Under the pieces are notes generated by a model. It saw only the letters and a program-made list of their open reading frames with translations, was not told the DNA's origin and made no database searches. Shown here one piece after another: positions 1-64,000 of a stretch of DNA of 64,000 nucleotides (positions within the stretch are counted from its first letter, which is position 1; each line of letters opens with the position of its first letter). A program made the position numbers and the translations under genes. Source of the stretch: Gammaproteobacteria bacterium (GTDB taxonomy: Bacteria; Pseudomonadota; Gammaproteobacteria; UBA6429; Thiohalophilaceae); NCBI GenBank assembly GCA_016194635.1, contig JACQBC010000033.1, forward strand, positions 62,001 through 126,000. The letters are read 5' to 3'.

Positions 1-456
1 AGCTCCCCTCTGACAAGCGCCAGTATCCTGAAAAACTATTACAGTATGTAGTATTCCGTATGGCAGGAGTAAAAAAAAGTAGGGTAACCCTGTATCTCGG
101 TGAACGTATACGTTTAATTTATCATTAAGTTTGGCGTGTGGTTTGCAAATACCTTAGTCGCCATTCGGTTTTTCAAAAAATGCGAGGATCCCGTAAAAGT
201 GTATTTTGTTTGAATCGAGTAACGATGATGTATGCATGCATCGTACGTATAAGTTAGGCAAACTTACAATTCAACGAAAACTATTTGCGTTTACAGAATG
301 AAACAATCTATAGGTTACAACTTTATTTGTGGCGTGGGCGCTTACGAGTGAGATTCAATCGACATTTTTACAAGCTCCGCACATCTCCATGTTGTCATCG
401 GACGCTAAACGTTCGCATCCGCCGGTAATTTCCACCCAGCCACAAAGGAAACTGTC
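1..456. other. Left-edge region without a recognisable gene
   Basis: AT-rich DNA with no convincing open reading frame on either strand. It holds a short inverted repeat around 222-247 (ACGATG and CATCGT arms around a TGCATGCA core). The last 40 bases carry an AAGGAA-type ribosome binding site for the gene at 457. A promoter for that gene must lie here, but none stands out. Confidence 0.5.
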
Positions 457-921
457 ATGAACACGAACATCACCATTGTAGTGCTACTGATGACAATGAC
501 ATTTTCAACCCATGCGGCCGCGGTCTACCGTGGGCCGGCCACTTCACTGTATTACATTGATGATGGGATAGAATACAGTGTATTAAACATAGTACGTACG
601 GCGATTACGCCCTATGGCACAAGTCATACCCTGCAAGTCATTCTAAAGAACAATCGAGTTGCCAATTATGTCCCCGAGCTGGCCGTAAAGATCGTTGTAA
701 AAGGACTTTATTCGAATCAGTATTATGATTCACCCGACTTCAGCATCACGGGCTGTGGCCAGTGGTTACCCGTCGGACAGACGTGTACGGCCGATCTCAC
801 TTATACGCCCATTACTCCGGATGTGATCGATGGGGTGGTGCATGCGGTGGATGAAACCTTGATCATTACCTGGAACGGTTCGATTTTTCTGGGCCCGACG
901 GTCGAAGGTCTGGCGCAGTGA
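457..921 (+). CDS. Small exported protein of unknown function
   Basis: A 154-aa protein with a clear Sec signal peptide: a short hydrophilic start, then a hydrophobic stretch to about residue 18, and a likely cleavage after THA-AA. The mature part is rich in beta-type sequence (Tyr, Val, Thr, Ile) with two Cys about 10 residues apart (ITGC...QTC), reminiscent of Ig-like domains secreted to the periplasm. I do not recognise a family. It has its own ribosome binding site (AAGGAAAC) 7 bases upstream. A hairpin at 965-979 follows the stop. It appears monocistronic. Confidence 0.75.
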   Translation: MNTNITIVVLLMTMTFSTHAAAVYRGPATSLYYIDDGIEYSVLNIVRTAITPYGTSHTLQVILKNNRVANYVPELAVKIVVKGLYSNQYYDSPDFSITGCGQWLPVGQTCTADLTYTPITPDVIDGVVHAVDETLIITWNGSIFLGPTVEGLAQ

Positions 922-964
922 TAAACAGATAATTAACAAAAAATTAATAATATACCCTTGAACC

Positions 965-979
965 TACGGCAAAACCGTA
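965..979. terminator. Small hairpin after the exported-protein gene
   Basis: TACGG-CAAAA-CCGTA, a 5-bp stem with a 5-nt loop, 44 bases after the stop at 921. It has no strong T run, so it is a weak terminator candidate only. Confidence 0.3.
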
Positions 980-1057
980 ATGATTACTTAAGTGAATCTT
1001 AAGGTTGATTACCCTATACTCCGGGTAAGTTAATGAGTTAATAACGAACCTTAAAGC

Positions 1058-1753
1058 ATGAGCAGTCCAACCCTACTCAATCAAAACCAGGTTTTCCCGG
1101 ATCGGGCGGGGGTTACGGTCTTTATCTGCGAGGACCACACCATCGTGCGTGAGGGTTTACGGGCCTTGCTGGCGCTTGATTCTGCTATTACGATTGTGGG
1201 CGAGACCGATAATGGCCATGACGCGATACGTTTGGTGGGGGCGCATAAACCCGCGCTCGTGTTAATGGACCTGTCGATGCCGGACATGAACGGCATGGAG
1301 GCCACGCGTGAAATCAAACGCCGCTATCCGGAAGTGATGGTGATCGTATTAACCGTGCATAAGGGCGAGGAATATATCCGCGCTACATTAGAAGCCGGTG
1401 CCAACGGTTATGTATTAAAAGATGCCACCCACTCCGAACTCAAGCTGGCGATCAAAAATGTCATGCATGGCAAGACCTATCTTAGTCCGAGTATTTCTGA
1501 CAAGGTGATCAATGGGTTTTTGGACGGCAGTCCGGTGCTGGTTAAATCCGCGCTGGATATACTTACCCACCGCGAACGGGTGGTGTTAAAACTCATCGCG
1601 GAGGGCAATCCCAACAAAAGTATTGCAACCCATTTGAGTATCAGCGTTAAAACGGTGGAGAAACACCGATCCAATTTAATGCGCAAACTCAATTTCCACA
1701 ACACCGCCGCGATCACTGCTTTTGCGATTGAGCGCGGGCTGGTTACTAAATAA
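1058..1753 (+). CDS. NarL/FixJ-family response regulator
   Basis: A 231-aa two-domain regulator. An N-terminal receiver domain (about 20-135) has the acidic pair ED at 25-26, the phospho-acceptor Asp in VLMDLSMPDMNG at residue 71, the switch Thr in VLTVHK and the conserved Lys in YVLKDA. A C-terminal LuxR-type helix-turn-helix (about 165-231) has the usual LTHRE.VLKLIAEG.....IA..L..S.KTVEKH pattern. It should bind DNA when phosphorylated. No histidine kinase lies beside it, so it is an orphan here and its signal is unknown. It converges with merA, whose stop is 30 bases away. Confidence 0.93.
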   Translation: MSSPTLLNQNQVFPDRAGVTVFICEDHTIVREGLRALLALDSAITIVGETDNGHDAIRLVGAHKPALVLMDLSMPDMNGMEATREIKRRYPEVMVIVLTVHKGEEYIRATLEAGANGYVLKDATHSELKLAIKNVMHGKTYLSPSISDKVINGFLDGSPVLVKSALDILTHRERVVLKLIAEGNPNKSIATHLSISVKTVEKHRSNLMRKLNFHNTAAITAFAIERGLVTK

Positions 1754-1782
1754 AACCATTCTCTGCTTCTACGATACCCTCT

Positions 1783-3608
<1,826 letters not shown>

Positions 3609-3638
3609 AATTTTCTCCACTCATTAATCAGCTGACTT

Positions 3639-3670
3639 AGCTTAAACCCTGAAGTCCGGTACAGAGTCAA
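3639..3670 (-). promoter_or_regulatory. merC-merA promoter with MerR-type spacing
   Basis: On the minus strand TTGACT (3670-3665) is followed by a 20-base spacer and TAAGCT (3644-3639). The spacer begins CTGTACC and contains an imperfect dyad (CTGTAC / CTTCAG), resembling the classical mer promoter, which has TTGACT, a 19-base spacer and TAAG(C/G)T. Such over-long spacers are the hallmark of promoters untwisted by MerR-family activators. Confidence 0.7.
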
Positions 3671-3708
3671 GGGGGAATACTTTTAAGTGCAGGAATACCC
3701 AAATAGCG

Positions 3709-3739
3709 CTTGACTTGGAGTTAACTCCAGCCGATAGGC
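3709..3739 (+). promoter_or_regulatory. Divergent MerR-family promoter/operator
   Basis: TTGACT (3709-3714), a 19-base spacer, and TAGGCT (3734-3739). The spacer holds a perfect 14-bp palindrome TGGAGTTAACTCCA (3715-3728), very close to the zntA/cadA-type MerR-family operator. It drives the thioredoxin-CcdA-MerR operon, so the regulator probably controls its own synthesis. The -35 elements of this and the merC promoter are 38 bases apart and point away from each other. Confidence 0.8.
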
Positions 3740-3785
3740 TGTCACACGGATAGACAACCGGCCGCACGGCTGCGAGGGTAAATTC

Positions 3786-4055
3786 ATGGGTGTTAAGGTC
3801 GAGGTATTTTCGTCGCCGGGTTGTGGTAAATGCGGCCAGGCAAAACATGTGCTGCGCAAGGTGGTCGAGGAGTTTGATCCGGGCAGTATAGATTGGCGCG
3901 AGGTCAATGTGTTAGCCGAGTTAGATTACGCGGTGCAATTGGGGGTGCTGACCACCCCCGCCATCGCCATCAATGGCGAGCTGTGTTACACCGGTCTACC
4001 TTCAGCTAAACAATTGCGTCAACGTATCCAAACCAAGTTGGAGGAAATAAAGTGA
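3786..4055 (+). CDS. Thioredoxin/glutaredoxin-like small redox protein
   Basis: An 89-aa thioredoxin-fold protein with the active-site motif CGKC at residues 13-16 directly after the first beta strand (VEVFSSPG) and a cis-proline segment LTTPAIAI near residue 58. There is no signal peptide, so it is cytoplasmic. It is translated from ATG 3786 with GAGGG upstream, and its stop overlaps the next gene's GTG start (GTGA). Pairing with a CcdA-like membrane protein suggests an electron relay, with the thioredoxin on the inside and thiols passed through the membrane, possibly supporting thiol defence or MerA/MerC chemistry. That role is inferred from neighbours. Confidence 0.82.
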   Translation: MGVKVEVFSSPGCGKCGQAKHVLRKVVEEFDPGSIDWREVNVLAELDYAVQLGVLTTPAIAINGELCYTGLPSAKQLRQRIQTKLEEIK

Positions 4056-5356
4056 GTGGTCTGGTATTTGTTACGGCGTTGTTATTGGGCACGCTGGCCT
4101 TTTTTGAACCCTGTACCATTGCCACCCATACCTTATTCAGTGTTCGGGTGCAACGTCAGCCGCTCGCGGAAGGTTGGAAACCGTTGTTTGTCATGTGGGT
4201 GGTTCGCACGCTCTTGTGTAGCGGTGTATTTACCCTTGCGGTGATGGTTGGACCGATGCTGGTCTGGGGGATTTACACACCCAGCCTGGTATTAACTACA
4301 TTGGCATTGTTATATTTGGTGTCGCGTTTTATGTATATTCCCGTACCCCATCTGGCCGTTTACCGCTTATTACCCTTGCAGTCAAAACTAAGCCCGGCGT
4401 TACAACTGGGCCTCACCTTGCCGGCGTGTACCATTCCACTGTTCCTGGTGATCTTAGGGCTGGTGATGAGCGTGCACGACACGGTACTGGCGGCGGGCGC
4501 GGGGCTAGTCTTCGCCAGCGGGTTCAGCTGGCCGCTGGTGGTGACCAGCATGAAAGGTATTCACCGCGCCGAACAGGCATTTTTACAACGCGCCGCGCAG
4601 GTAACGCCTTATCTGACCGCGGTGTTATTGCTGGGGGCTGCGTTGGTTTTGGTTTTACCCCAGGTTGATCTTACTGCCGCGAATTTAAAACTGGTATTGA
4701 GCCATGCCAGTGGGGCGGGCATTGCCTTGGGATTTATGGCGGGGCTGGTGTTTAGTTTCAACCCCGTGGCGTTTGCCTCGATCCCGGTGGTATTGGCCTA
4801 TGTGACCCAACCGCAGCAGCCACGCTCCGCGCTAAAACTCGGCGGTGCGTTTGTCATGGGTATGATTATCACCCATGTTGTACTAGGCGTAGTGGCTGCA
4901 CTGGGGGGTGAGTCGGTGCGGTCCCTGGTTGGACGCCAATGGGGGCTGGTGCTGGGGCCGTTATTAATTCTGCTGGGATTGGTATGGCCGGGCTGGGTTC
5001 GCGTACGGTTACCGTGGTTGGGCCTGCGCGCGAAAAAAGTCACCGGGGTATGGGGGGCGTTTATGCTGGCGATACCGTTTTCGGTCGCGGTGTGTCCGTT
5101 TTGTACCCCCGCGCTATTGGTGGCGCTTACCGCCAGTGCGGCGATTGGCTCGGTGTGGTTCGGCGGCGGATTGTTATTGGCGTTTGCGCTGGGCCGCAGT
5201 ATCCCGATTTTACTGGGTGCCGTGAGCATGGGTTGGTTGGAATCCCTGCAAATCTTGGCGCGTTATCAACGGCTGTTTGAAATTGTCGCCGGCTTGGTGC
5301 TGATCCTAAGTGGTTTGTATTTGTTAAACGAATACCTGTTTATCGTCGAGTATTGA
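4052..5356 (+). CDS. Double CcdA/DsbD-like transmembrane electron carrier
   Basis: A 434-aa, very hydrophobic protein with about 11-12 membrane helices. It looks like two CcdA/DsbD-beta-type units fused. The first half has AFFEPCTIATHTLFSV and LPACTIPLFLVILGL; the second has FSFNPVAFASIPVVLAYV and CPFCTPALLVALTASA. CcdA-family proteins use paired membrane cysteines to carry electrons from cytoplasmic thioredoxin to outside thiols. The first half keeps a Pro-Cys and a second Cys; in the second, NPVA replaces the first PC motif while PFC is kept. It starts at GTG 4052, overlapping the thioredoxin stop, and ends overlapping the regulator start (TGATG). Confidence 0.72.
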   Translation: MSGLVFVTALLLGTLAFFEPCTIATHTLFSVRVQRQPLAEGWKPLFVMWVVRTLLCSGVFTLAVMVGPMLVWGIYTPSLVLTTLALLYLVSRFMYIPVPHLAVYRLLPLQSKLSPALQLGLTLPACTIPLFLVILGLVMSVHDTVLAAGAGLVFASGFSWPLVVTSMKGIHRAEQAFLQRAAQVTPYLTAVLLLGAALVLVLPQVDLTAANLKLVLSHASGAGIALGFMAGLVFSFNPVAFASIPVVLAYVTQPQQPRSALKLGGAFVMGMIITHVVLGVVAALGGESVRSLVGRQWGLVLGPLLILLGLVWPGWVRVRLPWLGLRAKKVTGVWGAFMLAIPFSVAVCPFCTPALLVALTASAAIGSVWFGGGLLLAFALGRSIPILLGAVSMGWLESLQILARYQRLFEIVAGLVLILSGLYLLNEYLFIVEY

Positions 5357-5757
5357 TGATGCCGCTGTACTCTATCGGTGAAGTGGCGCGGCGCATGGAG
5401 TTGTCGGCGGACACGCTGCGTTATTACGAAAAGATCGGTCTGCTACCCAAGGTGAGCCGAACCGGCGCGGGGATCCGGCGTTACGACGAGGAGGATCTTT
5501 CGCGACTGAATTTTATTAAACGCGCCCAACGGATGAATTTTTCCTTGCAGGAAATAAAAAATCTATTGATCATGCGCAACAACCCACAACGCGCCAAGAC
5601 CGGGATCCGCAAAATGACCGCGGAAAAACTCGCCGACATTGATAACCATCTGCAAGAACTCGGCCGTTTACGCAACGAACTGCAATTACTGCTGAATTTA
5701 TGCCAGGGGAGCGCGGCGGGATGCCCGATTATTGAGACCCTCGAGGAGCCAAGCTGA
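5356..5757 (+). CDS. MerR-family metal-responsive regulator
   Basis: A 133-aa protein with an N-terminal winged helix-turn-helix (YSIGEVARRMELSADTLRYYEKIGLL) and a coiled dimerisation helix. The C-terminal loop has two Cys (C116 and C123, in LCQGSAAGCPII), as in CueR/ZntR/MerR. The residue at the start of the dimerisation helix, Cys in MerR and ZntR and Ser in CueR, is Lys or Ala here (NNPQRAKTG), so the metal site is incomplete by family rules. ATG 5356 is preferred; TTG 5353 is possible. It probably acts on both divergent promoters at 3639-3739. Confidence 0.85.
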   Translation: MMPLYSIGEVARRMELSADTLRYYEKIGLLPKVSRTGAGIRRYDEEDLSRLNFIKRAQRMNFSLQEIKNLLIMRNNPQRAKTGIRKMTAEKLADIDNHLQELGRLRNELQLLLNLCQGSAAGCPIIETLEEPS

Positions 5758-5790
5758 TAATATGGTATTTGTTGTTAAAATTTAGCAGTA

Positions 5791-5847
5791 CTGGCCTAAA
5801 TAACCGTTCCTTTAAAATAAAGTAAACTTAGTAACCGCTTAGGCCAG
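5791..5847. repeat. Wide inverted repeat downstream of the MerR gene
   Basis: CTGGCCTAA (5791-5799) and TTAGGCCAG (5839-5847) form a perfect 9-bp inverted repeat around a 39-base AT-rich loop that contains TAACCG twice. It may be a weak terminator or a protein-binding site between the mer and defence operons. Confidence 0.4.
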
Positions 5848-5895
5848 GCTTGGACTTTCTGTATTTTTGTCATTAAAACCACCCCCAAAATGCTG

Positions 5896-5931
5896 GTTGA
5901 CGATATAGAATTTATTTCATATTATGTCAAC
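5896..5931 (+). promoter_or_regulatory. Promoter and operator of the XRE-ImmA operon
   Basis: A strong sigma-70 promoter: TTGACG (5897-5902), a 17-base spacer and TATTAT (5920-5925). It sits inside an inverted repeat with arms GTTGAC (5896-5901) and GTCAAC (5926-5931), so a dimeric repressor bound here would cover both the -35 and the start of transcription. The XRE domain of the first gene is the obvious candidate. Transcription would start near 5932, leaving a leader of about 49 bases with GGAGG before ATG 5981. Confidence 0.72.
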
Positions 5932-5980
5932 ATCTTAGCCAAAATTTATCTTTCCGTCAACTGACTGGAGGTCTAGAGTA

Positions 5981-7183
5981 ATGATTGGCGAACGTCTAAG
6001 ACAGGCTAGGCTCGGTGCGGGATTGTCCATGGACGCGCTGGTAGCCAAGATGGATCATTTCCTCACCAAGCAGGCTATTTCCAAGTATGAAACCGGCAAA
6101 AGTATACCAAGTTCGGAAGTGCTTATACGTCTGGCTGACGTGCTCAGTGTCAAGACGAGCTACTTCATGCAAGAGTCGAAAGTTAGCGTGGAGTTCATAG
6201 CCTATCGCAAACACAGCCGCATGCCCAAGGTCGAGGCTAATCGTTTACAGGTACGGATCACAGATCATCTTGAAAACTATTGTTGGTTGACAGGATTGTT
6301 TACACCTCTTAAAAAGCCTGGACGGCAGACGGCGATGGGTATGATAAAACTCAGGCAGGCAAAATCGGTCGAGGATGCCGAAGGCATTGCTAAAGAACTT
6401 AGGGAAGCATGGAACATCGGTATGGATCCTATTGAAAATATGGTCGAGACACTCGAAGATCATGCCACCGCAGTATTGACTCTGGACGCGGATGCTCGAT
6501 TCGATGGTGTCTCCGCCTGGGCAACGGTTATTGGTGATGATAAGCAGAAAGTCCCTGTGCTTGTTACCAACGCCACAATCCCCGGAGATCGTCAGCGTTT
6601 CAATCTCGCTCATGAGCTTGGACATTTGACGATAAAACAAAATCAGACAAAGGAAGATGAAGATATCGCCCATCGTTTTGCCGCCGCTTTTTTGGTGCCA
6701 GATGAGGCAGCTTACAAGGAGCTTGGTCGGTCTCGCAACCGTATCGAGTTCGATGAGCTGTTACTGTTAAAGCACAAGTACGGATTGAGCATGCAGGCAT
6801 GGCTGCGTCGCGCCAAGGATCTCGGGATTATTTCACCCAGCTGGTATAAAAACACGATTGTTATTTTCCGCAAACGCAGATGGCACAAGCACGAGCCCGG
6901 CGCACAGGTGGCTCCGGAACAACCGCTACGCTATAGACAACTTGTCCTTCGAGCAATGGCGGAGGGAATTATCTCCCGCGAGCGAGCCGAGGAATTGAAT
7001 CCCGGCGTAGTATCGTTGAACGGCAAGGAGCACGAAATGGCAAAAGCCAGAAAGATCGCCGCGCTGTCACTTGATGCGCGCTACAAACTGCTTGAAGCCG
7101 CGGCAGAACGCGCTGCGCACGAGTACGAAACGAACAAAGAGTTGACCGTCTTCACGGAACTTGACGGGGAGGTCAATGATTAA
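5981..7183 (+). CDS. XRE-family regulator fused to ImmA/IrrE metallopeptidase
   Basis: A 400-aa protein. Residues 1-65 form an XRE/Cro helix-turn-helix (IGERLRQARLGAGLSMDALV...QAISKYETGKSIPSSEVLIRLADVL). The central part carries the zinc-metallopeptidase motif HELGH at 211-215, followed by an acidic ligand region and FAAAFLVP near 235, the pattern of ImmA/IrrE. Family members cleave or inactivate repressors and often pair with toxins or phage elements. It leads a four-gene operon; its stop overlaps the MazF-like start by 8 bases. It probably represses its own promoter at 5896-5931 and is relieved by proteolysis. It may also act as the antitoxin for the next gene. Confidence 0.88.
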   Translation: MIGERLRQARLGAGLSMDALVAKMDHFLTKQAISKYETGKSIPSSEVLIRLADVLSVKTSYFMQESKVSVEFIAYRKHSRMPKVEANRLQVRITDHLENYCWLTGLFTPLKKPGRQTAMGMIKLRQAKSVEDAEGIAKELREAWNIGMDPIENMVETLEDHATAVLTLDADARFDGVSAWATVIGDDKQKVPVLVTNATIPGDRQRFNLAHELGHLTIKQNQTKEDEDIAHRFAAAFLVPDEAAYKELGRSRNRIEFDELLLLKHKYGLSMQAWLRRAKDLGIISPSWYKNTIVIFRKRRWHKHEPGAQVAPEQPLRYRQLVLRAMAEGIISRERAEELNPGVVSLNGKEHEMAKARKIAALSLDARYKLLEAAAERAAHEYETNKELTVFTELDGEVND

Positions 7184-7520
7184 TCGTGGGGAGGTGTGGC
7201 TGGTGAATCTCGATCCGACTATCGGTCAGGAAATCAAGAAAACCCGACCTGCTGTTGTGGTGAGTTCCAACAGTGTCGGAAAGTTGTCTTTGAAGATAAT
7301 CGTACCCATCACGGACTGGAAACCTCTGTACTCTAGCTACCCGTGGATGATATACCTTGAACCCGACAGACAGAACGGCCTCGCCAAGAAGTCCGGGGCC
7401 GATGCGTTCCAGGTGCGTTCCGTCGACCAGGCGCGCCTGGTCAGGAAACTGGGACAACTTCCCGAGCCAGTGATGGAGGAGATTGTGGCGGGGATAGCGA
7501 TTTGTATTGAGTATAGGTAA
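7176..7520 (+). CDS. MazF/PemK-type endoribonuclease toxin
   Basis: A 114-aa protein with the MazF fold signature: INRGEVWLVNLDPTIGQEIKKTRPAVVVSS at the N-terminus, IVPIT, the Gln in DAFQVRSVDQARL and a C-terminal helix. MazF enzymes cut mRNA at short motifs and stop growth. The start is ATG 7176, with GGGAGG 5 bases upstream. No MazE-like antitoxin gene is visible; the upstream XRE-ImmA protein occupies that place. It is followed 12 bases later by the 707-aa protein, so it is co-transcribed with the helicase module and could serve as its abortive-infection arm. Confidence 0.87.
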   Translation: MINRGEVWLVNLDPTIGQEIKKTRPAVVVSSNSVGKLSLKIIVPITDWKPLYSSYPWMIYLEPDRQNGLAKKSGADAFQVRSVDQARLVRKLGQLPEPVMEEIVAGIAICIEYR

Positions 7521-7532
7521 ACCTGTAATTGT

Positions 7533-9656
7533 ATGCCGCCACTCGCACTCAAAGATTGGAACAAGAGGTTCGCTCCAGCAATTCAGAAAATTGCCCTGCC
7601 GGATAGGCTTAGGGCCGGTGTTCTTCTGCCGATTATTCCGGAACATTCACAATGGGACGGCTACTTGTCGTCGGTACGAGTCGAGTGGGAAAAGTGGAAG
7701 ACAAGCCTTTGGCAGCATCCATCGTGTCTTCTCCTGCTCTATGCCGGTCTGGCGTTCTACGAATATGACGAGAACACATTCTGGCCGCAGTTTGCCAAGG
7801 CGGTAGGCAGCAAACCCTTGCCAGCAAATCAGCAGCAAGAACTCAATGGCGCATTCGCGAAGGCGGCCAAGTATTTCAGCCTAAAGCTCAAGCTCCGCGA
7901 CAACGGTACTGACTTCGTTGGTTCTGCGATTCACTACATCGGAATCCCGCTTTCTTTGTGGGACGGGTTTCTTGATATTTGCGAGTGGGCTCTCTGGCAG
8001 AAGGACTGGAAAATGCCATCTGACGAGGAATGGAGCGAGGTTGTTGAGAAACGCGCCGGTGGGCGGCGGCGACTCAGAAAATTCATGACTGACAATCGCG
8101 AGTCAGCGTGCTCTTTTGTTCAAGAGATGCTTGATGCCCACGAAATACTCACAAAGGATGTTGGCCTGACAATTGGCAATATCGCACAGGCCAGTATCCT
8201 GCGCGTTGAATATTTCGACGAGGTTCCTGAAACCGCCGAGTTTCTGCGTCCGCAGAATCCGGATTCACTCTTCCAGGATCGTGCCAGACTGATCTGGAAT
8301 GAGCGGCGTAAACAAATATGCTTGCAATTGCCTGGCGTAGAACGCGGGAAACTACCCGCAATATGGCATATCGGGGCGCATTCACAGGCTGCCGCCCATG
8401 GCCCTGACGAATTGGTTCTAAACTTGAAGGCTTTTTGCGACCCGCTCTTACTGACTCTTAAATCTGGAAGCCATAACGAAACGCAGCGACTTCGCGGTGT
8501 GGCCTCTTGGGGTCTTTTTGACATGGAGGGTGGTGGTCGTCTTGTTAATGCAGACCGCGATGAGATTCCCCTTAAAAGCTTCACTCTGGTTTCACGGACC
8601 GAGCTAGAAATTTTCCGCGATGGCTTCGACGAAGATGAAAATCCAGTCAATGAACAGTTTGAGTTAGCGGATGGAACGAGGTGCTTTGTTACACGTCTTT
8701 GGCCTACGGGAAAGTTCGCAGAATTGCGGATCGGGGACCATGGTCGTGCCACAAGGACAATTCAATTCAGGACAAGAGCAAAAATCGAAGCGCGATTCTT
8801 CGCTGGACAAGGCGAATATGCCGCGTACTTTAGTCGCATACAAGATTTTGTGAAGATCGAGCGATGGCCAGTTTTGTGTGTCTCAATCCCACACGGATAT
8901 TTTCGCGACAACAAAGCGGAGTTGGCCAAGAAGTTCGAAGTCTTCATTGACGACAAACTAGCCGGTGGGCAGTGGGAGCAACCCACGCAGGACAGCGTTA
9001 GGGAATATTACCTTTGGAAATGGAGTAGCAACCGGCCAGTTATAGAGCAGGTGAAAACGGGTAGTGCGAGCGGGCTTCAAGAGCTCGGTAAATTCTTCCA
9101 CTCCCCTCCCCTGAAGGGGAACAGGATTCTATCCGTGAAATCGCCAGAGTTTACGGTTCATTACAAGATTTACAAGGACGATCCAAAACGAGGTATGGGG
9201 AAGTGCTGGAAAGACCTCCCCGGTGCTTTCCTTCCGATGTTCCTTCTGTGCCAATCAACTGAAGGAATGAAGTGGGAGGACTTGGTGCTCGCCAAAGATG
9301 TGATTGCACCCGGCTTGCGCCTTTCACCCTATCTGTTACACAAGTACACGCATCACGGATTCTTGGTACAACGCGGCCATCGCTGGTTTATTAACGAGTC
9401 GCGCGCTGAGTTAAGATCAGCAAACCGTGATCAGTGCCAAATGAAATATTGCGGTGATCCGTCGGTACTATGGGGGCTCTATCGTCGCATGTATCACCAA
9501 ATCCTCGGCACTGATCTGCCTTTCATTGAAGTAGTCAACAACAGAGGCGAGATTCCGTATCTTCAGGCGACATGGCCGCTACACATGCGCGGCGATATCG
9601 AACATTACTTCAAGCATCATAAGGTCGTTATAGGCGCAATTCTATGGAGTCATTAA
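7533..9656 (+). CDS. Unknown 707-aa partner of the DUF1998 helicase
   Basis: A large soluble protein with no signal peptide, membrane segment or motif that I recognise. It is rich in Trp and charged residues and has two regions that look like separate folds: an alpha-helical N-terminal part (to about 250) and a more beta-rich part (250-560), then a C-terminal winged-helix-like stretch around LLHKYTHHGFLVQRGHRWFI. Its stop lies 13 bases inside the helicase gene, so the two are translationally coupled and probably form a complex. In DISARM, Druantia and related systems the DUF1998 helicase also comes with an uncharacterised large partner, but I cannot assign this protein to any of those. Confidence 0.75.
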   Translation: MPPLALKDWNKRFAPAIQKIALPDRLRAGVLLPIIPEHSQWDGYLSSVRVEWEKWKTSLWQHPSCLLLLYAGLAFYEYDENTFWPQFAKAVGSKPLPANQQQELNGAFAKAAKYFSLKLKLRDNGTDFVGSAIHYIGIPLSLWDGFLDICEWALWQKDWKMPSDEEWSEVVEKRAGGRRRLRKFMTDNRESACSFVQEMLDAHEILTKDVGLTIGNIAQASILRVEYFDEVPETAEFLRPQNPDSLFQDRARLIWNERRKQICLQLPGVERGKLPAIWHIGAHSQAAAHGPDELVLNLKAFCDPLLLTLKSGSHNETQRLRGVASWGLFDMEGGGRLVNADRDEIPLKSFTLVSRTELEIFRDGFDEDENPVNEQFELADGTRCFVTRLWPTGKFAELRIGDHGRATRTIQFRTRAKIEARFFAGQGEYAAYFSRIQDFVKIERWPVLCVSIPHGYFRDNKAELAKKFEVFIDDKLAGGQWEQPTQDSVREYYLWKWSSNRPVIEQVKTGSASGLQELGKFFHSPPLKGNRILSVKSPEFTVHYKIYKDDPKRGMGKCWKDLPGAFLPMFLLCQSTEGMKWEDLVLAKDVIAPGLRLSPYLLHKYTHHGFLVQRGHRWFINESRAELRSANRDQCQMKYCGDPSVLWGLYRRMYHQILGTDLPFIEVVNNRGEIPYLQATWPLHMRGDIEHYFKHHKVVIGAILWSH

Positions 9657-12600
9657 CCGCCCGTTTCCAGAAGGAAGTATTTCTGCCGTATCTCGATCTG
9701 CTAAAGAGTGGATATCGATTTCATCCGGCCTTTTCGCATGCGAAAAGGATGTGGGAGGAAAAACTAACAGCCGATGATCTGGTAAATGGCCCTTACTTGG
9801 AGAAGTCGCAGATTTACCGGGAAGGGGCCACATTCGATGAACTTCCTTTGCATGAGAAGACAATAGCAGCCATCCGCAAACGGCTTGGCGGACGCGGCCT
9901 GTGGAAACATCAAACAGACGCGCTCCAACTCGTCTTGAACGGAGAGAATGCGGTGATTGCTACCGGCACAAGCAGCGGCAAAACGCTCTGCTATCAAATT
10001 CCCATATTGGACGATTTGATTCGCAACCCTTCCGGAGGACTACGCGCGGTGATCGTTTACCCGCTGAACGCACTGGTGAACGACCAACTTACGGAGTGGG
10101 AACAGATGCTTGCTGACCATCCGCAAATTCGGTTTGCGCGATTTACGGGGCAGACGCCGGCTACACAAGAAAAGTATGAACAAAGGCTCGAATGTGCATT
10201 TGAAGAGGAATTGGCTGATCAGCCACTTAGTCAGCACGAAAAGAAACTGAAGATAAAAGAGAAATTAGCAGACCAACTACGGCGTGATCCACCGAACCGA
10301 CTCAATCACCGCGAGGCAATACGCTCCAATCCGCCGCAGGTACTTATCACAAACTTTTCCATGCTGGAGTACCTGCTCGAACGCCCCGTGGATGCCCCGA
10401 TCTTCGCGAATGCTCGGCTGAAGTTTCTCGTACTGGATGAGGCGCACGCCTATCGCGGCGTGCAAGCTACGGAGATTGCGTTTCTGGTTCGAAGGTTAAA
10501 GGATCGGCTGCAACTTGAAAACCTCGTTTGCATTGCCACCTCCGCCACGTTGGGGAAGCAGGACGATCCTGAGAGTCAGACAAAAGTGCGAAAATTTGCC
10601 TCCGAGCTCTTTGGCGAGGAGTTCCTTGCGCCGAACCCTATTTACGGAACTACCGCGGAACCATTGCTCCAGCAACCGGCCTTTTACCCGGTGCCAGATC
10701 AGTACCTGAAAGCTGTTGAGGCGCTGCGAATCATTCCCGGCGCGGACATACAGCAGCATTTGGCGGTTAATGTTCCGGCCAGTGATCTTGCCTCACTGCT
10801 TAACTATGACGGCAATCTATACCGTCTTCGAAAAGAGGTGCTGACGAGGCCCACGCTGCTGAAGGATGCCGCCAAGGCACTTTGGCCAGAAAGTCCGAAG
10901 GCCGATGAAGGGCTGGAAGCGTTTCTCGAAATCGTTGCCGCAGCAAGGGCCGATCAAACTCACGAGGATCTGTTGCCGACCCGGCTGCATTATTTCGTGC
11001 GCGCGCAGGACGGGCTGCATGTTTGCCTGCATAAGCAATGCACCGGACGCCGGGATAGGAAACCCGCCTTCTTCGTGTCACGCAAGAGTGATCCGGAGAT
11101 ACCTGAAGGCGATTGCCCAGATTGCTACCGCGCTGGCCGCAAGTCTAAGTTGGTGGAGGTTGTTACCTGCCGGAAGTGCGGTTATCTCTATGGCGCTCTC
11201 CAAGATATGGGGCCACGCCGAGCCCAGAGCTTGGATAGTGATGGCGAGCCGAAGCCCTACTTCGACTCGTTCAGTACCGAGCTGGGCTGGGTTGGTGACT
11301 CGTATTGGTCTTATTTCAGCGTGGATGATGATTTGTCCTATCCCGCACATGTTAGAGCCGATGAGGACGATGATCAGAGCGACTTGATTGCTAATCCAGC
11401 ACCATTGCAATGGTGTGTGATTTGCGGCAAGAAGAAAGATGACGGAGCCGGAGACAATTGCACCTGTGAGCAGCCACACCTGCGTACGATCAAGGTATTT
11501 CATCGGCAATGCCCGCACACGGGAAAAGCGAAAGACCACGAAAATCTGTACCGCCAAGAAAAGTCTTTGCTCACGACATGTCCGAACTGTGGCGCCCGCA
11601 ATGGCTCCGGCATCGAACCTGTACACCGGTTTCAGGAGTCCGACGACGAAATGGGACTTGCCATGGCGGTTCCGCTTGCCCATTTTCAAGTAACGATAAA
11701 AGGCTCGAATAAGTTTCCCAAGCTGTTGTGTTTCACAGATCATCGGCAACGTGCCGCGGCATTCCCATCGCTGCTCGAAGAGGAGACTTTTACACACGAC
11801 TTGGGACGCAAGATTCTTGAGATTCTCAAGGAGCAGAAATCGCTGGACTTGGTACGGCTAGGCGAGGCTCTGGCTGATGAGGAAGAACGCGACCCGCAAT
11901 TCTTCTTGCCCGTATCACGTTATCCAGACGAAGAATTAGACGCAAAGGCGAAACGCAACCTCTGGCTTGCCGAGACGTTTGCTTATTTTGGCGTGCCCGA
12001 TTCTGCCCGTGAATCGGCGGAGGATTTGGGTCTGGTGGCCGTGGAGTATCGTCTCAAAGATGCCGAAAAGTCCGATTTCAGGAATCTGCTCAGCAATTCG
12101 AATCTCACGACAGCGGAAGCCGATGCGGTTTTACAAGTTCTGTTGGGCTATGTGCGTCAACGAAAGGCGTTTACCTTACCCAAGGGCCGTGTACAACCTG
12201 ATGATCCAGCGTTTGGGTGGGTCACGGCGGACATCGCCTATGTGCTGCGCCGTGAAGGAATCAGAAATACGAATGGCTGGCTTCCCCGAATCAACAAGGA
12301 CAACACTGTTACCAGTGACAATATCGTTACCGACTATCTGCGGCGCGCGCTCTCGTTCTCACCAGACAACTCACTGAGTATCGCAGAAAAGATATGGGAC
12401 TTTCTTACTGCCCAATCATTGCTGATAGAAAGTAGAGGGAGATGGAAGCTGGATCATGAGCGCCTTTTCGTAACCAGATCAACATCACGTAACGTTTGCA
12501 ACCGCTGTGGTATCGTCACTGCTTACTCTGCAAAGAACTGTTGTCCTCGAAAGGCGTGTGAAGGAAGTTTGGAGCCTCGCTCATTTGATCTGGCGCGCGA

Positions 12601-14503
12601 GAACATGATTGCGCGCTGGGTATCCGGGCAAGGATCACCACAGTTCTTCACGTTAAAATCAGAAGAGCATACGGCGCAAATCAACAAGGACCTGGCGAAG
12701 ACCATCGAAGACCAATTCCGTGCCGAGGGCATTAACCTCCTCAGTAGCACAACGACCTTTGAGATGGGCATCAATATCGGTGATCTTCAGAAGGTTCTAT
12801 TGCGAAACGCACCGCCCTCAAGCGCGAGCTACGTCCAGCGCGTGGGCCGCGCGGGGCGAGGAAGAGACAAGAATTCCGTCTGCGTCACACTCTGCCGCCG
12901 TACAAAATACGATGCGGATGCGTGGAATGAACCGCCGCGTCTTATGTCCGGAGAGGTTCGTACGCCCACCGTTTTTACCCAGAACAGCGTAATTGCACAA
13001 CGCCACTTTAATGCAGTGATGTTCGCGAAGTTTCTTCGGATCAAGATCGCCGACGAGCGCGCCCTGGGACAAATCAAGCAGCAAATTCGGCTGGAAGGAT
13101 TCCTGTCTCGTGAAGCGCGAGCCGGGATTCCAGACGGATGGTTCCAGCTTCGTCCGTCTAATCTGTATCTGGACTTCCTAGAATGGCTTGGTCAACAGGA
13201 AGAGGCGGACATACTCCAAACAGCCGTTGGGCGTTCTTTACTTAGTGCATTTTCCGGGTTCGAAGCCGGTGTAGAAGCGACAAATGAAAAATATCAGTCG
13301 GTTCTAAAGAGTATCGCGGATGAACTATCCGCCCTTATGACCGAGCGTGAGAAGTTGCATAAACTTGGTGGACAAGTCAGCGATGCTGAACATGCAATTA
13401 AGAATCTCTTGAGTAGCGACATCATTTCAGTGCTCGCGAAACGCGGATTTCTGCCTCGTTATGCCTTCCCGCTTGACGTTGTAACCTTGGAGACTGGAAG
13501 GACCCGCTGGTCACGTGATGCCGACGTCGAACTTAGTCGCGACCGCGGCATTGCCATCGCTGAGTTTGCTCCTGGTGCTCAAGTGATAGCCCACAAAAAG
13601 GTGTTCACCAGTGCCGGGCTCTATGTGGTAAGCAAGATAGATAAACCCGAACGGAGATGGTATTCCGAGTGTCCGTCTTGCAAACAAATTCGAACGGAGA
13701 GAACTCAAGGAAAACTGATCGGCCCGTGTGCCGTATGTCAACGACCCATTGCGCCGCAATATATTCGGCCATTCGTCGAACCTCTCGCTTTTAGCGTGCG
13801 CATTGATGAAAAACAAGGCACTGAGAGGTACCGGCGAAGTACGCTGATCCGTCAACGGCAATCCCTGACTCATTTCATCGACCACGTTGAGGAAGATAAC
13901 TTTCAGGACAAGGGACTATTTCGCCTCGCATTGAAAGAGGCTGGTGCGCTCTTTCGCTACAACCTGGGCCCAGAGAACAAGGGCTTTATGCTTTGCCCCG
14001 AGTGTGGATGCAGCGAATCGCTCCGTGGCTATAAGGCGGGAAAGAAACACCAAAAACTGCGGCCTGTTGCCAGTGTGATGGAATGCAGTAACGACAAGCC
14101 ATGGACGAAAGAGCTTGCATACGGACATCAGTTTCAAAGCTACTGTTTGATTGCACGTCCGGTAGTAGTCCCCGGATCAATTGAATCACTGGCGTATGCG
14201 CTGCAAAGAGGTCTGTGTTTCGCACTCGATCTCGAATCATCCGATATCGGTGTCTCCTGGAGATGGCTGGCCAACAAGAATGACCGAACCGGTTCCGAGA
14301 TTATCTTGTATGACCAAACTCCTGGAGGCGCGGGATTTGTGAAGGAAGGATTCGACAATTGGGAGAGAGTGACGAAAGCGGCGGGGGAGGTATGCGAAAA
14401 GTGCACGTGCGAGCGGGCCTGTTACGATTGCCTGAAGAGTTACGGCAATCAGTCACAGCATGAAAAATTAAACCGCCTGACCGTCATTGATTTCTTCAAG
14501 TAA
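9644..14503 (+). CDS. Large DEAH-box helicase with DUF1998 domain (DruE/DrmA-like)
   Basis: A 1619-aa superfamily 2 helicase. Walker A is TGTSSGKT at 107-114, motif II is DEAH at 265-268, motif III is SAT at 300-302, and motif VI is QRVGRAGRG in the second RecA lobe near 1070. Several Cys4-type clusters are scattered through the middle and C-terminal parts (CPDC...CRKC, CVIC...CTC, CNRC...C, CPSC...CAVC, CPEC). The C-terminus is a DUF1998 domain with LYDQTPGGAGFV and the C.C...CYDCLKSY.NQ signature. The layout matches helicases of the DISARM (DrmA/DrmB), Druantia (DruE) and MrfA groups, which act in phage defence or DNA repair. The length is nearest to DruE. It is the last gene of the operon. 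Confidence 0.87.
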   Translation: MESLTARFQKEVFLPYLDLLKSGYRFHPAFSHAKRMWEEKLTADDLVNGPYLEKSQIYREGATFDELPLHEKTIAAIRKRLGGRGLWKHQTDALQLVLNGENAVIATGTSSGKTLCYQIPILDDLIRNPSGGLRAVIVYPLNALVNDQLTEWEQMLADHPQIRFARFTGQTPATQEKYEQRLECAFEEELADQPLSQHEKKLKIKEKLADQLRRDPPNRLNHREAIRSNPPQVLITNFSMLEYLLERPVDAPIFANARLKFLVLDEAHAYRGVQATEIAFLVRRLKDRLQLENLVCIATSATLGKQDDPESQTKVRKFASELFGEEFLAPNPIYGTTAEPLLQQPAFYPVPDQYLKAVEALRIIPGADIQQHLAVNVPASDLASLLNYDGNLYRLRKEVLTRPTLLKDAAKALWPESPKADEGLEAFLEIVAAARADQTHEDLLPTRLHYFVRAQDGLHVCLHKQCTGRRDRKPAFFVSRKSDPEIPEGDCPDCYRAGRKSKLVEVVTCRKCGYLYGALQDMGPRRAQSLDSDGEPKPYFDSFSTELGWVGDSYWSYFSVDDDLSYPAHVRADEDDDQSDLIANPAPLQWCVICGKKKDDGAGDNCTCEQPHLRTIKVFHRQCPHTGKAKDHENLYRQEKSLLTTCPNCGARNGSGIEPVHRFQESDDEMGLAMAVPLAHFQVTIKGSNKFPKLLCFTDHRQRAAAFPSLLEEETFTHDLGRKILEILKEQKSLDLVRLGEALADEEERDPQFFLPVSRYPDEELDAKAKRNLWLAETFAYFGVPDSARESAEDLGLVAVEYRLKDAEKSDFRNLLSNSNLTTAEADAVLQVLLGYVRQRKAFTLPKGRVQPDDPAFGWVTADIAYVLRREGIRNTNGWLPRINKDNTVTSDNIVTDYLRRALSFSPDNSLSIAEKIWDFLTAQSLLIESRGRWKLDHERLFVTRSTSRNVCNRCGIVTAYSAKNCCPRKACEGSLEPRSFDLARENMIARWVSGQGSPQFFTLKSEEHTAQINKDLAKTIEDQFRAEGINLLSSTTTFEMGINIGDLQKVLLRNAPPSSASYVQRVGRAGRGRDKNSVCVTLCRRTKYDADAWNEPPRLMSGEVRTPTVFTQNSVIAQRHFNAVMFAKFLRIKIADERALGQIKQQIRLEGFLSREARAGIPDGWFQLRPSNLYLDFLEWLGQQEEADILQTAVGRSLLSAFSGFEAGVEATNEKYQSVLKSIADELSALMTEREKLHKLGGQVSDAEHAIKNLLSSDIISVLAKRGFLPRYAFPLDVVTLETGRTRWSRDADVELSRDRGIAIAEFAPGAQVIAHKKVFTSAGLYVVSKIDKPERRWYSECPSCKQIRTERTQGKLIGPCAVCQRPIAPQYIRPFVEPLAFSVRIDEKQGTERYRRSTLIRQRQSLTHFIDHVEEDNFQDKGLFRLALKEAGALFRYNLGPENKGFMLCPECGCSESLRGYKAGKKHQKLRPVASVMECSNDKPWTKELAYGHQFQSYCLIARPVVVPGSIESLAYALQRGLCFALDLESSDIGVSWRWLANKNDRTGSEIILYDQTPGGAGFVKEGFDNWERVTKAAGEVCEKCTCERACYDCLKSYGNQSQHEKLNRLTVIDFFK

Positions 14504-14592
14504 GCGCTTTTGGTTTGCTCGTTCTACGACAAGTGTCCTTGGTGTGTTCGGGGCTCAATCTGCAGTGCTTGCTTGCGTACACTAATGTAAAA

Positions 14593-14668
14593 TGGTGGGC
14601 CCGGTAGGATTCGAACCTACAACCAAGAGATTATGAGTCTCCTGCACTAACCGTTGTGCTACAGGCCC
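14593..14668 (-). tRNA. tRNA with CAU anticodon, probably tRNA-Ile2
   Basis: A 76-nt cloverleaf including the encoded CCA end (14595-14593). The acceptor stem GGGCCTG pairs with CGGGCCC, the T arm is GTAGG-TTCGAAT-CCTAC, and the anticodon loop is CTCATAA. The stem context GGAGACTCATAATCTCTTGG resembles E. coli ileX (tRNA-Ile2, whose C34 is made lysidine to read AUA) more than elongator tRNA-Met. ileX also lies just downstream of rpoD in E. coli. Elongator Met remains possible from the anticodon alone. Confidence 0.9.
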
Positions 14669-14760
14669 AATATTGGGGTGTCTAGGATAGGTCTTCAATT
14701 ACTCGGGATGATAAAGCGCTTTTTGCAAAAAAAGAATAACAGACGTCCCTGTCCGTGATT

Positions 14761-16605
14761 TTATTCTATATCCAGGAAACTGCGCAGTGTCTCGGAGCGG
14801 CTGGGGTGGCGCAATTTACGCAGCGCCTTGGCTTCGATTTGGCGGATACGCTCGCGGGTGACGTCGAATTGTTTACCGACCTCCTCGAGGGTGTGGTCGG
14901 TATTCATATCGATACCAAACCGCATGCGTAACACCTTGGCTTCGCGCGCGGTCAAGCCCTCCAGCACTTGCTGGGTGGCCTCACGCAAACTCCACGAGGT
15001 GGCGGATTCCACCGGCGAGAGCGCGTTACCGTCTTCGATGAAGTCGCCCAAGTGGGAATCCTCGTCATCGCCGATCGGGGTTTCCATCGAGATGGGCTCT
15101 TTGGCGATTTTTAGCACCTTGCGGATCTTGTCCTCGGGCATTTCCATGCGTATCGCTAATTCTTCCGGGGAAGGTTCACGCCCCATTTCTTGCAACATTT
15201 GCCGCGAAATGCGGTTGAGTTTGTTGATGGTCTCGATCATATGGACCGGAATACGGATGGTGCGCGCTTGATCGGCAATCGAGCGGGTGATCGCCTGGCG
15301 GATCCACCAAGTGGCGTAGGTCGAAAATTTATAACCGCGGCGGTATTCAAATTTATCCACCGCCTTCATTAAACCGATATTGCCTTCTTGGATCAAGTCT
15401 AGGAACTGCAAGCCGCGATTGGTGTATTTCTTGGCGATTGAAATCACCAGGCGTAGATTGGCCTCGACCATTTCTTTTTTAGCGCGGCGCGCCTTGGCCT
15501 CACCCAACGACATGCGGCGATTGATCTCCTTGATCTCGCTGATCTTCAGGCCGCAGCTTTCTTCCAGGACAATCAGTTTTTGTTGTGCTTTGAGGATCTC
15601 CTCTTGGTGCTGTTTGAGCACCGCCGAGAAGGACTCCCCCGCGTTGATGTGTTGGTGTAACCATTTGGCGTCGGTTTCGTGTTCGGGGAAGGTGGTGACG
15701 AATTCACGCCGCGGCATGTGTGCGCGGTTGACGCAGATATCCATGATCACACGTTCGTAGGCGCGGATCCGCTCCACCAGCTGGCGCATATTGTGTTGCA
15801 GTTGATCCATCATGCGCGCGGTAATTTTCAGTTCCATGAACTCCGCGATCAGTTCTTCGCGCGCCTTTTCGGTTTTCTTATCGGCATTACCGCTCTTAGC
15901 AATGGTGCTGACATATTTCTTGTGTAGTTTACGCAACCGATCAAAATGTTCTTTGGCCTCGATGGGGTCGGGACCGGTATCGACCACCGCTTCGGCCTCT
16001 CCTTCAACAGCTTCCTCGTCGGCGATTTCGTCGGCTTCCATGGCAGCGCTTAATAATTCCGCCGGAGTGGGAATCGTGTCGGGGGCGTTGGGGTCGATAA
16101 AGCCCGAAATAATTTCGCTGAGTTTTGCCTGGCCGCTATCGACCAAGTCGTAGATCCGCAACACCTCGCCCACGGTATGCGGATATGCAATCAGTGAAGA
16201 GAGTAATTGATTCAAACCTTCTTCGATGCGTTTGGCGATCTCGATTTCACCGTCGCGGGTGAGCAGTTCCACCGCGCCCATTTCGCGCATGTACATGCGC
16301 ACCGGATCGGTGGTGCGGCCGAATTCGCTATCGACGGTGGCTAACGCGGCGGCGGCCTCTTCGGCGGCGTCTTCATCGATGGTGGGAGGTTCGTTCAGCA
16401 AAATCGCATCGGTGTCGGGTGCAGTTTCGTGCACCGCGATGCCCATGTCATTGATCATGGCGACGATGTCTTCGATCTGTTCAGGATCGACGATATCGTT
16501 CGGCAGGTGATCGTTGAGTTCGGCATAGGTTAGGTAACCTTGCTCTTTACCCTTTGCGATCAATAATTTAAGCTGGGATTGCTGTTGATTGTCGGTCATA
16601 CTCAT
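14761..16605 (-). CDS. rpoD: Primary sigma factor RpoD (sigma-70)
   Basis: A 614-aa housekeeping sigma factor. Region 1.1 is at the N-terminus ([25 protein letters not shown]), followed by region 1.2 ([11 protein letters not shown]), a long acidic non-conserved insert, region 2 ([35 protein letters not shown], then [15 protein letters not shown]), region 3 and region 4 ([31 protein letters not shown]). It ends in the typical LRSFLDIE. The start is uncertain among TTG 16611, ATG 16605 and ATG 16599. It is the last gene of the rpsU-yqeY-dnaG-rpoD block, 101 bases after dnaG. Confidence 0.98.
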
Positions 16606-16706
16606 GTTCAAGCGTCACACCCTCGGGTAAACCGGTAAAAGTGGAAACAGAAAACTCCAAATTTTAGCCGAATATCAGTAATTTTTCTAATGAGCACGGC
16701 CTCGGC

Positions 16707-18578
16707 CTATACGGAACCGGGAGCCTGTTTGGACAACAAAAGCTGCTTGAGTTCAGCCTTTTCCTGTGGGTTAAGGGGACTCAATTTTGCCTTCGCCAGG
16801 AGAAAATCCATGCGGGCTTCCGGGTGTTGTTCCGCCACAAGGCGGTTTAGGGCTCCGCTGAACTCACTTTGTAGGGAGTAATCCGGGTTAGCAGGGGGGG
16901 GTTGCCAACTTGCCAGTTTCGCCAGATGTCTACCTTCGTCCGTGTCGCGCCAGCGTTCAAGCACGGCTGCGGTGTTTAGATTAGGTGTTTTTTGCAGGGT
17001 TTCAAGGATCCCTACCAAAAGAGGTATGCCGGGTATATCGAGTGGTGCTAAACGGGAGGGGTCGGCGGTTTGCGCCAGCGAGGGATCGTACAGGATTAAC
17101 TCTAGCGCCCGGCGTACCAGTGAGGGGATGGGCCGTGTTGTGGGTCGAGTGGCGCTGTAGCGTGTGGTTGGGACTGCGGGGCCAATTGAGGGAAGCACCC
17201 CCGTGATTTCTTGCCTGGCTAGCAGGGCCAATTGTTCCAGCATCATCTGGCGGTACACGCTTGCGGGTAATTGGGTTAACAACGGCTTTGCCAGGTCAAC
17301 CAACTGCGCGCGGCCTTCAAAGCGGGATAAATCCACCTGCTCTCCCAGGGCGGCAAAAAAATATTCCGACAGCGGTTGTGCTTGGGTTATCAGGGCTTCA
17401 AACGCTGGTTTGCCGATCTTGCGCACCAGGGTGTCGGGGTCTTCGCCGTCGGGTAAAAACATAAAGCGGAGGGTGCGGCCTTCTTGTACCGTGGGCAGGG
17501 TTTGCTCCAAAGCGCGCCAAGCGGCGGCACGGCCGGCGCGATCGCCATCAAAACAGAATACGACCTCGTTGCTAATACGGAACAGACGCTGCAAATGATC
17601 AGCCGTGGTGGCCGTGCCCAGGGTCGCCACGCAATACGCGATATCGAATTGGGCCAGGGCCACCACGTCCATGTACCCTTCCACCACTAACAAGCGATCA
17701 ATCTGACGCAGGGCTTGCCGGGCCTCATACAAGCCATAGAGTTCTTGGCCTTTATGAAACAGCGGTGTTTCGGGGGAATTTAAATATTTTGGTCCTTCGG
17801 TGTCGGCCAGCTTCGGTTTATTGCCAGGGGTATCTCCTAGCGGCATTCCACCGATCGCGCTTTGCGTGGACACCCCGAGATCGGCTGCGCGGTCCTCGGG
17901 GGTTGGTAATATGCGGCCGCCAAATCCAAGAACGCGGCCCCGGCTATCACGGATGGGGAACATAATGCGTTGCCGAAAACGGTCGTACACCCCGCCGGCG
18001 TCTTTTTTGATTAACATGCCCAGGGTTAGCAGTTGATCGTGGTTTGCTTTGCCCAGCGTGGTGGCGAGATTATCCCAGCCCGGCGGGGCATAGCCGATGT
18101 TAAAACGCGCTGCGATTTCACCGCTGAGCCCGCGTGACTTTAGATAATCCACGGCCACCTGGGCATGGGGATGTTGGCGTAGTTGCTGGCGGTAATAACG
18201 GTCACAACGGGCCATGAGGTCAAACTGGGCGTGTTGGGTTTGTTGGTGGGCATGGCGTAATTCGGGGGATTCACGCGTTTCATACGGGATATCCAAGCCC
18301 GCGACACGGGCTAATTCTTCCACCGCCTCGACAAATTCGAGGCGATCATATTCCATCAGGAACCCAATAGCACTGCCGTGTGCGCCACACCCAAAGCAGT
18401 GATAGAACTGTTTGCTCGGGCTGACGGTAAAAGAGGGGGTTTTCTCGTTGTGAAACGGGCAGCAGGCTTGGAACTCTCGCCCGGCCTTTTTCAAGGGCAA
18501 GCGTTGATCGATCACCTCGACGATATCAATACGGTTGAGGAGTTCATCGATGAAGGCGGAGGGGATGCGGCCAGACAT
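16707..18578 (-). CDS. dnaG: DNA primase DnaG
   Basis: A 623-aa primase that makes RNA primers for replication. The N-terminal CHC2 zinc ribbon has CCPFHNEKTPSF and FYHCFGCGAHG. The central TOPRIM core has EGYMDVVAL and FDGDRAGRAAA, and the C-terminal part should bind DnaB. The length is normal for gammaproteobacteria. It lies between yqeY and rpoD in the macromolecular-synthesis operon. Confidence 0.98.
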   Translation of the reverse strand: MSGRIPSAFIDELLNRIDIVEVIDQRLPLKKAGREFQACCPFHNEKTPSFTVSPSKQFYHCFGCGAHGSAIGFLMEYDRLEFVEAVEELARVAGLDIPYETRESPELRHAHQQTQHAQFDLMARCDRYYRQQLRQHPHAQVAVDYLKSRGLSGEIAARFNIGYAPPGWDNLATTLGKANHDQLLTLGMLIKKDAGGVYDRFRQRIMFPIRDSRGRVLGFGGRILPTPEDRAADLGVSTQSAIGGMPLGDTPGNKPKLADTEGPKYLNSPETPLFHKGQELYGLYEARQALRQIDRLLVVEGYMDVVALAQFDIAYCVATLGTATTADHLQRLFRISNEVVFCFDGDRAGRAAAWRALEQTLPTVQEGRTLRFMFLPDGEDPDTLVRKIGKPAFEALITQAQPLSEYFFAALGEQVDLSRFEGRAQLVDLAKPLLTQLPASVYRQMMLEQLALLARQEITGVLPSIGPAVPTTRYSATRPTTRPIPSLVRRALELILYDPSLAQTADPSRLAPLDIPGIPLLVGILETLQKTPNLNTAAVLERWRDTDEGRHLAKLASWQPPPANPDYSLQSEFSGALNRLVAEQHPEARMDFLLAKAKLSPLNPQEKAELKQLLLSKQAPGSV

Positions 18579-18671
18579 TGCTACATTCTAAGCTGCAGGC
18601 GGTGAACAACCAATCATCCCGGATTGCGGGCGTTGAGCTTGTTTCGCCGTGGGTACTTTCAGAACCGTTAT

Positions 18672-19115
18672 TTAAGTCAATTTGGCTTTGATCTTGCCGC
18701 TGACGACGCCCATATCCGCGCGTCCGGCGAGTTGGGGTTTTACCTGGGCCATGACCTTGCCCATGTCTTTGATTCCCACGGCCCCGCTGGCGGTGATGGC
18801 GCCGGAAATAATTTGATCGATCTCGGTTTCGGACAGGGCTTGGGGGAGATAACGGCTGATGATATCGACCTCGGCTTGTTCTTTATTGACCAAATCACTG
18901 CGGCCCCCCTGTTGGTATAGGGCTATCGATTCCTTGCGTTGCTTGAGCATTTTCTCCAGAATGCCCAGCACTCCGGCATCATCGAGGCTGATACGTTCAT
19001 CGACTTCTTTTTGTTTCATGGCCGCTGCGACCAGGCGCAGGGTAGCAACACGATCCGCCTGTTTGGCCTTCATCGCGGTCTTGATATCATCCAACAGGCG
19101 GGTTTTGAGGTCCAT
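18672..19115 (-). CDS. yqeY: YqeY/GatB-like protein
   Basis: A protein of about 147 aa of the GatB/YqeY family, related to the tail domain of the tRNA amidotransferase subunit GatB. It shows the family pattern LKTRLLDDIKTAMKAK..DRVATLRLVAAAMKQKEVDER and ends with MGKVMAQVKPQLAGRADMGVVSGKIKAKL. Its exact role is unknown, but its place between rpsU and dnaG is widely conserved in proteobacteria. ATG 19115 is preferred over TTG 19127. Confidence 0.93.
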   Translation of the reverse strand: MDLKTRLLDDIKTAMKAKQADRVATLRLVAAAMKQKEVDERISLDDAGVLGILEKMLKQRKESIALYQQGGRSDLVNKEQAEVDIISRYLPQALSETEIDQIISGAITASGAVGIKDMGKVMAQVKPQLAGRADMGVVSGKIKAKLT

Positions 19116-19143
19116 CCGCGCGGGCAATACGAATTAAAGAGGG

Positions 19144-19362
19144 TTAAAACGGACGCGGACGTGGTGCACCGCCGCCACGGCCGGATTTCTTATGGTGACG
19201 TTTGACGGCGGCGGCCATTTTACGTTTCCGGATCGTGGTCGGCTTCTCGTAGAATTCACGCCGACGGATTTCGGACAGAACACCGGCTTTTTCGCAGGAG
19301 CGTTTAAAACGCCGCAAAGCGACGTCGAACGGTTCATTTTCTCTGACTTTCACGGACGGCAT
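19144..19362 (-). CDS. rpsU: 30S ribosomal protein S21
   Basis: A protein of about 72 aa, basic, with the S21 pattern [39 protein letters not shown] and a Lys/Arg-rich tail. It binds the 30S platform and assists initiation. The start ATG 19362 gives the usual N-terminus. It is the first gene of the macromolecular-synthesis operon; its promoter must lie in the 89 bases shared with divergent tsaD. Confidence 0.97.
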
Positions 19363-19451
19363 AACAACTAAGCACCTTTGACCATTGGCTGAAAACAAGG
19401 GGGGCCATTCTACGTGATCCGTGGCCCGGTTTGCAAAGCGACAAAACCTCT

Positions 19452-20480
19452 ATGACGAAGAAAAACTGGAAAATTTTAGGGATAGAGACCTCCTGTGATG
19501 AGTCGGCGGTAGCGGTCTACGCCAGCGAAACCGGCTTGTTGGCCCACGAGATTTACAGCCAAATCGCTTTGCACGCTCCTTATGGAGGTGTCGTGCCGGA
19601 GCTGGCCTCGCGCGATCATATTCGCATGGCCCTGCCCTTACTGCGTGGGCTGTTGGATGGCCTGCAGTTAGCGCTTACTGATTTGAGTGGGGTTGCCTAT
19701 ACCGCCGGTCCTGGGCTGGTCGGCGCTTTGCTGGTGGGGGCATCGCTAGGCCATAGCCTAGCCTATGCGCTGGGTATTCCCGCGATGGCCGTGCATCACA
19801 TGGAAGGGCATTTATTGGCTCCAATGCTGGAGCACGACCCACCCGATTTCCCTTTTGTCGCGTTATTGGTCTCCGGCGGCCATACCCAATTGGTCGCGGT
19901 GCAGGGGGTAGGTCAGTACCGGTTGCTGGGGGAGTCGCTGGATGATGCCGCCGGAGAGGCGTTTGATAAAACCGCCAAGCTCTTGGGTTTGCCCTACCCA
20001 GGCGGCCCGGCACTGGCGCAATTAGCCCAACAAGGCGATGCCCAACGGTTTGTTTTTCCACGCCCAATGACCGATCGCCCGGGCCTGGATTTTAGTTTCT
20101 CAGGGTTAAAAACCTTTGCCTTGACCACCTTGCAAAACCACGGCGCCGATCCGCAAACTCGGGCTGACATTGCCGTGGCGTTTGAAATCGCGGTGGTGGA
20201 AACCCTGGCAATCAAGTGCCGGCGCGCATTGGAACAGACCGGTTCAAAACGCCTGGTGATCGCCGGGGGAGTGGGTGCGAATCAACGCTTACGGCAACGC
20301 TTAACCCAACTCACCGCACAAATGCATGCCCGCGTGTATTATCCCCGGCCGCAGTTTTGCACCGACAACGCCGCGATGATCGCCTACGCGGGTTGTCAGC
20401 GGTTAATGGCCGGGCAGCACCAACCGCTGGGTTTTAATGTCAAGGCGCGTTGGCCGATGCAGGAACTGCCGAGGCTATGA
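19452..20480 (+). CDS. tsaD: tRNA threonylcarbamoyladenosine transferase TsaD
   Basis: A 342-aa member of the Kae1/TsaD family that adds threonylcarbamoyl to A37 of ANN-reading tRNAs. Signatures are [11 protein letters not shown] at the N-terminus, the metal-binding HHMEGH, the ATP-binding loops SGGHTQLV and [22 protein letters not shown], and the C-terminal [15 protein letters not shown] 19452 gives the usual start. It is divergent from rpsU, a conserved arrangement. A terminator hairpin follows at 20488. Confidence 0.97.
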
Positions 20481-20487
20481 CCGCGAT

Positions 20488-20512
20488 AAAACGAACCCAA
20501 CGGGCTCGTTTT
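20488..20512 (+). terminator. Terminator after tsaD
   Basis: A stem of 10 paired bases with one mismatch (AAAACGAACCC / GGGCTCGTTTT) and the loop AAC, starting 7 bases after the tsaD stop. The right arm ends in a short T run, so it works as a rho-independent terminator, possibly in both directions. Confidence 0.75.
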
Positions 20513-20666
20513 ATACTGCGTGAGAACGGGTTTACGCGCGACGGCGGGCTGTGTCTGCTTGGACAAGTACGCTGCGCGCGGCACTAAACCATTGCGCGCA
20601 TTTCAAAACAATAAACCGTGGGTCACGAAGTTATCTGCGCCGATGGCTAAGCCTCGCAGGATAGGC

Positions 20667-21245
20667 TCACCACTTCGGGCCGTATTGTTTAAGTTCTTCG
20701 GCATAGTGCTGCTGCCAGGCGTCGAGGCTGTTAAACGATTGATACGGCGCCTGCAGGTCATGCCTGAGACTGACCTTGATATCACGGTCTTTATTTTCTT
20801 CATGCAACATATCTCTATGTCGAAGTGTTCCGGTTAACGTGGCGCGGCGCAATACGCCGGAAAACACGAATAAATCCTGTGAAGGGACGTTGTTGTGTAC
20901 TTTACAACTATGGATGCCGGTGGTGAGTTTGGCTTGAAAGGTTAAGCGCCCGGATCGCGGTTGGAGTTGCACGTTTTCGATCATGCCGCGCGGTGTGTCG
21001 CCGGCCAGCCCTTCCGCCTGGTAAAAAAGTCCGACCACGGTATTTTTGTATTGCCACAATACAATCTGGGAGCCGTATTGATGTTCTTGGGTGTAGTGAT
21101 AATTGGAAAACGAACCTACAAAACGCACTGCCGGGGTATTTTGTACCGCCTCGGCGGCATGACCTAAACTCGATAAAATTACCAAACAGCAGCAAACCAG
21201 GATTTTGTAGGCATAAGTTTGCCGGTAAAAGGTTGATAGGGACAT
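20667..21245 (-). CDS. Exported protein of unknown function
   Basis: A 192-aa protein with an N-terminal hydrophobic signal segment (KILVCCCLVILSSLGHA, then AE). The mature part has a beta-rich core (VRFVGSFSNYHYTQEHQYGSQIVLWQYKNTVVGLFY) and a Gln/Tyr-rich C-terminal helix (WQQHYAEELKQYG). I recognise no family. It stands alone between tsaD and the HD-GYP gene. Confidence 0.7.
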   Translation of the reverse strand: MSLSTFYRQTYAYKILVCCCLVILSSLGHAAEAVQNTPAVRFVGSFSNYHYTQEHQYGSQIVLWQYKNTVVGLFYQAEGLAGDTPRGMIENVQLQPRSGRLTFQAKLTTGIHSCKVHNNVPSQDLFVFSGVLRRATLTGTLRHRDMLHEENKDRDIKVSLRHDLQAPYQSFNSLDAWQQHYAEELKQYGPKW

Positions 21246-21565
21246 GTATATCCTCGCGTTTATTAAAAGACTCTATTAAGAAAGATAAGAATTAATCGCA
21301 ATGTTTCGAGACTCTGAACAAATAATCGGATCCATGGTAGTCAGGAGTCGAGCTAACTCGGCCTCGCGGAGTATATCGCAAACTTATGACCTTGTAATAG
21401 ATCAACAATTCCATACAGCCCACGCCCATCGGTGTGTCGTTCGCCGACAGCTGGGCCAAGGTGAGTTAGCAATGTTTACGGCGGGTGTGCAGACCGTTTG
21501 GCGAGTATGTGCGCGAATTCACAGAATCTAATGGCGAGTGATGCATGCGATACTAATCTTGGTTT

Positions 21566-22825
21566 TTAACCGAACAGGGGCGAGAGCGACTCCTGTTCGA
21601 TGATCTGTTGTAAATTAATACCGGCGTGTTTAGGCTCCAGTACGCGGCGAATTTCCAAGCGGTCTTTACCCTTTTGCCATTCTTGGCTGGCCAGATTGAC
21701 AATCGTCCGAACCGGTTGCGGGTTTTTGTCGGCATCGGTACACAATAATACCAAAGGACGCAGCCGTGTTTTAGATGTGGTGGCGATGACCACGCCGAGG
21801 TGACCTTGGTTTAATTCCACCACGCTTCCCACCGGATACAACCCAATACAACTGATGAATTCCTCCACCAGAGACCGGTCGAAATCGGCTTGGCTGGATT
21901 TATAAATATCCTGCATGGCAAGGTAGGGCGTGATCCCGGCGCGATAACACCGATCCGAGGTCATGGCGTCGTACACATCCACCAGCGCGACGATCTTCGT
22001 CAAGAAATTAATTTCATCGCCTTTTAATCCGTCGGGGTAGCCACCGCCGGAATTACGTTCGTGGTGATGCAACACGATATCGAGCGCCTCGGCCGGGGGG
22101 ATGTCATTTTTTTGCAGCAGTTTATTGCCAAGACCGGGATGGGTTTTGACGAGCGTCCATTCTTCCGCTGTCAGCGGCCCCGGTTTGTTGAGGATCTCCG
22201 CGGGTAGCAGCATATTACCAACATCGTGTAATAACGCGCCCAATCCCAACGCGCCGAGCTGACTGTCGCTCAATTTAAGGTGGTGGCCGAAACGTAACGC
22301 CAAGATAGAGACATTGAGCGCATGGGTCTGGGCATAGTGCTCGCGATCTTTCAAAAACGTTAGCCAAGTAATGGCGTTTGCATTTACTTTCACGTCGGTA
22401 TTGATCTGCGCGATGGTGGCGGCGACCTCTTTTACATTCACGGTGGCAGATGGTTTGTTAACTGAATATTGGGTTAGTTTCCCGATCAATAGACGGCTGT
22501 TGTTATAAGTCTTGCGTGCCAAGTGTAAGGACTCACGGTATTTATTGCCTTCCGTACCGATCGTTTCTTTTTTTAACGGCGCATACACCTGGCGCGTAAA
22601 AATCTGTTCAGCCTGCACGCCGGGGGAAAGTTGGTTGCGTACCTGGGGGCTGCTCTGTTGCGGATCGATATAGACAAATTTACATACACTGCGGACCTTG
22701 GTGATATCCTGCGGTGTTTCCAGCAGAAAACCTTGAAACATAAACGGCGATTCCAGCCAGGGAATATCCAGCTCAACGATGAACATTCCTTCACATAAAT
22801 CGGCAACCTCGACACGAACCGACAT
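21566..22825 (-). CDS. HD-GYP cyclic di-GMP phosphodiesterase with DUF3391
   Basis: A 419-aa protein with an N-terminal DUF3391-type domain (to about 130) and a C-terminal HD-GYP domain. The metal and catalytic residues are intact: HALNVSILALRFG, the HD pair in LLHDVGN, KTHPGLG, and HHHERNSGGGYPDGL, which holds the GYP motif, followed by IVALVDVYDAMTSDR. Such enzymes degrade c-di-GMP to GMP and usually lower biofilm formation. No signal peptide or membrane helix is seen. A GGDEF-EAL protein at 44.5 kb is the other c-di-GMP gene in the window. Confidence 0.93.
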   Translation of the reverse strand: MSVRVEVADLCEGMFIVELDIPWLESPFMFQGFLLETPQDITKVRSVCKFVYIDPQQSSPQVRNQLSPGVQAEQIFTRQVYAPLKKETIGTEGNKYRESLHLARKTYNNSRLLIGKLTQYSVNKPSATVNVKEVAATIAQINTDVKVNANAITWLTFLKDREHYAQTHALNVSILALRFGHHLKLSDSQLGALGLGALLHDVGNMLLPAEILNKPGPLTAEEWTLVKTHPGLGNKLLQKNDIPPAEALDIVLHHHERNSGGGYPDGLKGDEINFLTKIVALVDVYDAMTSDRCYRAGITPYLAMQDIYKSSQADFDRSLVEEFISCIGLYPVGSVVELNQGHLGVVIATTSKTRLRPLVLLCTDADKNPQPVRTIVNLASQEWQKGKDRLEIRRVLEPKHAGINLQQIIEQESLSPLFG

Positions 22826-22902
22826 AATGACAAGTAAATCTAGGCCATAAGTACCTTAAAAATAGCAGTACATCAGGCGCGCGTCGAGGTTGTCGCAGGT
22901 AA

Positions 22903-23250
22903 TTAACCCTTAATCTTCTTACCGTATTTTTCGCAGAGCCACTTTAGCGCTTCAGGGGCAATGTCGATAGCCCTTTCATTATATTCACCTGTATCGGGGT
23001 CATTCCAAGCTAAATTACCTCGCCCGATGACCTGCGAGAATCGTTGTTTATCCAACAGTGGTTTTAAAGCAGAGCCTGACATGGGTGAATCTAACAACGG
23101 GAAGAAATCCAATTCGTAGATAGAAACGCCCAGGTCTTCCTCAAACCAGAGTTGTAAAACAAAATCGTGCAAATACTCGGCTTTTAATATACCTTTGCCT
23201 GGGCCAATATTTCCATTATCAATTTCACGTTGAAGTTCATCCCAATACAT
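22903..23250 (-). CDS. DUF2442-like protein
   Basis: A 115-aa protein with a DUF2442-type core: a short beta strand with LWFEEDLGVSIYELDFFPLLDSP, then FSQVIGRGNLAWNDPDTGEYNERAIDIAPEALKWL. DUF2442 genes very often sit beside DUF4160 genes, and a frameshifted DUF4160 lies just upstream, its stop merging with this gene's GGAGG ribosome binding site. The pair resembles toxin-antitoxin-like small gene pairs, but no activity is proven for the family. Confidence 0.75.
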   Translation of the reverse strand: MYWDELQREIDNGNIGPGKGILKAEYLHDFVLQLWFEEDLGVSIYELDFFPLLDSPMSGSALKPLLDKQRFSQVIGRGNLAWNDPDTGEYNERAIDIAPEALKWLCEKYGKKIKG

Positions 23251-23259
23251 AGATACCTC

Positions 23260-23531
23260 CTAACCCACAATCTGAACTGGAAAGCCGCGCCGAGCATTTT
23301 CCCATTGCTCCAAGAGTTCATATTCATGCACTTCTACCCATGCCTCAATTAATTTCCTGAGTTTATCCGGTAATTGAAAGCCGGGTTGCATCCAACTCCT
23401 CGTTCGGATCTCAATACGATAGCTATTTGTAGCTTGTTGGTATTTTACATGAACATGAGGTGGGTATGATCTCTATAATTAATGTAGCAGATCATATTAC
23501 CCTTTTTGAATGGATGCGATACTGGTGGCAT
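23260..23531 (-). pseudogene. Frameshifted DUF4160 gene
   Basis: Reading from ATG 23531 (GGAGGG upstream) gives MPPVSHPFKKGNMICYINYRDH and then soon a stop. Reading one frame over from there gives PPHVHVKYQQATNSYRIEI followed by LPDKLRKLIEAWVEVHEYELLEQWENARRG to a stop at 23260. The two parts join into the DUF4160 pattern (Y..DH.PPH.HV.Y) if one T is restored near 23465. The break is one base in an otherwise well-kept coding sequence, so it is either a recent mutation or a sequencing error. Confidence 0.78.
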
Positions 23532-23650
23532 ATACCCTCCTCCTTGGCAAGGCCGAGCAAATAGTGGACTACTCAGACAATCTGCCGTTATTTTCGAGTA
23601 TATATTTTATGGTATCCTAGGATCATGTTAGTTCTTTAATAAACAATGGA

Positions 23651-23671
23651 GTGCTGTTATAACAACAGCAC
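23651..23671. terminator. Perfect 8-bp hairpin downstream of the lipoprotein gene
   Basis: GTGCTGTT-ATAAC-AACAGCAC lies 15 bases beyond the stop of the minus-strand lipoprotein gene. There is no long T run. It probably stabilises or ends that transcript. Confidence 0.5.
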
Positions 23672-23685
23672 ACCATGTACTGGAT

Positions 23686-24084
23686 TTACGAAGGATGTAA
23701 CTCATCAACACTCAAATGAATAAATCCCGGTTGCGGATGGGTATAGCCTGGGATTTTAACATCGAGTTTAATCTGCATTAGTTTACGAGCATCTTGCCAG
23801 TGTTTGCCGTCGAAACTGGCCCATTGTTTATAGGAATAAATATCTTTACTCAAGGTCACCTTGAGAGTTTGCTTGGCCTCGGTTTGCAATAAACTCCCGT
23901 CGAAGAGTATTTCGGTGGGAATGGGTTTACCGGCGGGGAAATACAGAATATAGGGTGTATTTTGCGGTACCGGATCACCGAAGCTAACACGGGGTAATTG
24001 CATCAAGTCCTGCTCGGCAGGCAGTTGCGCGCAGCCGGATAACATAACGGCGGCCAGGGCGAGGCTAGTCAAAAAACGGGGCAT
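23686..24084 (-). CDS. Lipoprotein sharing a domain with the divergent membrane protein
   Basis: A 132-aa lipoprotein with signal peptide and lipobox LSGC (Cys 18). The mature part has a module (YFPAGKPIPTEILFDGSLLQTEAKQTLKVTLSKDIY) that resembles the C-terminal module of the membrane protein encoded divergently at 24205 (LPAGTRVPIEVHIHGDVLADEA..AVSVQLSRSID). I do not recognise a named family. The gene has a TTGACA-17-TAACTT promoter (24194-24166) covered by the hexamer operator at 24149-24187, so both genes are probably controlled together. Confidence 0.78.
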   Translation of the reverse strand: MPRFLTSLALAAVMLSGCAQLPAEQDLMQLPRVSFGDPVPQNTPYILYFPAGKPIPTEILFDGSLLQTEAKQTLKVTLSKDIYSYKQWASFDGKHWQDARKLMQIKLDVKIPGYTHPQPGFIHLSVDELHPS

Positions 24085-24148
24085 GATATTCTCCTTTACT
24101 TAGGTTAAACGAGCACTTGCCGGCTTGCAAAACGCCGCCGGTTCAGGT

Positions 24149-24187
24149 ACTCTGCATCTCAGAGTAAGTTACTCTGAAAAACAGAGT
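24149..24187. promoter_or_regulatory. Four-hexamer operator between divergent genes
   Basis: ACTCTG, CAGAGT, ACTCTG and CAGAGT start at 24149, 24160, 24171 and 24182, alternating in direction with exactly 5 bases between each, an 11-bp period. Two dyads (ACTCTG-N5-CAGAGT) and a central one (CAGAGTAAGTTACTCTG) result. The array covers a minus-strand promoter (TTGACA 24194-24189, 17-base spacer, TAACTT 24171-24166) and a candidate plus-strand promoter (TTGCAA 24125-24130, TACTCT 24148-24153). A cooperative dimeric repressor is implied, most simply the winged-helix protein at 25267. Confidence 0.8.
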
Positions 24188-24204
24188 GTGTCAAGGAGGT
24201 ACCT

Positions 24205-25248
24205 ATGTGGGATCACGCGGCGGATCAAATCGAAGCGATTCATAGCATGATGGATAGGGGTGCGCGCAGTGTCTGCATGGAACGGCATAGTTTGTATCTG
24301 TGGGGTGTGGGCGCGGCGCTGCTTATTTTAGTGGTGCGGCAGGTGTTTACCCCGGAATGGTTCCCAGTCATTTGGCAACGTTCCTTGCTGTCCAACCTGT
24401 TTATCGCGGCGCTGCTGATCCTAATCGGTGTTTGGGACTTTCGTTTGACGCGCCGCGCACGCGCGGCGCGCGATGAAACCTTATCGTTTATCCAAGTGCA
24501 ACTGACCAAGGTCTGGTGGGGTATAATCGCCTTGGTGGTCTTGATCAACATCGGTATGAATTTCTTCGGCGGCGGCTATTTGTTTTATCCCATTATGATC
24601 GCCCTGATAGGCTTAGCGTTTTTCATCCACGGGTTATTCTCGCAGCAGCTATTGAGTTGGGTGGGGATGTTAATGGTCTTGATCGGTTTATTGAGCATGG
24701 CGTTACGGTTAGCCTTCCCCACCTTGGAATGGATGACCGTGGTAATATTTGGCGTGGGATTTCCCGCCCTGGCGTTATTATTGAATTGGCGGCCGGCGTG
24801 GCTAAAGCATAATTACCGGTTGGTTTTTACCATCCTCTGGCTGAGCATTATCACCCTACCCACCTACGGTTTGGATAGGTTGTATCAGCGCCAAGCCGTG
24901 CCCGCGCATGCGGTGGAATTGTTGCAGAACTACCTTTCACTGCCTACGAATACGACAAATACACGGATTGTGCGATTGCCCGCCGGTACCCGCGTGCCCA
25001 TTGAGGTGCATATCCACGGCGATGTGCTTGCGGATGAAGCCGTCAGCGCAGTGTCGGTGCAGTTGTCGCGTTCGATAGACATTGTATTGCAGGACGGCAA
25101 GCCGAATGGCCAATACCGTGTTGAGCAAGGCGGTTGGGTGGATCCGCGCTACAAATTTCAAATCCAAAATACGCGGATTGAATCCAGCCTTACACCCACG
25201 GACGGTCCCAAGGTGAATGTAAGTTTCTCGATCTGCACCCAACCTTAG
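24205..25248 (+). CDS. Polytopic membrane protein with periplasmic C-terminal module
   Basis: A 347-aa protein. About seven membrane helices lie between residues 25 and 220 (for example LYLWGVGAALLILVV and FIAALLILIGVWDF), followed by a soluble C-terminal part from about 225. That part contains RLPAGTRVPIEVHIHGDVLADEA, similar to the lipoprotein at 23686. The N-terminal cytoplasmic segment starts WDHAADQIEAIHSMMDRGA. The family is unknown to me. It is read from ATG 24205 with AAGGAGG upstream and is followed after 18 bases by a winged-helix regulator. The shared module suggests that the membrane protein and lipoprotein sense or bind the same envelope target. Confidence 0.75.
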   Translation: MWDHAADQIEAIHSMMDRGARSVCMERHSLYLWGVGAALLILVVRQVFTPEWFPVIWQRSLLSNLFIAALLILIGVWDFRLTRRARAARDETLSFIQVQLTKVWWGIIALVVLINIGMNFFGGGYLFYPIMIALIGLAFFIHGLFSQQLLSWVGMLMVLIGLLSMALRLAFPTLEWMTVVIFGVGFPALALLLNWRPAWLKHNYRLVFTILWLSIITLPTYGLDRLYQRQAVPAHAVELLQNYLSLPTNTTNTRIVRLPAGTRVPIEVHIHGDVLADEAVSAVSVQLSRSIDIVLQDGKPNGQYRVEQGGWVDPRYKFQIQNTRIESSLTPTDGPKVNVSFSICTQP

Positions 25249-25266
25249 ATCTAGGCAGATGAATTG

Positions 25267-25572
25267 ATGGATGCCTTGTCCCCCATAGAACTCGATGCCG
25301 TGTTGCACCAGCCGATCCGTACCCGCCTGGCGGCGTTTTTGATGACCCGAGGTGAGGCGACGTTTACCGAATTGAAAAAAGAACTAAGTGTTACCGACGG
25401 TAATCTGGATGCCCATATTAAGAAATTATTGGCGGCCAATTACCTGCGTGCGCAAAAGACGGAAGACAAAACCCAACGTACCCAAACTATTTACAAATTA
25501 ACCGCCAAGGGTAAGGGGGCATTTGAGAATTATCTGGAAACCTTGAAACGGGTATTGAGTATTAGGCTTTAG
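25267..25572 (+). CDS. Winged-helix transcriptional regulator (HTH_34/ArsR-like)
   Basis: A protein of about 101 aa made of a winged helix only: LDAVLHQPIRTRLAAFLMTRGEATFTELKKELSVTDGNLDAHIKKLLAANYLRAQKTED, then YKLTAKGKGAFENYLETL. This matches the HTH_34 group, related to MarR and ArsR, whose members usually repress neighbouring genes. No metal-binding Cys cluster is present. It is in an operon with the membrane protein and probably binds the hexamer array at 24149. ATG 25267 is preferred to TTG 25264. Confidence 0.85.
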   Translation: MDALSPIELDAVLHQPIRTRLAAFLMTRGEATFTELKKELSVTDGNLDAHIKKLLAANYLRAQKTEDKTQRTQTIYKLTAKGKGAFENYLETLKRVLSIRL

Positions 25573-25617
25573 AGTTCGGACCAGCGGCGAAACCTTCTGG
25601 TGCGTGTGTCACCATCA

Positions 25618-25643
25618 CCGCAAGGCGACGGATCCGCCTGCGG
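25618..25643. terminator. Hairpin after the winged-helix gene
   Basis: CCGCA-A-GGCG (25618-25627) pairs with CGCC-TGCGG (25635-25643) with one bulged A and a 7-nt loop. It lies between the winged-helix gene and the zinc-uptake cluster. It has no T run, so its function is uncertain. Confidence 0.4.
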
Positions 25644-25704
25644 CCTTGGGTAGATCGGATCACGATTCTACTATCGCATCTTGACAGCACACCCAGTTCA
25701 GTGG

Positions 25705-26031
25705 ATGATTTTCACCATGGTGTTACGTATATTGTCACGTTTGTTATTGATCATGGCGCTGTTGCTGGGGCAGGAGGCGGCCCTGTTGCATGCGCTGACG
25801 CACCTGCCCGGCAATAGCCTCGGACAACTTAACCCCCATAACCCGCAGCCGACACCGGATGAGTGCGATAAATGCGCCAGTTTTGCCCATCTGCATGCGG
25901 TCCTGACCGGGCAGGTATTTACCCCGGTGGTGCTGTATTTTCGCGCTAGCAGCCAAAACCCCGAACAGTTCAGTGCAATACGTCATACCTACACCTCGTA
26001 TTTCGCCCGCGGTCCTCCCTCCCTCGTTTGA
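25705..26031 (+). CDS. Small exported His/Cys-containing protein at the head of the zinc operon
   Basis: A protein of about 108 aa with an N-terminal hydrophobic signal (SRLLLIMALLLGQEAALLHAL). The mature part contains HALTHLPG, CDKCASFAHLHAVL and a C-terminal FARGPPSLV. The CxxC and several His could bind metal, and the ARGPP ending is typical of DUF2946-like small exported proteins. The start is uncertain (ATG 25705 or 25717, or TTG 25681). It precedes the outer membrane barrel, binding protein and permease, so a role in metal handling is likely but unproven. Confidence 0.68.
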   Translation: MIFTMVLRILSRLLLIMALLLGQEAALLHALTHLPGNSLGQLNPHNPQPTPDECDKCASFAHLHAVLTGQVFTPVVLYFRASSQNPEQFSAIRHTYTSYFARGPPSLV

Positions 26032-26101
26032 TCATTAGTTATTAGCCCGGCCGTACTTAGGCACGGTCGTTGTTGTTATGATCGTAAACGAGGAATTCTC
26101 T

Positions 26102-27289
26102 ATGTTTCGTTATAGTTGTATTGGCGCGGCGGTGCTGTTGAGCATCACCACCGTGTCGTATGCGCAGCAGATGTCGGATAATCTATTTAATCCAGCGTTA
26201 TCGTTGATCTTGGTGGGAACGTATAGCCAGTTATCACGCAGCCCCAACACTTATGCGATCAGCGGATTTATACCTTCCGGTGCTGACGTAGCGCCTCCCC
26301 CGCGTGGATTTAATTTAGGGGAGTCGGAGTTGGCGGCGAGTTCCAACATCGACCCGTATTTATACGGGCAATTTACCCTGTCGTTGGGCGCGGATAACAC
26401 CACGGCGGTGGAAGAGGCGTGGATCCAAACCCTGGGGTTGGACAATGGGTTTACCCTGCGCGCCGGGCGTGGTTTTTCCAATATCGGGTATATCAACGAG
26501 CAACACAGCCATGTGTGGGATTTTGTCGACGCGCCGCTGGCGCAAAAGGTATTCCTCGGTGGGCAATATGCCAGTGACGGTGTGCAGCTCAAATGGTTGG
26601 CACCCACTGATCGTTTTATCGAAGTGGGCGCGGAGTTGGGCAATGGCAAGAATTTTCCGGGTAGCGCCCGGGATAAGAACGGCGCCGGGGGCGGCGCGGT
26701 ATTCGTGCACGTAGGCGATGATTTCAATGATAGCAACAACTGGCGCGCAGGGATTTCGTATTTAAAACACACCGTGTTAGACCGAGCTTTTACCGATAAC
26801 GGCGTCAGCAATGCCTTTAATGGTGATTCCGGTTTATGGATCGTCGATGCGGTTTGGAAGTGGGCGCCGCACGGTGAAATGACCCGAACCAACTTTAAAT
26901 TACAGACGGAATATTACCGTCGCCACGAATCCGGTACACTACGTTATGACAGCGGCGGCGTAAATCAAGCCAGCGATTATCAATCCACCCAATCCGGCGC
27001 GTACATACAAGCGGTGTATCAGTTTATGCCGTATTGGCGCGTCGGCACGCGTTATGACCGCCTACAGCGCGGCACGGTTGATACCGGCAGTATCAATATT
27101 AACAATCTGCCGATCCTCGCCGCTTATTCACCCACCCGTACCAGTGTAATGATGGATTACAGCCCCAGTGAGTTTAGCCGCTTCCGGTTACAACTGGCGC
27201 AAGACAAATCGCAGTTGCACCAAACCGACAATGAACTCATGCTGCAATACCAGGTGAGTTTAGGCAGTCATGGCGCACACAAATATTAG
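26102..27289 (+). CDS. Outer membrane beta-barrel protein of the metal-uptake operon
   Basis: A protein of about 395 aa with a signal peptide (IGAAVLLSITTVSYAQ) and an outer-membrane barrel pattern of alternating residues and aromatic girdles (LYGQFTLSLGAD, FTLRAGRGFSNIGYINEQHSHVWDF, YWRVGTRYDRL). The final strand is MLQYQVSLG, ending soon after. It has no TonB box or plug that I can see, so it resembles a porin. The HSHVW and HTVLD histidines are suggestive. It precedes the zinc-type binding protein by 9 bases and presumably lets the metal through the outer membrane. ATG 26102 is preferred because GAGGAA lies upstream. Confidence 0.78.
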   Translation: MFRYSCIGAAVLLSITTVSYAQQMSDNLFNPALSLILVGTYSQLSRSPNTYAISGFIPSGADVAPPPRGFNLGESELAASSNIDPYLYGQFTLSLGADNTTAVEEAWIQTLGLDNGFTLRAGRGFSNIGYINEQHSHVWDFVDAPLAQKVFLGGQYASDGVQLKWLAPTDRFIEVGAELGNGKNFPGSARDKNGAGGGAVFVHVGDDFNDSNNWRAGISYLKHTVLDRAFTDNGVSNAFNGDSGLWIVDAVWKWAPHGEMTRTNFKLQTEYYRRHESGTLRYDSGGVNQASDYQSTQSGAYIQAVYQFMPYWRVGTRYDRLQRGTVDTGSININNLPILAAYSPTRTSVMMDYSPSEFSRFRLQLAQDKSQLHQTDNELMLQYQVSLGSHGAHKY

Positions 27290-27298
27290 GAGCAGGTT

Positions 27299-28210
27299 AT
27301 GCAAACGTTTAAATATGTAAGAATACTCAGTGTTACGCTATTATTGACGGGTGCAACGGCCGCATGGGCCAATATGAATATATTCGCCTGTGAACCCGAA
27401 TGGGAATCCCTCGCCAAGGAATTGGGGGGCGACAAGGTTAGCACCTACAGCGCTACCAATGGTATGCAAGACCCGCATCATATTCAGGCGCGCCCGAGTT
27501 TGATCGCCAGGGCGCGCAGCGCCGATCTACTGATCTGCACCGGCGCGGATTTGGAAGTGGGTTGGTTACCGCAGATATTGCAACAATCCAGTAATTCCAA
27601 AATTCAACCCGGCAAGGACGCGTATATCGAAGCCGCGATGTTGGTAGAGCGTATCGAAGTGCCGACGCGTCTGGACCGCGCTGAAGGTGATGTACATGCC
27701 GCCGGTAATCCGCATATCCAGCTGGACCCGCGCAATATCAAACTGGTCGCGGCGCAGGTGTATAAACGTTTGGCCGAGCTAGATAACGTCAATGCGGCAT
27801 ATTATCAACAACGTTATAAAGATTTCAACCTGCGTTGGGATGCCGCGCTGGCGGGCTGGGAAAAACAAACGGAAAAGTTACGCGGTATGCCGGTGGTGGA
27901 ACATCATAAGTTATTCGGCTATTTGTTTCGCTGGCTGGGTATGAAAGACGTGGGTCAATTAGAACCTAAGCCCGGCATTGAACCGACCACCGCGCATTTG
28001 GCGGAGTTATTACAACAGTTACAACAACATCCGGCGAAACTGGTGTTGCGTGCGACCTATCAAGACGATCGGGCCTCGCGCTGGCTGTCGGATCACGCGC
28101 ACATCCCGGCGCTTGCAATACCCGCCACGGTGGGCGGCAGTGACAAAGCCAAGGACCTATTTAGTTTTTACGATGATATCGTGCAACGTTTGCAAGGAAT
28201 CGGCCAATGA
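27299..28210 (+). CDS. znuA: Zinc/manganese-type ABC transporter substrate-binding protein
   Basis: A 303-aa periplasmic cluster A-I metal-binding protein with a signal peptide (LLLTGATAAWA). The expected metal ligands are visible: His in MQDPHHIQARPS, His in GNPHIQLDPRN, and His in VVEHHKLFGYLF, with a late acidic residue (TYQDDRAS). The His-rich loop of ZnuA is absent. It overlaps the permease gene by ATGA. The substrate is probably zinc from the family, but manganese or iron cannot be excluded by eye. Confidence 0.88.
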   Translation: MQTFKYVRILSVTLLLTGATAAWANMNIFACEPEWESLAKELGGDKVSTYSATNGMQDPHHIQARPSLIARARSADLLICTGADLEVGWLPQILQQSSNSKIQPGKDAYIEAAMLVERIEVPTRLDRAEGDVHAAGNPHIQLDPRNIKLVAAQVYKRLAELDNVNAAYYQQRYKDFNLRWDAALAGWEKQTEKLRGMPVVEHHKLFGYLFRWLGMKDVGQLEPKPGIEPTTAHLAELLQQLQQHPAKLVLRATYQDDRASRWLSDHAHIPALAIPATVGGSDKAKDLFSFYDDIVQRLQGIGQ

Positions 28211-29040
28211 ATATGTCCACACTAGAGCTTTCCTTATTGATCCCGGCGTTTATCGCCGGGTTGTTGGTATTGGCCACCCATGTGCCGTTAGGGATTCAGG
28301 TATTACAACGTGGGATCATTTTTATCGATCTCGCGATCGCGCAAATCGCCGGTCTGGGCGTGATCGTCGCGGACCTGTTGGGATTTGAACCGCGCGGCAT
28401 CGGCGTGCAATTGTCCGCGATCATCGCGGCCTTGCTGGGCAGTGCCTGGTTGAATTTCTCGGAAAAACGCTGGCCGGAAGTACAAGAAGCCTTGATCGGC
28501 GTATTGTTTGTATTGGCCGCCACCGGCAGTATTTTATTATTGGCGCATAACCCGCACGGCGGCGAAAACTTGCGGGATCTACTGGTGGGGCAAATTTTGT
28601 GGGTGACCCATGCGCAACTTGCCTACGCGGCCTTAGTCACGATTGGCATCGTGGTGGTACAACTGTGGTGGCGCGAACGGCTCGGCCGCAGCGGCTTTTA
28701 CGTCGTATTTGCCTGCGCGGTTACCTTATCGGTGCAATTGGTCGGGATCTACTTGGTGTTCGCCAGTTTGATCGTCCCCGCCATGGCGACTCGCCAGTAT
28801 TCCACAGCGACACGTAAAACCGTAGCTTATAGCATGGGTGTGCTGGCGTATGTCATGGGTTTGCTGTTGTCCACCTGGCTGGATTTGCCAACCGGCGCGG
28901 TGGTGGTATGGATGTTGGTGATTACCGGTGCTGCGGTGTTCTTTCTTGGCCCAAAGTTTCAAAGCAACGCGGGGGTTGATTATAATCCCTGGCCGGGGAT
29001 CGAAACCGTGCATGAGCGATCGCACGAACATTCGCCGTGA
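28207..29040 (+). CDS. znuB: Zinc-type ABC transporter permease
   Basis: A 277-aa integral membrane protein of the ZnuB/TroC (ABC-3) family with about eight helices. The conserved features are the GIQVLQRGIIFIDLAIAQIAGLG region and the GIYLVFASLIVPAMATR segment. The C-terminal tail is His-rich (HERSHEHSP). Translation is coupled to the binding protein (ATGA overlap). No ATPase gene follows; the next sequence is a palindromic repeat element, then a methyltransferase on the other strand. The matching ZnuC must be encoded elsewhere. Confidence 0.9.
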   Translation: MNMSTLELSLLIPAFIAGLLVLATHVPLGIQVLQRGIIFIDLAIAQIAGLGVIVADLLGFEPRGIGVQLSAIIAALLGSAWLNFSEKRWPEVQEALIGVLFVLAATGSILLLAHNPHGGENLRDLLVGQILWVTHAQLAYAALVTIGIVVVQLWWRERLGRSGFYVVFACAVTLSVQLVGIYLVFASLIVPAMATRQYSTATRKTVAYSMGVLAYVMGLLLSTWLDLPTGAVVVWMLVITGAAVFFLGPKFQSNAGVDYNPWPGIETVHERSHEHSP

Positions 29041-29059
29041 GATTTTTCTGTCGATGTGT

Positions 29060-29192
29060 TATTACGGAGTCACATGAAAAGGATACCCCCCCACCAAGAC
29101 ACGCCGTCAATACCTCCCTATAGACTCGATAGCAGCATCCCTGCGGCGGACGGCCTTGGTGGGGGGTATCCTGTCCATACGCCTCAGTAGTA
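29060..29192 (+). repeat. Palindromic element copy A (MITE-like)
   Basis: About 133 bp with long inverted-repeat arms. The left end is TTACGGAGTCACATG and the inner arms are GGATACCCCCCCACCAAG and CTTGGTGGGGGGTATCC. The core has the same order as copy D (ACACGCCGTCAATACC to GGCGGACGG). The right end supplies the last codons and the TGA stop of the methyltransferase gene at 29184. Copies B and C have the opposite direction. Confidence 0.85.
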
Positions 29193-29810
29193 GGTCGCTG
29201 GAGAAGGCGCGGTATTTTTCTTAAAAACCCAGGCACCCACCAGCGCATCGAGCAACGCGACGTAGTGTTGCTCCACCGCGAGCCCGGTATAGAGACCAGG
29301 CGCTACTGTGTTATTTTTTCGGACCATTGCCCATAAACGCAATCCATTAATTCGCCGCCGCGGTAACCCCCTGGCGATAGCCTGGTTCGCGTTGTTAAGG
29401 TTCATCCGATCCGTGGGTTCGACGATGCGCAAGTAGCCTCCTGGACGAACGCATCGCCATAAGCGGTTGAGTCCCGAAGGTTTGTCGTCTAACACGGCGA
29501 GTAATGATGCCGCCGACACCACGTCCGCGCCGTGATAAGGCAGGGCGGCGATATGCCCCACTTCAAATTCCGCCGCAGAGTGGTGGAGTTTGGCGAGACG
29601 CTGGGCGGTTTTGATCATGCGTGGGTCGGCATCGATGCCTTTAGCACGGTAACCGCGGATTGCCGCCAATCGCGTCACCAGGCCCGGCCCGCAGCCAACG
29701 TCAAGCCAGAGTTTTCCTGTTCCCGGGGGCAAAGTTTCAACTGCGCGTTGATGCAGCTCGTGGTAAAAAGGCGCGCCCTGCAGCCACGTAAATAAAAGTG
29801 ATCCAAACAT
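29184..29810 (-). CDS. Class I SAM-dependent methyltransferase
   Basis: A 208-aa protein with the Rossmann methyltransferase motifs LWLDVGCGPGLVTRLAA (motif I), AKGIDADPRMI (motif II), VVSAASLLAVLDD and a post-motif RPGGYLRIVEPTDRMN. The substrate is unknown. Its last codons (ATYY-stop) are inside the right end of palindromic element A, so the natural C-terminus may have been changed when the element inserted. Confidence 0.85.
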   Translation of the reverse strand: MFGSLLFTWLQGAPFYHELHQRAVETLPPGTGKLWLDVGCGPGLVTRLAAIRGYRAKGIDADPRMIKTAQRLAKLHHSAAEFEVGHIAALPYHGADVVSAASLLAVLDDKPSGLNRLWRCVRPGGYLRIVEPTDRMNLNNANQAIARGLPRRRINGLRLWAMVRKNNTVAPGLYTGLAVEQHYVALLDALVGAWVFKKNTAPSPATYY

Positions 29811-29876
29811 TATTTGGTCAAGCGGGGGATTATTTCGCGCGGCGGCATCATGCCCCGTTACCCCGAGGGTGGGGCC

Positions 29877-30287
29877 TCATGACGTCGACGCACCGGGACG
29901 CGCGGATTTCGGGTACGACACTAATAACAGCATAACGAAAATGACCGGCAAGAATGACGCCGTCGTTACCTGCGCGAGAGTCACCGCACCGGCCGACAGA
30001 TAATAAAGTGTGACGATCCAGTCGATGGCCTGTATAACCATCATCGCTTTGATCCAAGCCAGATTCGCCAACGGATCACGCGCTGCCAGTGCCATGCCGT
30101 AGCCAAAGCCAAGAAAGCGCGCGGCCATCATCCCGAATAACCAGTGCGTCCAGCCGGGCGCGGTGCTTAAACCGAGTAACGGCGTGGTTTGTCCCGGGAC
30201 GAGCAGAAAGGCAACTCCCAATAGCGATTGCACTGCCGCGATAAACCACAATGTGAACCGCAACAGTCTTGAATTTTGATACGCCAT
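29877..30287 (-). CDS. Four-helix membrane protein
   Basis: A 136-aa protein with four predicted helices: LWFIAAVQSLLGVAFLLVPG, a middle pair around WLFGMMAARFLGFGYGMALA and KAMMVIQAIDWIVTLYYLS, and FLPVIFVMLLLVSY. It has no recognised domain. It is divergent from an HxlR-type regulator with an operator between them, so it is likely to be the regulated target. Confidence 0.75.
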   Translation of the reverse strand: MAYQNSRLLRFTLWFIAAVQSLLGVAFLLVPGQTTPLLGLSTAPGWTHWLFGMMAARFLGFGYGMALAARDPLANLAWIKAMMVIQAIDWIVTLYYLSAGAVTLAQVTTASFLPVIFVMLLLVSYPKSARPGASTS

Positions 30288-30353
30288 AACAGACCTCTTT
30301 GATTGTGTAGGAAGGCGATTGCCAGTGTAGCCATCCCACTATAAAATGGGAAG

Positions 30354-30373
30354 TAGTTACCTTTTAGTAACTA
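30354..30373. promoter_or_regulatory. HxlR-type operator
   Basis: A perfect 7-bp inverted repeat TAGTTAC-N6-GTAACTA lies 20 bases before the GTG start of the HxlR gene at 30393 and upstream of the divergent membrane protein gene. HxlR/YodB proteins bind such TAGTAA-rich dyads. Confidence 0.65.
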
Positions 30374-30392
30374 TCGATGGAGCGCTATCGCC

Positions 30393-30719
30393 GTGAGCAT
30401 AAAAAACACCACGCCACCTTGTGACGCGCAATGTCCAGTGCGTAAAACCGCGGGCATTCTCGATGGCAAGTGGACCACGCTTATTGTTCGCGACCTGCTG
30501 CCGGGCAAACAACGCTATTCCGAGTTATTAAAGTCCCTGCAAGGGATCAGTCCGAAGATGTTGGCGGCGCGCCTGAGCTTTTTAGAGGCCCGCGGCATCA
30601 TCAGCAAAAAGATGTATCCGGTGGTGCCGCCGAAAACCGAATACCAACTCACCCCACTGGGACGCGGCCTAAGCGAGGTGATCGCGGCAATGGCGGCGTT
30701 CGGTGAAAAAATAAAATAG
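30393..30719 (+). CDS. HxlR-family winged-helix regulator
   Basis: A 108-aa protein with the HxlR signature: a Cys near the N-terminus (CDAQCPVRKTAGILDGKWTTLIVRDLL), GKQRYSELLKSLQGISPKMLAARLSFLEARGII and a wing EYQLTPLGRGL. The two N-terminal Cys (DAQCP and PPCD) may sense redox or electrophile stress, as in HxlR and YodB. It starts at GTG 30393 with GGAG upstream and probably controls itself and the divergent membrane protein. Confidence 0.9.
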   Translation: MSIKNTTPPCDAQCPVRKTAGILDGKWTTLIVRDLLPGKQRYSELLKSLQGISPKMLAARLSFLEARGIISKKMYPVVPPKTEYQLTPLGRGLSEVIAAMAAFGEKIK

Positions 30720-30831
30720 CTCCGCGCTTACAATCCACGTCGGCATGTATATGAATACATGCTAGGTACACGGTAATCGATAAAAGTCCTCGTGCCGGTC
30801 GAGGTGTTGTATCCAGCATTTAACCAACGGG

Positions 30832-30874
30832 TTGATTCCTTGGCTAGGCTTTGCTATCATTCAACCATATGGTT
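30832..30874 (+). promoter_or_regulatory. Leaderless promoter and ArsR operator
   Basis: TTGATT (30832-30837), a 17-base spacer and TATCAT (30855-30860) place the transcription start near 30867. The ArsR gene's ATG is at 30869, so the mRNA would have almost no 5' leader. A 12-bp perfect palindrome AACCATATGGTT (30863-30874) covers the transcription start and the start codon, suited to repression by the ArsR protein itself. Confidence 0.65.
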
Positions 30875-31195
30875 AAATCAGAAACGCTAAGACTCAACCG
30901 CATTTTTCAGGCCCTTTCTGACGCCACGCGCAGGGCGATCTTGCGTGACCTTGCCAAGCGGGAAAAGACGGTCGGCCAAATCGCCCAACCCTACCGAATG
31001 TCACTGGCGGCGGTGTCCAAGCACCTCAAGATCCTAGAGGCCGCGAGCTTGATTCATAAAGAAAAACGCGGCAGCTTTTATCACCTGCGGTTAAACCCGA
31101 CGGCGTTTACCAGTGTCGAGCAATGGCTGGGGTTTTATCAACAGTTTTGGGAAACGCGTCTGGATGCTTTAAAAAATTACCTCGAGCAGGAATAA
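30869..31195 (+). CDS. ArsR-family transcriptional regulator
   Basis: A 108-aa winged-helix protein: LNRIFQALSDATRRAILRDLAKREKTVGQIAQPYRMSLAAVSKHLKILEAASLIHKEKRGSFYHLRLNP. No metal-binding Cys motif (such as CxCxxC) is present. It belongs to the SdpR-like subgroup that usually precedes an AHSA1/SRPBCC gene, as here, 3 bases before. It probably represses its own leaderless operon through the palindrome over its start. Confidence 0.9.
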   Translation: MVKSETLRLNRIFQALSDATRRAILRDLAKREKTVGQIAQPYRMSLAAVSKHLKILEAASLIHKEKRGSFYHLRLNPTAFTSVEQWLGFYQQFWETRLDALKNYLEQE

Positions 31196-31197
31196 AG

Positions 31198-31653
31198 ATG
31201 AATTCCACGCCAATACACTTGCAGCTCAAGAAATTCATCCGCGCGCGACGCGAGAAAGTGTTTCAAGCCTGGACCAAACCCGAGTTTCTCAGAACGTGGA
31301 TCGCACCCGGAGCAGCTTCGAGCGTTTCCTCCCTGCGGATGGAACTAAAAGTGGGTGGGTCGTATCGCATCGAAATGCAGGGCGAGATGGGTGGCCGGGT
31401 GTTCGATGTGGTAGTTCGAGGGATTTATGAAACGATCATCCCCAATGAACTTCTCACTTTTACCTGGGCTTTTGAGGATCAAGAACGTCGCAACAGCGTC
31501 GGTGATACCCGGGTGAGCGTTGAGTTTAAGGATGTCGACGGTGGAACGGAAGTGATTCTGACGCATGCAAAATTCGCAACCACCGACAAGCGCGACGGCC
31601 ACTACCACGGCTGGGTGGATTGTTTAGAAAAACTGGCGAGAATTTGTGAGTAG
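31198..31653 (+). CDS. AHSA1/SRPBCC-domain protein
   Basis: A protein of about 151 aa with the START-like AHSA1 fold: a first strand with LKKFIRARREKVFQAWTKPEFLRTWIAP, a middle MELKVGGSYRIEMQG and a final HGWVDCLEKLARI. Members bind hydrophobic ligands; the partner is unknown. ATG 31198 lies 2 bases after the ArsR stop, so the two form an operon. Confidence 0.88.
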   Translation: MNSTPIHLQLKKFIRARREKVFQAWTKPEFLRTWIAPGAASSVSSLRMELKVGGSYRIEMQGEMGGRVFDVVVRGIYETIIPNELLTFTWAFEDQERRNSVGDTRVSVEFKDVDGGTEVILTHAKFATTDKRDGHYHGWVDCLEKLARICE

Positions 31654-31700
31654 TGATTCCGTATCAATTATAAAATTGACACTAGCAGAAAGGAGACCAG

Positions 31701-32072
31701 ATGGAACCCGCTGACAGTACGCTTTCCGTGGTCCGTACTTACCATCGCAGTTGGAGCAGTAAGAATTTCACCGAAGCGATTCGGCTGCTCGCCGCGGATA
31801 TCAAAATCGAAGTGCCTATCAACACCTACACCACGCCAGAATCCTTCGCCGAAGCCCTGACTCGTTTTGGAAGTATGGTTAATCGGGTCTTCCTGCTTGG
31901 TGAATTCGCGCGGGAAAAAGAGGCGGTGTTACTTTACGATATGGATATCGACACGCTTGGTACCTTGCGTGTGGCCGAGCATTTCAAGGTTGTTAACGGG
32001 AAAATTGTTGGGATTCGTCAGATTCATGATACTGCGGCGCTTCGTGCTGCTGGATTTATGCGGAGCGGATAA
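31701..32072 (+). CDS. NTF2-like/SnoaL-type protein
   Basis: A 123-aa protein with a cone-shaped NTF2-like pattern: VVRTYHRSWSSKNFTEAIRLLAADIKIEVPI..., then EFAREKEAVLLYDMDIDTLGTLRVAEHFKVVNGKIVGIRQIHD. It has no signal peptide. It follows the AHSA1 gene after 47 bases, with AAGGAG before its ATG, and precedes another SRPBCC gene, so the four may be one stress-linked operon. Its reaction is unknown. Confidence 0.82.
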   Translation: MEPADSTLSVVRTYHRSWSSKNFTEAIRLLAADIKIEVPINTYTTPESFAEALTRFGSMVNRVFLLGEFAREKEAVLLYDMDIDTLGTLRVAEHFKVVNGKIVGIRQIHDTAALRAAGFMRSG

Positions 32073-32085
32073 AGAGATAGAACCA

Positions 32086-32592
32086 ATGCAAAAACCTCGC
32101 GCGTCAACCACGGCAAGAAAATCCTCAGCGACGAATCCGCGTGTAATTAAAAACTCAAAAACGTCCGGCTATGCAAAACAGATCGTTTTTAATGCGCCGG
32201 ACGAACGCGTCTTTACTGCCATAACATCATTAAAAGGGTTACGTGGCTGGTGGACCAGTCTTGTGAGCGGCAAGGCTACCGCCGGAGGTGATGTGCGGTG
32301 TGAATTTGAAGGACTGGATGAATATATTATCATGCACGTTGAAGCCGCAAAACGACCTGCAACTGTGCGGTGGACCTGTGTGGTCCACACAGGTCTTCCT
32401 GAATGGAATGGTACAACGCTGTGGTTCGGACTCGTCCAGGCGACATCAAAAACCTGTAAGTTAAATTTCCAACATATCGGTCTTACTCCCGAACTTGAAT
32501 GTTTTAATGATTGTAAACTCGGATGGGATCATTTTCTTGCCAGCCTTGTCAGCTATGTTGAACAAGGCAAGGGGGCACCGTTTGGTGCGTGA
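32086..32592 (+). CDS. SRPBCC-domain protein
   Basis: A 168-aa protein. A basic N-terminal extension (about 28 residues) precedes a START-like fold beginning at AKQIVFNAPDERVFTAITSLKGLRGWWTSLVSGKA and ending at WDHFLASLVSYVEQGKGAPFG. It has two internal Cys near the C-terminus (KTCKL, LECFNDCKL). ATG 32086 is used because it follows the NTF2-like stop by 13 bases and the upstream frame overlaps that gene. Function is unknown. Confidence 0.82.
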   Translation: MQKPRASTTARKSSATNPRVIKNSKTSGYAKQIVFNAPDERVFTAITSLKGLRGWWTSLVSGKATAGGDVRCEFEGLDEYIIMHVEAAKRPATVRWTCVVHTGLPEWNGTTLWFGLVQATSKTCKLNFQHIGLTPELECFNDCKLGWDHFLASLVSYVEQGKGAPFGA

Positions 32593-32695
32593 TAGCAAAA
32601 GCTAATTTATCAAAGCGCCCTGGTTGGATAAATGGCGGGAGGCTTATAAATATAATTGTAAGATCTATGTGAAGTAAGTCGATTATGTTGGAACT

Positions 32696-32830
32696 TACTA
32701 ATGAGTCACATGGACAGGATACCCTCCCATCAAGATCGTCAGCCGCAGGGATGCTGCTGTCGAGTCTACAGGGAGATGTTGACGACGTGTCTTGGTGGGA
32801 GGGTATCCTGTCCATGTGACTCCGTAATAA
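32696..32830 (-). repeat. Palindromic element copy B (MITE-like)
   Basis: About 135 bp with ends TTACTAATGAGTCACATGG and CCATGTGACTCCGTAATAA. The inner arms are CAGGATACCCTCCCA and TGGGAGGGTATCCTG, nearly perfect. The core is the reverse of copies A and D. It lies in the gap between the SRPBCC gene and the TfoX-like gene and does not break an obvious gene. Confidence 0.87.
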
Positions 32831-32856
32831 GTCGCTTTAACAATCGAGGTAAGGTT

Positions 32857-33384
32857 ATGGGATACAACAGGACATGGCACGAGCATCACCGGATACCCCA
32901 AGGAGCGAGCCTGGCACGGCGCGCCAAATGGCATCTGCTTCACGAGCAGAAATGCGGTTGCCGACCTATACCTAAGACAATCCAGGAATATCTGCGGAAG
33001 GGCCACTCCAAAAACAAACAACAAATACCCGTGGTATCCGCGGCGGTAGAAAAATCAAGCCCTCAGCGGCGATTTCAGCGCGTTATCGTTGCATTATCCA
33101 AAAATCAAGGTGTCAGTATCAGTGGCGGTAAAGGATTTGGATCAAGCGCGCTCAAGGTGAATGGGAAGATATTTGCGATGCTATCGTCGCGCGGCGATTT
33201 TGTTGTAAAACTCTCGCGTACGCGTGTGGAGGAATTAGTGGCCTCCGGCAAGGGTGAATATTTCGACCCCGGACACAGTAGACTCATGAAACAATGGATC
33301 GTTGTAAGCGCGGAAAAGGAATCTTGGATTGTTTTTGCGAAACAGGCGTGTGGTTTCGTAAAGAAGGCTAACGCAGCTGGCTAG
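32857..33384 (+). CDS. TfoX/YjbR-like protein with extra N-terminal domain
   Basis: A protein of about 175 aa. The N-terminal 55 residues are a basic segment (GYNRTWHEHHRIPQGASLARRAKWHLLHEQKCGCRPIP) with His and two close Cys, of a type I do not recognise. The C-terminal part matches the TfoX N-terminal/YjbR fold: GKGFGSSALKVNGKIFAMLS..GDFVVKLSRTRVEELVASG, then MKQWIVV. Its stop codon shares CTAG with the convergent methyltransferase stop. ATG 32857 starts after palindromic element B. Confidence 0.78.
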   Translation: MGYNRTWHEHHRIPQGASLARRAKWHLLHEQKCGCRPIPKTIQEYLRKGHSKNKQQIPVVSAAVEKSSPQRRFQRVIVALSKNQGVSISGGKGFGSSALKVNGKIFAMLSSRGDFVVKLSRTRVEELVASGKGEYFDPGHSRLMKQWIVVSAEKESWIVFAKQACGFVKKANAAG

Positions 33385-33959
33385 CGTTTGCTGGCTATAA
33401 CCACCCCGCTTGCCCAAGACAATGGGGTAACGTAGAAATCCTGGCGTTGTTCCAGCGTCGCAATAAGATTGTCGACCTTGGCGGCGTGGCCTTCGGGCCA
33501 GTTCGGCTGCGGCAGCATATCGTCAATCACATACAGGCCCGATGGACGCAATAACTCCAGCGCCTCCTCCAGTAAGCGATATTTTCCAGACCAGGTGTCG
33601 GCGAAGATAAAATCGAATCCTTGTCCGTGTAAAGAACGCAAAAAATCATCGCTGTCGGCACACACCACGGTCAGTCGCGGGTCCTTGCCCAGGTGTTTTT
33701 TCAGAATAGCTAACAGCGATGCATCATTATCAACCGTGGTGAGGTGAGAATCTGGATCCATACCCTCCAACAACCAAGCGGTGGATAATCCGGTCCCCGA
33801 GCCCAGTTCTAGAAATCGAGCGGCCGGCTTTGAGGCTGCAAGTGTGCGCAACAGTGCGCAGGTGAGCGGCTCGGAGGCCATGGTGAAACCCGCCGTGTGA
33901 GTATCGGCCAAAATAGCCGGAATGGCGTGTGGTTCGCGCGGCGTCGAGAGATTGTTCAT
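33381..33959 (-). CDS. O-methyltransferase-like protein
   Basis: A 192-aa class I methyltransferase with motif I FLELGSGTGLSTAWLLEG, motif II TTVDNDASLLAILKKHLG, acidic ADSDDFLRSL, FDFIFADTWSGKYRLLEEALELLRPSGLYVIDDMLP and a C-terminal strand GVVIASKR. This is the pattern of the O-methyltransferase/YrrM group. Substrate unknown. The coding region converges with the TfoX-like gene and overlaps it by 4 bases. Confidence 0.85.
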   Translation of the reverse strand: MNNLSTPREPHAIPAILADTHTAGFTMASEPLTCALLRTLAASKPAARFLELGSGTGLSTAWLLEGMDPDSHLTTVDNDASLLAILKKHLGKDPRLTVVCADSDDFLRSLHGQGFDFIFADTWSGKYRLLEEALELLRPSGLYVIDDMLPQPNWPEGHAAKVDNLIATLEQRQDFYVTPLSWASGVVIASKR

Positions 33960-34012
33960 ACGTTTCTATGGATAATGGTAGTGCCGCTGAGGATAGACCG
34001 GAACAGCCATGC

Positions 34013-34417
34013 TTAGGTACTGGGGAATTCTTTATATTGCGGGAGCCCGTCCGTGATCTCATGCCACAGTGCTTTTGATCCCACAAAGATGTGGCAGCCA
34101 GGTTTGACGCCGGGATCGGTGTCGAGTGTTCCCAACGCGAAACCATAGGTGGTTTTGTTGTTTTCAAATTTGGTGATCAGGCGTGAACCGCATATGCGAC
34201 AGAACGTATGGTATTCTCCAGGACACGACAGATAGTGGGTAAGCAGATGTTCGCCGCTAAGCCAGCGAAAATCCTTGGCTTGAACAGACGCCCTGGTACG
34301 AAACGCGGCGGCGTGCGCCTTACGGCACATAGAACAATGACAGTGAAGAACCCCAGTAAGCGCACCCTGAATTTCGTACTTGATTTGGCCGCAAAGACAA
34401 CTGCCTGTGTGTATCAT
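34013..34417 (-). CDS. GFA/CENP-V family zinc protein
   Basis: A 134-aa protein with the GFA zinc-binding pattern: GSCLCGQIKYEI, HCHCSMCRKAHAAAFRTRASV and YHTFCRICGSRLITKF. Members include glutathione-dependent formaldehyde-activating enzyme relatives and bind one or two zinc ions. It has no partner in the locus. Its substrate is unknown. Confidence 0.9.
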   Translation of the reverse strand: MIHTGSCLCGQIKYEIQGALTGVLHCHCSMCRKAHAAAFRTRASVQAKDFRWLSGEHLLTHYLSCPGEYHTFCRICGSRLITKFENNKTTYGFALGTLDTDPGVKPGCHIFVGSKALWHEITDGLPQYKEFPST

Positions 34418-34543
34418 TTTTCAATTCCCGGATGTGTTCCATTTTATATAAAAAGGGCGGAAACCTTCAAGTGTCATAAGCAATTTAAAACCTTCCTCTC
34501 TCTGTGAGAAAGGGCCGGTTTAGACCTTATACCGTTATAGCAT

Positions 34544-34779
34544 TTAGGGCGTGTAATGCACGTCCAGCGTTACCCCCGGAAAAAGCCGCATACGCTTTGA
34601 TACTTAATATACCACGTCCCCGCGCTGGGATTGGCAAAACGGCAAAACTCGGCATTGCCGGTGATATAGGGCCGACAATTAAAACTGCTGCCGGTGGGTT
34701 GTGCGCCATGCCGCAGGTAGAGATCCGCGTCACCCGTACCGCCGCTTATGTTCACTATTATTGTTTCAGGCGTGATATC
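34544..34779 (-). pseudogene. Decayed bacterial pre-peptidase C-terminal (PPC) domain remnant
   Basis: On the minus strand a frame that begins inside the CDF stop region reads ETIIVNISGGTGDADLYLRHG, then SSFNCRPYITGNAEFCRFANPSAGTWYIK, the pattern of the PPC domain of secreted proteases. It continues in a second frame as KAYAAFSG and in a third as GVTLDVHYTP to a stop at 34544, so two single-base insertions (near 34603 and 34575) break it. The catalytic part of the parent protein is missing; the fragment abuts the end of the CDF gene. It is a genuine gene relic, but the exact break points are approximate. Confidence 0.75.
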
Positions 34780-35705
34780 TAGACAACCTCCGCCGGGGCT
34801 TGTTTGCAAGGATGTAGCGCGTCACCGCGCTCAAATTGCACGGTGGTGTGTTGAATTCCAAATTGCGCACGCAATTCATTGTTGATTCTGACCAGCAGCG
34901 CATCGTCAATCACCGCGTCCGGTTTAACCAAGTGCACGGTAAGCGCGATTTCCGTGGTGCTCATTGCCCAGATATGCAGATCGTGAACCGCTTCAACGCC
35001 AGGAAGACTAGCCAGGTAAGCCTCGACCTCGGCGGGATGAATAGCTACGGGTACAGCATCCAGGGCAAGGTTTAGCGATTCACGCAATAGACCCCAGGCG
35101 CTAACGCTAATAATCAGCGCAATGGCAAGGCTCACGACGGGGTCGAGCCATAACCAGCCGGTATAATAAATGGCAATCGCCGCCAACACCACGCCGAGCG
35201 AGACCGCGGCGTCGGCCGCCATGTGTAAATAGGCGCCGTGTACATTCACATCGTGTTTTTGGCCGGATCTGAACAACCACGCCGTGCCGCCGTTGATGAG
35301 AATACCTAGTGATGCAACCCAAATTACCGTGCCGCTGACCACGGGTTCGGGGTGATTAAATCTGAGAATGGCTTCCCAGGCAATGGCGGCGACTGCCACC
35401 AGCAAGACCAGTGCATTCACCAGTGCCGCCAGAACCGAGGAACGGCGCATACCGTAGGTGCGCCGCTGGGTGGGTAGTCTCCGCGTTAACACACTCGCAC
35501 CCCACGCAAGCAACAAGCCCAAGACATCGCTGAGGTTGTGACCGGCATCCGCCAATAGCGCTAGCGAATTGGCCAGCCCGCCAAAAATGACCTCGATGAC
35601 AACAAAGCTGACATTGAGCATCACACCAAGGGCAAAGGCACGATCAAAGTTCTCTGGAATAGGATGGTGGTCATGGCCGTGATCATTGCAATGGTCGTGT
35701 GTCAT
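34779..35705 (-). CDS. Cation diffusion facilitator (CzcD/DmeF-like metal exporter)
   Basis: A 308-aa CDF family protein with six helices. The N-terminus is His-rich (HDHCNDHGHDHH). The transport-site motifs are ADAGHNLSDVLG in helix 2 and HMAADAAVSLGVVL in helix 5, each giving His and Asp ligands. The C-terminal cytoplasmic domain has VEAVHDLHIWAMST. Family members exchange Zn2+, Cd2+, Co2+ or Ni2+ for protons and export the metal. The metal cannot be told from the motifs. It has no regulator beside it. Confidence 0.93.
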   Translation of the reverse strand: MTHDHCNDHGHDHHPIPENFDRAFALGVMLNVSFVVIEVIFGGLANSLALLADAGHNLSDVLGLLLAWGASVLTRRLPTQRRTYGMRRSSVLAALVNALVLLVAVAAIAWEAILRFNHPEPVVSGTVIWVASLGILINGGTAWLFRSGQKHDVNVHGAYLHMAADAAVSLGVVLAAIAIYYTGWLWLDPVVSLAIALIISVSAWGLLRESLNLALDAVPVAIHPAEVEAYLASLPGVEAVHDLHIWAMSTTEIALTVHLVKPDAVIDDALLVRINNELRAQFGIQHTTVQFERGDALHPCKQAPAEVV

Positions 35706-35913
35706 GCACTAATTTCCTTTGCGACATGCGCAACGCCAAGGTTTTGTTGCTTGATGTTCTGTTTTTCACGCCGAAGTAGATGTTTGGCACCGACACGAAA
35801 TATTGCGCTCGTGGTTTCCTGTAATTCCATATACGACTTTCATAACACATGAATTTTATGGTACTACAGTAGCACCCTATGTCAAATAGATCCGCCACGG
35901 AAGGACCGGTGAT
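35706..35913. other. Promoter region of the CDF gene, no gene
   Basis: A 208-base AT-rich gap upstream of the CDF start. It must contain that gene's promoter, but I find no clear MerR-type or Zur-type operator. The next sequence is the DUF1697 fragment. Confidence 0.4.
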
Positions 35914-36050
35914 TCACGCCAGGTTATTCTGTTCGATCATGGAAAGAAGCATACTAACGGTGTTCCAGTTCCTGGCTGTTAGCGCAACCCCCATATTTTT
36001 CTCAACCGTTGCCGCCAATTTAGAACGACCCATGCCATCGGGCGCATATA
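35914..36050 (-). pseudogene. C-terminal fragment of a DUF1697 gene cut by element C
   Basis: The minus strand reads YAPDGMGRSKLAATVEKNMGVALTARNWNTVSMLLSMIEQ and ends at TGA 35914. This matches the conserved end of DUF1697 proteins (PDG.GRSKL...TARNWNTV). The upstream side stops exactly at palindromic element C (36049), and no earlier part of the gene is found on the other side. The element's insertion or a linked deletion removed the first three-quarters of the gene. Confidence 0.82.
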
Positions 36051-36182
36051 CTAATGAGTCACATGGAAAGGAGACCCTCCCATCAAGACCGTCAGCCGCA
36101 GGGATGCGGCTGTCGAGTCTACAGGGAGGTATTGACGGCGTGTCTTGGTGGGAGGGTCTCCTTTCCATGTGACTCAGTAATA
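36049..36182 (-). repeat. Palindromic element copy C (MITE-like)
   Basis: The best preserved copy, about 134 bp. Its arms are almost perfectly complementary for some 38 bases, from TACTAATGAGTCACATGG to CCATGTGACTCAGTAATA, including GGAAAGGAGACCCTCCCA. The inner core contains a second hairpin, CAGCCGCA-GGGA-TGCGGCTG. Same direction as copy B. It truncates the DUF1697 gene. Confidence 0.9.
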
Positions 36183-36208
36183 GATAGAATATATTAGGTG
36201 TGCACTTT

Positions 36209-36523
36209 TTAGGTCTTCGCGGAACTTGATATCAAAATAAAGATGTATTTTGGTTTCGTGTCAAATGACGTTGCAATCGCCGCTCGTGTAATATCTTCTA
36301 ATTTCGCCACCGTTTCTTGCCGGACTTGATCGGCGCTAAATCGCACGGTGACCTGGGTTAAAACACCATTTTGAATATTCCAGCTCAGCTGCGATTCCCA
36401 ACCATATTTTTCTTTGATAATTTTTTGTACCTTGGCCTGTTTCTCGCCCATGTCTTTGAAGTCCTTGGCGATATCACAACCTAAAAGAAAGCAGGCGAGT
36501 ATAAAAAGCGAAACATATTTCAT
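36209..36523 (-). CDS. Small lipoprotein
   Basis: A 104-aa protein with a lipoprotein signal (YVSLFILACFLLGC, Cys 15). The mature part is helical (DIAKDFKDMGEKQAKVQKIIKEKYGWESQLSWNIQNG) then beta (LTQVTVRFSADQ). The family is unknown. The start ATG 36523 gives a normal lipoprotein signal; a longer frame begins at 36580. Confidence 0.72.
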   Translation of the reverse strand: MKYVSLFILACFLLGCDIAKDFKDMGEKQAKVQKIIKEKYGWESQLSWNIQNGVLTQVTVRFSADQVRQETVAKLEDITRAAIATSFDTKPKYIFILISSSAKT

Positions 36524-36616
36524 GATGTCAATCCTATGGTTGAGCGTAACACTGTGTTGAGCCACACAGAACACGGACATATTATAATACGGTGTGCAGG
36601 TTTGGGCATTAGGGAT

Positions 36617-36832
36617 TTATTCTGTGCCAGCATGATGTCCGTCTTCATTTTCAGATATAAAACTTATACTACGGCCTTTTCTACCCCAGCCGCTGTAATC
36701 ATGAACATCGCCGGATAATATAGGATTATGATTTGTAGTAGATCCAAATTCTTTGCCATCGGGGGTGAATCTGGCGTTGGCGTGAGCATTGGCACTGCCA
36801 AGTGAATTTGCCGAGACTCTGCTTGAGTTCAT
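36617..36832 (-). CDS. Possible small protein or gene fragment
   Basis: A 71-aa reading frame with a polar, Gly/Ser/Asn-rich composition (TPDGKEFGSTTNHNPILSGDVHDYSGWGRKG). It has no ribosome binding site that I can defend and no recognised domain. It occupies most of a 377-base gap between the lipoprotein and the MFS gene. It may be a remnant. Confidence 0.25.
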   Translation of the reverse strand: MNSSRVSANSLGSANAHANARFTPDGKEFGSTTNHNPILSGDVHDYSGWGRKGRSISFISENEDGHHAGTE

Positions 36833-36900
36833 CGACGATCGTAGAGTGGCCTCACGAATAGGTTAGATCGAGCGAGCGAAGCCACGATCTGAACCGTCTG

Positions 36901-38307
36901 TTATCCAGGTGCTGATTGGGTTGGATGGATAAAATGCCAAGAGAGAAAAGTGCCAAGCAGAAGTGCCAAACCGCTTCCCAGCATTGCCGTCTCAATGCCC
37001 GGAATCGATACTGACTGGCCAGCGCCGACCACTCCTCCGAACAGTGCTACGCCCAAAGCCCCGCCGGCTTGGCGGCTGGTATTGTTTACCGCTGAGGCTG
37101 CACCCGCGCGCTCTGGAGGCAGTGCGCTGACAGCAGCGGCTACCAGGGCCGGAGTGGCTGTCGCCAAACCAAGGCCGATTAGCAGCAACGAACCGAACAT
37201 GAGAGCATCATCGGGTCTGGCGGGTACGAGGGATAACAACAACAGGCCCACCGCACTTGCACCCAAGCCGATCGCAGCAGGATACCGACTTCCGAAACGA
37301 CCGGTGATACGACCACCAAACGGCAGGCTCAGGGCAAAAGGCATGAACATGACCAACAAGTGCATACCCACTGTCTCCGGAGTCAACCGCAGGACGCGCA
37401 GAAGATACAAGCTAAACGCGAAAAGCATCGCGAACATCCCGAAATTCATCAAGCCCGAGGCCGCGTTGGCGCCAGCAAACGTCGGTTGCCGGAAAAATCG
37501 GAAATCCAACATGGGCTGCGCTTGGTGTCGCTCCACGCGCCAAAAAATTACGCCGGATACGATTGTCCATGCGGATGCCACTATCACCGGAAAGCTCTTC
37601 CAGCCGAGATGTTGGCCTTCAATAACTGTGAAGATCAAGCTGGCGAGCGTTGAGGTTGCGAGAACCTGCCCAAGCACATCCATGCGTCGCCCATGAGGAT
37701 GGGAGGACTCGGCGACAACCCGCATAGTCAACCAAATGGCCAACCCTCCCACCGGCACGTTGATCCAAAATACGGAGCGCCAACCAAAGGCTCCAACAAG
37801 AAATCCACCAAGAGTCGGCCCGGCAATGAGCGACAGGCCCGATACGCCAGCCCACCAGCCTATGGCCCGTGCCCGCAACCGAGCATCGGGAAAACCGTAG
37901 CGCAGGATGGCAAGGGAATTGGGCAGCGCGGCGGCGGCCCCAATACCCTGAACTGCTCTGGCTCCGACTAAAACCTCATAGGACGACGCTGCCGCACAGG
38001 CAACGGAACCCAGAATGAACAATACAACCCCACTAAGATAGAGTTTGCGGCGTCCAAACAGATCGCCGAGATCGCCGCTGGTCAGCATCAGACTGGAGAA
38101 CAGGATGGCATAGGCGTCCACCACCCACTGCAAACCTACCACGCCGACTTGAAGGTTTTCCTGAATGCTGCTCAACGCCACGTTAACTACTGTGAGATCG
38201 AGCTGAATCATGAAAAGCCCGAAGCACACCGCGATCAAGACGGCAACCGAGCTTGTATTGCTGTTAGTGCTACTCACTTCAACTTCTCTATCTGGCTTGG
38301 TTGGCAT
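36901..38307 (-). CDS. MFS multidrug exporter, DHA2 (EmrB/QacA) type, 14 helices
   Basis: A protein of about 468 aa with 14 predicted helices. The signature motifs of the DHA2 group are present: QLDLTVVNVALSSI in helix 1, motif A GDLGDLFGRRKLYL, RAVQGIGAAAALPNSLA, and motif C AGPTLGGFLVGAFGWRSVFWINVPVG. It probably exports drugs or biocides using the proton gradient. It lacks a membrane-fusion partner gene, so it acts in the inner membrane alone here. The start may be 38307 or 38367. Confidence 0.92.
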   Translation of the reverse strand: MPTKPDREVEVSSTNSNTSSVAVLIAVCFGLFMIQLDLTVVNVALSSIQENLQVGVVGLQWVVDAYAILFSSLMLTSGDLGDLFGRRKLYLSGVVLFILGSVACAAASSYEVLVGARAVQGIGAAAALPNSLAILRYGFPDARLRARAIGWWAGVSGLSLIAGPTLGGFLVGAFGWRSVFWINVPVGGLAIWLTMRVVAESSHPHGRRMDVLGQVLATSTLASLIFTVIEGQHLGWKSFPVIVASAWTIVSGVIFWRVERHQAQPMLDFRFFRQPTFAGANAASGLMNFGMFAMLFAFSLYLLRVLRLTPETVGMHLLVMFMPFALSLPFGGRITGRFGSRYPAAIGLGASAVGLLLLSLVPARPDDALMFGSLLLIGLGLATATPALVAAAVSALPPERAGAASAVNNTSRQAGGALGVALFGGVVGAGQSVSIPGIETAMLGSGLALLLGTFLSWHFIHPTQSAPG

Positions 38308-38367
38308 AATGTTTTCCGCTGAGTGCTTGGCCCACAACGCTGGAGTGCTTGAAGTATCAACTCGCAA

Positions 38368-38755
38368 CTAATTCAAGGCTAGTCGGTATTAACTAATATT
38401 CAGTATCTCGGCCCGGAGCAGAGAGTCGATCATGGATCGCTTGCTCCCATCGATATGATCCGTCGTGACCAATGATCGCACCACGCTTGATCATTACTTG
38501 CATAATGGAGACTCCAAGCCGACCCGCTAGTTCACTGGTCCCTACAGGATTTTATCACTAATGCATCAAAATAAATAATCGGGTAGAGGGCCTGCAACGG
38601 GCGTGCTTGCCATTGCGTAATACCCTGCGCAATACGGACGGTCATGTTTGACCCCAGACCGGGCGAGACCTGGATTCAGCATCGTTGTCGGATCCACTAT
38701 ACGCGGAAAAACTTAAAACTATAATTAACACGTATCACCTTGAAGAATTGGATGA
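38368..38755. other. 388-base gap with a possible gene remnant
   Basis: The minus strand between about 38555 and 38400 contains a stop-free stretch, including SELAGRLGVSIMQVMIKRG and HDGSYRWEQAIHDRL, that looks like a piece of coding sequence but has no start codon after an upstream stop and no known family. The rest holds the promoter of the lipoprotein at 38756. Nothing else is recognised. Confidence 0.3.
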
Positions 38756-39211
38756 ATGATGAAAACATTTAATTATGAATCTATTTTATCCTTGCTGCGG
38801 ATGACAGGTGTTACCTTATTACTTTCAATCATCGGCCTTCTGGGTTGTTCGCAACAACAATCGAGCACCTCGGATGCACCACCGCCATCCAAGACACAAA
38901 CCATTGCCCCCACGATGAGCAAAGAATATCCGGCCCCTAAGAACGGGCTCGCGAGTTTAGAAGCAAAAGCAAAGGCGGCGATAAAGGAATATAAACTGAC
39001 CGAGCTTAAAGAGGAATGTTTGCAGTTGGATGTGCGTTATGAAACCATGGAAGGTAAAAATGTGATCGATGTTCGCGAGAAGCACAATAGTACCTGCGGG
39101 GGTGATCCAGATACTTCGCCACGGTTATTTAGTCTGGCGATAGACCAAAAAACGGGGGCTGTGTGGAGTGATGCTAAATCGCTGACGGGTGAATTCGAGA
39201 AACTGAAATAA
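38756..39211 (+). CDS. Lipoprotein of unknown function
   Basis: A 151-aa protein with a signal and lipobox (LLLSIIGLLGC). A low-complexity Ser/Pro/Gln linker follows (SQQQSSTSDAPPPSKTQ), then a small C-terminal domain with two Cys (LKEECLQLD and NSTCGGDPDTSPRLFSLAID). The ending GAVWSDAKSLTGEFEKL resembles small periplasmic domains of unknown role. It stands alone. Confidence 0.72.
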   Translation: MMKTFNYESILSLLRMTGVTLLLSIIGLLGCSQQQSSTSDAPPPSKTQTIAPTMSKEYPAPKNGLASLEAKAKAAIKEYKLTELKEECLQLDVRYETMEGKNVIDVREKHNSTCGGDPDTSPRLFSLAIDQKTGAVWSDAKSLTGEFEKLK

Positions 39212-39443
39212 GCTCACGCGATATAGTTACAGCATGTTAGCGGGGCCTGTCGAGGGTATCCATTTAACTGCGTAACAGATGGTTAAAGTATTACTCGGAC
39301 ACTGCCGAGGAAATACCAAACTGATTCAAGGCCGCTTCCAATTTTGGATGGGAAGGGACCGTTTTTTAGAAATAGTTTTGAGGGTCAAATAAAATACTTT
39401 CAGGATGGTCGCATCCGTTAACCTGTCAAACGCAGAGCGACGG

Positions 39444-40403
39444 CTAACGGCTTGCACCGCGTTGCTTCAGTAGCGCTACCTCCGCCTGCGCGCCGAGAAA
39501 AACATAAATACCAAGACCGATCAGCAGGCCGATGGCGGTGAACATCATCCACACCGCGGCGAGCATGCCTTCACCCTGGCCGAGAGCCGCCTTAAACATT
39601 AGTAATAGCGACTCGATCGACACTGCGATCAGGATCGCGGCGACGAAACGCGTGATGGTGCGACGCGTCGAGCTGTGACGGAAGATATCCTTGTGCATCA
39701 GCACTTCTTCTTCGAGGATGGTTTTACCCAGGTCGAATACCGCCAACCCCAGGGTGAGAAAAATGATCACCCCAAACGGCCGCAAATGCACCGCATCGCG
39801 GGCTTGGCCGGAATCAAACAGATGCGCCACCTCCGTGAACGCCGACCACAACAACGCTCCGACCACGGCGAACAGGCCCGCGACAATAAGCGAATAAATA
39901 GCACGAAACCCAGGTTGGAAACGCCGCCGCAATACGTCGCCCATCAAGAACTCGACGGTTTCACCGAGATCGATGTCGAGCACGATGTAGCCAAGTAGCT
40001 TGCCTTGCGCGTCCTTACCGCGCGTCGAAGCCGAAATACACAGCGTGCCGCTGGCGGTGGACAGATACGGCTCGGTGACCGCGACCCCGTCGGTCTCGAT
40101 CGTCGATAGGAAATACGGCCGCTGGCTGCGATCCTTGCCACGGCCTTCGGCGCGCATCTGCCGATGGCGTCGAGGACAATAGACGTTGTCGCTGGTCTGG
40201 ATACCCTGCGGATCAAGCGTGAACAACAGCGAAACAAATGGATAGTGGCCGGCCACATCGCACATTGCTTGGCGCAGTGCGGTGGGTTCGATGAACAACC
40301 GGTTGTGACTAATACCGGCGAGAATGGAACCGAGCAGTTCACGAATCGCGACCCGGTATTCATGATAACGTTCAATGGTATTGAGGTAACTCATGGCGGC
40401 CAT
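39444..40403 (-). CDS. Membrane protein with N-terminal PDC-like sensor domain
   Basis: A protein of about 319 aa. The soluble N-terminal part (about 1-160) has the PDC/dCache-like pattern: FVSLLFTLDPQGIQTSDN..., then RDRSQRPYFLSTIETDGVAVTEPYLSTASGTLCISASTRGKDAQGKLLGYIVLDIDL. The rest has about four helices (AIYSLIVAGLFAVVGALLW, FGVIIFLTLGLAVFDLG, VAAILIAVSIESLLLMF, VWMMFTAIGLLIGLGIYVFLG). It carries no output domain, so it may signal through a partner. The start ATG 40403 is preferred; a longer frame begins at 40478. Confidence 0.75.
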   Translation of the reverse strand: MAAMSYLNTIERYHEYRVAIRELLGSILAGISHNRLFIEPTALRQAMCDVAGHYPFVSLLFTLDPQGIQTSDNVYCPRRHRQMRAEGRGKDRSQRPYFLSTIETDGVAVTEPYLSTASGTLCISASTRGKDAQGKLLGYIVLDIDLGETVEFLMGDVLRRRFQPGFRAIYSLIVAGLFAVVGALLWSAFTEVAHLFDSGQARDAVHLRPFGVIIFLTLGLAVFDLGKTILEEEVLMHKDIFRHSSTRRTITRFVAAILIAVSIESLLLMFKAALGQGEGMLAAVWMMFTAIGLLIGLGIYVFLGAQAEVALLKQRGASR

Positions 40404-40877
40404 GCGTAATACATCCTGAGGAGTGATGTATATGACACTGCATGTCGCGTACCAACTTGCGCGTTGTGCTTGGCACATGACGCTTGCTATCAGAAATCAG
40501 TTATCGTAGACAAGGTGGAGCGAAATGGTCATTATAACAAATTGAATTCAACGGTATTACACGTTATTGTGGCGCGTGGGCGCCGCTGCGGAGAAAGCCG
40601 GTTCGGCACCTTGTCAACTTAGAATACTCGTGTATTACAGATGAATGCCATACGCACAGATGCCCAACCGTTGTGCATTGCCTATTTATATTGCAAGGGA
40701 TTGGTGCGGGCTAACCGACATTGATCGTGGTGGTAAGTGGCCGATACTTCACAAGACAAGTCTCCTTGAATTGCATCCGAAGAACATTATCTATACTTAC
40801 AAACTGATAGGTACACGTGAACTTGACATAATGTTATCCAAAGTGTGCGGATTCGGCAGGCAAAAAATGTGCGCAGA
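40404..40877. other. 474-base region without a convincing gene
   Basis: Contains a plus-strand frame at 40645-40890 (81 aa) with no recognisable domain or ribosome binding site, which I do not call. The part near 40404 should hold the promoter of the PDC-domain gene. No repeat or tRNA seen. Confidence 0.4.
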
Positions 40878-41270
40878 TCAATTTAACTGACCAGCGTTGT
40901 CACGTTCCAAAAAAACTTCCTTGGCGGCAAAGATGCCGTTCAATGCGGCGGGGAATCCTGCATACACCGCCATTTGGATCATGATTTCAACGATTTCTTG
41001 TCGGTTACAACCGACATTAAGCGCACCGTGAATATGCACTTTGAGTTGTGGTTGCGCGTTACCCAATGCCGTCAATGCCGCCACCGTGGCGATCTCGCGC
41101 TCCTTGAGTGAAAGAACACCCCGCGAGTAGACATCACCAAATGGAAATTCGATGGTGTAGCGGGCAAGATCCGGCGCGATGTCTTTGAGTGCCTCGATTA
41201 CCCGCTCGCCGGCGTGACCGTCGATTTCTTTGAGTTTTTCCCAACCTCGTTTGTAACGATCGGATTCCAT
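40878..41270 (-). CDS. Carboxymuconolactone decarboxylase (CMD) family protein
   Basis: A 130-aa all-helical protein with the CMD pattern [71 protein letters not shown]. The CxxC of AhpD peroxidases is not present (only VGCN), so it is closer to the decarboxylase-like branch. Substrate unknown. It stands alone between unrelated genes. Confidence 0.9.
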
Positions 41271-41347
41271 TGACGACTCCTAAGGTTGAATTTAATCCTG
41301 TCTGTGCCGCATTCATGGGCGATATTCTAAAAAATCTAATGTTTGTG

Positions 41348-42253
41348 TTAAGGCCCCGTGGGGTGTGCAGCGTCCCCGTGGTTATTCGCGGGCGTGTTAT
41401 TAGCCTCGTCCGGTACATCGCTTGCGGTGCTTATGTTGCGTTTCGCCGCTTTATCAAGGTCACTGGCCACTTCATCAAGGGCTTTTTTCGCGGTGAGATA
41501 TAATTGGATCTGTTTCTTTTTTCGATCTTCTTCCGCAAGCGCCTCGATGGCTTTTTTATCGACACTGACGAAGACCGTATCATCCCATATCGATTTTCCG
41601 TCCGACCTGCTGACCAACTCTGCCTCAAGCGTGACGGGGGCGTAATGTTTGTTAAAAAGGTAGGAGCCTCCGCCCCAAACCAAGATCTCTTGACCAGCTT
41701 CCTCCACGGCAAACGCAATACCCACCCAAGTGTTGTGAACCAGTTTGGCGGCCAACACGCCTTGCACCACGGCCTCCACCATTCCGGAACCGATCAGGTA
41801 AGTCAGCCATTTCTTTTTCATCTTACCGTATCCCGCCAGTTTAACCAGCAATACGGCTTGCACATCGTGTCTGATCTTTAATTTATCGAACTCCTCAGGA
41901 CTCCAGGGCGGTGGAGCGATGGAGGCCAGAATGTCAGTGTCAATCTCGGGAGATTCTAGGGGTACGATTTCAATAGAGTCAGTGTCGTGTAATCTTGTAT
42001 TCAAATCGTGGCTTAATTGCTCCGCTACATTTTTCATCTGCGTTTGAACGGATTTATTTTCATCGGCGACCACGGGTGCTGCTGTCATGATGTCCGATAG
42101 TTTATCGATTTCCGCTGTTACCACGATGGGTAATACCGCGATACGGAATTTTTTGTTGCGCGCGGCGGTAACTCCGTGTTGCGCCCAGGTGGCGCAGCCA
42201 GAGAATAAGCAGGCCATTAAAATGCAGATGACGAGTTTCAATAGTTTTAGCAC
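41348..42253 (-). CDS. Lipoprotein with alpha/beta domain, unknown function
   Basis: A protein of about 301 aa with a lipobox (LMACLFSGC) after a hydrophobic helix. The mature part begins ATWAQHGVTAARNKKFRIAVLPIVVTAEID, and continues with NVAEQLSHDLNTRLHDTDSIEIVPLES and VLLVKLAGYGKMKKKWLTYL, resembling GNA1162/YhbF-type lipoproteins that assemble in the outer membrane, though I cannot name the family. GTG 42253 is chosen as start so that the signal is of normal length; the frame extends up to 42328. Confidence 0.7.
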   Translation of the reverse strand: MLKLLKLVICILMACLFSGCATWAQHGVTAARNKKFRIAVLPIVVTAEIDKLSDIMTAAPVVADENKSVQTQMKNVAEQLSHDLNTRLHDTDSIEIVPLESPEIDTDILASIAPPPWSPEEFDKLKIRHDVQAVLLVKLAGYGKMKKKWLTYLIGSGMVEAVVQGVLAAKLVHNTWVGIAFAVEEAGQEILVWGGGSYLFNKHYAPVTLEAELVSRSDGKSIWDDTVFVSVDKKAIEALAEEDRKKKQIQLYLTAKKALDEVASDLDKAAKRNISTASDVPDEANNTPANNHGDAAHPTGP

Positions 42254-42314
42254 CGTTGTTGATTGAGTGCGCCTGTTCTCCGTCAGCGGCAGCTTACAGA
42301 GAAAAATCACTCGA

Positions 42315-42657
42315 CACAACGCGGGCAATGCAATAACGTTATCTTAAGCGTTGCTATCCAGAAAGTCGGTTGCGGGCGTTCGCCGGTCAGCCAGGCGGCA
42401 AAAAAGCGGTCGATAAGGGAACCAGATCCACAACAACCGCGCCATGGGTCGCGGGTACGGTGGTCATCGCCCAGGTTCAGAACAGTGGGAACCCAAACAC
42501 AATCCCAACCGCGGTGCCAGCCCATCGTAGCCACTGCCTACCGACCGGCCCGGGTGGGCGAACAACTATAATGGCGATGCCGGCGCTGACTGCGGCGATA
42601 ATCGCGCGTCCGATGATTTTAGACCGAGAACGCCCCGGGTAACGATACTTAGCTGGT
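42315..42657 (-). pseudogene. Broken EamA/DMT-family permease gene
   Basis: The minus strand reads KIIGRAIIAAVSAGIAIIV, then VGRQWLRWAGTAVGIVFGFPLF, meets a TGA at about 42474, and continues in the same frame as TWAMTTVPATHGAVVVDLVPLSTAF. After a frameshift near 42405 it goes on as FFAAWLTGERPQPTFWIA. Joined, this is the start of an EamA/DMT transporter. The 5' end is bounded by a solo end of the palindromic element, and the last helices are missing. Confidence 0.78.
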
Positions 42658-42675
42658 TCCATGTGACTCATTAGT
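42658..42675 (-). repeat. Solo end of the palindromic element
   Basis: CCATGTGACTCATTAGTA is the terminal 18 bases of the MITE-like element, without the rest. It sits between the broken permease and the cupin gene and provides the cupin stop codon (TAA in TACTAATGAGTCAC). Confidence 0.75.
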
Positions 42676-42982
42676 AGTTACCATAAAACCAGAATTCAAT
42701 TTCCGATGTTTCTTTTTCAAAACGTGCCGCATGGGTTGTTCGTGCGGCAACGTGATACCACATTCCTGGGCCGTAGCGGGTTTCTTTTCCGTCGAGCGTC
42801 AAGATAAGCTCTCCCTGTGTGATGATCCCCACGTTTTCCGTTTCGTGACTATGCGGTGGGATCGTAGTGCCCGCTGGGTACGAGGCAAACAAAACATCGC
42901 AGTTGTTGGCGGCTAATTTGAACGCCTCGAAAGGCCCCTCGAATTTTGGAAGAGTACGGAGCAAGGTTGGAAAATGCGGCAT
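42671..42982 (-). CDS. Small cupin-domain protein
   Basis: A protein of about 103 aa with one cupin barrel: PAGTTIPPHSHETENVGIITQGELILTLDGKETRYGPGMWYHVAARTTHAARFE, which holds the metal-ligand pattern H.H...E and a later His. The C-terminus (FWFYGNY) ends in a stop codon belonging to the palindromic element end, so the true C-terminus may be altered. ATG 42982 is preferred over the frame start at 43006. Function unknown. Confidence 0.82.
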   Translation of the reverse strand: MPHFPTLLRTLPKFEGPFEAFKLAANNCDVLFASYPAGTTIPPHSHETENVGIITQGELILTLDGKETRYGPGMWYHVAARTTHAARFEKETSEIEFWFYGNY

Positions 42983-43181
42983 GGTTTCTCCTGTTACACC
43001 TAACACAAAGCTGACCGGCTGAAGGCTGCGCGGTATGCCCGAGGTCGGTTGGGCAGTAGATTATAGGTTTACTTGGGTTTGTTTCGGAAGTGGGGTGTCA
43101 AAATTTTCTGCCAGGCGTTGCAGTGGTCGTGGGTTTTCATAGTGCTGGAATCACGACCATGAAACTCAGTGCAGTGCCAGA
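42983..43181. other. Gap before element D
   Basis: About 199 bases between the cupin start and palindromic element D. It should carry the cupin promoter; no clear motif found. Confidence 0.4.
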
Positions 43182-43310
43182 TATTACTGAGTCACATGGA
43201 AAGGATGCCCCTCAACCAAGACACGCCGTCAATACCTCCCTGTAGGCCCGACAGCAGCATCCCCGCGGCGGACGGTCTTGGTTGGGGGGGTGTCCTTTCC
43301 CATACGGAAT
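43182..43310 (+). repeat. Palindromic element copy D (MITE-like)
   Basis: About 129 bp, same direction as copy A: left end TATTACTGAGTCACATGG, core ACACGCCGTCAATACCTCC, right arm TTGGGGGGGTGTCC. The right terminus is diverged (CCCATACGGAATACC in place of CCATGTGACTC). It directly abuts a truncated membrane-protein start on the minus strand. Confidence 0.82.
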
Positions 43311-43379
43311 ACCGGCAAAGAGTCCGGTAAGCAATATCACGGCGGCATGCAACAGAAGGTGACGAGCCGGGAGATCCAC
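43306..43379 (-). pseudogene. Truncated N-terminus of a membrane protein
   Basis: From GTG 43379 (AAGGAA upstream) the minus strand reads VDLPARHLLLHAAVILLTGLFAGIPYG, the start of a membrane protein with one helix, and then runs into element D. The rest of the gene is missing. The HAAVILLTGLFAGIPYG pattern resembles small styrene-oxide-isomerase-like membrane proteins, a weak guess. Confidence 0.55.
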
Positions 43380-43460
43380 GTTGTGTTCCTTTGGTTTTTA
43401 AGCTGTCCAATGTGAAGTAAGGGGCGTCGGGCTTGTGTGCCGTCTCGCGTGAACGCAGGG

Positions 43461-43859
43461 TTAGATCTTGCGCAATAAATGACTGTGATCATAACGACCA
43501 AGAATGATGAAAGCTATAGCAAAGGCGACCTCTACAACCACAGCAGATAGAATGCCCAGCCCAGCATGACCAGAAACTAGTTCAAAAATACCAAGGGTGG
43601 CAAGGGTGGTGCAACCTAAAGCAAAACCTATTATTAATCCATAACGGGGCAATGATATTTCAGAGTTCCTTGCAACATAAAACATTGTGCCGATTGCAAC
43701 AAACAGCCCAGCACCTCGACGAGCAACAAGACCGGCGGAATCAGTATATGACACACCCCAAACGGTTAATAAAAATTTCGGTGCGAACATCCAAGTGCAA
43801 GCAAGTACGAAACAAAGTACGGCGGAAAGCACAGCTAGAGTTTTAAAATTTAAAGTCAT
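43461..43859 (-). CDS. Four-helix membrane protein
   Basis: A 132-aa protein with four helices (LAVLSAVLCFVLACTWMFAP, GAGLFVAIGTMFYVA, YGLIIGFALGCTTLATLGIFELV, LGILSAVVVEVAFAIAFIILG). The spacing, with ARRGAGLF after the first helix and a short tail HSHLLRKI, resembles DUF4345-like small membrane proteins. No partner is visible. Confidence 0.75.
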   Translation of the reverse strand: MTLNFKTLAVLSAVLCFVLACTWMFAPKFLLTVWGVSYTDSAGLVARRGAGLFVAIGTMFYVARNSEISLPRYGLIIGFALGCTTLATLGIFELVSGHAGLGILSAVVVEVAFAIAFIILGRYDHSHLLRKI

Positions 43860-43986
43860 GGCGGAATAGGGGGTTAGGGCCTAATTTAAATTAAGCCGCA
43901 GACTGAAAAGATAACGGGAAACATGCGGCGCTTTACCACGCTCGCATGATCGAACAGTGAGGTGCATTTTTGATGCACGCGCTGTC

Positions 43987-44196
43987 CTATTTATTCAACC
44001 AAATCGACTCGGCCTTGTTCTTGCGGCCAGGGATAACTCGCCACAGAAATTTGACTATGGGGTTGGAAAATAGGTACTTCTTTCCATCTTGAATTACATA
44101 ATAACTTTCGTTACCCGCCATCTCTTTCTTGCCTAAGCTCACTGCGAAAGCGCAATGACCATTGAACTCTGCGGACTGTTCAGATTGCTGGTTCAT
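43987..44196 (-). CDS. YHS-like small protein
   Basis: A 69-aa protein reading GHCAFAVSLGKKEMAGNESYYVIQDGKKYLFSNPIVKFLWRVIPGRKNKAESIWLNK. The pattern G.CA..VS.G....G...Y...DGK.Y.FSNP matches YHS-type domains that bind metals or haem in small proteins. ATG 44196 has GGAGAG upstream. It is monocistronic. Confidence 0.65.
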   Translation of the reverse strand: MNQQSEQSAEFNGHCAFAVSLGKKEMAGNESYYVIQDGKKYLFSNPIVKFLWRVIPGRKNKAESIWLNK

Positions 44197-44525
44197 GATT
44201 CTCTCCTTCGGACAGTTTAAGTTTTAGATACTTGATACCATTTAAGCTGAAGCTGGATTTTAGAAATCTATCATACATATTCGACCTCTGCACCCCTTAA
44301 TTATTGTTTCATAATGGTGCATTGAACAACGGTATGACTAAGCGAATACTTGTCTATTTCAAGGGTGTTTCATCAAGAAATCAAAATGTTAAAGCATAAA
44401 ACGACACGTGGTGCAGATGCGAGTTACACTTTAATCAAAACTGGTAACGCGCATTTCTTAAGCGCCACGGCAGATGCGAAGTTGCATGGATTTCGTGAAC
44501 TACATGTCCCAGGACGAGGGTCGAG
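44197..44525. other. Gap between the YHS-like and GGDEF-EAL genes
   Basis: A 329-base region. A plus-strand frame at 44350-44628 exists but runs into the end of the GGDEF-EAL gene in the opposite direction and shows no domain, so I do not call it. No repeat or terminator stands out. Confidence 0.4.
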
Positions 44526-46283
44526 TTATTTTGTAGGTGCGTTGGGTAACGGTCGTGTAGCGAGATTATCACCCGAGGAATGCTCCAGGGATTCGAGCGG
44601 TTTGCCGATGGCAAATCCCTGGGCATAATCAACACCGATCTCGCGCAGGGTATCAAATAATTGAGGGGCTTCGACCGATTTGGCGGCCACCTCGAGATGG
44701 AACTGATGCGCCATTTCCGTTAAATTTTTCACATGGCTGCGATTTTTTGATTCAGTGCTCAAACCACGAATCAAGCTGGGATGGATCTTTACCATCGCGA
44801 TCGACAGTTGCTCCAGATAATGCAGCGGGGAGGGCCCTAGTCCGAAATCATCGAGGATCACCACGCCGCCGAGTTGCTGGATTTTTATCGCCACGTCGCG
44901 CATTAAACTCAAGTTCTCTAGCACGGTGGTTTCGGAAACTTCAAAGCGCAGTCTGCCTTTTTGACCTGCGTGTTCCTGCAAAATCATTTCTACTTGGCTC
45001 ACCAGGTTTTTATCCTGCAAGGTCTTATAAGAAAGATTGACCGACATCCAAAGCGCAGGCTGGTGTTGCGTCAGAGGGGTGATTCTGCGCGCCGCCTTGC
45101 GGATCACCATGAAGTCGATCAAGGAACTTAAATTGCAACGTTCCGCGGATTCCAAAAATCGCCCAGGCGCGATCAGTTGTCCGTCGCGATCTTCCATGCG
45201 CAGCAAAGCTTCGTATCCATCGGTGCGTCCGGTCGCGAGATTCAACACCGGTTGGTATACAAGCAGAAACTGATCGTTTTCCAACGCGCGCCGAATTCGC
45301 GCCTCCCATTGCAGGTGCTCCTGAACGTGATGAATCTCGGTTTCCGAGGCCACGTAGAGCCGCCAGCAGCCGCGGCCGGATTTTTTGGCCTCGTACATCG
45401 CGGCGTCGGCGAGTACGGTGAGTTCGTTGGCGTTGCGCGCATGTTCGGGCACAAAGGCAAGGCCGATGCTGGCCGAAGGCTGAAAGGATTGCTTAGCAAA
45501 ATCGACGCTGGATTTGGCGAAAGTCGCCAGTAATTTATTGGCGACGTGGTGCGCCTCCTGGCCAATGGTCTCCGGCAAAAATGCCGCGAACTCATCCCCT
45601 CCCCAACGCGAGACAATATCGGTGGAGCGCAGGGTGCTGGTTAATAAGGTTGCCACCGAGGTTAGGTATTGGTCGCCAGCACTGTGGCCATAGGTATCAT
45701 TGACGAATTTGAATTTGTCGAGGTCGATAAATATCAAGGTGCCTTTTCTCTCGTAGCGGATGGCGTATTCAATCCAGCTTTCCAAGGTTTTTTGGAAACG
45801 GCGCCGATTCAGCAATCCCGTCAATGCGTCGTGATCCGCCATATAGGCAATCATCTCATTGGATTTATGCGCATCCTCCAGCGCTACTCGCAATGATTCT
45901 GTTTTTTGCCGGACCTGTTGTTCGAGCGACTCCGAAAAGCGTTGAATGCGGTCTTGCCGCATGCCGGCGATGCGGGCCATCAGACCGAGGAAAAGAGGCG
46001 CGCTGTCAATCACGTATAACAGCGGGTTCGTATGTGCCCACCGCACAATTTCGAGCAGGCCGTTTACTCCCGCGAGCGCGCCGATAAAATATAAAAAAAA
46101 CACCGAGCCCACCGGAAAGAAACAGCCGAAGATAGCCCCATAAAATGTATATTTGTTGGCCTCGCTGAATTTCCACATCGCTCTTGATTCAATTTCCTTG
46201 GGCATATTAAAAGTATAAGTCCTCCAAGTCTTGGAATAAAATTGCGCGAGGCGCCACGCGGTAAAATGCTGGCTTCTATACAA
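44526..46283 (-). CDS. Membrane GGDEF-EAL protein with an altered EAL site
   Basis: A 585-aa protein (or about 559 from ATG 46205). Two membrane helices lie near the N-terminus (FYGAIFGCFFPVGSVFFLYFIGALAG and YVIDSAPLFLGLMARI), then a coiled coil, a GGDEF domain with DHDALTGLLNRRRF and an intact RWGGDEF, and an EAL domain. The EAL domain keeps GYEALLR, VNLSY, EVSETTVL and ILDDFGLGPSPL. The later motifs KID and AEGVE read KIH and AKSVE, so the catalytic Glu (E352 in RocR numbering) is Lys. It is probably an active diguanylate cyclase with an EAL domain that only binds c-di-GMP. Confidence 0.9.
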   Translation of the reverse strand: MYRSQHFTAWRLAQFYSKTWRTYTFNMPKEIESRAMWKFSEANKYTFYGAIFGCFFPVGSVFFLYFIGALAGVNGLLEIVRWAHTNPLLYVIDSAPLFLGLMARIAGMRQDRIQRFSESLEQQVRQKTESLRVALEDAHKSNEMIAYMADHDALTGLLNRRRFQKTLESWIEYAIRYERKGTLIFIDLDKFKFVNDTYGHSAGDQYLTSVATLLTSTLRSTDIVSRWGGDEFAAFLPETIGQEAHHVANKLLATFAKSSVDFAKQSFQPSASIGLAFVPEHARNANELTVLADAAMYEAKKSGRGCWRLYVASETEIHHVQEHLQWEARIRRALENDQFLLVYQPVLNLATGRTDGYEALLRMEDRDGQLIAPGRFLESAERCNLSSLIDFMVIRKAARRITPLTQHQPALWMSVNLSYKTLQDKNLVSQVEMILQEHAGQKGRLRFEVSETTVLENLSLMRDVAIKIQQLGGVVILDDFGLGPSPLHYLEQLSIAMVKIHPSLIRGLSTESKNRSHVKNLTEMAHQFHLEVAAKSVEAPQLFDTLREIGVDYAQGFAIGKPLESLEHSSGDNLATRPLPNAPTK

Positions 46284-46405
46284 ATTGATTTTTTACGGTT
46301 TAAAGCCCTCCGCAGTATATTAGCAGCACAATAGGTCGCATGGCTGCCCGAGCATCAGCGAGGTTCAAGCCGAGAAGTGGCGAACTCGACGCGGGTGTCA
46401 GGTAT

Positions 46406-46753
46406 TTACACTAAAAACTTCCCCATACCTGGCAATGACAGAAGTATAGCCACTTGTAACCCAAAGGCTACAAGGGCCAATAAGAATGATGCTGCAAAAC
46501 TTGCATGCAGTACAAATTTATAAGTAATAACCATGGCGAGACATGCGCTGATAAAACCAGTGAATTGCCCGCCTACTAACTTATATGCACCAAAGGCCAA
46601 AATGGATCCTACAACAACCGATAAAGCACACATGGGTATTGACGTTCTTTCCGCGCCGACAAAGTTCGCCGCTAATTTTACCGGAATTGTCGTTATAGCC
46701 ATTAAAACCAGTGCGACCACCCAGAATGATGATGACTCAAAATTAAAATTCAT
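46406..46753 (-). CDS. Four-helix membrane protein
   Basis: A 115-aa hydrophobic protein with helices FWVVALVLMAITTIPVKLAANFVG, MCALSVVVGSILAFGAYKLVGG, CLAMVITYKFVLHASFAASFLLALVAFGLQVAILLSL. No family is recognised. The ATG at 46753 has AGGGAG upstream. It stands alone. Confidence 0.7.
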   Translation of the reverse strand: MNFNFESSSFWVVALVLMAITTIPVKLAANFVGAERTSIPMCALSVVVGSILAFGAYKLVGGQFTGFISACLAMVITYKFVLHASFAASFLLALVAFGLQVAILLSLPGMGKFLV

Positions 46754-46857
46754 ATAGCTCCCTCTTTTGATTATCAGACCTATCGAGATTGTAATAAAAC
46801 CCCCTTAGGAAAGCGAATTTCCATTGGGTCTGAAAATCTTCTCCATGGATATCCCGA

Positions 46858-47865
46858 TTATTTTGTCGGGATTCTTTTCGCGCGATTCCAAAAGGTATAA
46901 GAGAGTCTGACCGGCCCTTTGTTCCGATACTTGCCCTGCGTCAGACTGTCGCGCTGTATGATCAGCTCCCCCGCGGTGTTTAGGCGAAGGTAATTCGTAT
47001 CCTTCACGCCGCCTTCGGCCAACCCCGCTTGCTCGGCTGTTTTGTTTTCATCGAACACCACCGCGCCATTTTCTTGCCGGACAGTGATGGTCCGGCGGAG
47101 CAGTTCCTGGCCGTCTTTTTTCGCAATAACCAGCAGTACCCCAGGCCCGGCGGCACTGAGTTCAAATGACTTGGCGGAGAGTACCTTGTGTTGATCCTTA
47201 AAAAAGAAAATAGGCCCAAGCAATGCGCTGGTACTGGCTTCATAAGAACCGGCGAGTATCTCGGGTATAGTTTCTTGCATGAGTTTGGGCCAGTCGGCGG
47301 GCATCTTCTCTTGCCGCTCCTCAACGTAGACGCCATCCGCGATTCCGGTTGCGCCGATACCCTGCTGTGCCCGCTGGGCGCGCAATGTGTCACGATGCTT
47401 ATCAATATAGTCGCGCATTGCCACCAGGCCGGCGCGAACTATCTCCAGTTCTTTTTTGTGGTCGATTTTTGAGGTAAATCCGTTCGGCGTTGTTGCGTCC
47501 CACGCCAATACCCGGTCAATTTGCTGCATCCATTTCTGCGGATCCGCGCCCGCGTAGAGGTTGATGGGGTCTCCCATTTGTGATTGAAGCGCAGTGAAGC
47601 TGGCGGGATCGCCGGATTTATCAAGCTTGGGATTCGCCAGCAGATGAAAACGGTATCGCAACTGACCCGCATAGAACCAAAAGACCGCCTGATCTTTCAT
47701 ACCCGTAGACCATAACTGTCGTGCATACGCGTAATAGGCCGCTGGATGTTCGTTGGGCAGCCGCTGTTCGATGTCTGCGGACGAGAGATTCGCGAGGTTG
47801 TCAGCGGCCGTGGCCGACGACACAAAAAGTGACAGGGCCGAACAAAACAGCAGTGCTTGCATCAT
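46858..47865 (-). CDS. Exported protein of unknown function
   Basis: A protein of about 335 aa with a Sec signal (MQALLFCSALSLFVSSATAA) and a mainly helical mature part (AYYAYARQLWSTGMKDQAVFWFYAGQLRYRFHLLANP...). The C-terminal third is beta-rich (GVLLVIAKKDGQELLRRTITVRQENGAVVFDEN) and ends basic. It is not a family I recognise. ATG 47865 is favoured because GAGGG lies upstream and gives a normal signal peptide; the frame extends to 47949. Confidence 0.68.
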   Translation of the reverse strand: MMQALLFCSALSLFVSSATAADNLANLSSADIEQRLPNEHPAAYYAYARQLWSTGMKDQAVFWFYAGQLRYRFHLLANPKLDKSGDPASFTALQSQMGDPINLYAGADPQKWMQQIDRVLAWDATTPNGFTSKIDHKKELEIVRAGLVAMRDYIDKHRDTLRAQRAQQGIGATGIADGVYVEERQEKMPADWPKLMQETIPEILAGSYEASTSALLGPIFFFKDQHKVLSAKSFELSAAGPGVLLVIAKKDGQELLRRTITVRQENGAVVFDENKTAEQAGLAEGGVKDTNYLRLNTAGELIIQRDSLTQGKYRNKGPVRLSYTFWNRAKRIPTK

Positions 47866-48052
47866 TAAAGTATCCCTCAGGGTGAAGGTAACGTCGTTAC
47901 CAAGGACTTTGAGCGCCGCCAATTTTAAGTTTAGCTGATAGCGTCGCATTCATTTATATTAACCGAAGCCATCGCTGTTTCAACTCCCAGTATGAATTTA
48001 ATTACAAAACGCAAGAAAACCACTGCGATGTGACATGAAACAATGCGGCGTT

Positions 48053-48253
48053 TCACCGCGCCCCGCTCGAACGACGTGTTATACCAACAAAATAAAATAC
48101 GACCGCGACTGATATGCCCAGTACTCCAAAAATTATAGATTCCTCTACCATTCCCGGGCCAGCCCACCAGAAGAGAGCCGGTATTTTTCCTGAAGAAAGG
48201 ACAACAACTAACCCTAGGTATAGAAGAATCCCACCTAGCGCACCACCGGCCAC
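48053..48253 (-). CDS. Small two-helix membrane protein
   Basis: A protein of about 66 aa with two helices: GGALGGILLYLGLVVVLSSG and SIIFGVLGISVAVVFYFVGI, then RRSSGAR. The start is uncertain because no ATG is near; GTG 48253 or an upstream CTG are possible, and the frame is open upstream for about 20 more codons. It is a plausible small gene, not certain. Confidence 0.5.
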   Translation of the reverse strand: MAGGALGGILLYLGLVVVLSSGKIPALFWWAGPGMVEESIIFGVLGISVAVVFYFVGITRRSSGAR

Positions 48254-48411
48254 GAGACGGACCAGTGTCAGCTGGTTACATCGCTTCTTTTTCTTATTGC
48301 CGCGATAGTTTCAACGATAAATCATAACCTTATTGCATGACGTCAGGCGTGGGGTGTTGCGGGCTAAGTACGCCTAAGTCTATATCTTGTACAGTCGGAA
48401 AACGGTATGGG

Positions 48412-48425
48412 TTGATCCAGATCAA
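48412..48425 (+). promoter_or_regulatory. Perfect FNR/ANR box upstream of the cytochrome operon
   Basis: TTGATCCAGATCAA matches the FNR consensus TTGAT-N4-ATCAA at every position. It lies 113 bases before the GTG start of the tetrahaem cytochrome gene, which suits an activator site around -41 of an oxygen-controlled promoter. Confidence 0.8.
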
Positions 48426-48537
48426 GGCAACCTTGCGTGGGTTCAAATATATTCACCACGCATTGATTGCATAACACACGGTTTTGCCATTGACTCGGTT
48501 TCTATTTGACGGATTCAATGAAAAAAAGGAGGGTCGA

Positions 48538-49116
48538 GTGATAATAAAAAAGATCTGGCAATTCCTGCGTTCACCCACGGCAAAGTATTCCGTCGGCTTG
48601 TTGTTCGCTGTTGGTTTTATAGGTGGTATTATCTTTTGGGGTGGGTTCCATACCGTGGTCGAGGCCACGAATACGGAGGAATTTTGTATTTCCTGCCATG
48701 AGATGAAGGAGAATGTCTATAAGGAATATACCTCGACTATTCATTATTCAAATCGCACCGGAGTGCGGGCTATCTGCAGCGACTGTCATGTGCCCAAAAC
48801 CTGGGTTCACAAAATGGCCCGCAAGATCCAAGCGACCAATGAGTTGTACCACAAAGTAATGGGCACCGTGGATACTCCGGAGAAATTTGAGGCGCGCCGT
48901 TTGACGATGGCAAAGCGGGTCTGGAAAACCATGAAAGAAACGGATTCCAGGGAATGTCGAAATTGCCATCGTTTCGATTATATGAAACTGGATATTCAAG
49001 ATAAAACAGCGCGTAAAAAACATACGCGTTCTATCGAGGAGGGGAAGACCTGTATTGATTGTCATCAAGGTATAGCGCATGAATTACCTAAAGAAGAGAA
49101 TGAGGTCAAGCTTTAG
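48538..49116 (+). CDS. NapC/NirT-type tetrahaem quinol dehydrogenase (CymA-like)
   Basis: A protein of about 192 aa with one N-terminal membrane anchor (GLLFAVGFIGGIIFWGGFHTVV) followed by four CXXCH haem sites: CISCH, CSDCH, CRNCH, CIDCH. This is the NapC/NirT/CymA family, which oxidises membrane quinol and passes electrons to periplasmic cytochromes (or the reverse). GTG 48538, with AAGGAGGG upstream, is the best start. It precedes cytochrome c4 and faces the MtrA-MtrB genes, so it is the likely inner-membrane end of the conduit. Confidence 0.92.
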   Translation: MIIKKIWQFLRSPTAKYSVGLLFAVGFIGGIIFWGGFHTVVEATNTEEFCISCHEMKENVYKEYTSTIHYSNRTGVRAICSDCHVPKTWVHKMARKIQATNELYHKVMGTVDTPEKFEARRLTMAKRVWKTMKETDSRECRNCHRFDYMKLDIQDKTARKKHTRSIEEGKTCIDCHQGIAHELPKEENEVKL

Positions 49117-49147
49117 TTTTCGTTTAATCATATCTAAAGGAGATGAC

Positions 49148-49759
49148 ATGAAAAAGGCAAATAACTATTGGATTCCACTGGCGTTATCCTGCAGCCTGGG
49201 TATGGTTGCTGGTACGGCAGTTGCTGATGTGGATAAACTGATCAAGTCCTGTGCCGATTGTCACGAAAAAGATGGCAATTCCAAGAATGGGGAAACACCC
49301 AGTATTGCTGGCATGTCTTCCGGATTTTTCCTTGATTCAATAAAAGGCTATAAAAGTAATACACGCCCTGCCCTGAAACTTAAAGATAAGAAGGAAGACA
49401 TGAAAGATGTCGCCAAAAAATTATCAGATACGGATATCAAGGCACTGGCGGATTATTTTGGCAAGCAAAAATTCAAGCCCTTAAAACAGGAGTTTGATCC
49501 GGCTTTGGCCAAGTTAGGCAAACAAGTGCATAAACAATATTGCGACAAATGCCATTCAGAAGGCGGTACCTCATCTGAAGATGATGCCGGCATACTCGCG
49601 GGGCAACCCCTTGGCTATTTACGCTATAGCATGGACAATTACGCCAATGGCAAACGTGATATGGGCGAGAAAATGTCGGCAAAATTTAAAGCCATGCAAG
49701 AGAAGGTGGGTAATGATGGAATCACACAATTACTTCACTATTACGCCAGTCAACAATAA
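49148..49759 (+). CDS. Dihaem cytochrome c4
   Basis: A protein of about 203 aa with a signal peptide (LALSCSLGMVAGTAVA) and two cytochrome c domains, each with one CXXCH (CADCH, CDKCH) and a later Met ligand. The two-domain pattern (PSIAGMSSGFFLDSIKGYKSN..., then AGILAGQPLGYLRYSMDNYANG) is typical of cytochrome c4. It likely ferries electrons in the periplasm between the tetrahaem protein and the outer membrane complex or an oxidase. ATG 49148 follows an AGGAGAT site. Confidence 0.9.
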   Translation: MKKANNYWIPLALSCSLGMVAGTAVADVDKLIKSCADCHEKDGNSKNGETPSIAGMSSGFFLDSIKGYKSNTRPALKLKDKKEDMKDVAKKLSDTDIKALADYFGKQKFKPLKQEFDPALAKLGKQVHKQYCDKCHSEGGTSSEDDAGILAGQPLGYLRYSMDNYANGKRDMGEKMSAKFKAMQEKVGNDGITQLLHYYASQQ

Positions 49760-49803
49760 ATTAATTTAATTAAACCAGGGGCTGGCGGCGATGTGTATCT
49801 TTT

Positions 49804-49829
49804 GTAGGTCGGGCTTCAGCCCGGCCTAC
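49804..49829 (+). repeat. REP-like hairpin
   Basis: GTAGGTCGGGC-TTCA-GCCCGGCCTAC: a 26-base imperfect palindrome with a GTAG end and a 4-base loop. This is the shape of extragenic REP sequences linked to REP-associated tyrosine transposases. It lies between two convergent genes. Confidence 0.75.
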
Positions 49830-49884
49830 CCGGTCAGGAAGTGATATTAAATATCGTGGACAGGAATTCGGAACAGTTATTTAG

Positions 49885-49913
49885 AAAACCACGGAGAAAA
49901 TCCGTGGTTTTTT
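49885..49913. terminator. Bidirectional terminator
   Basis: AAAACCACGGA-GAAAA-TCCGTGGTTTT, an 11-bp perfect stem with a T run on the right and an A run on the left. It can end both the cytochrome c4 transcript and the minus-strand MtrB-like operon. Confidence 0.9.
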
Positions 49914-49926
49914 GTGCCTGTAACTT

Positions 49927-52035
49927 CTAGAAGTTGTACCGGAGTGTCAACCAGAATACGCCGATTTTGTACGTCGGTGGTGTATTGCCAAAAGTCAATA
50001 CGTTACTCAACGTAGCCGGTGCAACATTATTGATGTACCAATTGTCCTCCATATATTTTTCATATTGATAACTGGCCTTCAGGGTAAACTTTTCATCAAT
50101 AGTATAATCGGCGCGCACCATGATGGTGTCGCGTTTGGTTGTCAGATCAGGAAATGGACTACCAAGACTGATGTCAATGGCGGCGTTGGATTCGGCGTGC
50201 ACGTAATCCAGGCCGAGCTTGAGTTTGTTTTTGATAATCAGATAGTCGCTGCCAAGTCCAACGGTTAATATTTTATCCTTATTATTGGCCGTCCAGTCCG
50301 GTGTCGAGAATGCCTGACTGCCTACTTGTTGCGATTTGATCTGGGTATTATGGATGAACCCAGTAAAACTCACATTTTTGTTAACCATATACTGAATATC
50401 CAGTCCTGCCGAGAGCTCATCACTTTGCGTCAAACCGATGGTGGTGGCGTCGTAATTATATTGGGCTATGTCACTTGAGAAATTTAATATAACGGCATCG
50501 GTTGCCGTATACGTCAAGTTAACGTCAATTTTGTGGCCTTGGCGGTCGGTGATGTTGTATTTGCGCATCAGAGGGTTGTCAGCAGGTGTGACTTCGCTGG
50601 CAACATTGTAATTGTCGATTGTGCGGTCACTAAATTCGGCTTTTAAACTATAGTGCAGTTTATTATCAATGCGATGTTTGAGCTTCGCCCAGAGATTTGC
50701 TTCTGCTGTCGATTCAACAGATTGGTAATCGCGATCAATAGTTGACAATTGCCCGCCACCACTTAGCTTTACTTGATTATCAAATTTGTAATCGGTGTTT
50801 AGCTTTAATTTCTGCTGACGAAAGCCATAGGGAAAGTTGGCGCGTGGTGTACTGGTTACTGCATTATCCGCCGTCACATAGGTGTAGGTATTTCGCGCCG
50901 TGGAATTATCCTGTTCATGGTGTTCATAGATAAGGTGCCAGTCTTGCGCGGAACTATATTGCCAGTGAGCAGCCAGATTGGTATTGAACACCGCGACCTT
51001 GCCCTTTAAAGAATGCTGCGGTAAGGCTGGTGGTGTTAGATCACTGTTCACGCTATAGGGCAAAAAGGCCTCGTCTTGTTTCAGCAGGGCGTAGGAAAAC
51101 AGTCCGGTGAACTGCACATTCTTAATTCCAAAATAATTTCCGGTTAGCAGGATTTGTTGCTTGCTGTTATCCGGTTCTGTGCCCGCCTGGCCTTGTGGCG
51201 CACCGGTTGGCGTGTCATAGGCATTCTCCCAACGCAAGAACGTGTTCGTGTTTTTAAAGTTGGAATTGATTAAAGCGACCTGGCCACTAAAATCAGCATA
51301 ATGATAATTTACTTTCAGTTCGATATCGTCGGTGGAGTAATCAATCGGTTTGGAAAGCATCGCAGCGCGATCAAAACCAAAACTATACGCCGTGGGTTGA
51401 TTGCCCTGCTTGGTCTGACGTTTAAACCAGACTTCATAGGACCATTTTGTGGATGAGATATATTCCCCTCCCAAAGTAAAGTGTCGGCGCTGGGTGGAAA
51501 AATTTACCTCGTGTAGGCCGGTGGCAAGTGTCGTAAAACCAGCGGTGTTGGCAGCGTGTACCCAACCCGCAGGTAAGGTCTGGATCGAATCACCGCTATA
51601 GGGCGTGCGGCCGGTATCCAGGTTGTAGCGGGTGATTTGATCCATCTCCAGATTGAGTTTGTATTGTCCCTGCCGACCACCTTCTACTCCGAACGAAGGT
51701 GATTCCAGGCCAACATTTTGGCCGCGAATATCCCAATAATTTCTTTGATTATCCCGGTAACGGGCATTCAGATTGCCATCAAGATTGAATCCTCTCTCGT
51801 TTAATCCATTATATTCACCAAACTTGTAAGAATTGTTGCTGACATATCCCAAGCCGAGGCTGAAATAGCCTTCCCATTGTTTTTCGGTAAGGTCAGCGCA
51901 ATATTTACATTTCCAATTCTTCTTAATCGTCTCAATATCAAGCGTATCATCGGTTTGCGTCTCGGCGAGTACCGGCAAGGCGACAAATCCCATCAAATAG
52001 AGCAGGGCAAGATGTACGTAGCGTGTTTCTGTCAT
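49927..52035 (-). CDS. MtrB/PioB-family decahaem-associated outer membrane barrel
   Basis: A 702-aa outer membrane protein (Shewanella MtrB has 697 residues) with a signal peptide (LALLYLMGFVALPVLA). The N-terminus carries a CXXC pair (KCKYC, Cys 43 and 46), a feature of MtrB/PioB proteins. About 26 beta strands with aromatic ends follow, ending in FWLTLRYNF. MtrB forms a sheath around the decahaem MtrA so that electrons cross the outer membrane. The mtrA-like gene lies directly upstream in the same operon. Confidence 0.93.
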   Translation of the reverse strand: MTETRYVHLALLYLMGFVALPVLAETQTDDTLDIETIKKNWKCKYCADLTEKQWEGYFSLGLGYVSNNSYKFGEYNGLNERGFNLDGNLNARYRDNQRNYWDIRGQNVGLESPSFGVEGGRQGQYKLNLEMDQITRYNLDTGRTPYSGDSIQTLPAGWVHAANTAGFTTLATGLHEVNFSTQRRHFTLGGEYISSTKWSYEVWFKRQTKQGNQPTAYSFGFDRAAMLSKPIDYSTDDIELKVNYHYADFSGQVALINSNFKNTNTFLRWENAYDTPTGAPQGQAGTEPDNSKQQILLTGNYFGIKNVQFTGLFSYALLKQDEAFLPYSVNSDLTPPALPQHSLKGKVAVFNTNLAAHWQYSSAQDWHLIYEHHEQDNSTARNTYTYVTADNAVTSTPRANFPYGFRQQKLKLNTDYKFDNQVKLSGGGQLSTIDRDYQSVESTAEANLWAKLKHRIDNKLHYSLKAEFSDRTIDNYNVASEVTPADNPLMRKYNITDRQGHKIDVNLTYTATDAVILNFSSDIAQYNYDATTIGLTQSDELSAGLDIQYMVNKNVSFTGFIHNTQIKSQQVGSQAFSTPDWTANNKDKILTVGLGSDYLIIKNKLKLGLDYVHAESNAAIDISLGSPFPDLTTKRDTIMVRADYTIDEKFTLKASYQYEKYMEDNWYINNVAPATLSNVLTFGNTPPTYKIGVFWLTLRYNF

Positions 52036-52074
52036 AACCGTTCTCCCGTCTTTCTGGTATAGAGCGCTATTTTG

Positions 52075-53037
52075 CTAACGTAACAATTTAATGCCGGAGG
52101 GATGATTGCTACCATGCACTTGTGAGTGACAGTTCAAGCAGCTTTTCCCTAACATAAACTGATTCGGTGTGCCGGCAGGTAAGCCGCTGCCTGAATAGGC
52201 AACGCTGGGATGACCCGCGGCAGCGTGACAGGATTGACACAATAAGGGCGGTCGCTTTTTTAAAAGCGCCGGATGTAAGGAGCCGTGCGGTGAATGACAC
52301 AACATGCAATCTTCGGCAACCGGCGCATGCGTCCATAACAGGGGGCCGCGCTTTTCCGTATGGCATTTATAACACAATTCATTTTTATAGGTATTTCTAA
52401 CCAGATTATCTGAGAATGATCCATGTGGATTATGACAATCGCTACAACGCATTTTTCCGTAGCGAATCGGGTGTGCGGAAGCGCGATTAAACTCAGCGCG
52501 TTGATTAATATGGCATGACATACATTTTTCCGTTTGTGCCCGGCTATCACGCATTGGATCCTGCCTGGCATGAATGACGTGACAACTGGCGCAGGCTATA
52601 GATTCTTTTTCATGTGAACTGCCTGGCCAGTTCATGCGCTGCAGATCATTGTGGCAACTCAAACATACACCATTCTGTTCTGCGACGGGCGTCCAGGCTT
52701 TTGCACCAAAGGCACGGATCGGCGCCTTCTTTTCGCCTTTCTTCACCTCAAATTGATGCTCACCCACCGGGCCGTGGCAGGTTTCGCATTGCAGCTTGGC
52801 CATTGGTGAACGGGGGTCATTGCGTTCGCCGTGTTTGGTTTTAAAGATCGGCAGCACCGGATAGACATTATCTTCGTCATGACATTTTAAACAGGTATCC
52901 GCTCCTTTAGAGGAATAGGCTTGACTCGTAATTGGTTTTTCACTGCTGTCAGCGGCCAAGCTGTTTTGCGCGAGCACAATCGACAAAATAATCAAACTTC
53001 GCAACGATGAACGAGAATGGCGTGGGTTAATTTTCAT
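52075..53037 (-). CDS. Decahaem cytochrome c of the MtrA/DmsE/PioA family
   Basis: A 320-aa periplasmic protein with a signal peptide (LRSLIILSIVLAQNSLA) and ten CXXCH sites (CLKCH, CETCH, CLSCH, CASCH, CMSCH, CSDCH, CYKCH, CMLCH, CQSCH, CLNCH). The MtrA-type spacing and GSSHE, NPHGSF, HSPHGS segments are clear. It inserts in the MtrB barrel and connects periplasmic carriers to the cell surface. Direction (metal reduction as in Shewanella or Fe(II) oxidation as in Sideroxydans or Rhodopseudomonas) cannot be read from sequence. Confidence 0.94.
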   Translation of the reverse strand: MKINPRHSRSSLRSLIILSIVLAQNSLAADSSEKPITSQAYSSKGADTCLKCHDEDNVYPVLPIFKTKHGERNDPRSPMAKLQCETCHGPVGEHQFEVKKGEKKAPIRAFGAKAWTPVAEQNGVCLSCHNDLQRMNWPGSSHEKESIACASCHVIHARQDPMRDSRAQTEKCMSCHINQRAEFNRASAHPIRYGKMRCSDCHNPHGSFSDNLVRNTYKNELCYKCHTEKRGPLLWTHAPVAEDCMLCHSPHGSLHPALLKKRPPLLCQSCHAAAGHPSVAYSGSGLPAGTPNQFMLGKSCLNCHSQVHGSNHPSGIKLLR

Positions 53038-53083
53038 AATTAATGTCTTTTTATGCTGTGCCCCGGCTTTCGCCGGATAGATT

Positions 53084-53443
53084 TTATATCTTGGGAATGG
53101 ATTTCAGATATGCCTTCAGATCAGCCACCCGTTGCTCCGGAACATTGTTAAAAGCCAACATCATAGTAAAGCCTGATGTTGTGTCATAGTTACTCATGTT
53201 CATCGCGATCATGTCGTGCCGCTGGGCCAAATCAGACGCACCAAATGCGGTTGTCGTGTCATCCGATCCGGCCTTGTGACAAACAGCGCAATTGCTTTGG
53301 TAGTACGTCAAGCCATCTTTCGCGACACCCACGGGTGGCGGTTGTACGGCGGGGGGTGGCGGTGTTTCAGAACCACTCTCAAAGCAACTTGCTAATGCAA
53401 TGCTCAGTGTAACCATTGATACTACTGTTGTTAGCTTTTTCAT
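53084..53443 (-). CDS. Monohaem cytochrome c lipoprotein
   Basis: A protein of about 119 aa with a lipobox (LSIALASC), a Pro-rich linker (ETPPPPAVQPPPVG) and one haem domain with CAVCH and a Met-rich distal part (HDMIAMNMSNY...FTMMLAFNNVPE), giving the Met ligand. Its length fits a small class I c-type cytochrome tethered to the outer or inner membrane. It lies between the PKD multihaem protein and the MtrA-like gene, so it may bridge them. Confidence 0.87.
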   Translation of the reverse strand: MKKLTTVVSMVTLSIALASCFESGSETPPPPAVQPPPVGVAKDGLTYYQSNCAVCHKAGSDDTTTAFGASDLAQRHDMIAMNMSNYDTTSGFTMMLAFNNVPEQRVADLKAYLKSIPKI

Positions 53444-53503
53444 GGTACTCACCATCCTTATAAATTTATTTCAGATCATCAGTTTTTGATCATCTGGCCT
53501 CAC

Positions 53504-55189
53504 TCAATCGCCGCCGCCATTACCGCTTGATAAGTAGGTTGCAATGGCCTGCTTCTGGCCAGGCGTGAGAGAGATTGAATTCATTAACGGCACTCCGTTA
53601 ATAGCACTGGTAATTGAGCTGGTACTTACACCTCTCACACTTTCATAAGTGCCGCCTCGACCACCCACACCGTGGCAAGATGAGCAATAGCTGTTGTAGA
53701 GGCCCTCGCCCGTCGTTGGTACTGGCGTAATACTTCCCAATGCCGTGGCTATCGCCTGGATCTGGGTTGCCGTTAATCCACTGAGTGATCCCATCACGCC
53801 ACCTGCGTTGCCCGCGATGGCCGTCTGAATCTGCGCCGCCGTGCGATTCAGTTTGGTGCTGGTCGCCAATGCTCCATGACAACTCTGGCAATTGTTGGCA
53901 TACAGCGTCGCACCATCGGTAGCGGGTGGTGGCGGTGTAGTACTGACTAGCGCATCGGCAATCGCTTGTACTTGTGTGGGTGTTAAACCATTAAGCGTAC
54001 CCATAACGCCACCGGCATTGGTATTAATTGCCGTCTGGATCTGCGTGATGGTGCGGTTCAGTTTGGTGCTGGTTGCCAGTGCTCCATGACAACTCCGGCA
54101 ATAAGTGGCATACAAGGCAGCACCGTCTGTTGGCGGCGGCGGTGGTGTTGCACTGATAACGACAATGGTACTGGCTACGCCGGTAATATTTTTGGCGTCC
54201 TGTACAGCAAGCGTGACGGTGTACGACGAACCCGATGCAAAGGTATGGCTGATGATAGGAGTGGCCGCGGCCACTACCGGAGAGCCATCACCGAAATCCC
54301 AGACGTACCGAACAATGGCTTCAACGTGGGTTGAAAGTGAGCCGTCAAAATTCACCGGCTGGCCAGCCGTGCCGGTGTACGAAGCACCGGGATCAGCAAC
54401 CGGTATCATCACACCGCCCACCGTAATATCTTTGAAAGTAGTGTGCGTGAGATTGTCGCTATCGGTAACCGTCAGGGTAACCGTATAGACACCTGCGGTG
54501 GCAAAGTTATTAATCGCATGCGCGCCACTTGCGGTTTTGCCGTTGTCAAAATTCCATGTATATTGGTTGATGATGCCATCGGGATCATAGGAAGCCGAAC
54601 CATCAAAGCTCACCGTCGCGCCGATCTGGGCAGTCATTGGCGCGTGAATCACTGCGGTGGGTGGTTGCGGAGCGGTGTTCGAGACAGTTACTGCAGTCGC
54701 AATGTTAGCAACACCATCTCCGGTAGTACTGCTATTCGCATTGGTTGAGAGGCCCGCGCTATATATAACATATGAACCCAGGGAGGCTGGGGATTGCCAG
54801 GAAAAATTCCAGGTGACAGTGCCATCAACCGCCGCCGTTGCCCGTGCGGTGTGGGTAAGCTCGCCGACCTGTAATTTGGTATTCGCAAGCGTACTGATCA
54901 GGGTACCCGAACTGGCGCTGATATTCAGGCCACCTGAATTCTGCTGCCCACCTGAAATTGTCAAAGTGTAGTTGTTGATGGTACCGGGTCGAACAACGGT
55001 TGGTCCACTCAGATTGATGGACGGCGCTACCCCACCCGAGTGGCAAGTCGCGCAGGTATTACCTGTATTGGTCGCTGGATTACCAGAATAACCAATGATA
55101 CCACCGCTATACCCGACTACCGGCTGGCTGCTAGCAAAGCCCAGTGTAAAGATGATGACGTTCGCAAGATTTCTTATGTTATTCTTCAT
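53504..55189 (-). CDS. PKD-domain protein with four haem-binding sites
   Basis: A protein of about 561 aa with a signal peptide. An N-terminal domain (about 20-170) of the choice-of-anchor V type carries one CATCH near residue 46. Two PKD domains follow (VSFDGSASYDPDGIINQYTWNFDNG and VNFDGSLSTHVEAIVRYVWDFGDG). The C-terminal third has three cytochrome c units with CRSCH, CQSCH and CSSCH. The first two units are near-identical 73-aa tandem repeats (GALATSTKLNRT...GVMG.L.GLT). PKD domains are usual in extracellular proteins, so this may be the surface component that replaces MtrC or OmcA. Confidence 0.88.
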   Translation of the reverse strand: MKNNIRNLANVIIFTLGFASSQPVVGYSGGIIGYSGNPATNTGNTCATCHSGGVAPSINLSGPTVVRPGTINNYTLTISGGQQNSGGLNISASSGTLISTLANTKLQVGELTHTARATAAVDGTVTWNFSWQSPASLGSYVIYSAGLSTNANSSTTGDGVANIATAVTVSNTAPQPPTAVIHAPMTAQIGATVSFDGSASYDPDGIINQYTWNFDNGKTASGAHAINNFATAGVYTVTLTVTDSDNLTHTTFKDITVGGVMIPVADPGASYTGTAGQPVNFDGSLSTHVEAIVRYVWDFGDGSPVVAAATPIISHTFASGSSYTVTLAVQDAKNITGVASTIVVISATPPPPPTDGAALYATYCRSCHGALATSTKLNRTITQIQTAINTNAGGVMGTLNGLTPTQVQAIADALVSTTPPPPATDGATLYANNCQSCHGALATSTKLNRTAAQIQTAIAGNAGGVMGSLSGLTATQIQAIATALGSITPVPTTGEGLYNSYCSSCHGVGGRGGTYESVRGVSTSSITSAINGVPLMNSISLTPGQKQAIATYLSSGNGGGD

Positions 55190-55311
55190 AACACCCACCC
55201 TATCGTTATTCTGTCATCGAGGTACTACCAGACGCTGCTATCGCATGGTTGCCATGACTTCAACCGATCTTATCTTCGCTTTCTTTTTACACGCATTTCA
55301 CCCAGGATTAA

Positions 55312-55325
55312 ATGATCTAGATCAA
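55312..55325 (-). promoter_or_regulatory. FNR-type box upstream of the multihaem operon
   Basis: On the minus strand TTGATCTAGATCAT differs from the FNR consensus TTGAT-N4-ATCAA in one base. It lies 123 bases before the start of the PKD multihaem gene, first of the minus-strand cytochrome operon. The facing operon has a perfect box at 48412. Confidence 0.65.
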
Positions 55326-55457
55326 AGTAGTTTCCTACTCGCTACTCATACAGAACAACAGGTCAAATCAAACACCACTAGCTATTCAGCTATCTTAACT
55401 GGTGTTTTAGCCTGTACTTCCTCTATTCGACGCGCCTTTTCCTGATTTATACTAAGG

Positions 55458-56030
55458 TCACGGTGCATTTAGTGCATCCAAATGCGCTTTAATCTCCGCT
55501 ACAAACCTCTGGTACTGCCCCTCATTCATAAAATGCGCTAATTCCTTGCAGGCGCTGCTGGCGATATTGGTATGCATTTTGGCGTTACGGCTATCACCTT
55601 GTCTGGCACACCTGAGGGTTGCATAAATATGTTCCCATGTACTGTGCTCAAGTTTTTCTATAATTCCTGGATATAAACCAGCCCCATTACTTCTAGCTTT
55701 GAAATATGTTGATAGTTCTCCAATATTCTCTTTATTAATCACGTGCAAGTCAGTGACGGAGGGTTCCACGCTGGTTAGCGGGCGAGTAGTCGCATTGCTG
55801 GGCGGGGGGCGACGAATCATGGATAATTTAGGTTCGGCCCCGGCCTTATAAAGAAATTTATCGGCACATTTCAATAAAAATGGATTGATGTCTTGGCTAC
55901 AGGATTTTATGGCATGATAGGACTGTTTATGGTATCTATCCGTGCGAATATGTATCACACTCAGCACTAACCTTGCATAGAGTAGCTGCAATTCTCGAAT
56001 AAATGCGCTGTACCATAATATGGTTTTCAT
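55458..56030 (-). CDS. Hypothetical protein
   Basis: A 190-aa protein with a hydrophilic, helical composition and no signal peptide. Seven Cys or Cys-near-charged positions (SCSQD, LKCADKF, LRCARQ, SACKEL) are spread through it. I recognise no family. Its place just beyond the multihaem operon gives no clear clue. Confidence 0.5.
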   Translation of the reverse strand: MKTILWYSAFIRELQLLYARLVLSVIHIRTDRYHKQSYHAIKSCSQDINPFLLKCADKFLYKAGAEPKLSMIRRPPPSNATTRPLTSVEPSVTDLHVINKENIGELSTYFKARSNGAGLYPGIIEKLEHSTWEHIYATLRCARQGDSRNAKMHTNIASSACKELAHFMNEGQYQRFVAEIKAHLDALNAP

Positions 56031-56424
56031 CGTGGCTGGCTAACCCTGGAAGTCGGACCTACTCCTGGCCCTCCGAGTACTTATGCGGCATCTGAATAAA
56101 GCGCTTGGGCCAGTTTCGGCGTTGATAGCAACCTGCGCCTGCCTGTGTGTGTTTCCACAAGAAACCGGCAGTCTGCTGCGTCACTTAATCAATAATATAT
56201 TTACACCAAATTGACTCGTGCGTACTCCACAACCACGGTTATTCTTAAGTTTTGTTGATCTCACTCAATATCTTTTTAAATTCTATCTTGGACCTGCGAT
56301 CATCGCAGGACTATGAGTTGGACAATGCGGCATACGCGCTCTTTTTAGGACCTCTATAAAATCGGGGGTAGGGAGGGGTCACATTATGTTTTTTCCGCAA
56401 ATTCCAAATTGAACGCGCCATTTA
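56031..56424. other. 394-base gap with an FNR-like site
   Basis: No gene seen. A TTGATCTCACTCAA sequence at 56255-56268 matches 9 of 10 positions of the FNR consensus, but it is about 225 bases from the nearest downstream start and may be chance. A Gly-rich purine tract (GGGGGTAGGGAGGGG) lies near 56365. Confidence 0.4.
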
Positions 56425-57036
56425 TCAGCGCCCGGGTCGATTGAAACGCTTGCGCGCGCTTTCCACTTTGGCCCTGATCACGCAGTCCTCCACATGATCG
56501 TTGATCAGCCCCATCGCTTGCATGAAGGCATACACCGTGGTCGGTCCGACGAATTTCCAGCCCAGCTTTTTCAAATCCTTCGACAAGACCAGCGATGCCG
56601 CCGAGGTTGAGGCGGTCTGTGGTTTAGCACGTTGCTTGGTGTCGGGTTCGTAACGCCAGATGAAGCTTGCCAGCGAGCCTTCCTGTTTGACGAGTTTCTG
56701 CGCCTGTCGCGCATTGTTGATCACCGCCTCGATCTTGCCACGGTGGCGGACGATGCCTTCATCCTTGAGCAGACGCGCGAGGTCGCGTTGTGTAAAGCGC
56801 GCTACCCTGTCAAAATCAAAATCGTGGAAAGCGGCGCGGAAATTCTCGCGCTTGGCGAGGATGGTGCGCCAGCTCAATCCGGCTTGAAAACCCTCCAGAC
56901 ACAATTTCTCGAATAAACGATGATCGTCGCTAACCGGAAAGCCCCATTCGCTGTCGTGGTAGGCTAGAAACTGCGGCGCGGCCGCGCACCAGCGGCAACG
57001 TGATTTACCGTCGGGTCCCACTATGGTTGTGCTCAT
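56425..57036 (-). CDS. tag: DNA-3-methyladenine glycosylase I
   Basis: A protein of about 203 aa with the Tag family motifs RCRWCAAAPQFLAYHDSEWGFPVSDDHRLFEKLCLEGFQAGLSWRTILAKRENFRAAF, GIVRHRGKIEAVINNARQ and KKLGWKFVGPTTVYAFMQAMGLINDHVEDC. These hold the zinc-snap Cys and His and the base-recognising aromatic residues. It removes 3-methyladenine from alkylated DNA. The start ATG 57036 removes a long unrelated N-terminal extension. Confidence 0.96.
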   Translation of the reverse strand: MSTTIVGPDGKSRCRWCAAAPQFLAYHDSEWGFPVSDDHRLFEKLCLEGFQAGLSWRTILAKRENFRAAFHDFDFDRVARFTQRDLARLLKDEGIVRHRGKIEAVINNARQAQKLVKQEGSLASFIWRYEPDTKQRAKPQTASTSAASLVLSKDLKKLGWKFVGPTTVYAFMQAMGLINDHVEDCVIRAKVESARKRFNRPGR

Positions 57037-57079
57037 CTGTTTATTGTTCCTGTATTGAAAATAGGAGAGTGAAGCGGAC

Positions 57080-57367
57080 TCAGCCGAGCAAGAATTGCAG
57101 TTGTTTATCGGCTCTTGACGGCGTGATTTCAAGAATTTCCGCGTTGACCACATGTTCCGTTACAAATGGATCAGCGTTTACCCTATTTTGTAGCGCTGAC
57201 AGGGAGGTATTGTGTGCCACTATCCCACCGCCCAAATTAGGTTGAAGACCGCCAACCAGTAAAAACACACCGTCATCAAACCCGCGTTTGATCCATGCGT
57301 TGTGGCCTGCCATGTATTGGCTGGCTTGGGCTTTATTGTCAGAAAATTTAAGCAGTACGATAAACAT
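57080..57367 (-). CDS. YciI-family protein
   Basis: A 95-aa protein with the YCII fold: FIVLLKFSDNKAQASQYMAGHNAWIKRGFDDGVFLLVGGLQPNLGGGIVAHNTSLSALQNRVNADPFVTEHVVNAEILEITPSRAD. The His in GHNAW and Asp in DPF are the conserved pair of the family. Enzyme role is undefined. It lies in an operon-like run with tag. Confidence 0.9.
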   Translation of the reverse strand: MFIVLLKFSDNKAQASQYMAGHNAWIKRGFDDGVFLLVGGLQPNLGGGIVAHNTSLSALQNRVNADPFVTEHVVNAEILEITPSRADKQLQFLLG

Positions 57368-57444
57368 CGGGCGTGTTCTCCTAAATTAAATCTGAACGTG
57401 ATGGGCCGAGTACTCCGCTTACACGCACGCCAGGGTGAAACGCA

Positions 57445-58050
57445 CTAGCGCGTCCCGCGCGTGTTATGTGCCATGCGCGCGGTGTCTTTCGTGCAGGCTT
57501 CCAACCAGTCGTACAGCTGCTTCACTTCCCGCTGGATGAATTTCTCATCGTGAAAGGCATGGACCAGCGTGGCGATACCCTGGCTGCGGGCAAGAAGATG
57601 CATCGCCAGTGTGTCGGCATCGGCCTTGCGGCCGAGCAGCGTGAATTGTCTGCGCAACCAGGTTCTAAACAGCGTAAATAGCCTATTCGCCTCGGCTTGC
57701 GAGGCGTGATTCAGTTTGGCAAGCTCAGTGCATAACGTGCCCACCGGGCAGCCGTAGTGTTTTATTTTGGCCCGGTTCGCGATCAGCATATGGATAAAGC
57801 TGCGGATGCGATCCGCGGGCTGTTTGCCTTCGATTTCCCACTGCCGCAACATCTTGCTGGTATGCGCCAGACGCAGATTAATCACGGCCTCCAGGATTTC
57901 ATCCTTGGATTTGAAGTGGTGGTAAAAATTGCCGCGCGAGATTCGTACGGCCTGCGCGATATCCGCGAACGAGGTAGGCTCGAAACCTTGCCGATAGAAC
58001 AACTGATCGGCCGCTTCAACAATGTGATCGCGTGTGGTCTTATCGCTCAT
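57445..58050 (-). CDS. TetR-family regulator beside the old yellow enzyme
   Basis: A 201-aa protein with an N-terminal TetR helix-turn-helix (DHIVEAADQLFYRQGFEPTSFADIAQAVRISRGNFYHHFKSKDEILEAVI) and a helical ligand-binding domain containing HYGCPVGTLCTEL, where the Cys residues may sense electrophiles as in NemR. It overlaps the last 11 bases of the old yellow enzyme gene upstream, so both are made from one message, and probably represses them through the paired operators at 59181-59224. Confidence 0.9.
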   Translation of the reverse strand: MSDKTTRDHIVEAADQLFYRQGFEPTSFADIAQAVRISRGNFYHHFKSKDEILEAVINLRLAHTSKMLRQWEIEGKQPADRIRSFIHMLIANRAKIKHYGCPVGTLCTELAKLNHASQAEANRLFTLFRTWLRRQFTLLGRKADADTLAMHLLARSQGIATLVHAFHDEKFIQREVKQLYDWLEACTKDTARMAHNTRGTR

Positions 58051-59149
58051 GCAAAACACTTCCCGCGTAAGTTTCCTCAGCATGATAAAAGGGATAGTCG
58101 GTGTAACCTGCTTCGCTGCCGCCATAGAACGTGGATGGATCGGCCGCGTTTAACGGTAGGTTGTCCCGATAACGGCGCACTAAGTCCGGATTGGCCAAGA
58201 ACGGAATTCCGAAAGCAACCAGGTCCGCGGCGTCGCGGCGTAGCGTTGCTTGGGCGCGCACGAGATTATAGCCATTGTTCGCGACATACGGACCTGAAAA
58301 CTTCGAGCGCAAGCTACGATAATCCAGCGCATTGACCTTTGTCATCATGTCGCCTTCGAGCACATGCACATAGGCCAAGCCGCGCGGACTTAGCTGCTCG
58401 ACGAAATATTCAAAGTGCGCTTGTGGGTTAGAATCCGACATCGAATTAAAACTGTTCTCGGGGGTTAAACGCACGCCGACGCGCCGCGTCGGCCACACCT
58501 CGCACACCGCATCGAGGATTTCGACCAATAAAAGCATGCGGTTCTGCACGCTGCCGCCATACGCGTCGGTGCGGTGATTACTGCCGTCGCGCAGAAACTG
58601 GTCGATGATGTAGCCGTTGCCGCCGTGTACTTCCACACCGTCGAAGCCCGCGCGCTTGGCCATCTCAGCGCCGCGCTGGAATTGCGCCACGATACCTGGA
58701 ATTTCACTAGTCTCGAGTGCGCGCGGTGTCACGAAATCCTGCATGCCGGCATAGGTGACGGCCTGTCCCGCCGGCCGCAGCGCCGATGGACCCACAGGCG
58801 TAGTGTTGTTTGGCAACAAACTCGGGTGAGAAATCCGCCCACAGTACTGTAGCTGAACAAAGACATGGCCGCCGGCCGAGTGCACCGCATCGCTCACGCG
58901 GAGCCAGCTTGCCGCCTGGGCATCGTTATAAATTCCTGGAGTGAAGGGATAGCCCACGCCCTCGGGCGAGACCGGGGTGGACTCGGTAATAACCAAGCCG
59001 GCGCCAGCGCGTTGCTGATAGTAAATAACCATCATGGGTGACACGACGCCGTTTTTATCGGCGCGATTACGCGTCATCGGCGCCATGACCATGCGGTTGG
59101 CGAGTGTCAGGTTATCTAACTGAAACGGCTCAAACAAATCTGCAGACAC
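58040..59149 (-). CDS. Old yellow enzyme (NemA-like ene-reductase)
   Basis: A 369-aa FMN-dependent oxidoreductase with the OYE barrel signatures: LFEPFQLDNLTLANRMVMAPMTRNRA at the N-terminus, GHVFVQLQYCGRISH, AAEMAKRAGFDGVEVHGGNGYIIDQFLRDGSNHRTDAYGGSVQNR, and the final FYGGSEAGYTDYPF. It reduces activated alkenes, maleimides and nitro compounds with NADPH. It starts at GTG 59149. The promoter TTGACA-17-TACCAT (59234-59206) is overlapped by TetR operators, so it is probably induced by electrophiles. Confidence 0.95.
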   Translation of the reverse strand: MSADLFEPFQLDNLTLANRMVMAPMTRNRADKNGVVSPMMVIYYQQRAGAGLVITESTPVSPEGVGYPFTPGIYNDAQAASWLRVSDAVHSAGGHVFVQLQYCGRISHPSLLPNNTTPVGPSALRPAGQAVTYAGMQDFVTPRALETSEIPGIVAQFQRGAEMAKRAGFDGVEVHGGNGYIIDQFLRDGSNHRTDAYGGSVQNRMLLLVEILDAVCEVWPTRRVGVRLTPENSFNSMSDSNPQAHFEYFVEQLSPRGLAYVHVLEGDMMTKVNALDYRSLRSKFSGPYVANNGYNLVRAQATLRRDAADLVAFGIPFLANPDLVRRYRDNLPLNAADPSTFYGGSEAGYTDYPFYHAEETYAGSVLHER

Positions 59150-59496
59150 GATGATCTCCGGAGGTTAGCGCGGCAGTGATAGGACAAACGTCCTAACATG
59201 AGCGTATGGTAGGACGTTTGTCCTATTATGTCAAGGACCAAACGGGGTGCAAAAAAGATACTCCGTAGCAGATCATATGGAGACAACACTGAATCCCGCC
59301 GAAGCTTCACTGCGCAACATGAACGCCCTCTTCCACGGGAACGACTAGCAGCCGGCAGGTCATGTCATCCGGGCTCATGGCGGCCGTACTTTTTCATTTC
59401 ATTCGAACGGAAATTCTAGGTGTTCATCTAAATCCAGATGTCTTTAGCTCGCGGCGTTTTTGGCGTTCCGGCTGAATCTGAGGGCCATGTTTATTT
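59150..59496. other. Intergenic region with TetR operators and no gene
   Basis: Holds the operator and promoter of the old yellow enzyme gene (59181-59234). From about 59240 to 59496 there is no convincing gene; a 63-aa plus-strand frame at 59228-59419 is basic and low-complexity and is rejected. Confidence 0.5.
59181..59224 (-). promoter_or_regulatory. Paired TetR operators
   Basis: AGGACAAACGTCCTA (59181-59195) and TAGGACGTTTGTCCT (59210-59224) are perfect reverse complements of each other, 14 bases apart. Each is itself a dyad AGGAC-N4-GTCCT. One lies between the -35 (59234-59229) and -10 (59211-59206) of the old yellow enzyme promoter, the other just past the transcription start, as expected for repression by the downstream TetR protein. 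Confidence 0.85.
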
Positions 59497-59814
59497 TCAA
59501 GCGGGCATCCGTATTAACTCTGATACCTCAAGCGAACCGCCCATATCAAGAAACGGGCAAGTCTTTGCAATCGACAGCACCGCCTCCATGGAATCAGTTT
59601 TAATGATAGTGTACCCAGACATTGACGTTGCGCCTCCAGGGGTAACCGTAGCATCAGGGTTTACAGTGTGCGTATTCTTAAGCGGATTAGCTGGGCTCAC
59701 TGCGGAGTCACCTAATGTAGATAACCATTGTCTATATTTCACCATATGTTGTTTACCTTCTTCGGGGCTAGAGGGTTGATCACCGCCTAGATAAACAATT
59801 ATATATTGAGGCAT
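59497..59814 (-). CDS. YCII/DGPF-family protein
   Basis: A protein of about 105 aa with MPQYIIVYLGGDQPSSPEEGKQHMVKYRQWLSTLGDSAVSPANPLKNTH...GYTIIKTDSMEAVLSIAKTCPFLDMGGSLEVSEL. The fold matches the YCII/DGPF type with ACPFL-like ending. Proteins of this type are linked to ECF sigma factors, and one (60959) lies nearby. Function unknown. Confidence 0.85.
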   Translation of the reverse strand: MPQYIIVYLGGDQPSSPEEGKQHMVKYRQWLSTLGDSAVSPANPLKNTHTVNPDATVTPGGATSMSGYTIIKTDSMEAVLSIAKTCPFLDMGGSLEVSELIRMPA

Positions 59815-59964
59815 TTGCATTTATTCTTTTATGAAAATTAAATTTTAGGGTACGTTAAGAAATATAACGCTTGAGATCGGCCGCCAGGGAGAAAAGCACA
59901 TATTCTCGCGCTGCAAAGTCGCGACATCTTTGACTGTCAGCGGAAGCAATTTGTTATGTTTATT

Positions 59965-60420
59965 TTAACTTGGTACTCGTTGTCCTGTGTTGATCCAACC
60001 CTTGCTCTGGGTCTGCTTTGAATACCAGATTAAAAACACCGCGACCGCCAGTGGCATCAGAATAAACATTAATATCTCGACGGGGCCCAGCTTGATTGTC
60101 GAACCGGTCATGCCAAGGTAAGGAATCATATGCACGATCATGCCGAGCAACGACCCGATAAACAAATAGGTCGCAGTAGGCTTTCTAAGCAGTAGCAGAA
60201 AGCAGCCCAACGCGCCGCCGAAAACCGCGATCGCAAACGCTGCGGTGGCCCACACGGGTCGGCCCACGATGATTGCGCGCTGCGACTCGGGCATTGCAGC
60301 GAGTGCGTCTGCATTCATTTGCATGAAGAAATTTATGACGCCCATTGCATTCCAGATCAGAGCGATAACGCTGATTACCCAGAAACTCCAGTGAACCTTG
60401 CCAATAGTTTGATCGTTCAT
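59965..60420 (-). CDS. Four-helix membrane protein
   Basis: A 151-aa protein with four helices (SFWVISVIALIWNAMGVINFFM, VWATAAFAIAVFGGALGCFLLLL, ATYLFIGSLLGMIVHMIPYLGM, VEILMFILMPLAVAVFLIWY). It is a common neighbour of YCII and ECF sigma genes in proteobacteria and has no known activity. It is read between two YCII-type genes, probably within one operon. Confidence 0.8.
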   Translation of the reverse strand: MNDQTIGKVHWSFWVISVIALIWNAMGVINFFMQMNADALAAMPESQRAIIVGRPVWATAAFAIAVFGGALGCFLLLLRKPTATYLFIGSLLGMIVHMIPYLGMTGSTIKLGPVEILMFILMPLAVAVFLIWYSKQTQSKGWINTGQRVPS

Positions 60421-60480
60421 GGTATTCTCTCCTAATTGTCAACATTATTAGTCTTGATAAAAAGCGGCAGGCGTTCCGAA

Positions 60481-60849
60481 TCAACCTTGCTTTGTTTCCT
60501 CAAGTTCACGGATTTCAATAATTCCGCCTTCTTCAAGCTGAGGATTGTCGCGGCACAACTCGCTGGCTTGTTCGTAGTTACCCGCTTCGATAATGAAGAA
60601 GCCACCCAGCACGGCTTCGTCTTGCCGGTAGGCGCATTTCAAAACCTTCAACGCGCCGCCGGCAGCATTGAGAACCCGTCCGCCGGCAGGCGAAAGTTTT
60701 TCACCGCCGCGCATTTTTCCAGCGTTTGCCATCTTGTCGGCCCACGCCATGTACTTGCCAACGGTGGTAGCCACGGCGTCTGAATTTAGCGCGCGCATCT
60801 TTTTCTGAAGAGCTGCCGGATCGTGCATAAGAATGATGTACCTAGGCAT
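60481..60849 (-). CDS. DGPF/YCII-family protein linked to the sigma factor
   Basis: A 122-aa protein with the DGPF-type pattern: PRYIILMHDPAALQKKMRALNSDAVATTVGKYMAWADKMANAGKMRGGEKLSPAGGRVLNAAGG.....DEAVLGGFFIIEAGNYEQASELCRDNPQL. Such proteins accompany ECF sigma factors of the ECF42 type. It is 109 bases from the sigma gene and on the same strand. Confidence 0.88.
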   Translation of the reverse strand: MPRYIILMHDPAALQKKMRALNSDAVATTVGKYMAWADKMANAGKMRGGEKLSPAGGRVLNAAGGALKVLKCAYRQDEAVLGGFFIIEAGNYEQASELCRDNPQLEEGGIIEIRELEETKQG

Positions 60850-60958
60850 TTCAAAACTCCTTTGGTGGGTGCCGCATTGGTTGCGGCGCTGTAAAGTCTG
60901 TTAGGGACCTTTACTGCTTAGACGAATCCGCCGCCAACAAGGTGCCAAGTGCTTATAT

Positions 60959-61873
60959 TTACTCATTTTTCTGCCCGTCCGGCGAAGAACTTCCGGGGCC
61001 ACAGCTGGTGCTGGTCGGGATGTCATCCACGGACACGTCGGTTTCAACACCGGCCTCGACGTCGTCCACGGAGCGCAGAATTTTGTCATGCAGCCGCGTC
61101 GAAACACCCTCGCCCAGCGGCGCTTGCCGTACGATAGTCATCCGTTGCTGCCACTTTTCCTCGCGCGGGGCGCTCTGAGCACCCAGCACACCGCGCGGCT
61201 CCGGGCCACGTCGTTGCGGGGACGCGCCCTGGCGGAGCGCTTCGCATTGATAACAAACTCCCTGCTTGCCCACCAACGCGCAGAGCCGGTCGTAGCGATC
61301 CATCATCGTTGTGCGGGCCTCGCTCACACGGTGACGGAGGACCGAACGGGTGATGCCAAGCTGTTTGGCCGCCTCATCATTCGTCAATTCGTAGACCTCG
61401 CGCAACACGAGCGCGGCTTGGAGTTCCGGGGGCAGCGAGCGGCTAACACAACTGAAGCAACAGGCGATGTGTTCATTCACATCAAAGGTGAAATCCGGAC
61501 TGGCGACGATGCTCATGACCTCGGCCGCAGCACCTGTTCTTTCGCATTCCTGCTGTGCATAAATCAGCGCGCCCGCGCGGTAGCGTTTTTCTCCGCGCAA
61601 AAAATCGATCGCCTGCCGCATCGCAATCGTTTGCAGCCAGGTTGCAAAGCGTGCTTCACCGCGAAATGCCTGCAGCGATTCCCAGGCTTTGACCAGGGTA
61701 TCCTGCAGTACATCGGCCACATCGTCCGGGTGGCCGATCATGCGGCGCAACACGGCGCGAATGCGCGGCGCACATTCCCCGACGAGTTTCTCAAATGCGC
61801 TGCGGTTGCCGTTCTGGGCGTCAGCAATGAAGGATGTCTCCCGAATCCGACGCTCATCTGGGGTTGAACTCAT
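60959..61873 (-). CDS. ECF RNA polymerase sigma factor with long C-terminal tail
   Basis: A 304-aa protein. Region 2 (AFEKLVGECAPRIRAVLRRMIGHPDDVADVLQDTLVKAWESLQAFRGEARFATWLQTIAMRQAIDFLR) and region 4 (LPPELQAALVLREVYELTNDEAAKQLGITRSVLRHRVSEARTTMMDRYDRLCALV) are separated by an insert. A Cys pair follows (VCYQCEALRQG) and then about 85 polar residues. The length and DGPF neighbours fit an ECF42-like group, but the usual TPR tail is not seen. No anti-sigma gene is present. Confidence 0.87.
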   Translation of the reverse strand: MSSTPDERRIRETSFIADAQNGNRSAFEKLVGECAPRIRAVLRRMIGHPDDVADVLQDTLVKAWESLQAFRGEARFATWLQTIAMRQAIDFLRGEKRYRAGALIYAQQECERTGAAAEVMSIVASPDFTFDVNEHIACCFSCVSRSLPPELQAALVLREVYELTNDEAAKQLGITRSVLRHRVSEARTTMMDRYDRLCALVGKQGVCYQCEALRQGASPQRRGPEPRGVLGAQSAPREEKWQQRMTIVRQAPLGEGVSTRLHDKILRSVDDVEAGVETDVSVDDIPTSTSCGPGSSSPDGQKNE

Positions 61874-61927
61874 TGCTGTCTCCTTGTTGAAGCCAATACA
61901 CGATCCAGGTTTGTACTGGTGGCGTCA

Positions 61928-62404
61928 TTAACCGTTTGTTGTGGATTTGGCGCCCATTTTCCAGACACCAACAACCGCTGCCGCCACAGTAAGCAAGACG
62001 TTTACCGCTCCAAAGATGGATTCTTGCCTGTACGCGGCCTGGTACTCCGGAAGGAGTTGACCTTGGGCCAGAGAACGGGTGGCTATTTCGGTTGCCGCGG
62101 TTACAGCGGGCACAATGAAAAAATAGGCGTTCATAATCACCAATGTGATCAGCAGTAGTTTGAGCTGGAAAAACCGCTGTTTCACGCCATACCGTTTATA
62201 GCCCATCCAAACACCGGTAATGGCGAGTACCCACATGCCGGGGAGTGTCAGGGCATGGGTGCCAGTGCTAATGATTTTTCGTCCAAAAGCAATGTTCTCC
62301 AAGTTGGCGCCTTCGATAAGGGTCGAGATGACAATGAATGTGAGAATACTGCCGAGAAAAATTACCAGTCCGGCAAAGTGAGCCAATTTGAGTCCTCGAA
62401 GCAT
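61928..62404 (-). CDS. DUF2269-like integral membrane protein
   Basis: A protein of about 158 aa with four helices: LKLAHFAGLVIFLGSILTFIVISTL, a middle ALTLPGMWVLAITGVWMGYKRY, LLLITLVIMNAYFFIVPAV and SIFGAVNVLLTVAAAVVGVWK. The pattern of DUF2269-type membrane proteins is met. It is 55 bases from the sigma gene and on the same strand, so it could be controlled by it. ATG 62404 has AAGGAG upstream. Confidence 0.78.
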   Translation of the reverse strand: MLRGLKLAHFAGLVIFLGSILTFIVISTLIEGANLENIAFGRKIISTGTHALTLPGMWVLAITGVWMGYKRYGVKQRFFQLKLLLITLVIMNAYFFIVPAVTAATEIATRSLAQGQLLPEYQAAYRQESIFGAVNVLLTVAAAVVGVWKMGAKSTTNG

Positions 62405-62587
62405 GGTGGTTCTCCTTGTTATTGATATGGCCAAGTCCCGGATGTGCTGCACCCGCCAATGAAATGCCATGCAACACAGCGCGTTGTCCCAGCTGTCCGT
62501 GCCTGCCGGTTGTTGCGGATTTCGCGCTCACAGAGGCACGGATACAGCATAAAGCAATATGAACGAGCCTACCAGTTCAGATATTAA

Positions 62588-63991
62588 TTATAGTTCGCAA
62601 TGTTGGGTGGAGTCCGCGTTCTGGCGATAAACTCCTGTTTTGCCTGCAACGGGCTGTAAGTCATATGTACAATCGCCCAGAGGCGGAAAGTTTGGAAACC
62701 CCGCGGCCTTAAACGCGGCAATACTGTTTTTTAAATTTTCTTGAGTTGGCTTGAAGTGACCGCTGTCATTTGTAATCCATTGAATATCGCCATTAATCAC
62801 TTGAATTGTACCGGCGCCGATGACCTTAATTGTTTGTTGAGCCGTTGATCCAGGCTCTGAGTTTGGAGAGGGTAATCCAGCAATGGACCCCATCAATATC
62901 CCGGCGTGTGTGGTTAGCCTTGGTTTAGCACAATTGGCTGTAGAATCACCTTCAGGAATGGTTTGACCGACGCAATTAGCCGACCCCCGTACCTGAATGT
63001 ATCTACCGTCAACGTTGACCAAATAGATTCTAGTATCTCTGGCATCAATAACATATAAGGTTTCTCTATTAGGGCTGCCAGTCCAAGTATTTACCAATGT
63101 ATGGGTTGACTTATAATACGCTTTGCCATTGCTGAATATAACTTCATACGCGGAGAGGGCATTATTTGGAATACCTTTTTCACAGTTTTGTTTATTAAGC
63201 CATGATTCACACACACCATTCGCTACAGTGCCATTGTCGTTATATTCCTGGAAAACAACGAAAGCTTTACATATCTGATTAGAAGCACAGGTTTGTGGGG
63301 CTGTGCAGATACCATTGGTGTTAATAGATAGTCCGGAGTTACAAGAGTAGCGCGACTGTTCGCACGCGCAAGATTCTTTAATGCAACAGAAATTGAATGG
63401 GAAGTAAACGCAAACCTCTTTCGTGCATTGCGAACATGGAGGCTGACCATTAGCTCCGCAGTTCGCGCTGGCGACCGTAAGTATTCGCTTGAAATGTGGC
63501 GAGGTGCCGCCGGTTAACGCAGCCGTTTGGCCTCTACTTTGAGCGATATCTGCCGAGGTGATCGTATAACCTTTGCTAGCCGCGGCTGCAATCAGCTGTT
63601 CATCTGTTGAAGCGGAGCGCAAGGCGCTCATTAGACTATGATTATTTACCGCAGCATCCAACAGCCGGTTCATCGCTGCATTGTAGGTTGGCTGATTTGG
63701 CGCCGGTGGTAATATACACGTTATTATTAAGTAGGGAGAGCTGATAGTAACATTAGCGAAGTTGAACCAAGGTTGATTTTTATCTGCACAAAGCGGTTTG
63801 CCGGCACTATGTTCAACGTTAGGATCAAGTAGTTGGTTTGCGCCGTTGCCGAAGGGAGCGGCCGTTCCATAATTTTTTACACCGTCAGTCCATGATGCTT
63901 GCCCAGCGGTACTGGTTGGCCATAAAACATAATTCGCAGCCGTTCCATTGTTAGTCATTTGAGGAACATGTAAATCGGCCCAAGTTAACAC
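62588..63991 (-). CDS. Cysteine-rich protein with a Nif11-like segment, partial at the right edge
   Basis: At least 467 aa, open to the window's right end, so the true start probably lies outside. A segment about 105-155 (MNRLLDAAVNNHSLMSALRSASTDEQLIAAAASKGYTITSADIAQS) follows the Nif11-type pattern of helix, then ELIALAA.KGY.IT..D. After it comes a Cys-rich stretch (CGANGQPPCSQCTKEVCVYFPFNFCCIKESCACEQ) with about 12 Cys in 50 residues, then a beta-rich C-terminal half with more Cys. No signal is visible because the N-terminus is missing. I cannot name it. Confidence 0.6.
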   Translation of the reverse strand: MLTWADLHVPQMTNNGTAANYVLWPTSTAGQASWTDGVKNYGTAAPFGNGANQLLDPNVEHSAGKPLCADKNQPWFNFANVTISSPYLIITCILPPAPNQPTYNAAMNRLLDAAVNNHSLMSALRSASTDEQLIAAAASKGYTITSADIAQSRGQTAALTGGTSPHFKRILTVASANCGANGQPPCSQCTKEVCVYFPFNFCCIKESCACEQSRYSCNSGLSINTNGICTAPQTCASNQICKAFVVFQEYNDNGTVANGVCESWLNKQNCEKGIPNNALSAYEVIFSNGKAYYKSTHTLVNTWTGSPNRETLYVIDARDTRIYLVNVDGRYIQVRGSANCVGQTIPEGDSTANCAKPRLTTHAGILMGSIAGLPSPNSEPGSTAQQTIKVIGAGTIQVINGDIQWITNDSGHFKPTQENLKNSIAAFKAAGFPNFPPLGDCTYDLQPVAGKTGVYRQNADSTQHCEL

Positions 63992-64000
63992 TATAGCCGC

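Follow-up and report, generated by a model that had tools for sequence, protein, structure and literature searches.

Within the window, the whole 64 kb stretch of gammaproteobacterial DNA analysed here, two gene arms converge: the + strand arm encodes a CymA-like and a PdsA-like protein, while the - strand arm encodes PKDc, LipC, MtrA and MtrB (Table 1). An earlier note on this DNA had placed six genes and two FNR-type boxes here, and all of their positions were confirmed. We counted four haem motifs in the CymA-like protein, two in the dihaem protein, ten in MtrA, one in LipC and four in PKDc; the last two counts, together with two matched PKD domains, bore out the note's description of a monohaem lipoprotein and a four-haem PKD protein. 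At the DNA level, the haem-motif pattern was matched 24 times in the whole window against 5.2 expected, with 2 matches falling outside the locus. The starts of the CymA-like, dihaem and PKDc genes were chosen by ribosome-binding sequences; for PKDc this makes the ATG at 55189 likely, in a reading frame open from 55198. The hairpin between the arms is probably a bidirectional terminator, and no RNA family reached its gathering threshold in the region 46000-58000.

Table 1 Features of the convergent locus, with positions in the window
Feature	Positions	Strand	Remarks
FNR-type box, TTGATCCAGATCAA	48412..48425	+	0 mismatches; heads CymA-PdsA arm
-10-like hexamer TATATT	48448..48453	+	class II FNR spacing
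CymA/NapC-like membrane tetrahaem quinol dehydrogenase (putative)	48538..49116	+	GTG start likely, after AGGAGG; ORF open from 48484
PdsA-like periplasmic dihaem shuttle (putative)	49148..49759	+	ATG start likely, after AAGGAG; ORF open from 49079
Hairpin with A/T flanks, between convergent arms	49882..49914		-19.1 kcal/mol, z -6.6
MtrB/PioB outer-membrane barrel, N-terminal CKYC	49927..52035	-	family profile; 6r2q_B E 3.5e-78
MtrA/DmsE decahaem cytochrome	52075..53037	-	family profile; 6r2q_A E 2.3e-94
LipC, monohaem class I lipoprotein, unnamed family	53084..53455	-	lipobox LASC read by eye
PKDc: signal peptide, choice-of-anchor V haem head, 2 PKD domains, 3 tethered class I monohaem modules	53504..55189	-	
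Three PgcA-like haem modules of PKDc	53519..54136	-	CxxCH, then Met 28, 28 and 30 residues past His
Choice-of-anchor V head of PKDc	54704..55135	-	C49, C52, H53, H116, W130 invariant (numbering from 55198)
-10-like hexamer TAAAAA	55284..55289	-	class II FNR spacing
FNR-type box, perfect TGATCTAGATCA core	55312..55325	-	1 mismatch; heads PKDc-LipC-MtrA-MtrB arm

An MtrAB conduit and its putative electron supply

As the earlier note had read them, the barrel and the decahaem cytochrome exceeded the cut-offs of MtrB/PioB (TIGR03509, 404.5 bits against 240.05) and DmsE/MtrA (TIGR03508, 305.4 bits against 192.2), and with adjoining genes they meet our criterion for MtrAB. Both matched 6r2q, which we take to be the Shewanella MtrCAB structure. 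An N-terminal CxxC is a feature of MtrB; it was found in 37 of the 43 MtrB proteins listed. A DmsEFAB system would be recognised by DmsA and DmsB; inspection by eye of the window's translated ORFs of at least 120 aa showed neither. The absence of MtrC/OmcA, also claimed beforehand, extends to the whole genome, in which the OmcA/MtrC profile (TIGR03507) found no match at E 1e-5, leaving the criterion for MtrCAB unmet; in 40 genomes of the family it gave 5 weak matches, none above its cut-off.

The tetrahaem protein matched NapC/NirT (PF03264) with 260 bits against a cut-off of 24.1, and an N-terminal hydrophobic stretch, read from the sequence, together with four CxxCH motifs satisfied our structural criterion for a CymA-type protein. 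We infer, without biochemistry, that it oxidises quinol and supplies MtrA. Its neighbour had been called a cytochrome c4, an identity that our searches did not establish: the dihaem protein lies closer to PdsA, with a full-length match to NF049874 that remains below the cut-off (163 against 330 bits), and is therefore a PdsA relative but not a member by NCBI's rule. The full set of genes for the path from inner membrane to surface envisaged in the note is present, and relatives keep it.

PKDc, LipC and their distribution

PKDc combines a choice-of-anchor V head (NF041895, 134 bits, cut-off 42) with the PKD domains and class I cytochrome c modules. The best PDB matches of the modules were domains II and I of PgcA (8qjg, E 3.6e-15; 8qj6, E 3.0e-14), the next match lying at 2.7e-6, and in the class I modules, whose number ranges between 1 and 10, a Met follows the haem His by 25-34 residues. 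The modules therefore meet our PgcA-type criterion of tandem class I haem domains homologous to PgcA I/II with a candidate Met ligand. This homology rests on sequence search rather than on fold searches: the 50 best matches listed in either fold search included no PgcA domain, with PKD and Ig-like folds filling the list.

According to two reports on Geobacter sulfurreducens PgcA (PMC11520253, PMC5732950), that protein serves Fe(III) oxide reduction, its haems are flexibly tethered, and its domain III (8qk0) binds mineral, while domains I and II did not bind akaganeite. Judged against the same sources, PKDc shares with PgcA tandem class I monohaem domains, proline-containing linkers, a similar His-Met spacing and a haem number that varies among homologues. 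In PKDc, by contrast, the modules share one polypeptide with a choice-of-anchor V head and a PKD stalk, are encoded with MtrAB and number up to 10 in the type; linkers are short (such as STTPPPPATDG) instead of long (PT)x, there is no own lipobox, and 8qk0 was not among the modules' 11 matches at E 0.01. Because it lacks a lipobox and long (PT)x linkers, we did not file PKDc as PgcA; a similar mode of action is possible.

Two further ideas about PKDc were rejected. Strong assembly collapse of the modules is not indicated, as modules 1 and 2 are identical at 149 of 210 bases with a longest common run of 17, and TRF found no array; collapse of other module copies is not excluded. A cytochrome f fold for the head, raised by a VIA Z of 9.4 (rmsd 3.3, 126 aligned), tied with generic Ig-like folds and found no sequence support in profile and Pfam searches, and stands as an idea only.

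In LipC, Cys24, CxxCH and Met99 are common to 13 aligned members. Of 369 class genomes, at least 4 contained a match to its profile, always next to PKDc and MtrAB (at most 11 candidates were scored per genome). LipC bears a bacterial Ig/cadherin-like domain in loci L029 and L043; two further loci, L028 and L038, encode haem modules joined to a lipoprotein head that resembles LipC. A periplasmic rather than a surface orientation of LipC is possible; a structure model was poor (pLDDT 55.5) and was not used. Viral contigs held no LipC relative, and plasmids yielded one record, a PKD match.

We then compared 53 related loci. Beside MtrA, within the stretch fetched, a protein with at least 7 haems was encoded in 29 and a PKDc-type protein in 14, all of these in metagenome-assembled genomes; no locus had both. 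When ten of the ORFs with at least 7 haems were tested, nine exceeded the OmcA/MtrC cut-off (L035 did not). The PKDc-type loci formed one clade in the MtrA tree (97/87) and in the MtrB tree (SH-aLRT 100), together with L039, which has no PKDc nearby. Loci with cut MtrA or MtrB were dropped; the MtrA tree omits L063, and the MtrB tree omits L062 and L063. A comparison with Mtr and Mto loci, as the earlier note had proposed, placed the window's MtrB with MtrCAB-type loci (support 87) and mto-like MtrB elsewhere. The note's suggestion that the PKD protein could stand in for MtrC gains support from this mutual exclusion beside MtrA, from the single clade in two trees and from the PgcA module homology.

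PKDc is not tied to this MtrAB, since relatives occur within another multihaem cluster in family genomes without an MtrB match, and one lies beside a second MtrAB outside the clade. In L020, PKDc lacks its head, and a PKDc head is encoded elsewhere in that genome, on contig G001:C12, beside a second MtrAB.

FNR-type boxes at the operon heads

FNR-controlled promoters carry TTGATnnnnATCAA centred near -41.5 plus a -10 element. The raw number of boxes in the window at no more than one mismatch (7 against 2.65 expected) is weak evidence. Perfect TGATnnnnATCA cores number three in 64 kb, two of them at the two operon heads; the third, at 49055, was set aside because it overlaps the haem motif of CymA, where L020 has it too, and is probably coding. 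A perfect core lies upstream of CymA in 5/6 cases (window included), and a box lies upstream of PKD-protein genes in 6/13; for other genes the figure to set against both is 11/309. These counts leave out PKDc in L022 and L026 and CymA in L022, which lie at contig edges, and keep the L020 PKDc (one broken gene or two) as a miss. None of four sister-clade PKDc upstreams contained a perfect core. All 11 perfect-core boxes had -10-like hexamers at the correct spacing; the null, however, was drawn from random positions, coding ones among them, which would favour AT-rich promoters by chance.

Because the boxes recur and carry a -10-like hexamer at class II spacing, we regard those in the window as more than chance. 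The same genome encodes an FNR orthologue, which, with recurrence and spacing, supports FNR control of the arms. Both boxes fit the promoter layout, the second box with one mismatch and the transcription starts only predicted. In the absence of expression data, it is on sequence grounds that both arms are probably induced by FNR without oxygen.

A candidate replacement for MtrC

Building on the observed gene content, order, homologies, recurring boxes and exclusion of MtrC-like proteins, we consider it likely that the locus encodes an anaerobically induced MtrAB conduit in which LipC and a PgcA-like string of tethered haems on a PKD stalk replace MtrC. FNR would turn on both arms when oxygen is absent; CymA would draw electrons from quinol, the PdsA-like dihaem would ferry them across the periplasm, and MtrA within the MtrB barrel would move them through the outer membrane. 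In this inferred order of hops, LipC may be the anchored first surface acceptor, and PKDc, whose surface location and type II export are likewise inferred (the genome has a type II secretin, 588 bits), would hand electrons outward by tethered contact between its proline-linked modules, in the manner proposed for PgcA, until they reach a mineral or another acceptor outside the cell. FNR action, outward direction and the acceptor are also inferences, and the absence of expression, localisation and activity data counts against this explanation, as do the modules' likeness to the PgcA domains that did not bind akaganeite, the clade member L039 without PKDc, the PKDc relatives away from this MtrAB and the sister-clade upstreams without a perfect FNR core.

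The same parts might instead carry electrons inward from Fe(II), mineral or another outside donor, through PKDc/LipC, MtrA, PdsA and CymA to the quinone pool, as in Mto/Pio. MtrAB electron flow is reversible, and two RuBisCO large-subunit matches in the genome mean that the organism may be an autotroph; moreover, the genes of another locus from this genus run monohaem, MtrA, MtrB, CymA and then a PKDc head, an order that resembles that of mto. We nevertheless hold inward use to be doubtful, as PgcA, the modules' nearest solved relative, acts in Fe(III) oxide reduction and the window's MtrB sits apart from the mto-like proteins. The FNR boxes also point to anoxic expression, yet Fe(II) could be oxidised under anoxia too, and the boxes by themselves do not rule this out.

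Since MtoAB and PioAB function with no MtrC, direct discharge by MtrA is conceivable, with PKDc and LipC as accessories (adhesins or stress-related cytochromes) and not main current carriers. Adhesins often contain PKD and Ig-like domains, and PKDc relatives occur without MtrAB. Against this reading, which we consider unlikely, stand the shared operon, the mutual exclusion with MtrC-like proteins, the linkage to LipC, the homology to PgcA and the conservation of haem ligands. That the CymA-like protein is a general donor of the NapC/NirT type that merely happens to lie near MtrAB is highly improbable: its NapC/NirT family score falls just short (297.6 of 310.6 bits), but at E 1e-5 the genome has no other NapC/NirT match, NapA matches all lie below cut-off (best 148.6 of 930.55 bits), NrfA has no match, and the CymA-PdsA pair is kept with MtrAB in L020-L024 and L027.

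MtrCAB with CymA and PdsA occurs in Vibrio natriegens and Aeromonas, and PdsA stood beside MtrCAB in the Aeromonas loci we fetched too. In Baker 2022 (PMC8805035), pdsA/cymA adjoin mtrCAB. With such systems the window's locus shares MtrA, MtrB, a PdsA-like dihaem and a CymA-like tetrahaem, but it lacks MtrC, has PKDc and LipC beside MtrA, and its PdsA-like protein is below the curated cut-off. With the uptake conduits MtoAB and PioAB it shares MtrA-MtrB homologues without MtrC, and adds a surface candidate, a PdsA-like shuttle and FNR boxes. A Methylobacter cluster (PMC13322032) likewise has MtrAB and monohaem proteins and no MtrC homologue, but its inner-membrane part is a monohaem protein, unlike the CymA-like one here; a word search of the main text found neither PKD nor PgcA. 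No title or abstract opening listed in searches of open-access literature, a scope that excludes bioRxiv and most subscription journals, reports an MtrAB locus encoding a protein of the PKD or PgcA-like kind.

MtrAB is usually assumed to have MtrC as its surface partner, and a survey that requires MtrC would pass over such loci. Where the same conduit stands beside a non-homologous replacement, one can see what the outer end requires and where it is free to change; the locus thereby points to an exchangeable surface end in biological wires of this kind. A bolder proposal seems to us evenly poised: that the MtrAB terminus is a replaceable module, that one gammaproteobacterial clade swapped MtrC for the unrelated LipC and PKDc, that electrons leave via tethered beads and not a fixed decahaem stack, and that the head is a new beta-sandwich haem domain (haem Cys-Cys-His, His116). 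Such loci allow tethered haem wires to be compared with fixed ones in nature, and natural variants with 1 to 10 modules make reach versus rate testable; the loci also extend the range of PgcA-like modules from Geobacter to MtrAB organisms. Relatives of the PKD-stalked terminus were also seen next to an Mto-like conduit as well as within a third multihaem cluster.

Gene content and regulation of the two arms

The six genes and two FNR-type boxes claimed in an earlier note were all found at this locus, although the dihaem protein called a cytochrome c4 there is best termed PdsA-like. The CymA-like tetrahaem protein belongs to the NapC/NirT family (PF03264 at 260 bits), and the opposing arm encodes a PKD protein bearing four haem motifs (PKDc), a monohaem lipoprotein (LipC), a DmsE/MtrA decahaem protein and an MtrB/PioB barrel. 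The CymA-like protein is the sole NapC/NirT match in the genome, where we found no NrfA and no NapA above the cut-off; of the partners looked for, none other is evident. The conduit is an MtrAB. CymA-PdsA partners beside MtrCAB are already known (PMC8805035), as is MtrAB without MtrC, in Mto, Pio and Methylobacter (the last in PMC13322032). Among the open-access papers listed by our searches we found no report that PKD proteins or PgcA-like modules take MtrC's place.

The window holds seven FNR-type boxes where 2.65 are expected, which is weak evidence; their recurrence in relatives carries more weight. At 5 of 6 loci (all but L027) the region upstream of CymA contains a perfect TGATnnnnATCA core, as does that upstream of PKDc at 6 of 13, compared with 11 of 309 upstream regions of other genes (3 of 61 within loci of the close clade) and none of 13 LipC or 15 MtrA upstream regions. 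The Fisher p values for CymA and PKDc, 1e-6 and 1e-5, are guides only, since the sequences are related. PKDc upstream regions without a perfect core are those of L020 (head missing), L025, L027, L028, L029, L038 and L043, with a single mismatch each in L025 and L027. All 11 perfect-core boxes have a TATAAT-like hexamer (at least 4 of 6 matches) within two bases of the class II position, a criterion met at 13% of random positions, coding DNA included. Judged by comparison with E. coli FNR, the genome encodes an FNR orthologue, which has CxxC-x5-C, the VCEIPF cysteine and an ETVSR helix. Nine places in the genome match a Crp-type helix, and the orthologue was picked out of eight of them by a helix pattern.

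Positions of features in the window and at related loci
Feature	Sequence	Position	Strand	Context
FNR box	window	48412	+	upstream of NapC/NirT tetrahaem gene, then dihaem gene
Likely start codon (GTG)	window	48538		
Likely start codon (ATG)	window	49148		
Strong hairpin	window	49882-49914		meeting point of the two convergent arms
Choice-of-anchor V head	window	54704-55135		
Likely start codon (ATG)	window	55189		
FNR box	window	55312	-	then PKDc, LipC, MtrA and MtrB genes
Possible mercury resistance set	window	1783-5757		
Possible Druantia-like locus	window	5981-14503		
MtrAB run and PKDc head	L124 (G001:C12)	3-6445		
FNR-type box	L124	1813		
PKDc relative	L110 (G008)	7772-11161		
PKDc relative	L111 (G026)	7110-10811		
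PKDc relative	L112 (G031)			
PKDc relative	L114 (G003)			
Adjoining multihaem genes	L122 (G000:C3)	8835-12933		

PKDc and MtrC at relative MtrA loci

A genome scan with MtrA yielded 53 named loci (L020-L072), mostly from metagenome-assembled genomes and mostly gammaproteobacterial. A PKDc-type protein adjoins MtrA at 14 of these (L020-L029, L038, L043, L067 and L071), each in a metagenome-assembled genome that carries the title Gammaproteobacteria, Ectothiorhodospiraceae or Acidiferrobacteraceae, while 29 have an ORF with at least seven haems in the fetched stretch; in no fetched stretch did the two occur together. When ten of the latter ORFs were tested against the OmcA/MtrC family, nine passed the cut-off (the exception being L035). 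The genome of isolate Ww183 carries both types, at separate loci (L043 and L048). For L022 and L026 the contig holds only the last PKDc modules, and the visible part in L028 and L038 is a lipoprotein head with haem modules, without a PKD domain.

Thirteen PKDc-type rows group with L039, where neither PKDc nor a multihaem protein adjoins, in the MtrA tree (97/87) and likewise in the MtrB tree (SH-aLRT 100). In both trees the nearest neighbours of this group, weakly supported (82/87 and 87), are MtrCAB-type loci such as those of Aeromonas. Within the window's family, this MtrB type and strong PKDc matches occur in the same six genomes (G000, the window's own, G001, G006, G020, G027 and G032); G009 has a divergent MtrB without a PKDc match, and weaker matches, some over PKD domains only, occur in 7 more of the 40 genomes.

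At L035, L040 and L041 an 8- to 9-haem protein adjoins PdsA and lies divergent from MtrA; the one tested, from L035, is not OmcA/MtrC by TIGR03507, and this protein is perhaps another MtrC substitute. L052, whose record bears the title Woesearchaeota archaeon, holds an MtrA of gammaproteobacterial type and the start of an MtrB; the contig is probably mis-binned.

Architecture of PKDc and LipC

In PKDc, a signal peptide and a choice-of-anchor V head are accompanied by PKD domains, of which the window's protein has two and those of L029 and L043 one, and by class I haem modules, which number 3 in the window's protein, 1 in that of L025 and 10 in those of L021 and L023. In these modules a Met follows the His by 25-34 residues, the exceptions being a close pair of haem motifs in each of L028 and L038. 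In the AlphaFold model of the window's PKDc (pLDDT 76.6, pTM 0.38), three four-helix modules of uncertain relative placement come after beta-sandwich domains. The modules best match 8qjg (E 3.6e-15) and 8qj6 (E 3.0e-14) in the PDB, the next best being 2.7e-6. PMC11520253 identifies these as PgcA domains II (ligands His365/Met392) and I (His274/Met301); the domains are joined by flexible linkers, with electron passage by tethered diffusion proposed, and akaganeite is bound by domain III but not by I or II. Domain III (8qk0) is absent from the PDB hits of the PKDc modules. In PMC5732950, deletion of PgcA is reported to impair respiration of Fe(III) oxide, and homologues to differ in haem number.

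In the head, C49, C52, H53, H116 and W130 are invariant in all 14 sequences aligned (L029 having CxxxCH), which suggests, from sequence alone, a bis-His haem domain; fold similarity to cytochrome f is weak. The LipC lipobox cysteine, CxxCH and Met99 are kept in 13 of 13 aligned members, and a bacterial Ig or cadherin-like domain in the L029 and L043 proteins favours a putative cell-surface location. At least 4 of 369 class genomes match the LipC profile, a lower bound as no more than 11 candidates were scored per genome, and all four matches adjoin PKDc and MtrAB.

Proposed electron path and PKDc elsewhere

What is observed is homology and gene linkage; the individual hops, a place at the cell surface and the direction of flow are all inferences. 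Electrons would pass from quinol to CymA, thence to the PdsA-like shuttle and to MtrA inside MtrB, and from MtrA by way of LipC and the modules of PKDc to an acceptor outside the cell. For export, the genome has a type II secretin. The FNR boxes and the PgcA homology favour such outward flow by analogy, whereas electron uptake, for which two RuBisCO matches in the genome speak, remains alive as a rival.

PKDc also occurs away from this MtrAB. In G001, of the window's genus, a run of monohaem, MtrA, MtrB and CymA genes, in an order we take to resemble mto, is followed by a PKDc head truncated where the contig ends, with an FNR-type box of the same form as the window's (ATGATCTGGATCAA); this second G001 MtrB falls outside the PKDc clade. 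In G008, G026, G031 and G003, none of them among the 14 family genomes with an MtrB match, PKDc relatives sit in a different multihaem cluster, which in G008 encodes a 3-haem protein, an NHL propeller, 18-, 21- and 12-haem proteins and a SPOR/TPR protein; the two relatives seen whole have 1130 and 1234 aa, with 11 and 12 haems. These occurrences count against an exclusive MtrAB role for PKDc and for a general surface role. The window's own genome encodes adjoining 21- and 29-haem proteins at L122, where there is no PKDc match; the former is a relative of G008's 21-haem protein.

Elsewhere in the window, a possible Druantia-like defence locus consists of genes for an RmrA-like XRE/peptidase, a protein of 707 aa that has no PADLOC match and a DruE-like helicase of 1619 aa. 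A reductase-like flavoprotein, a small membrane protein and a MerR-type regulator look, from translation only, like a mercury resistance set.
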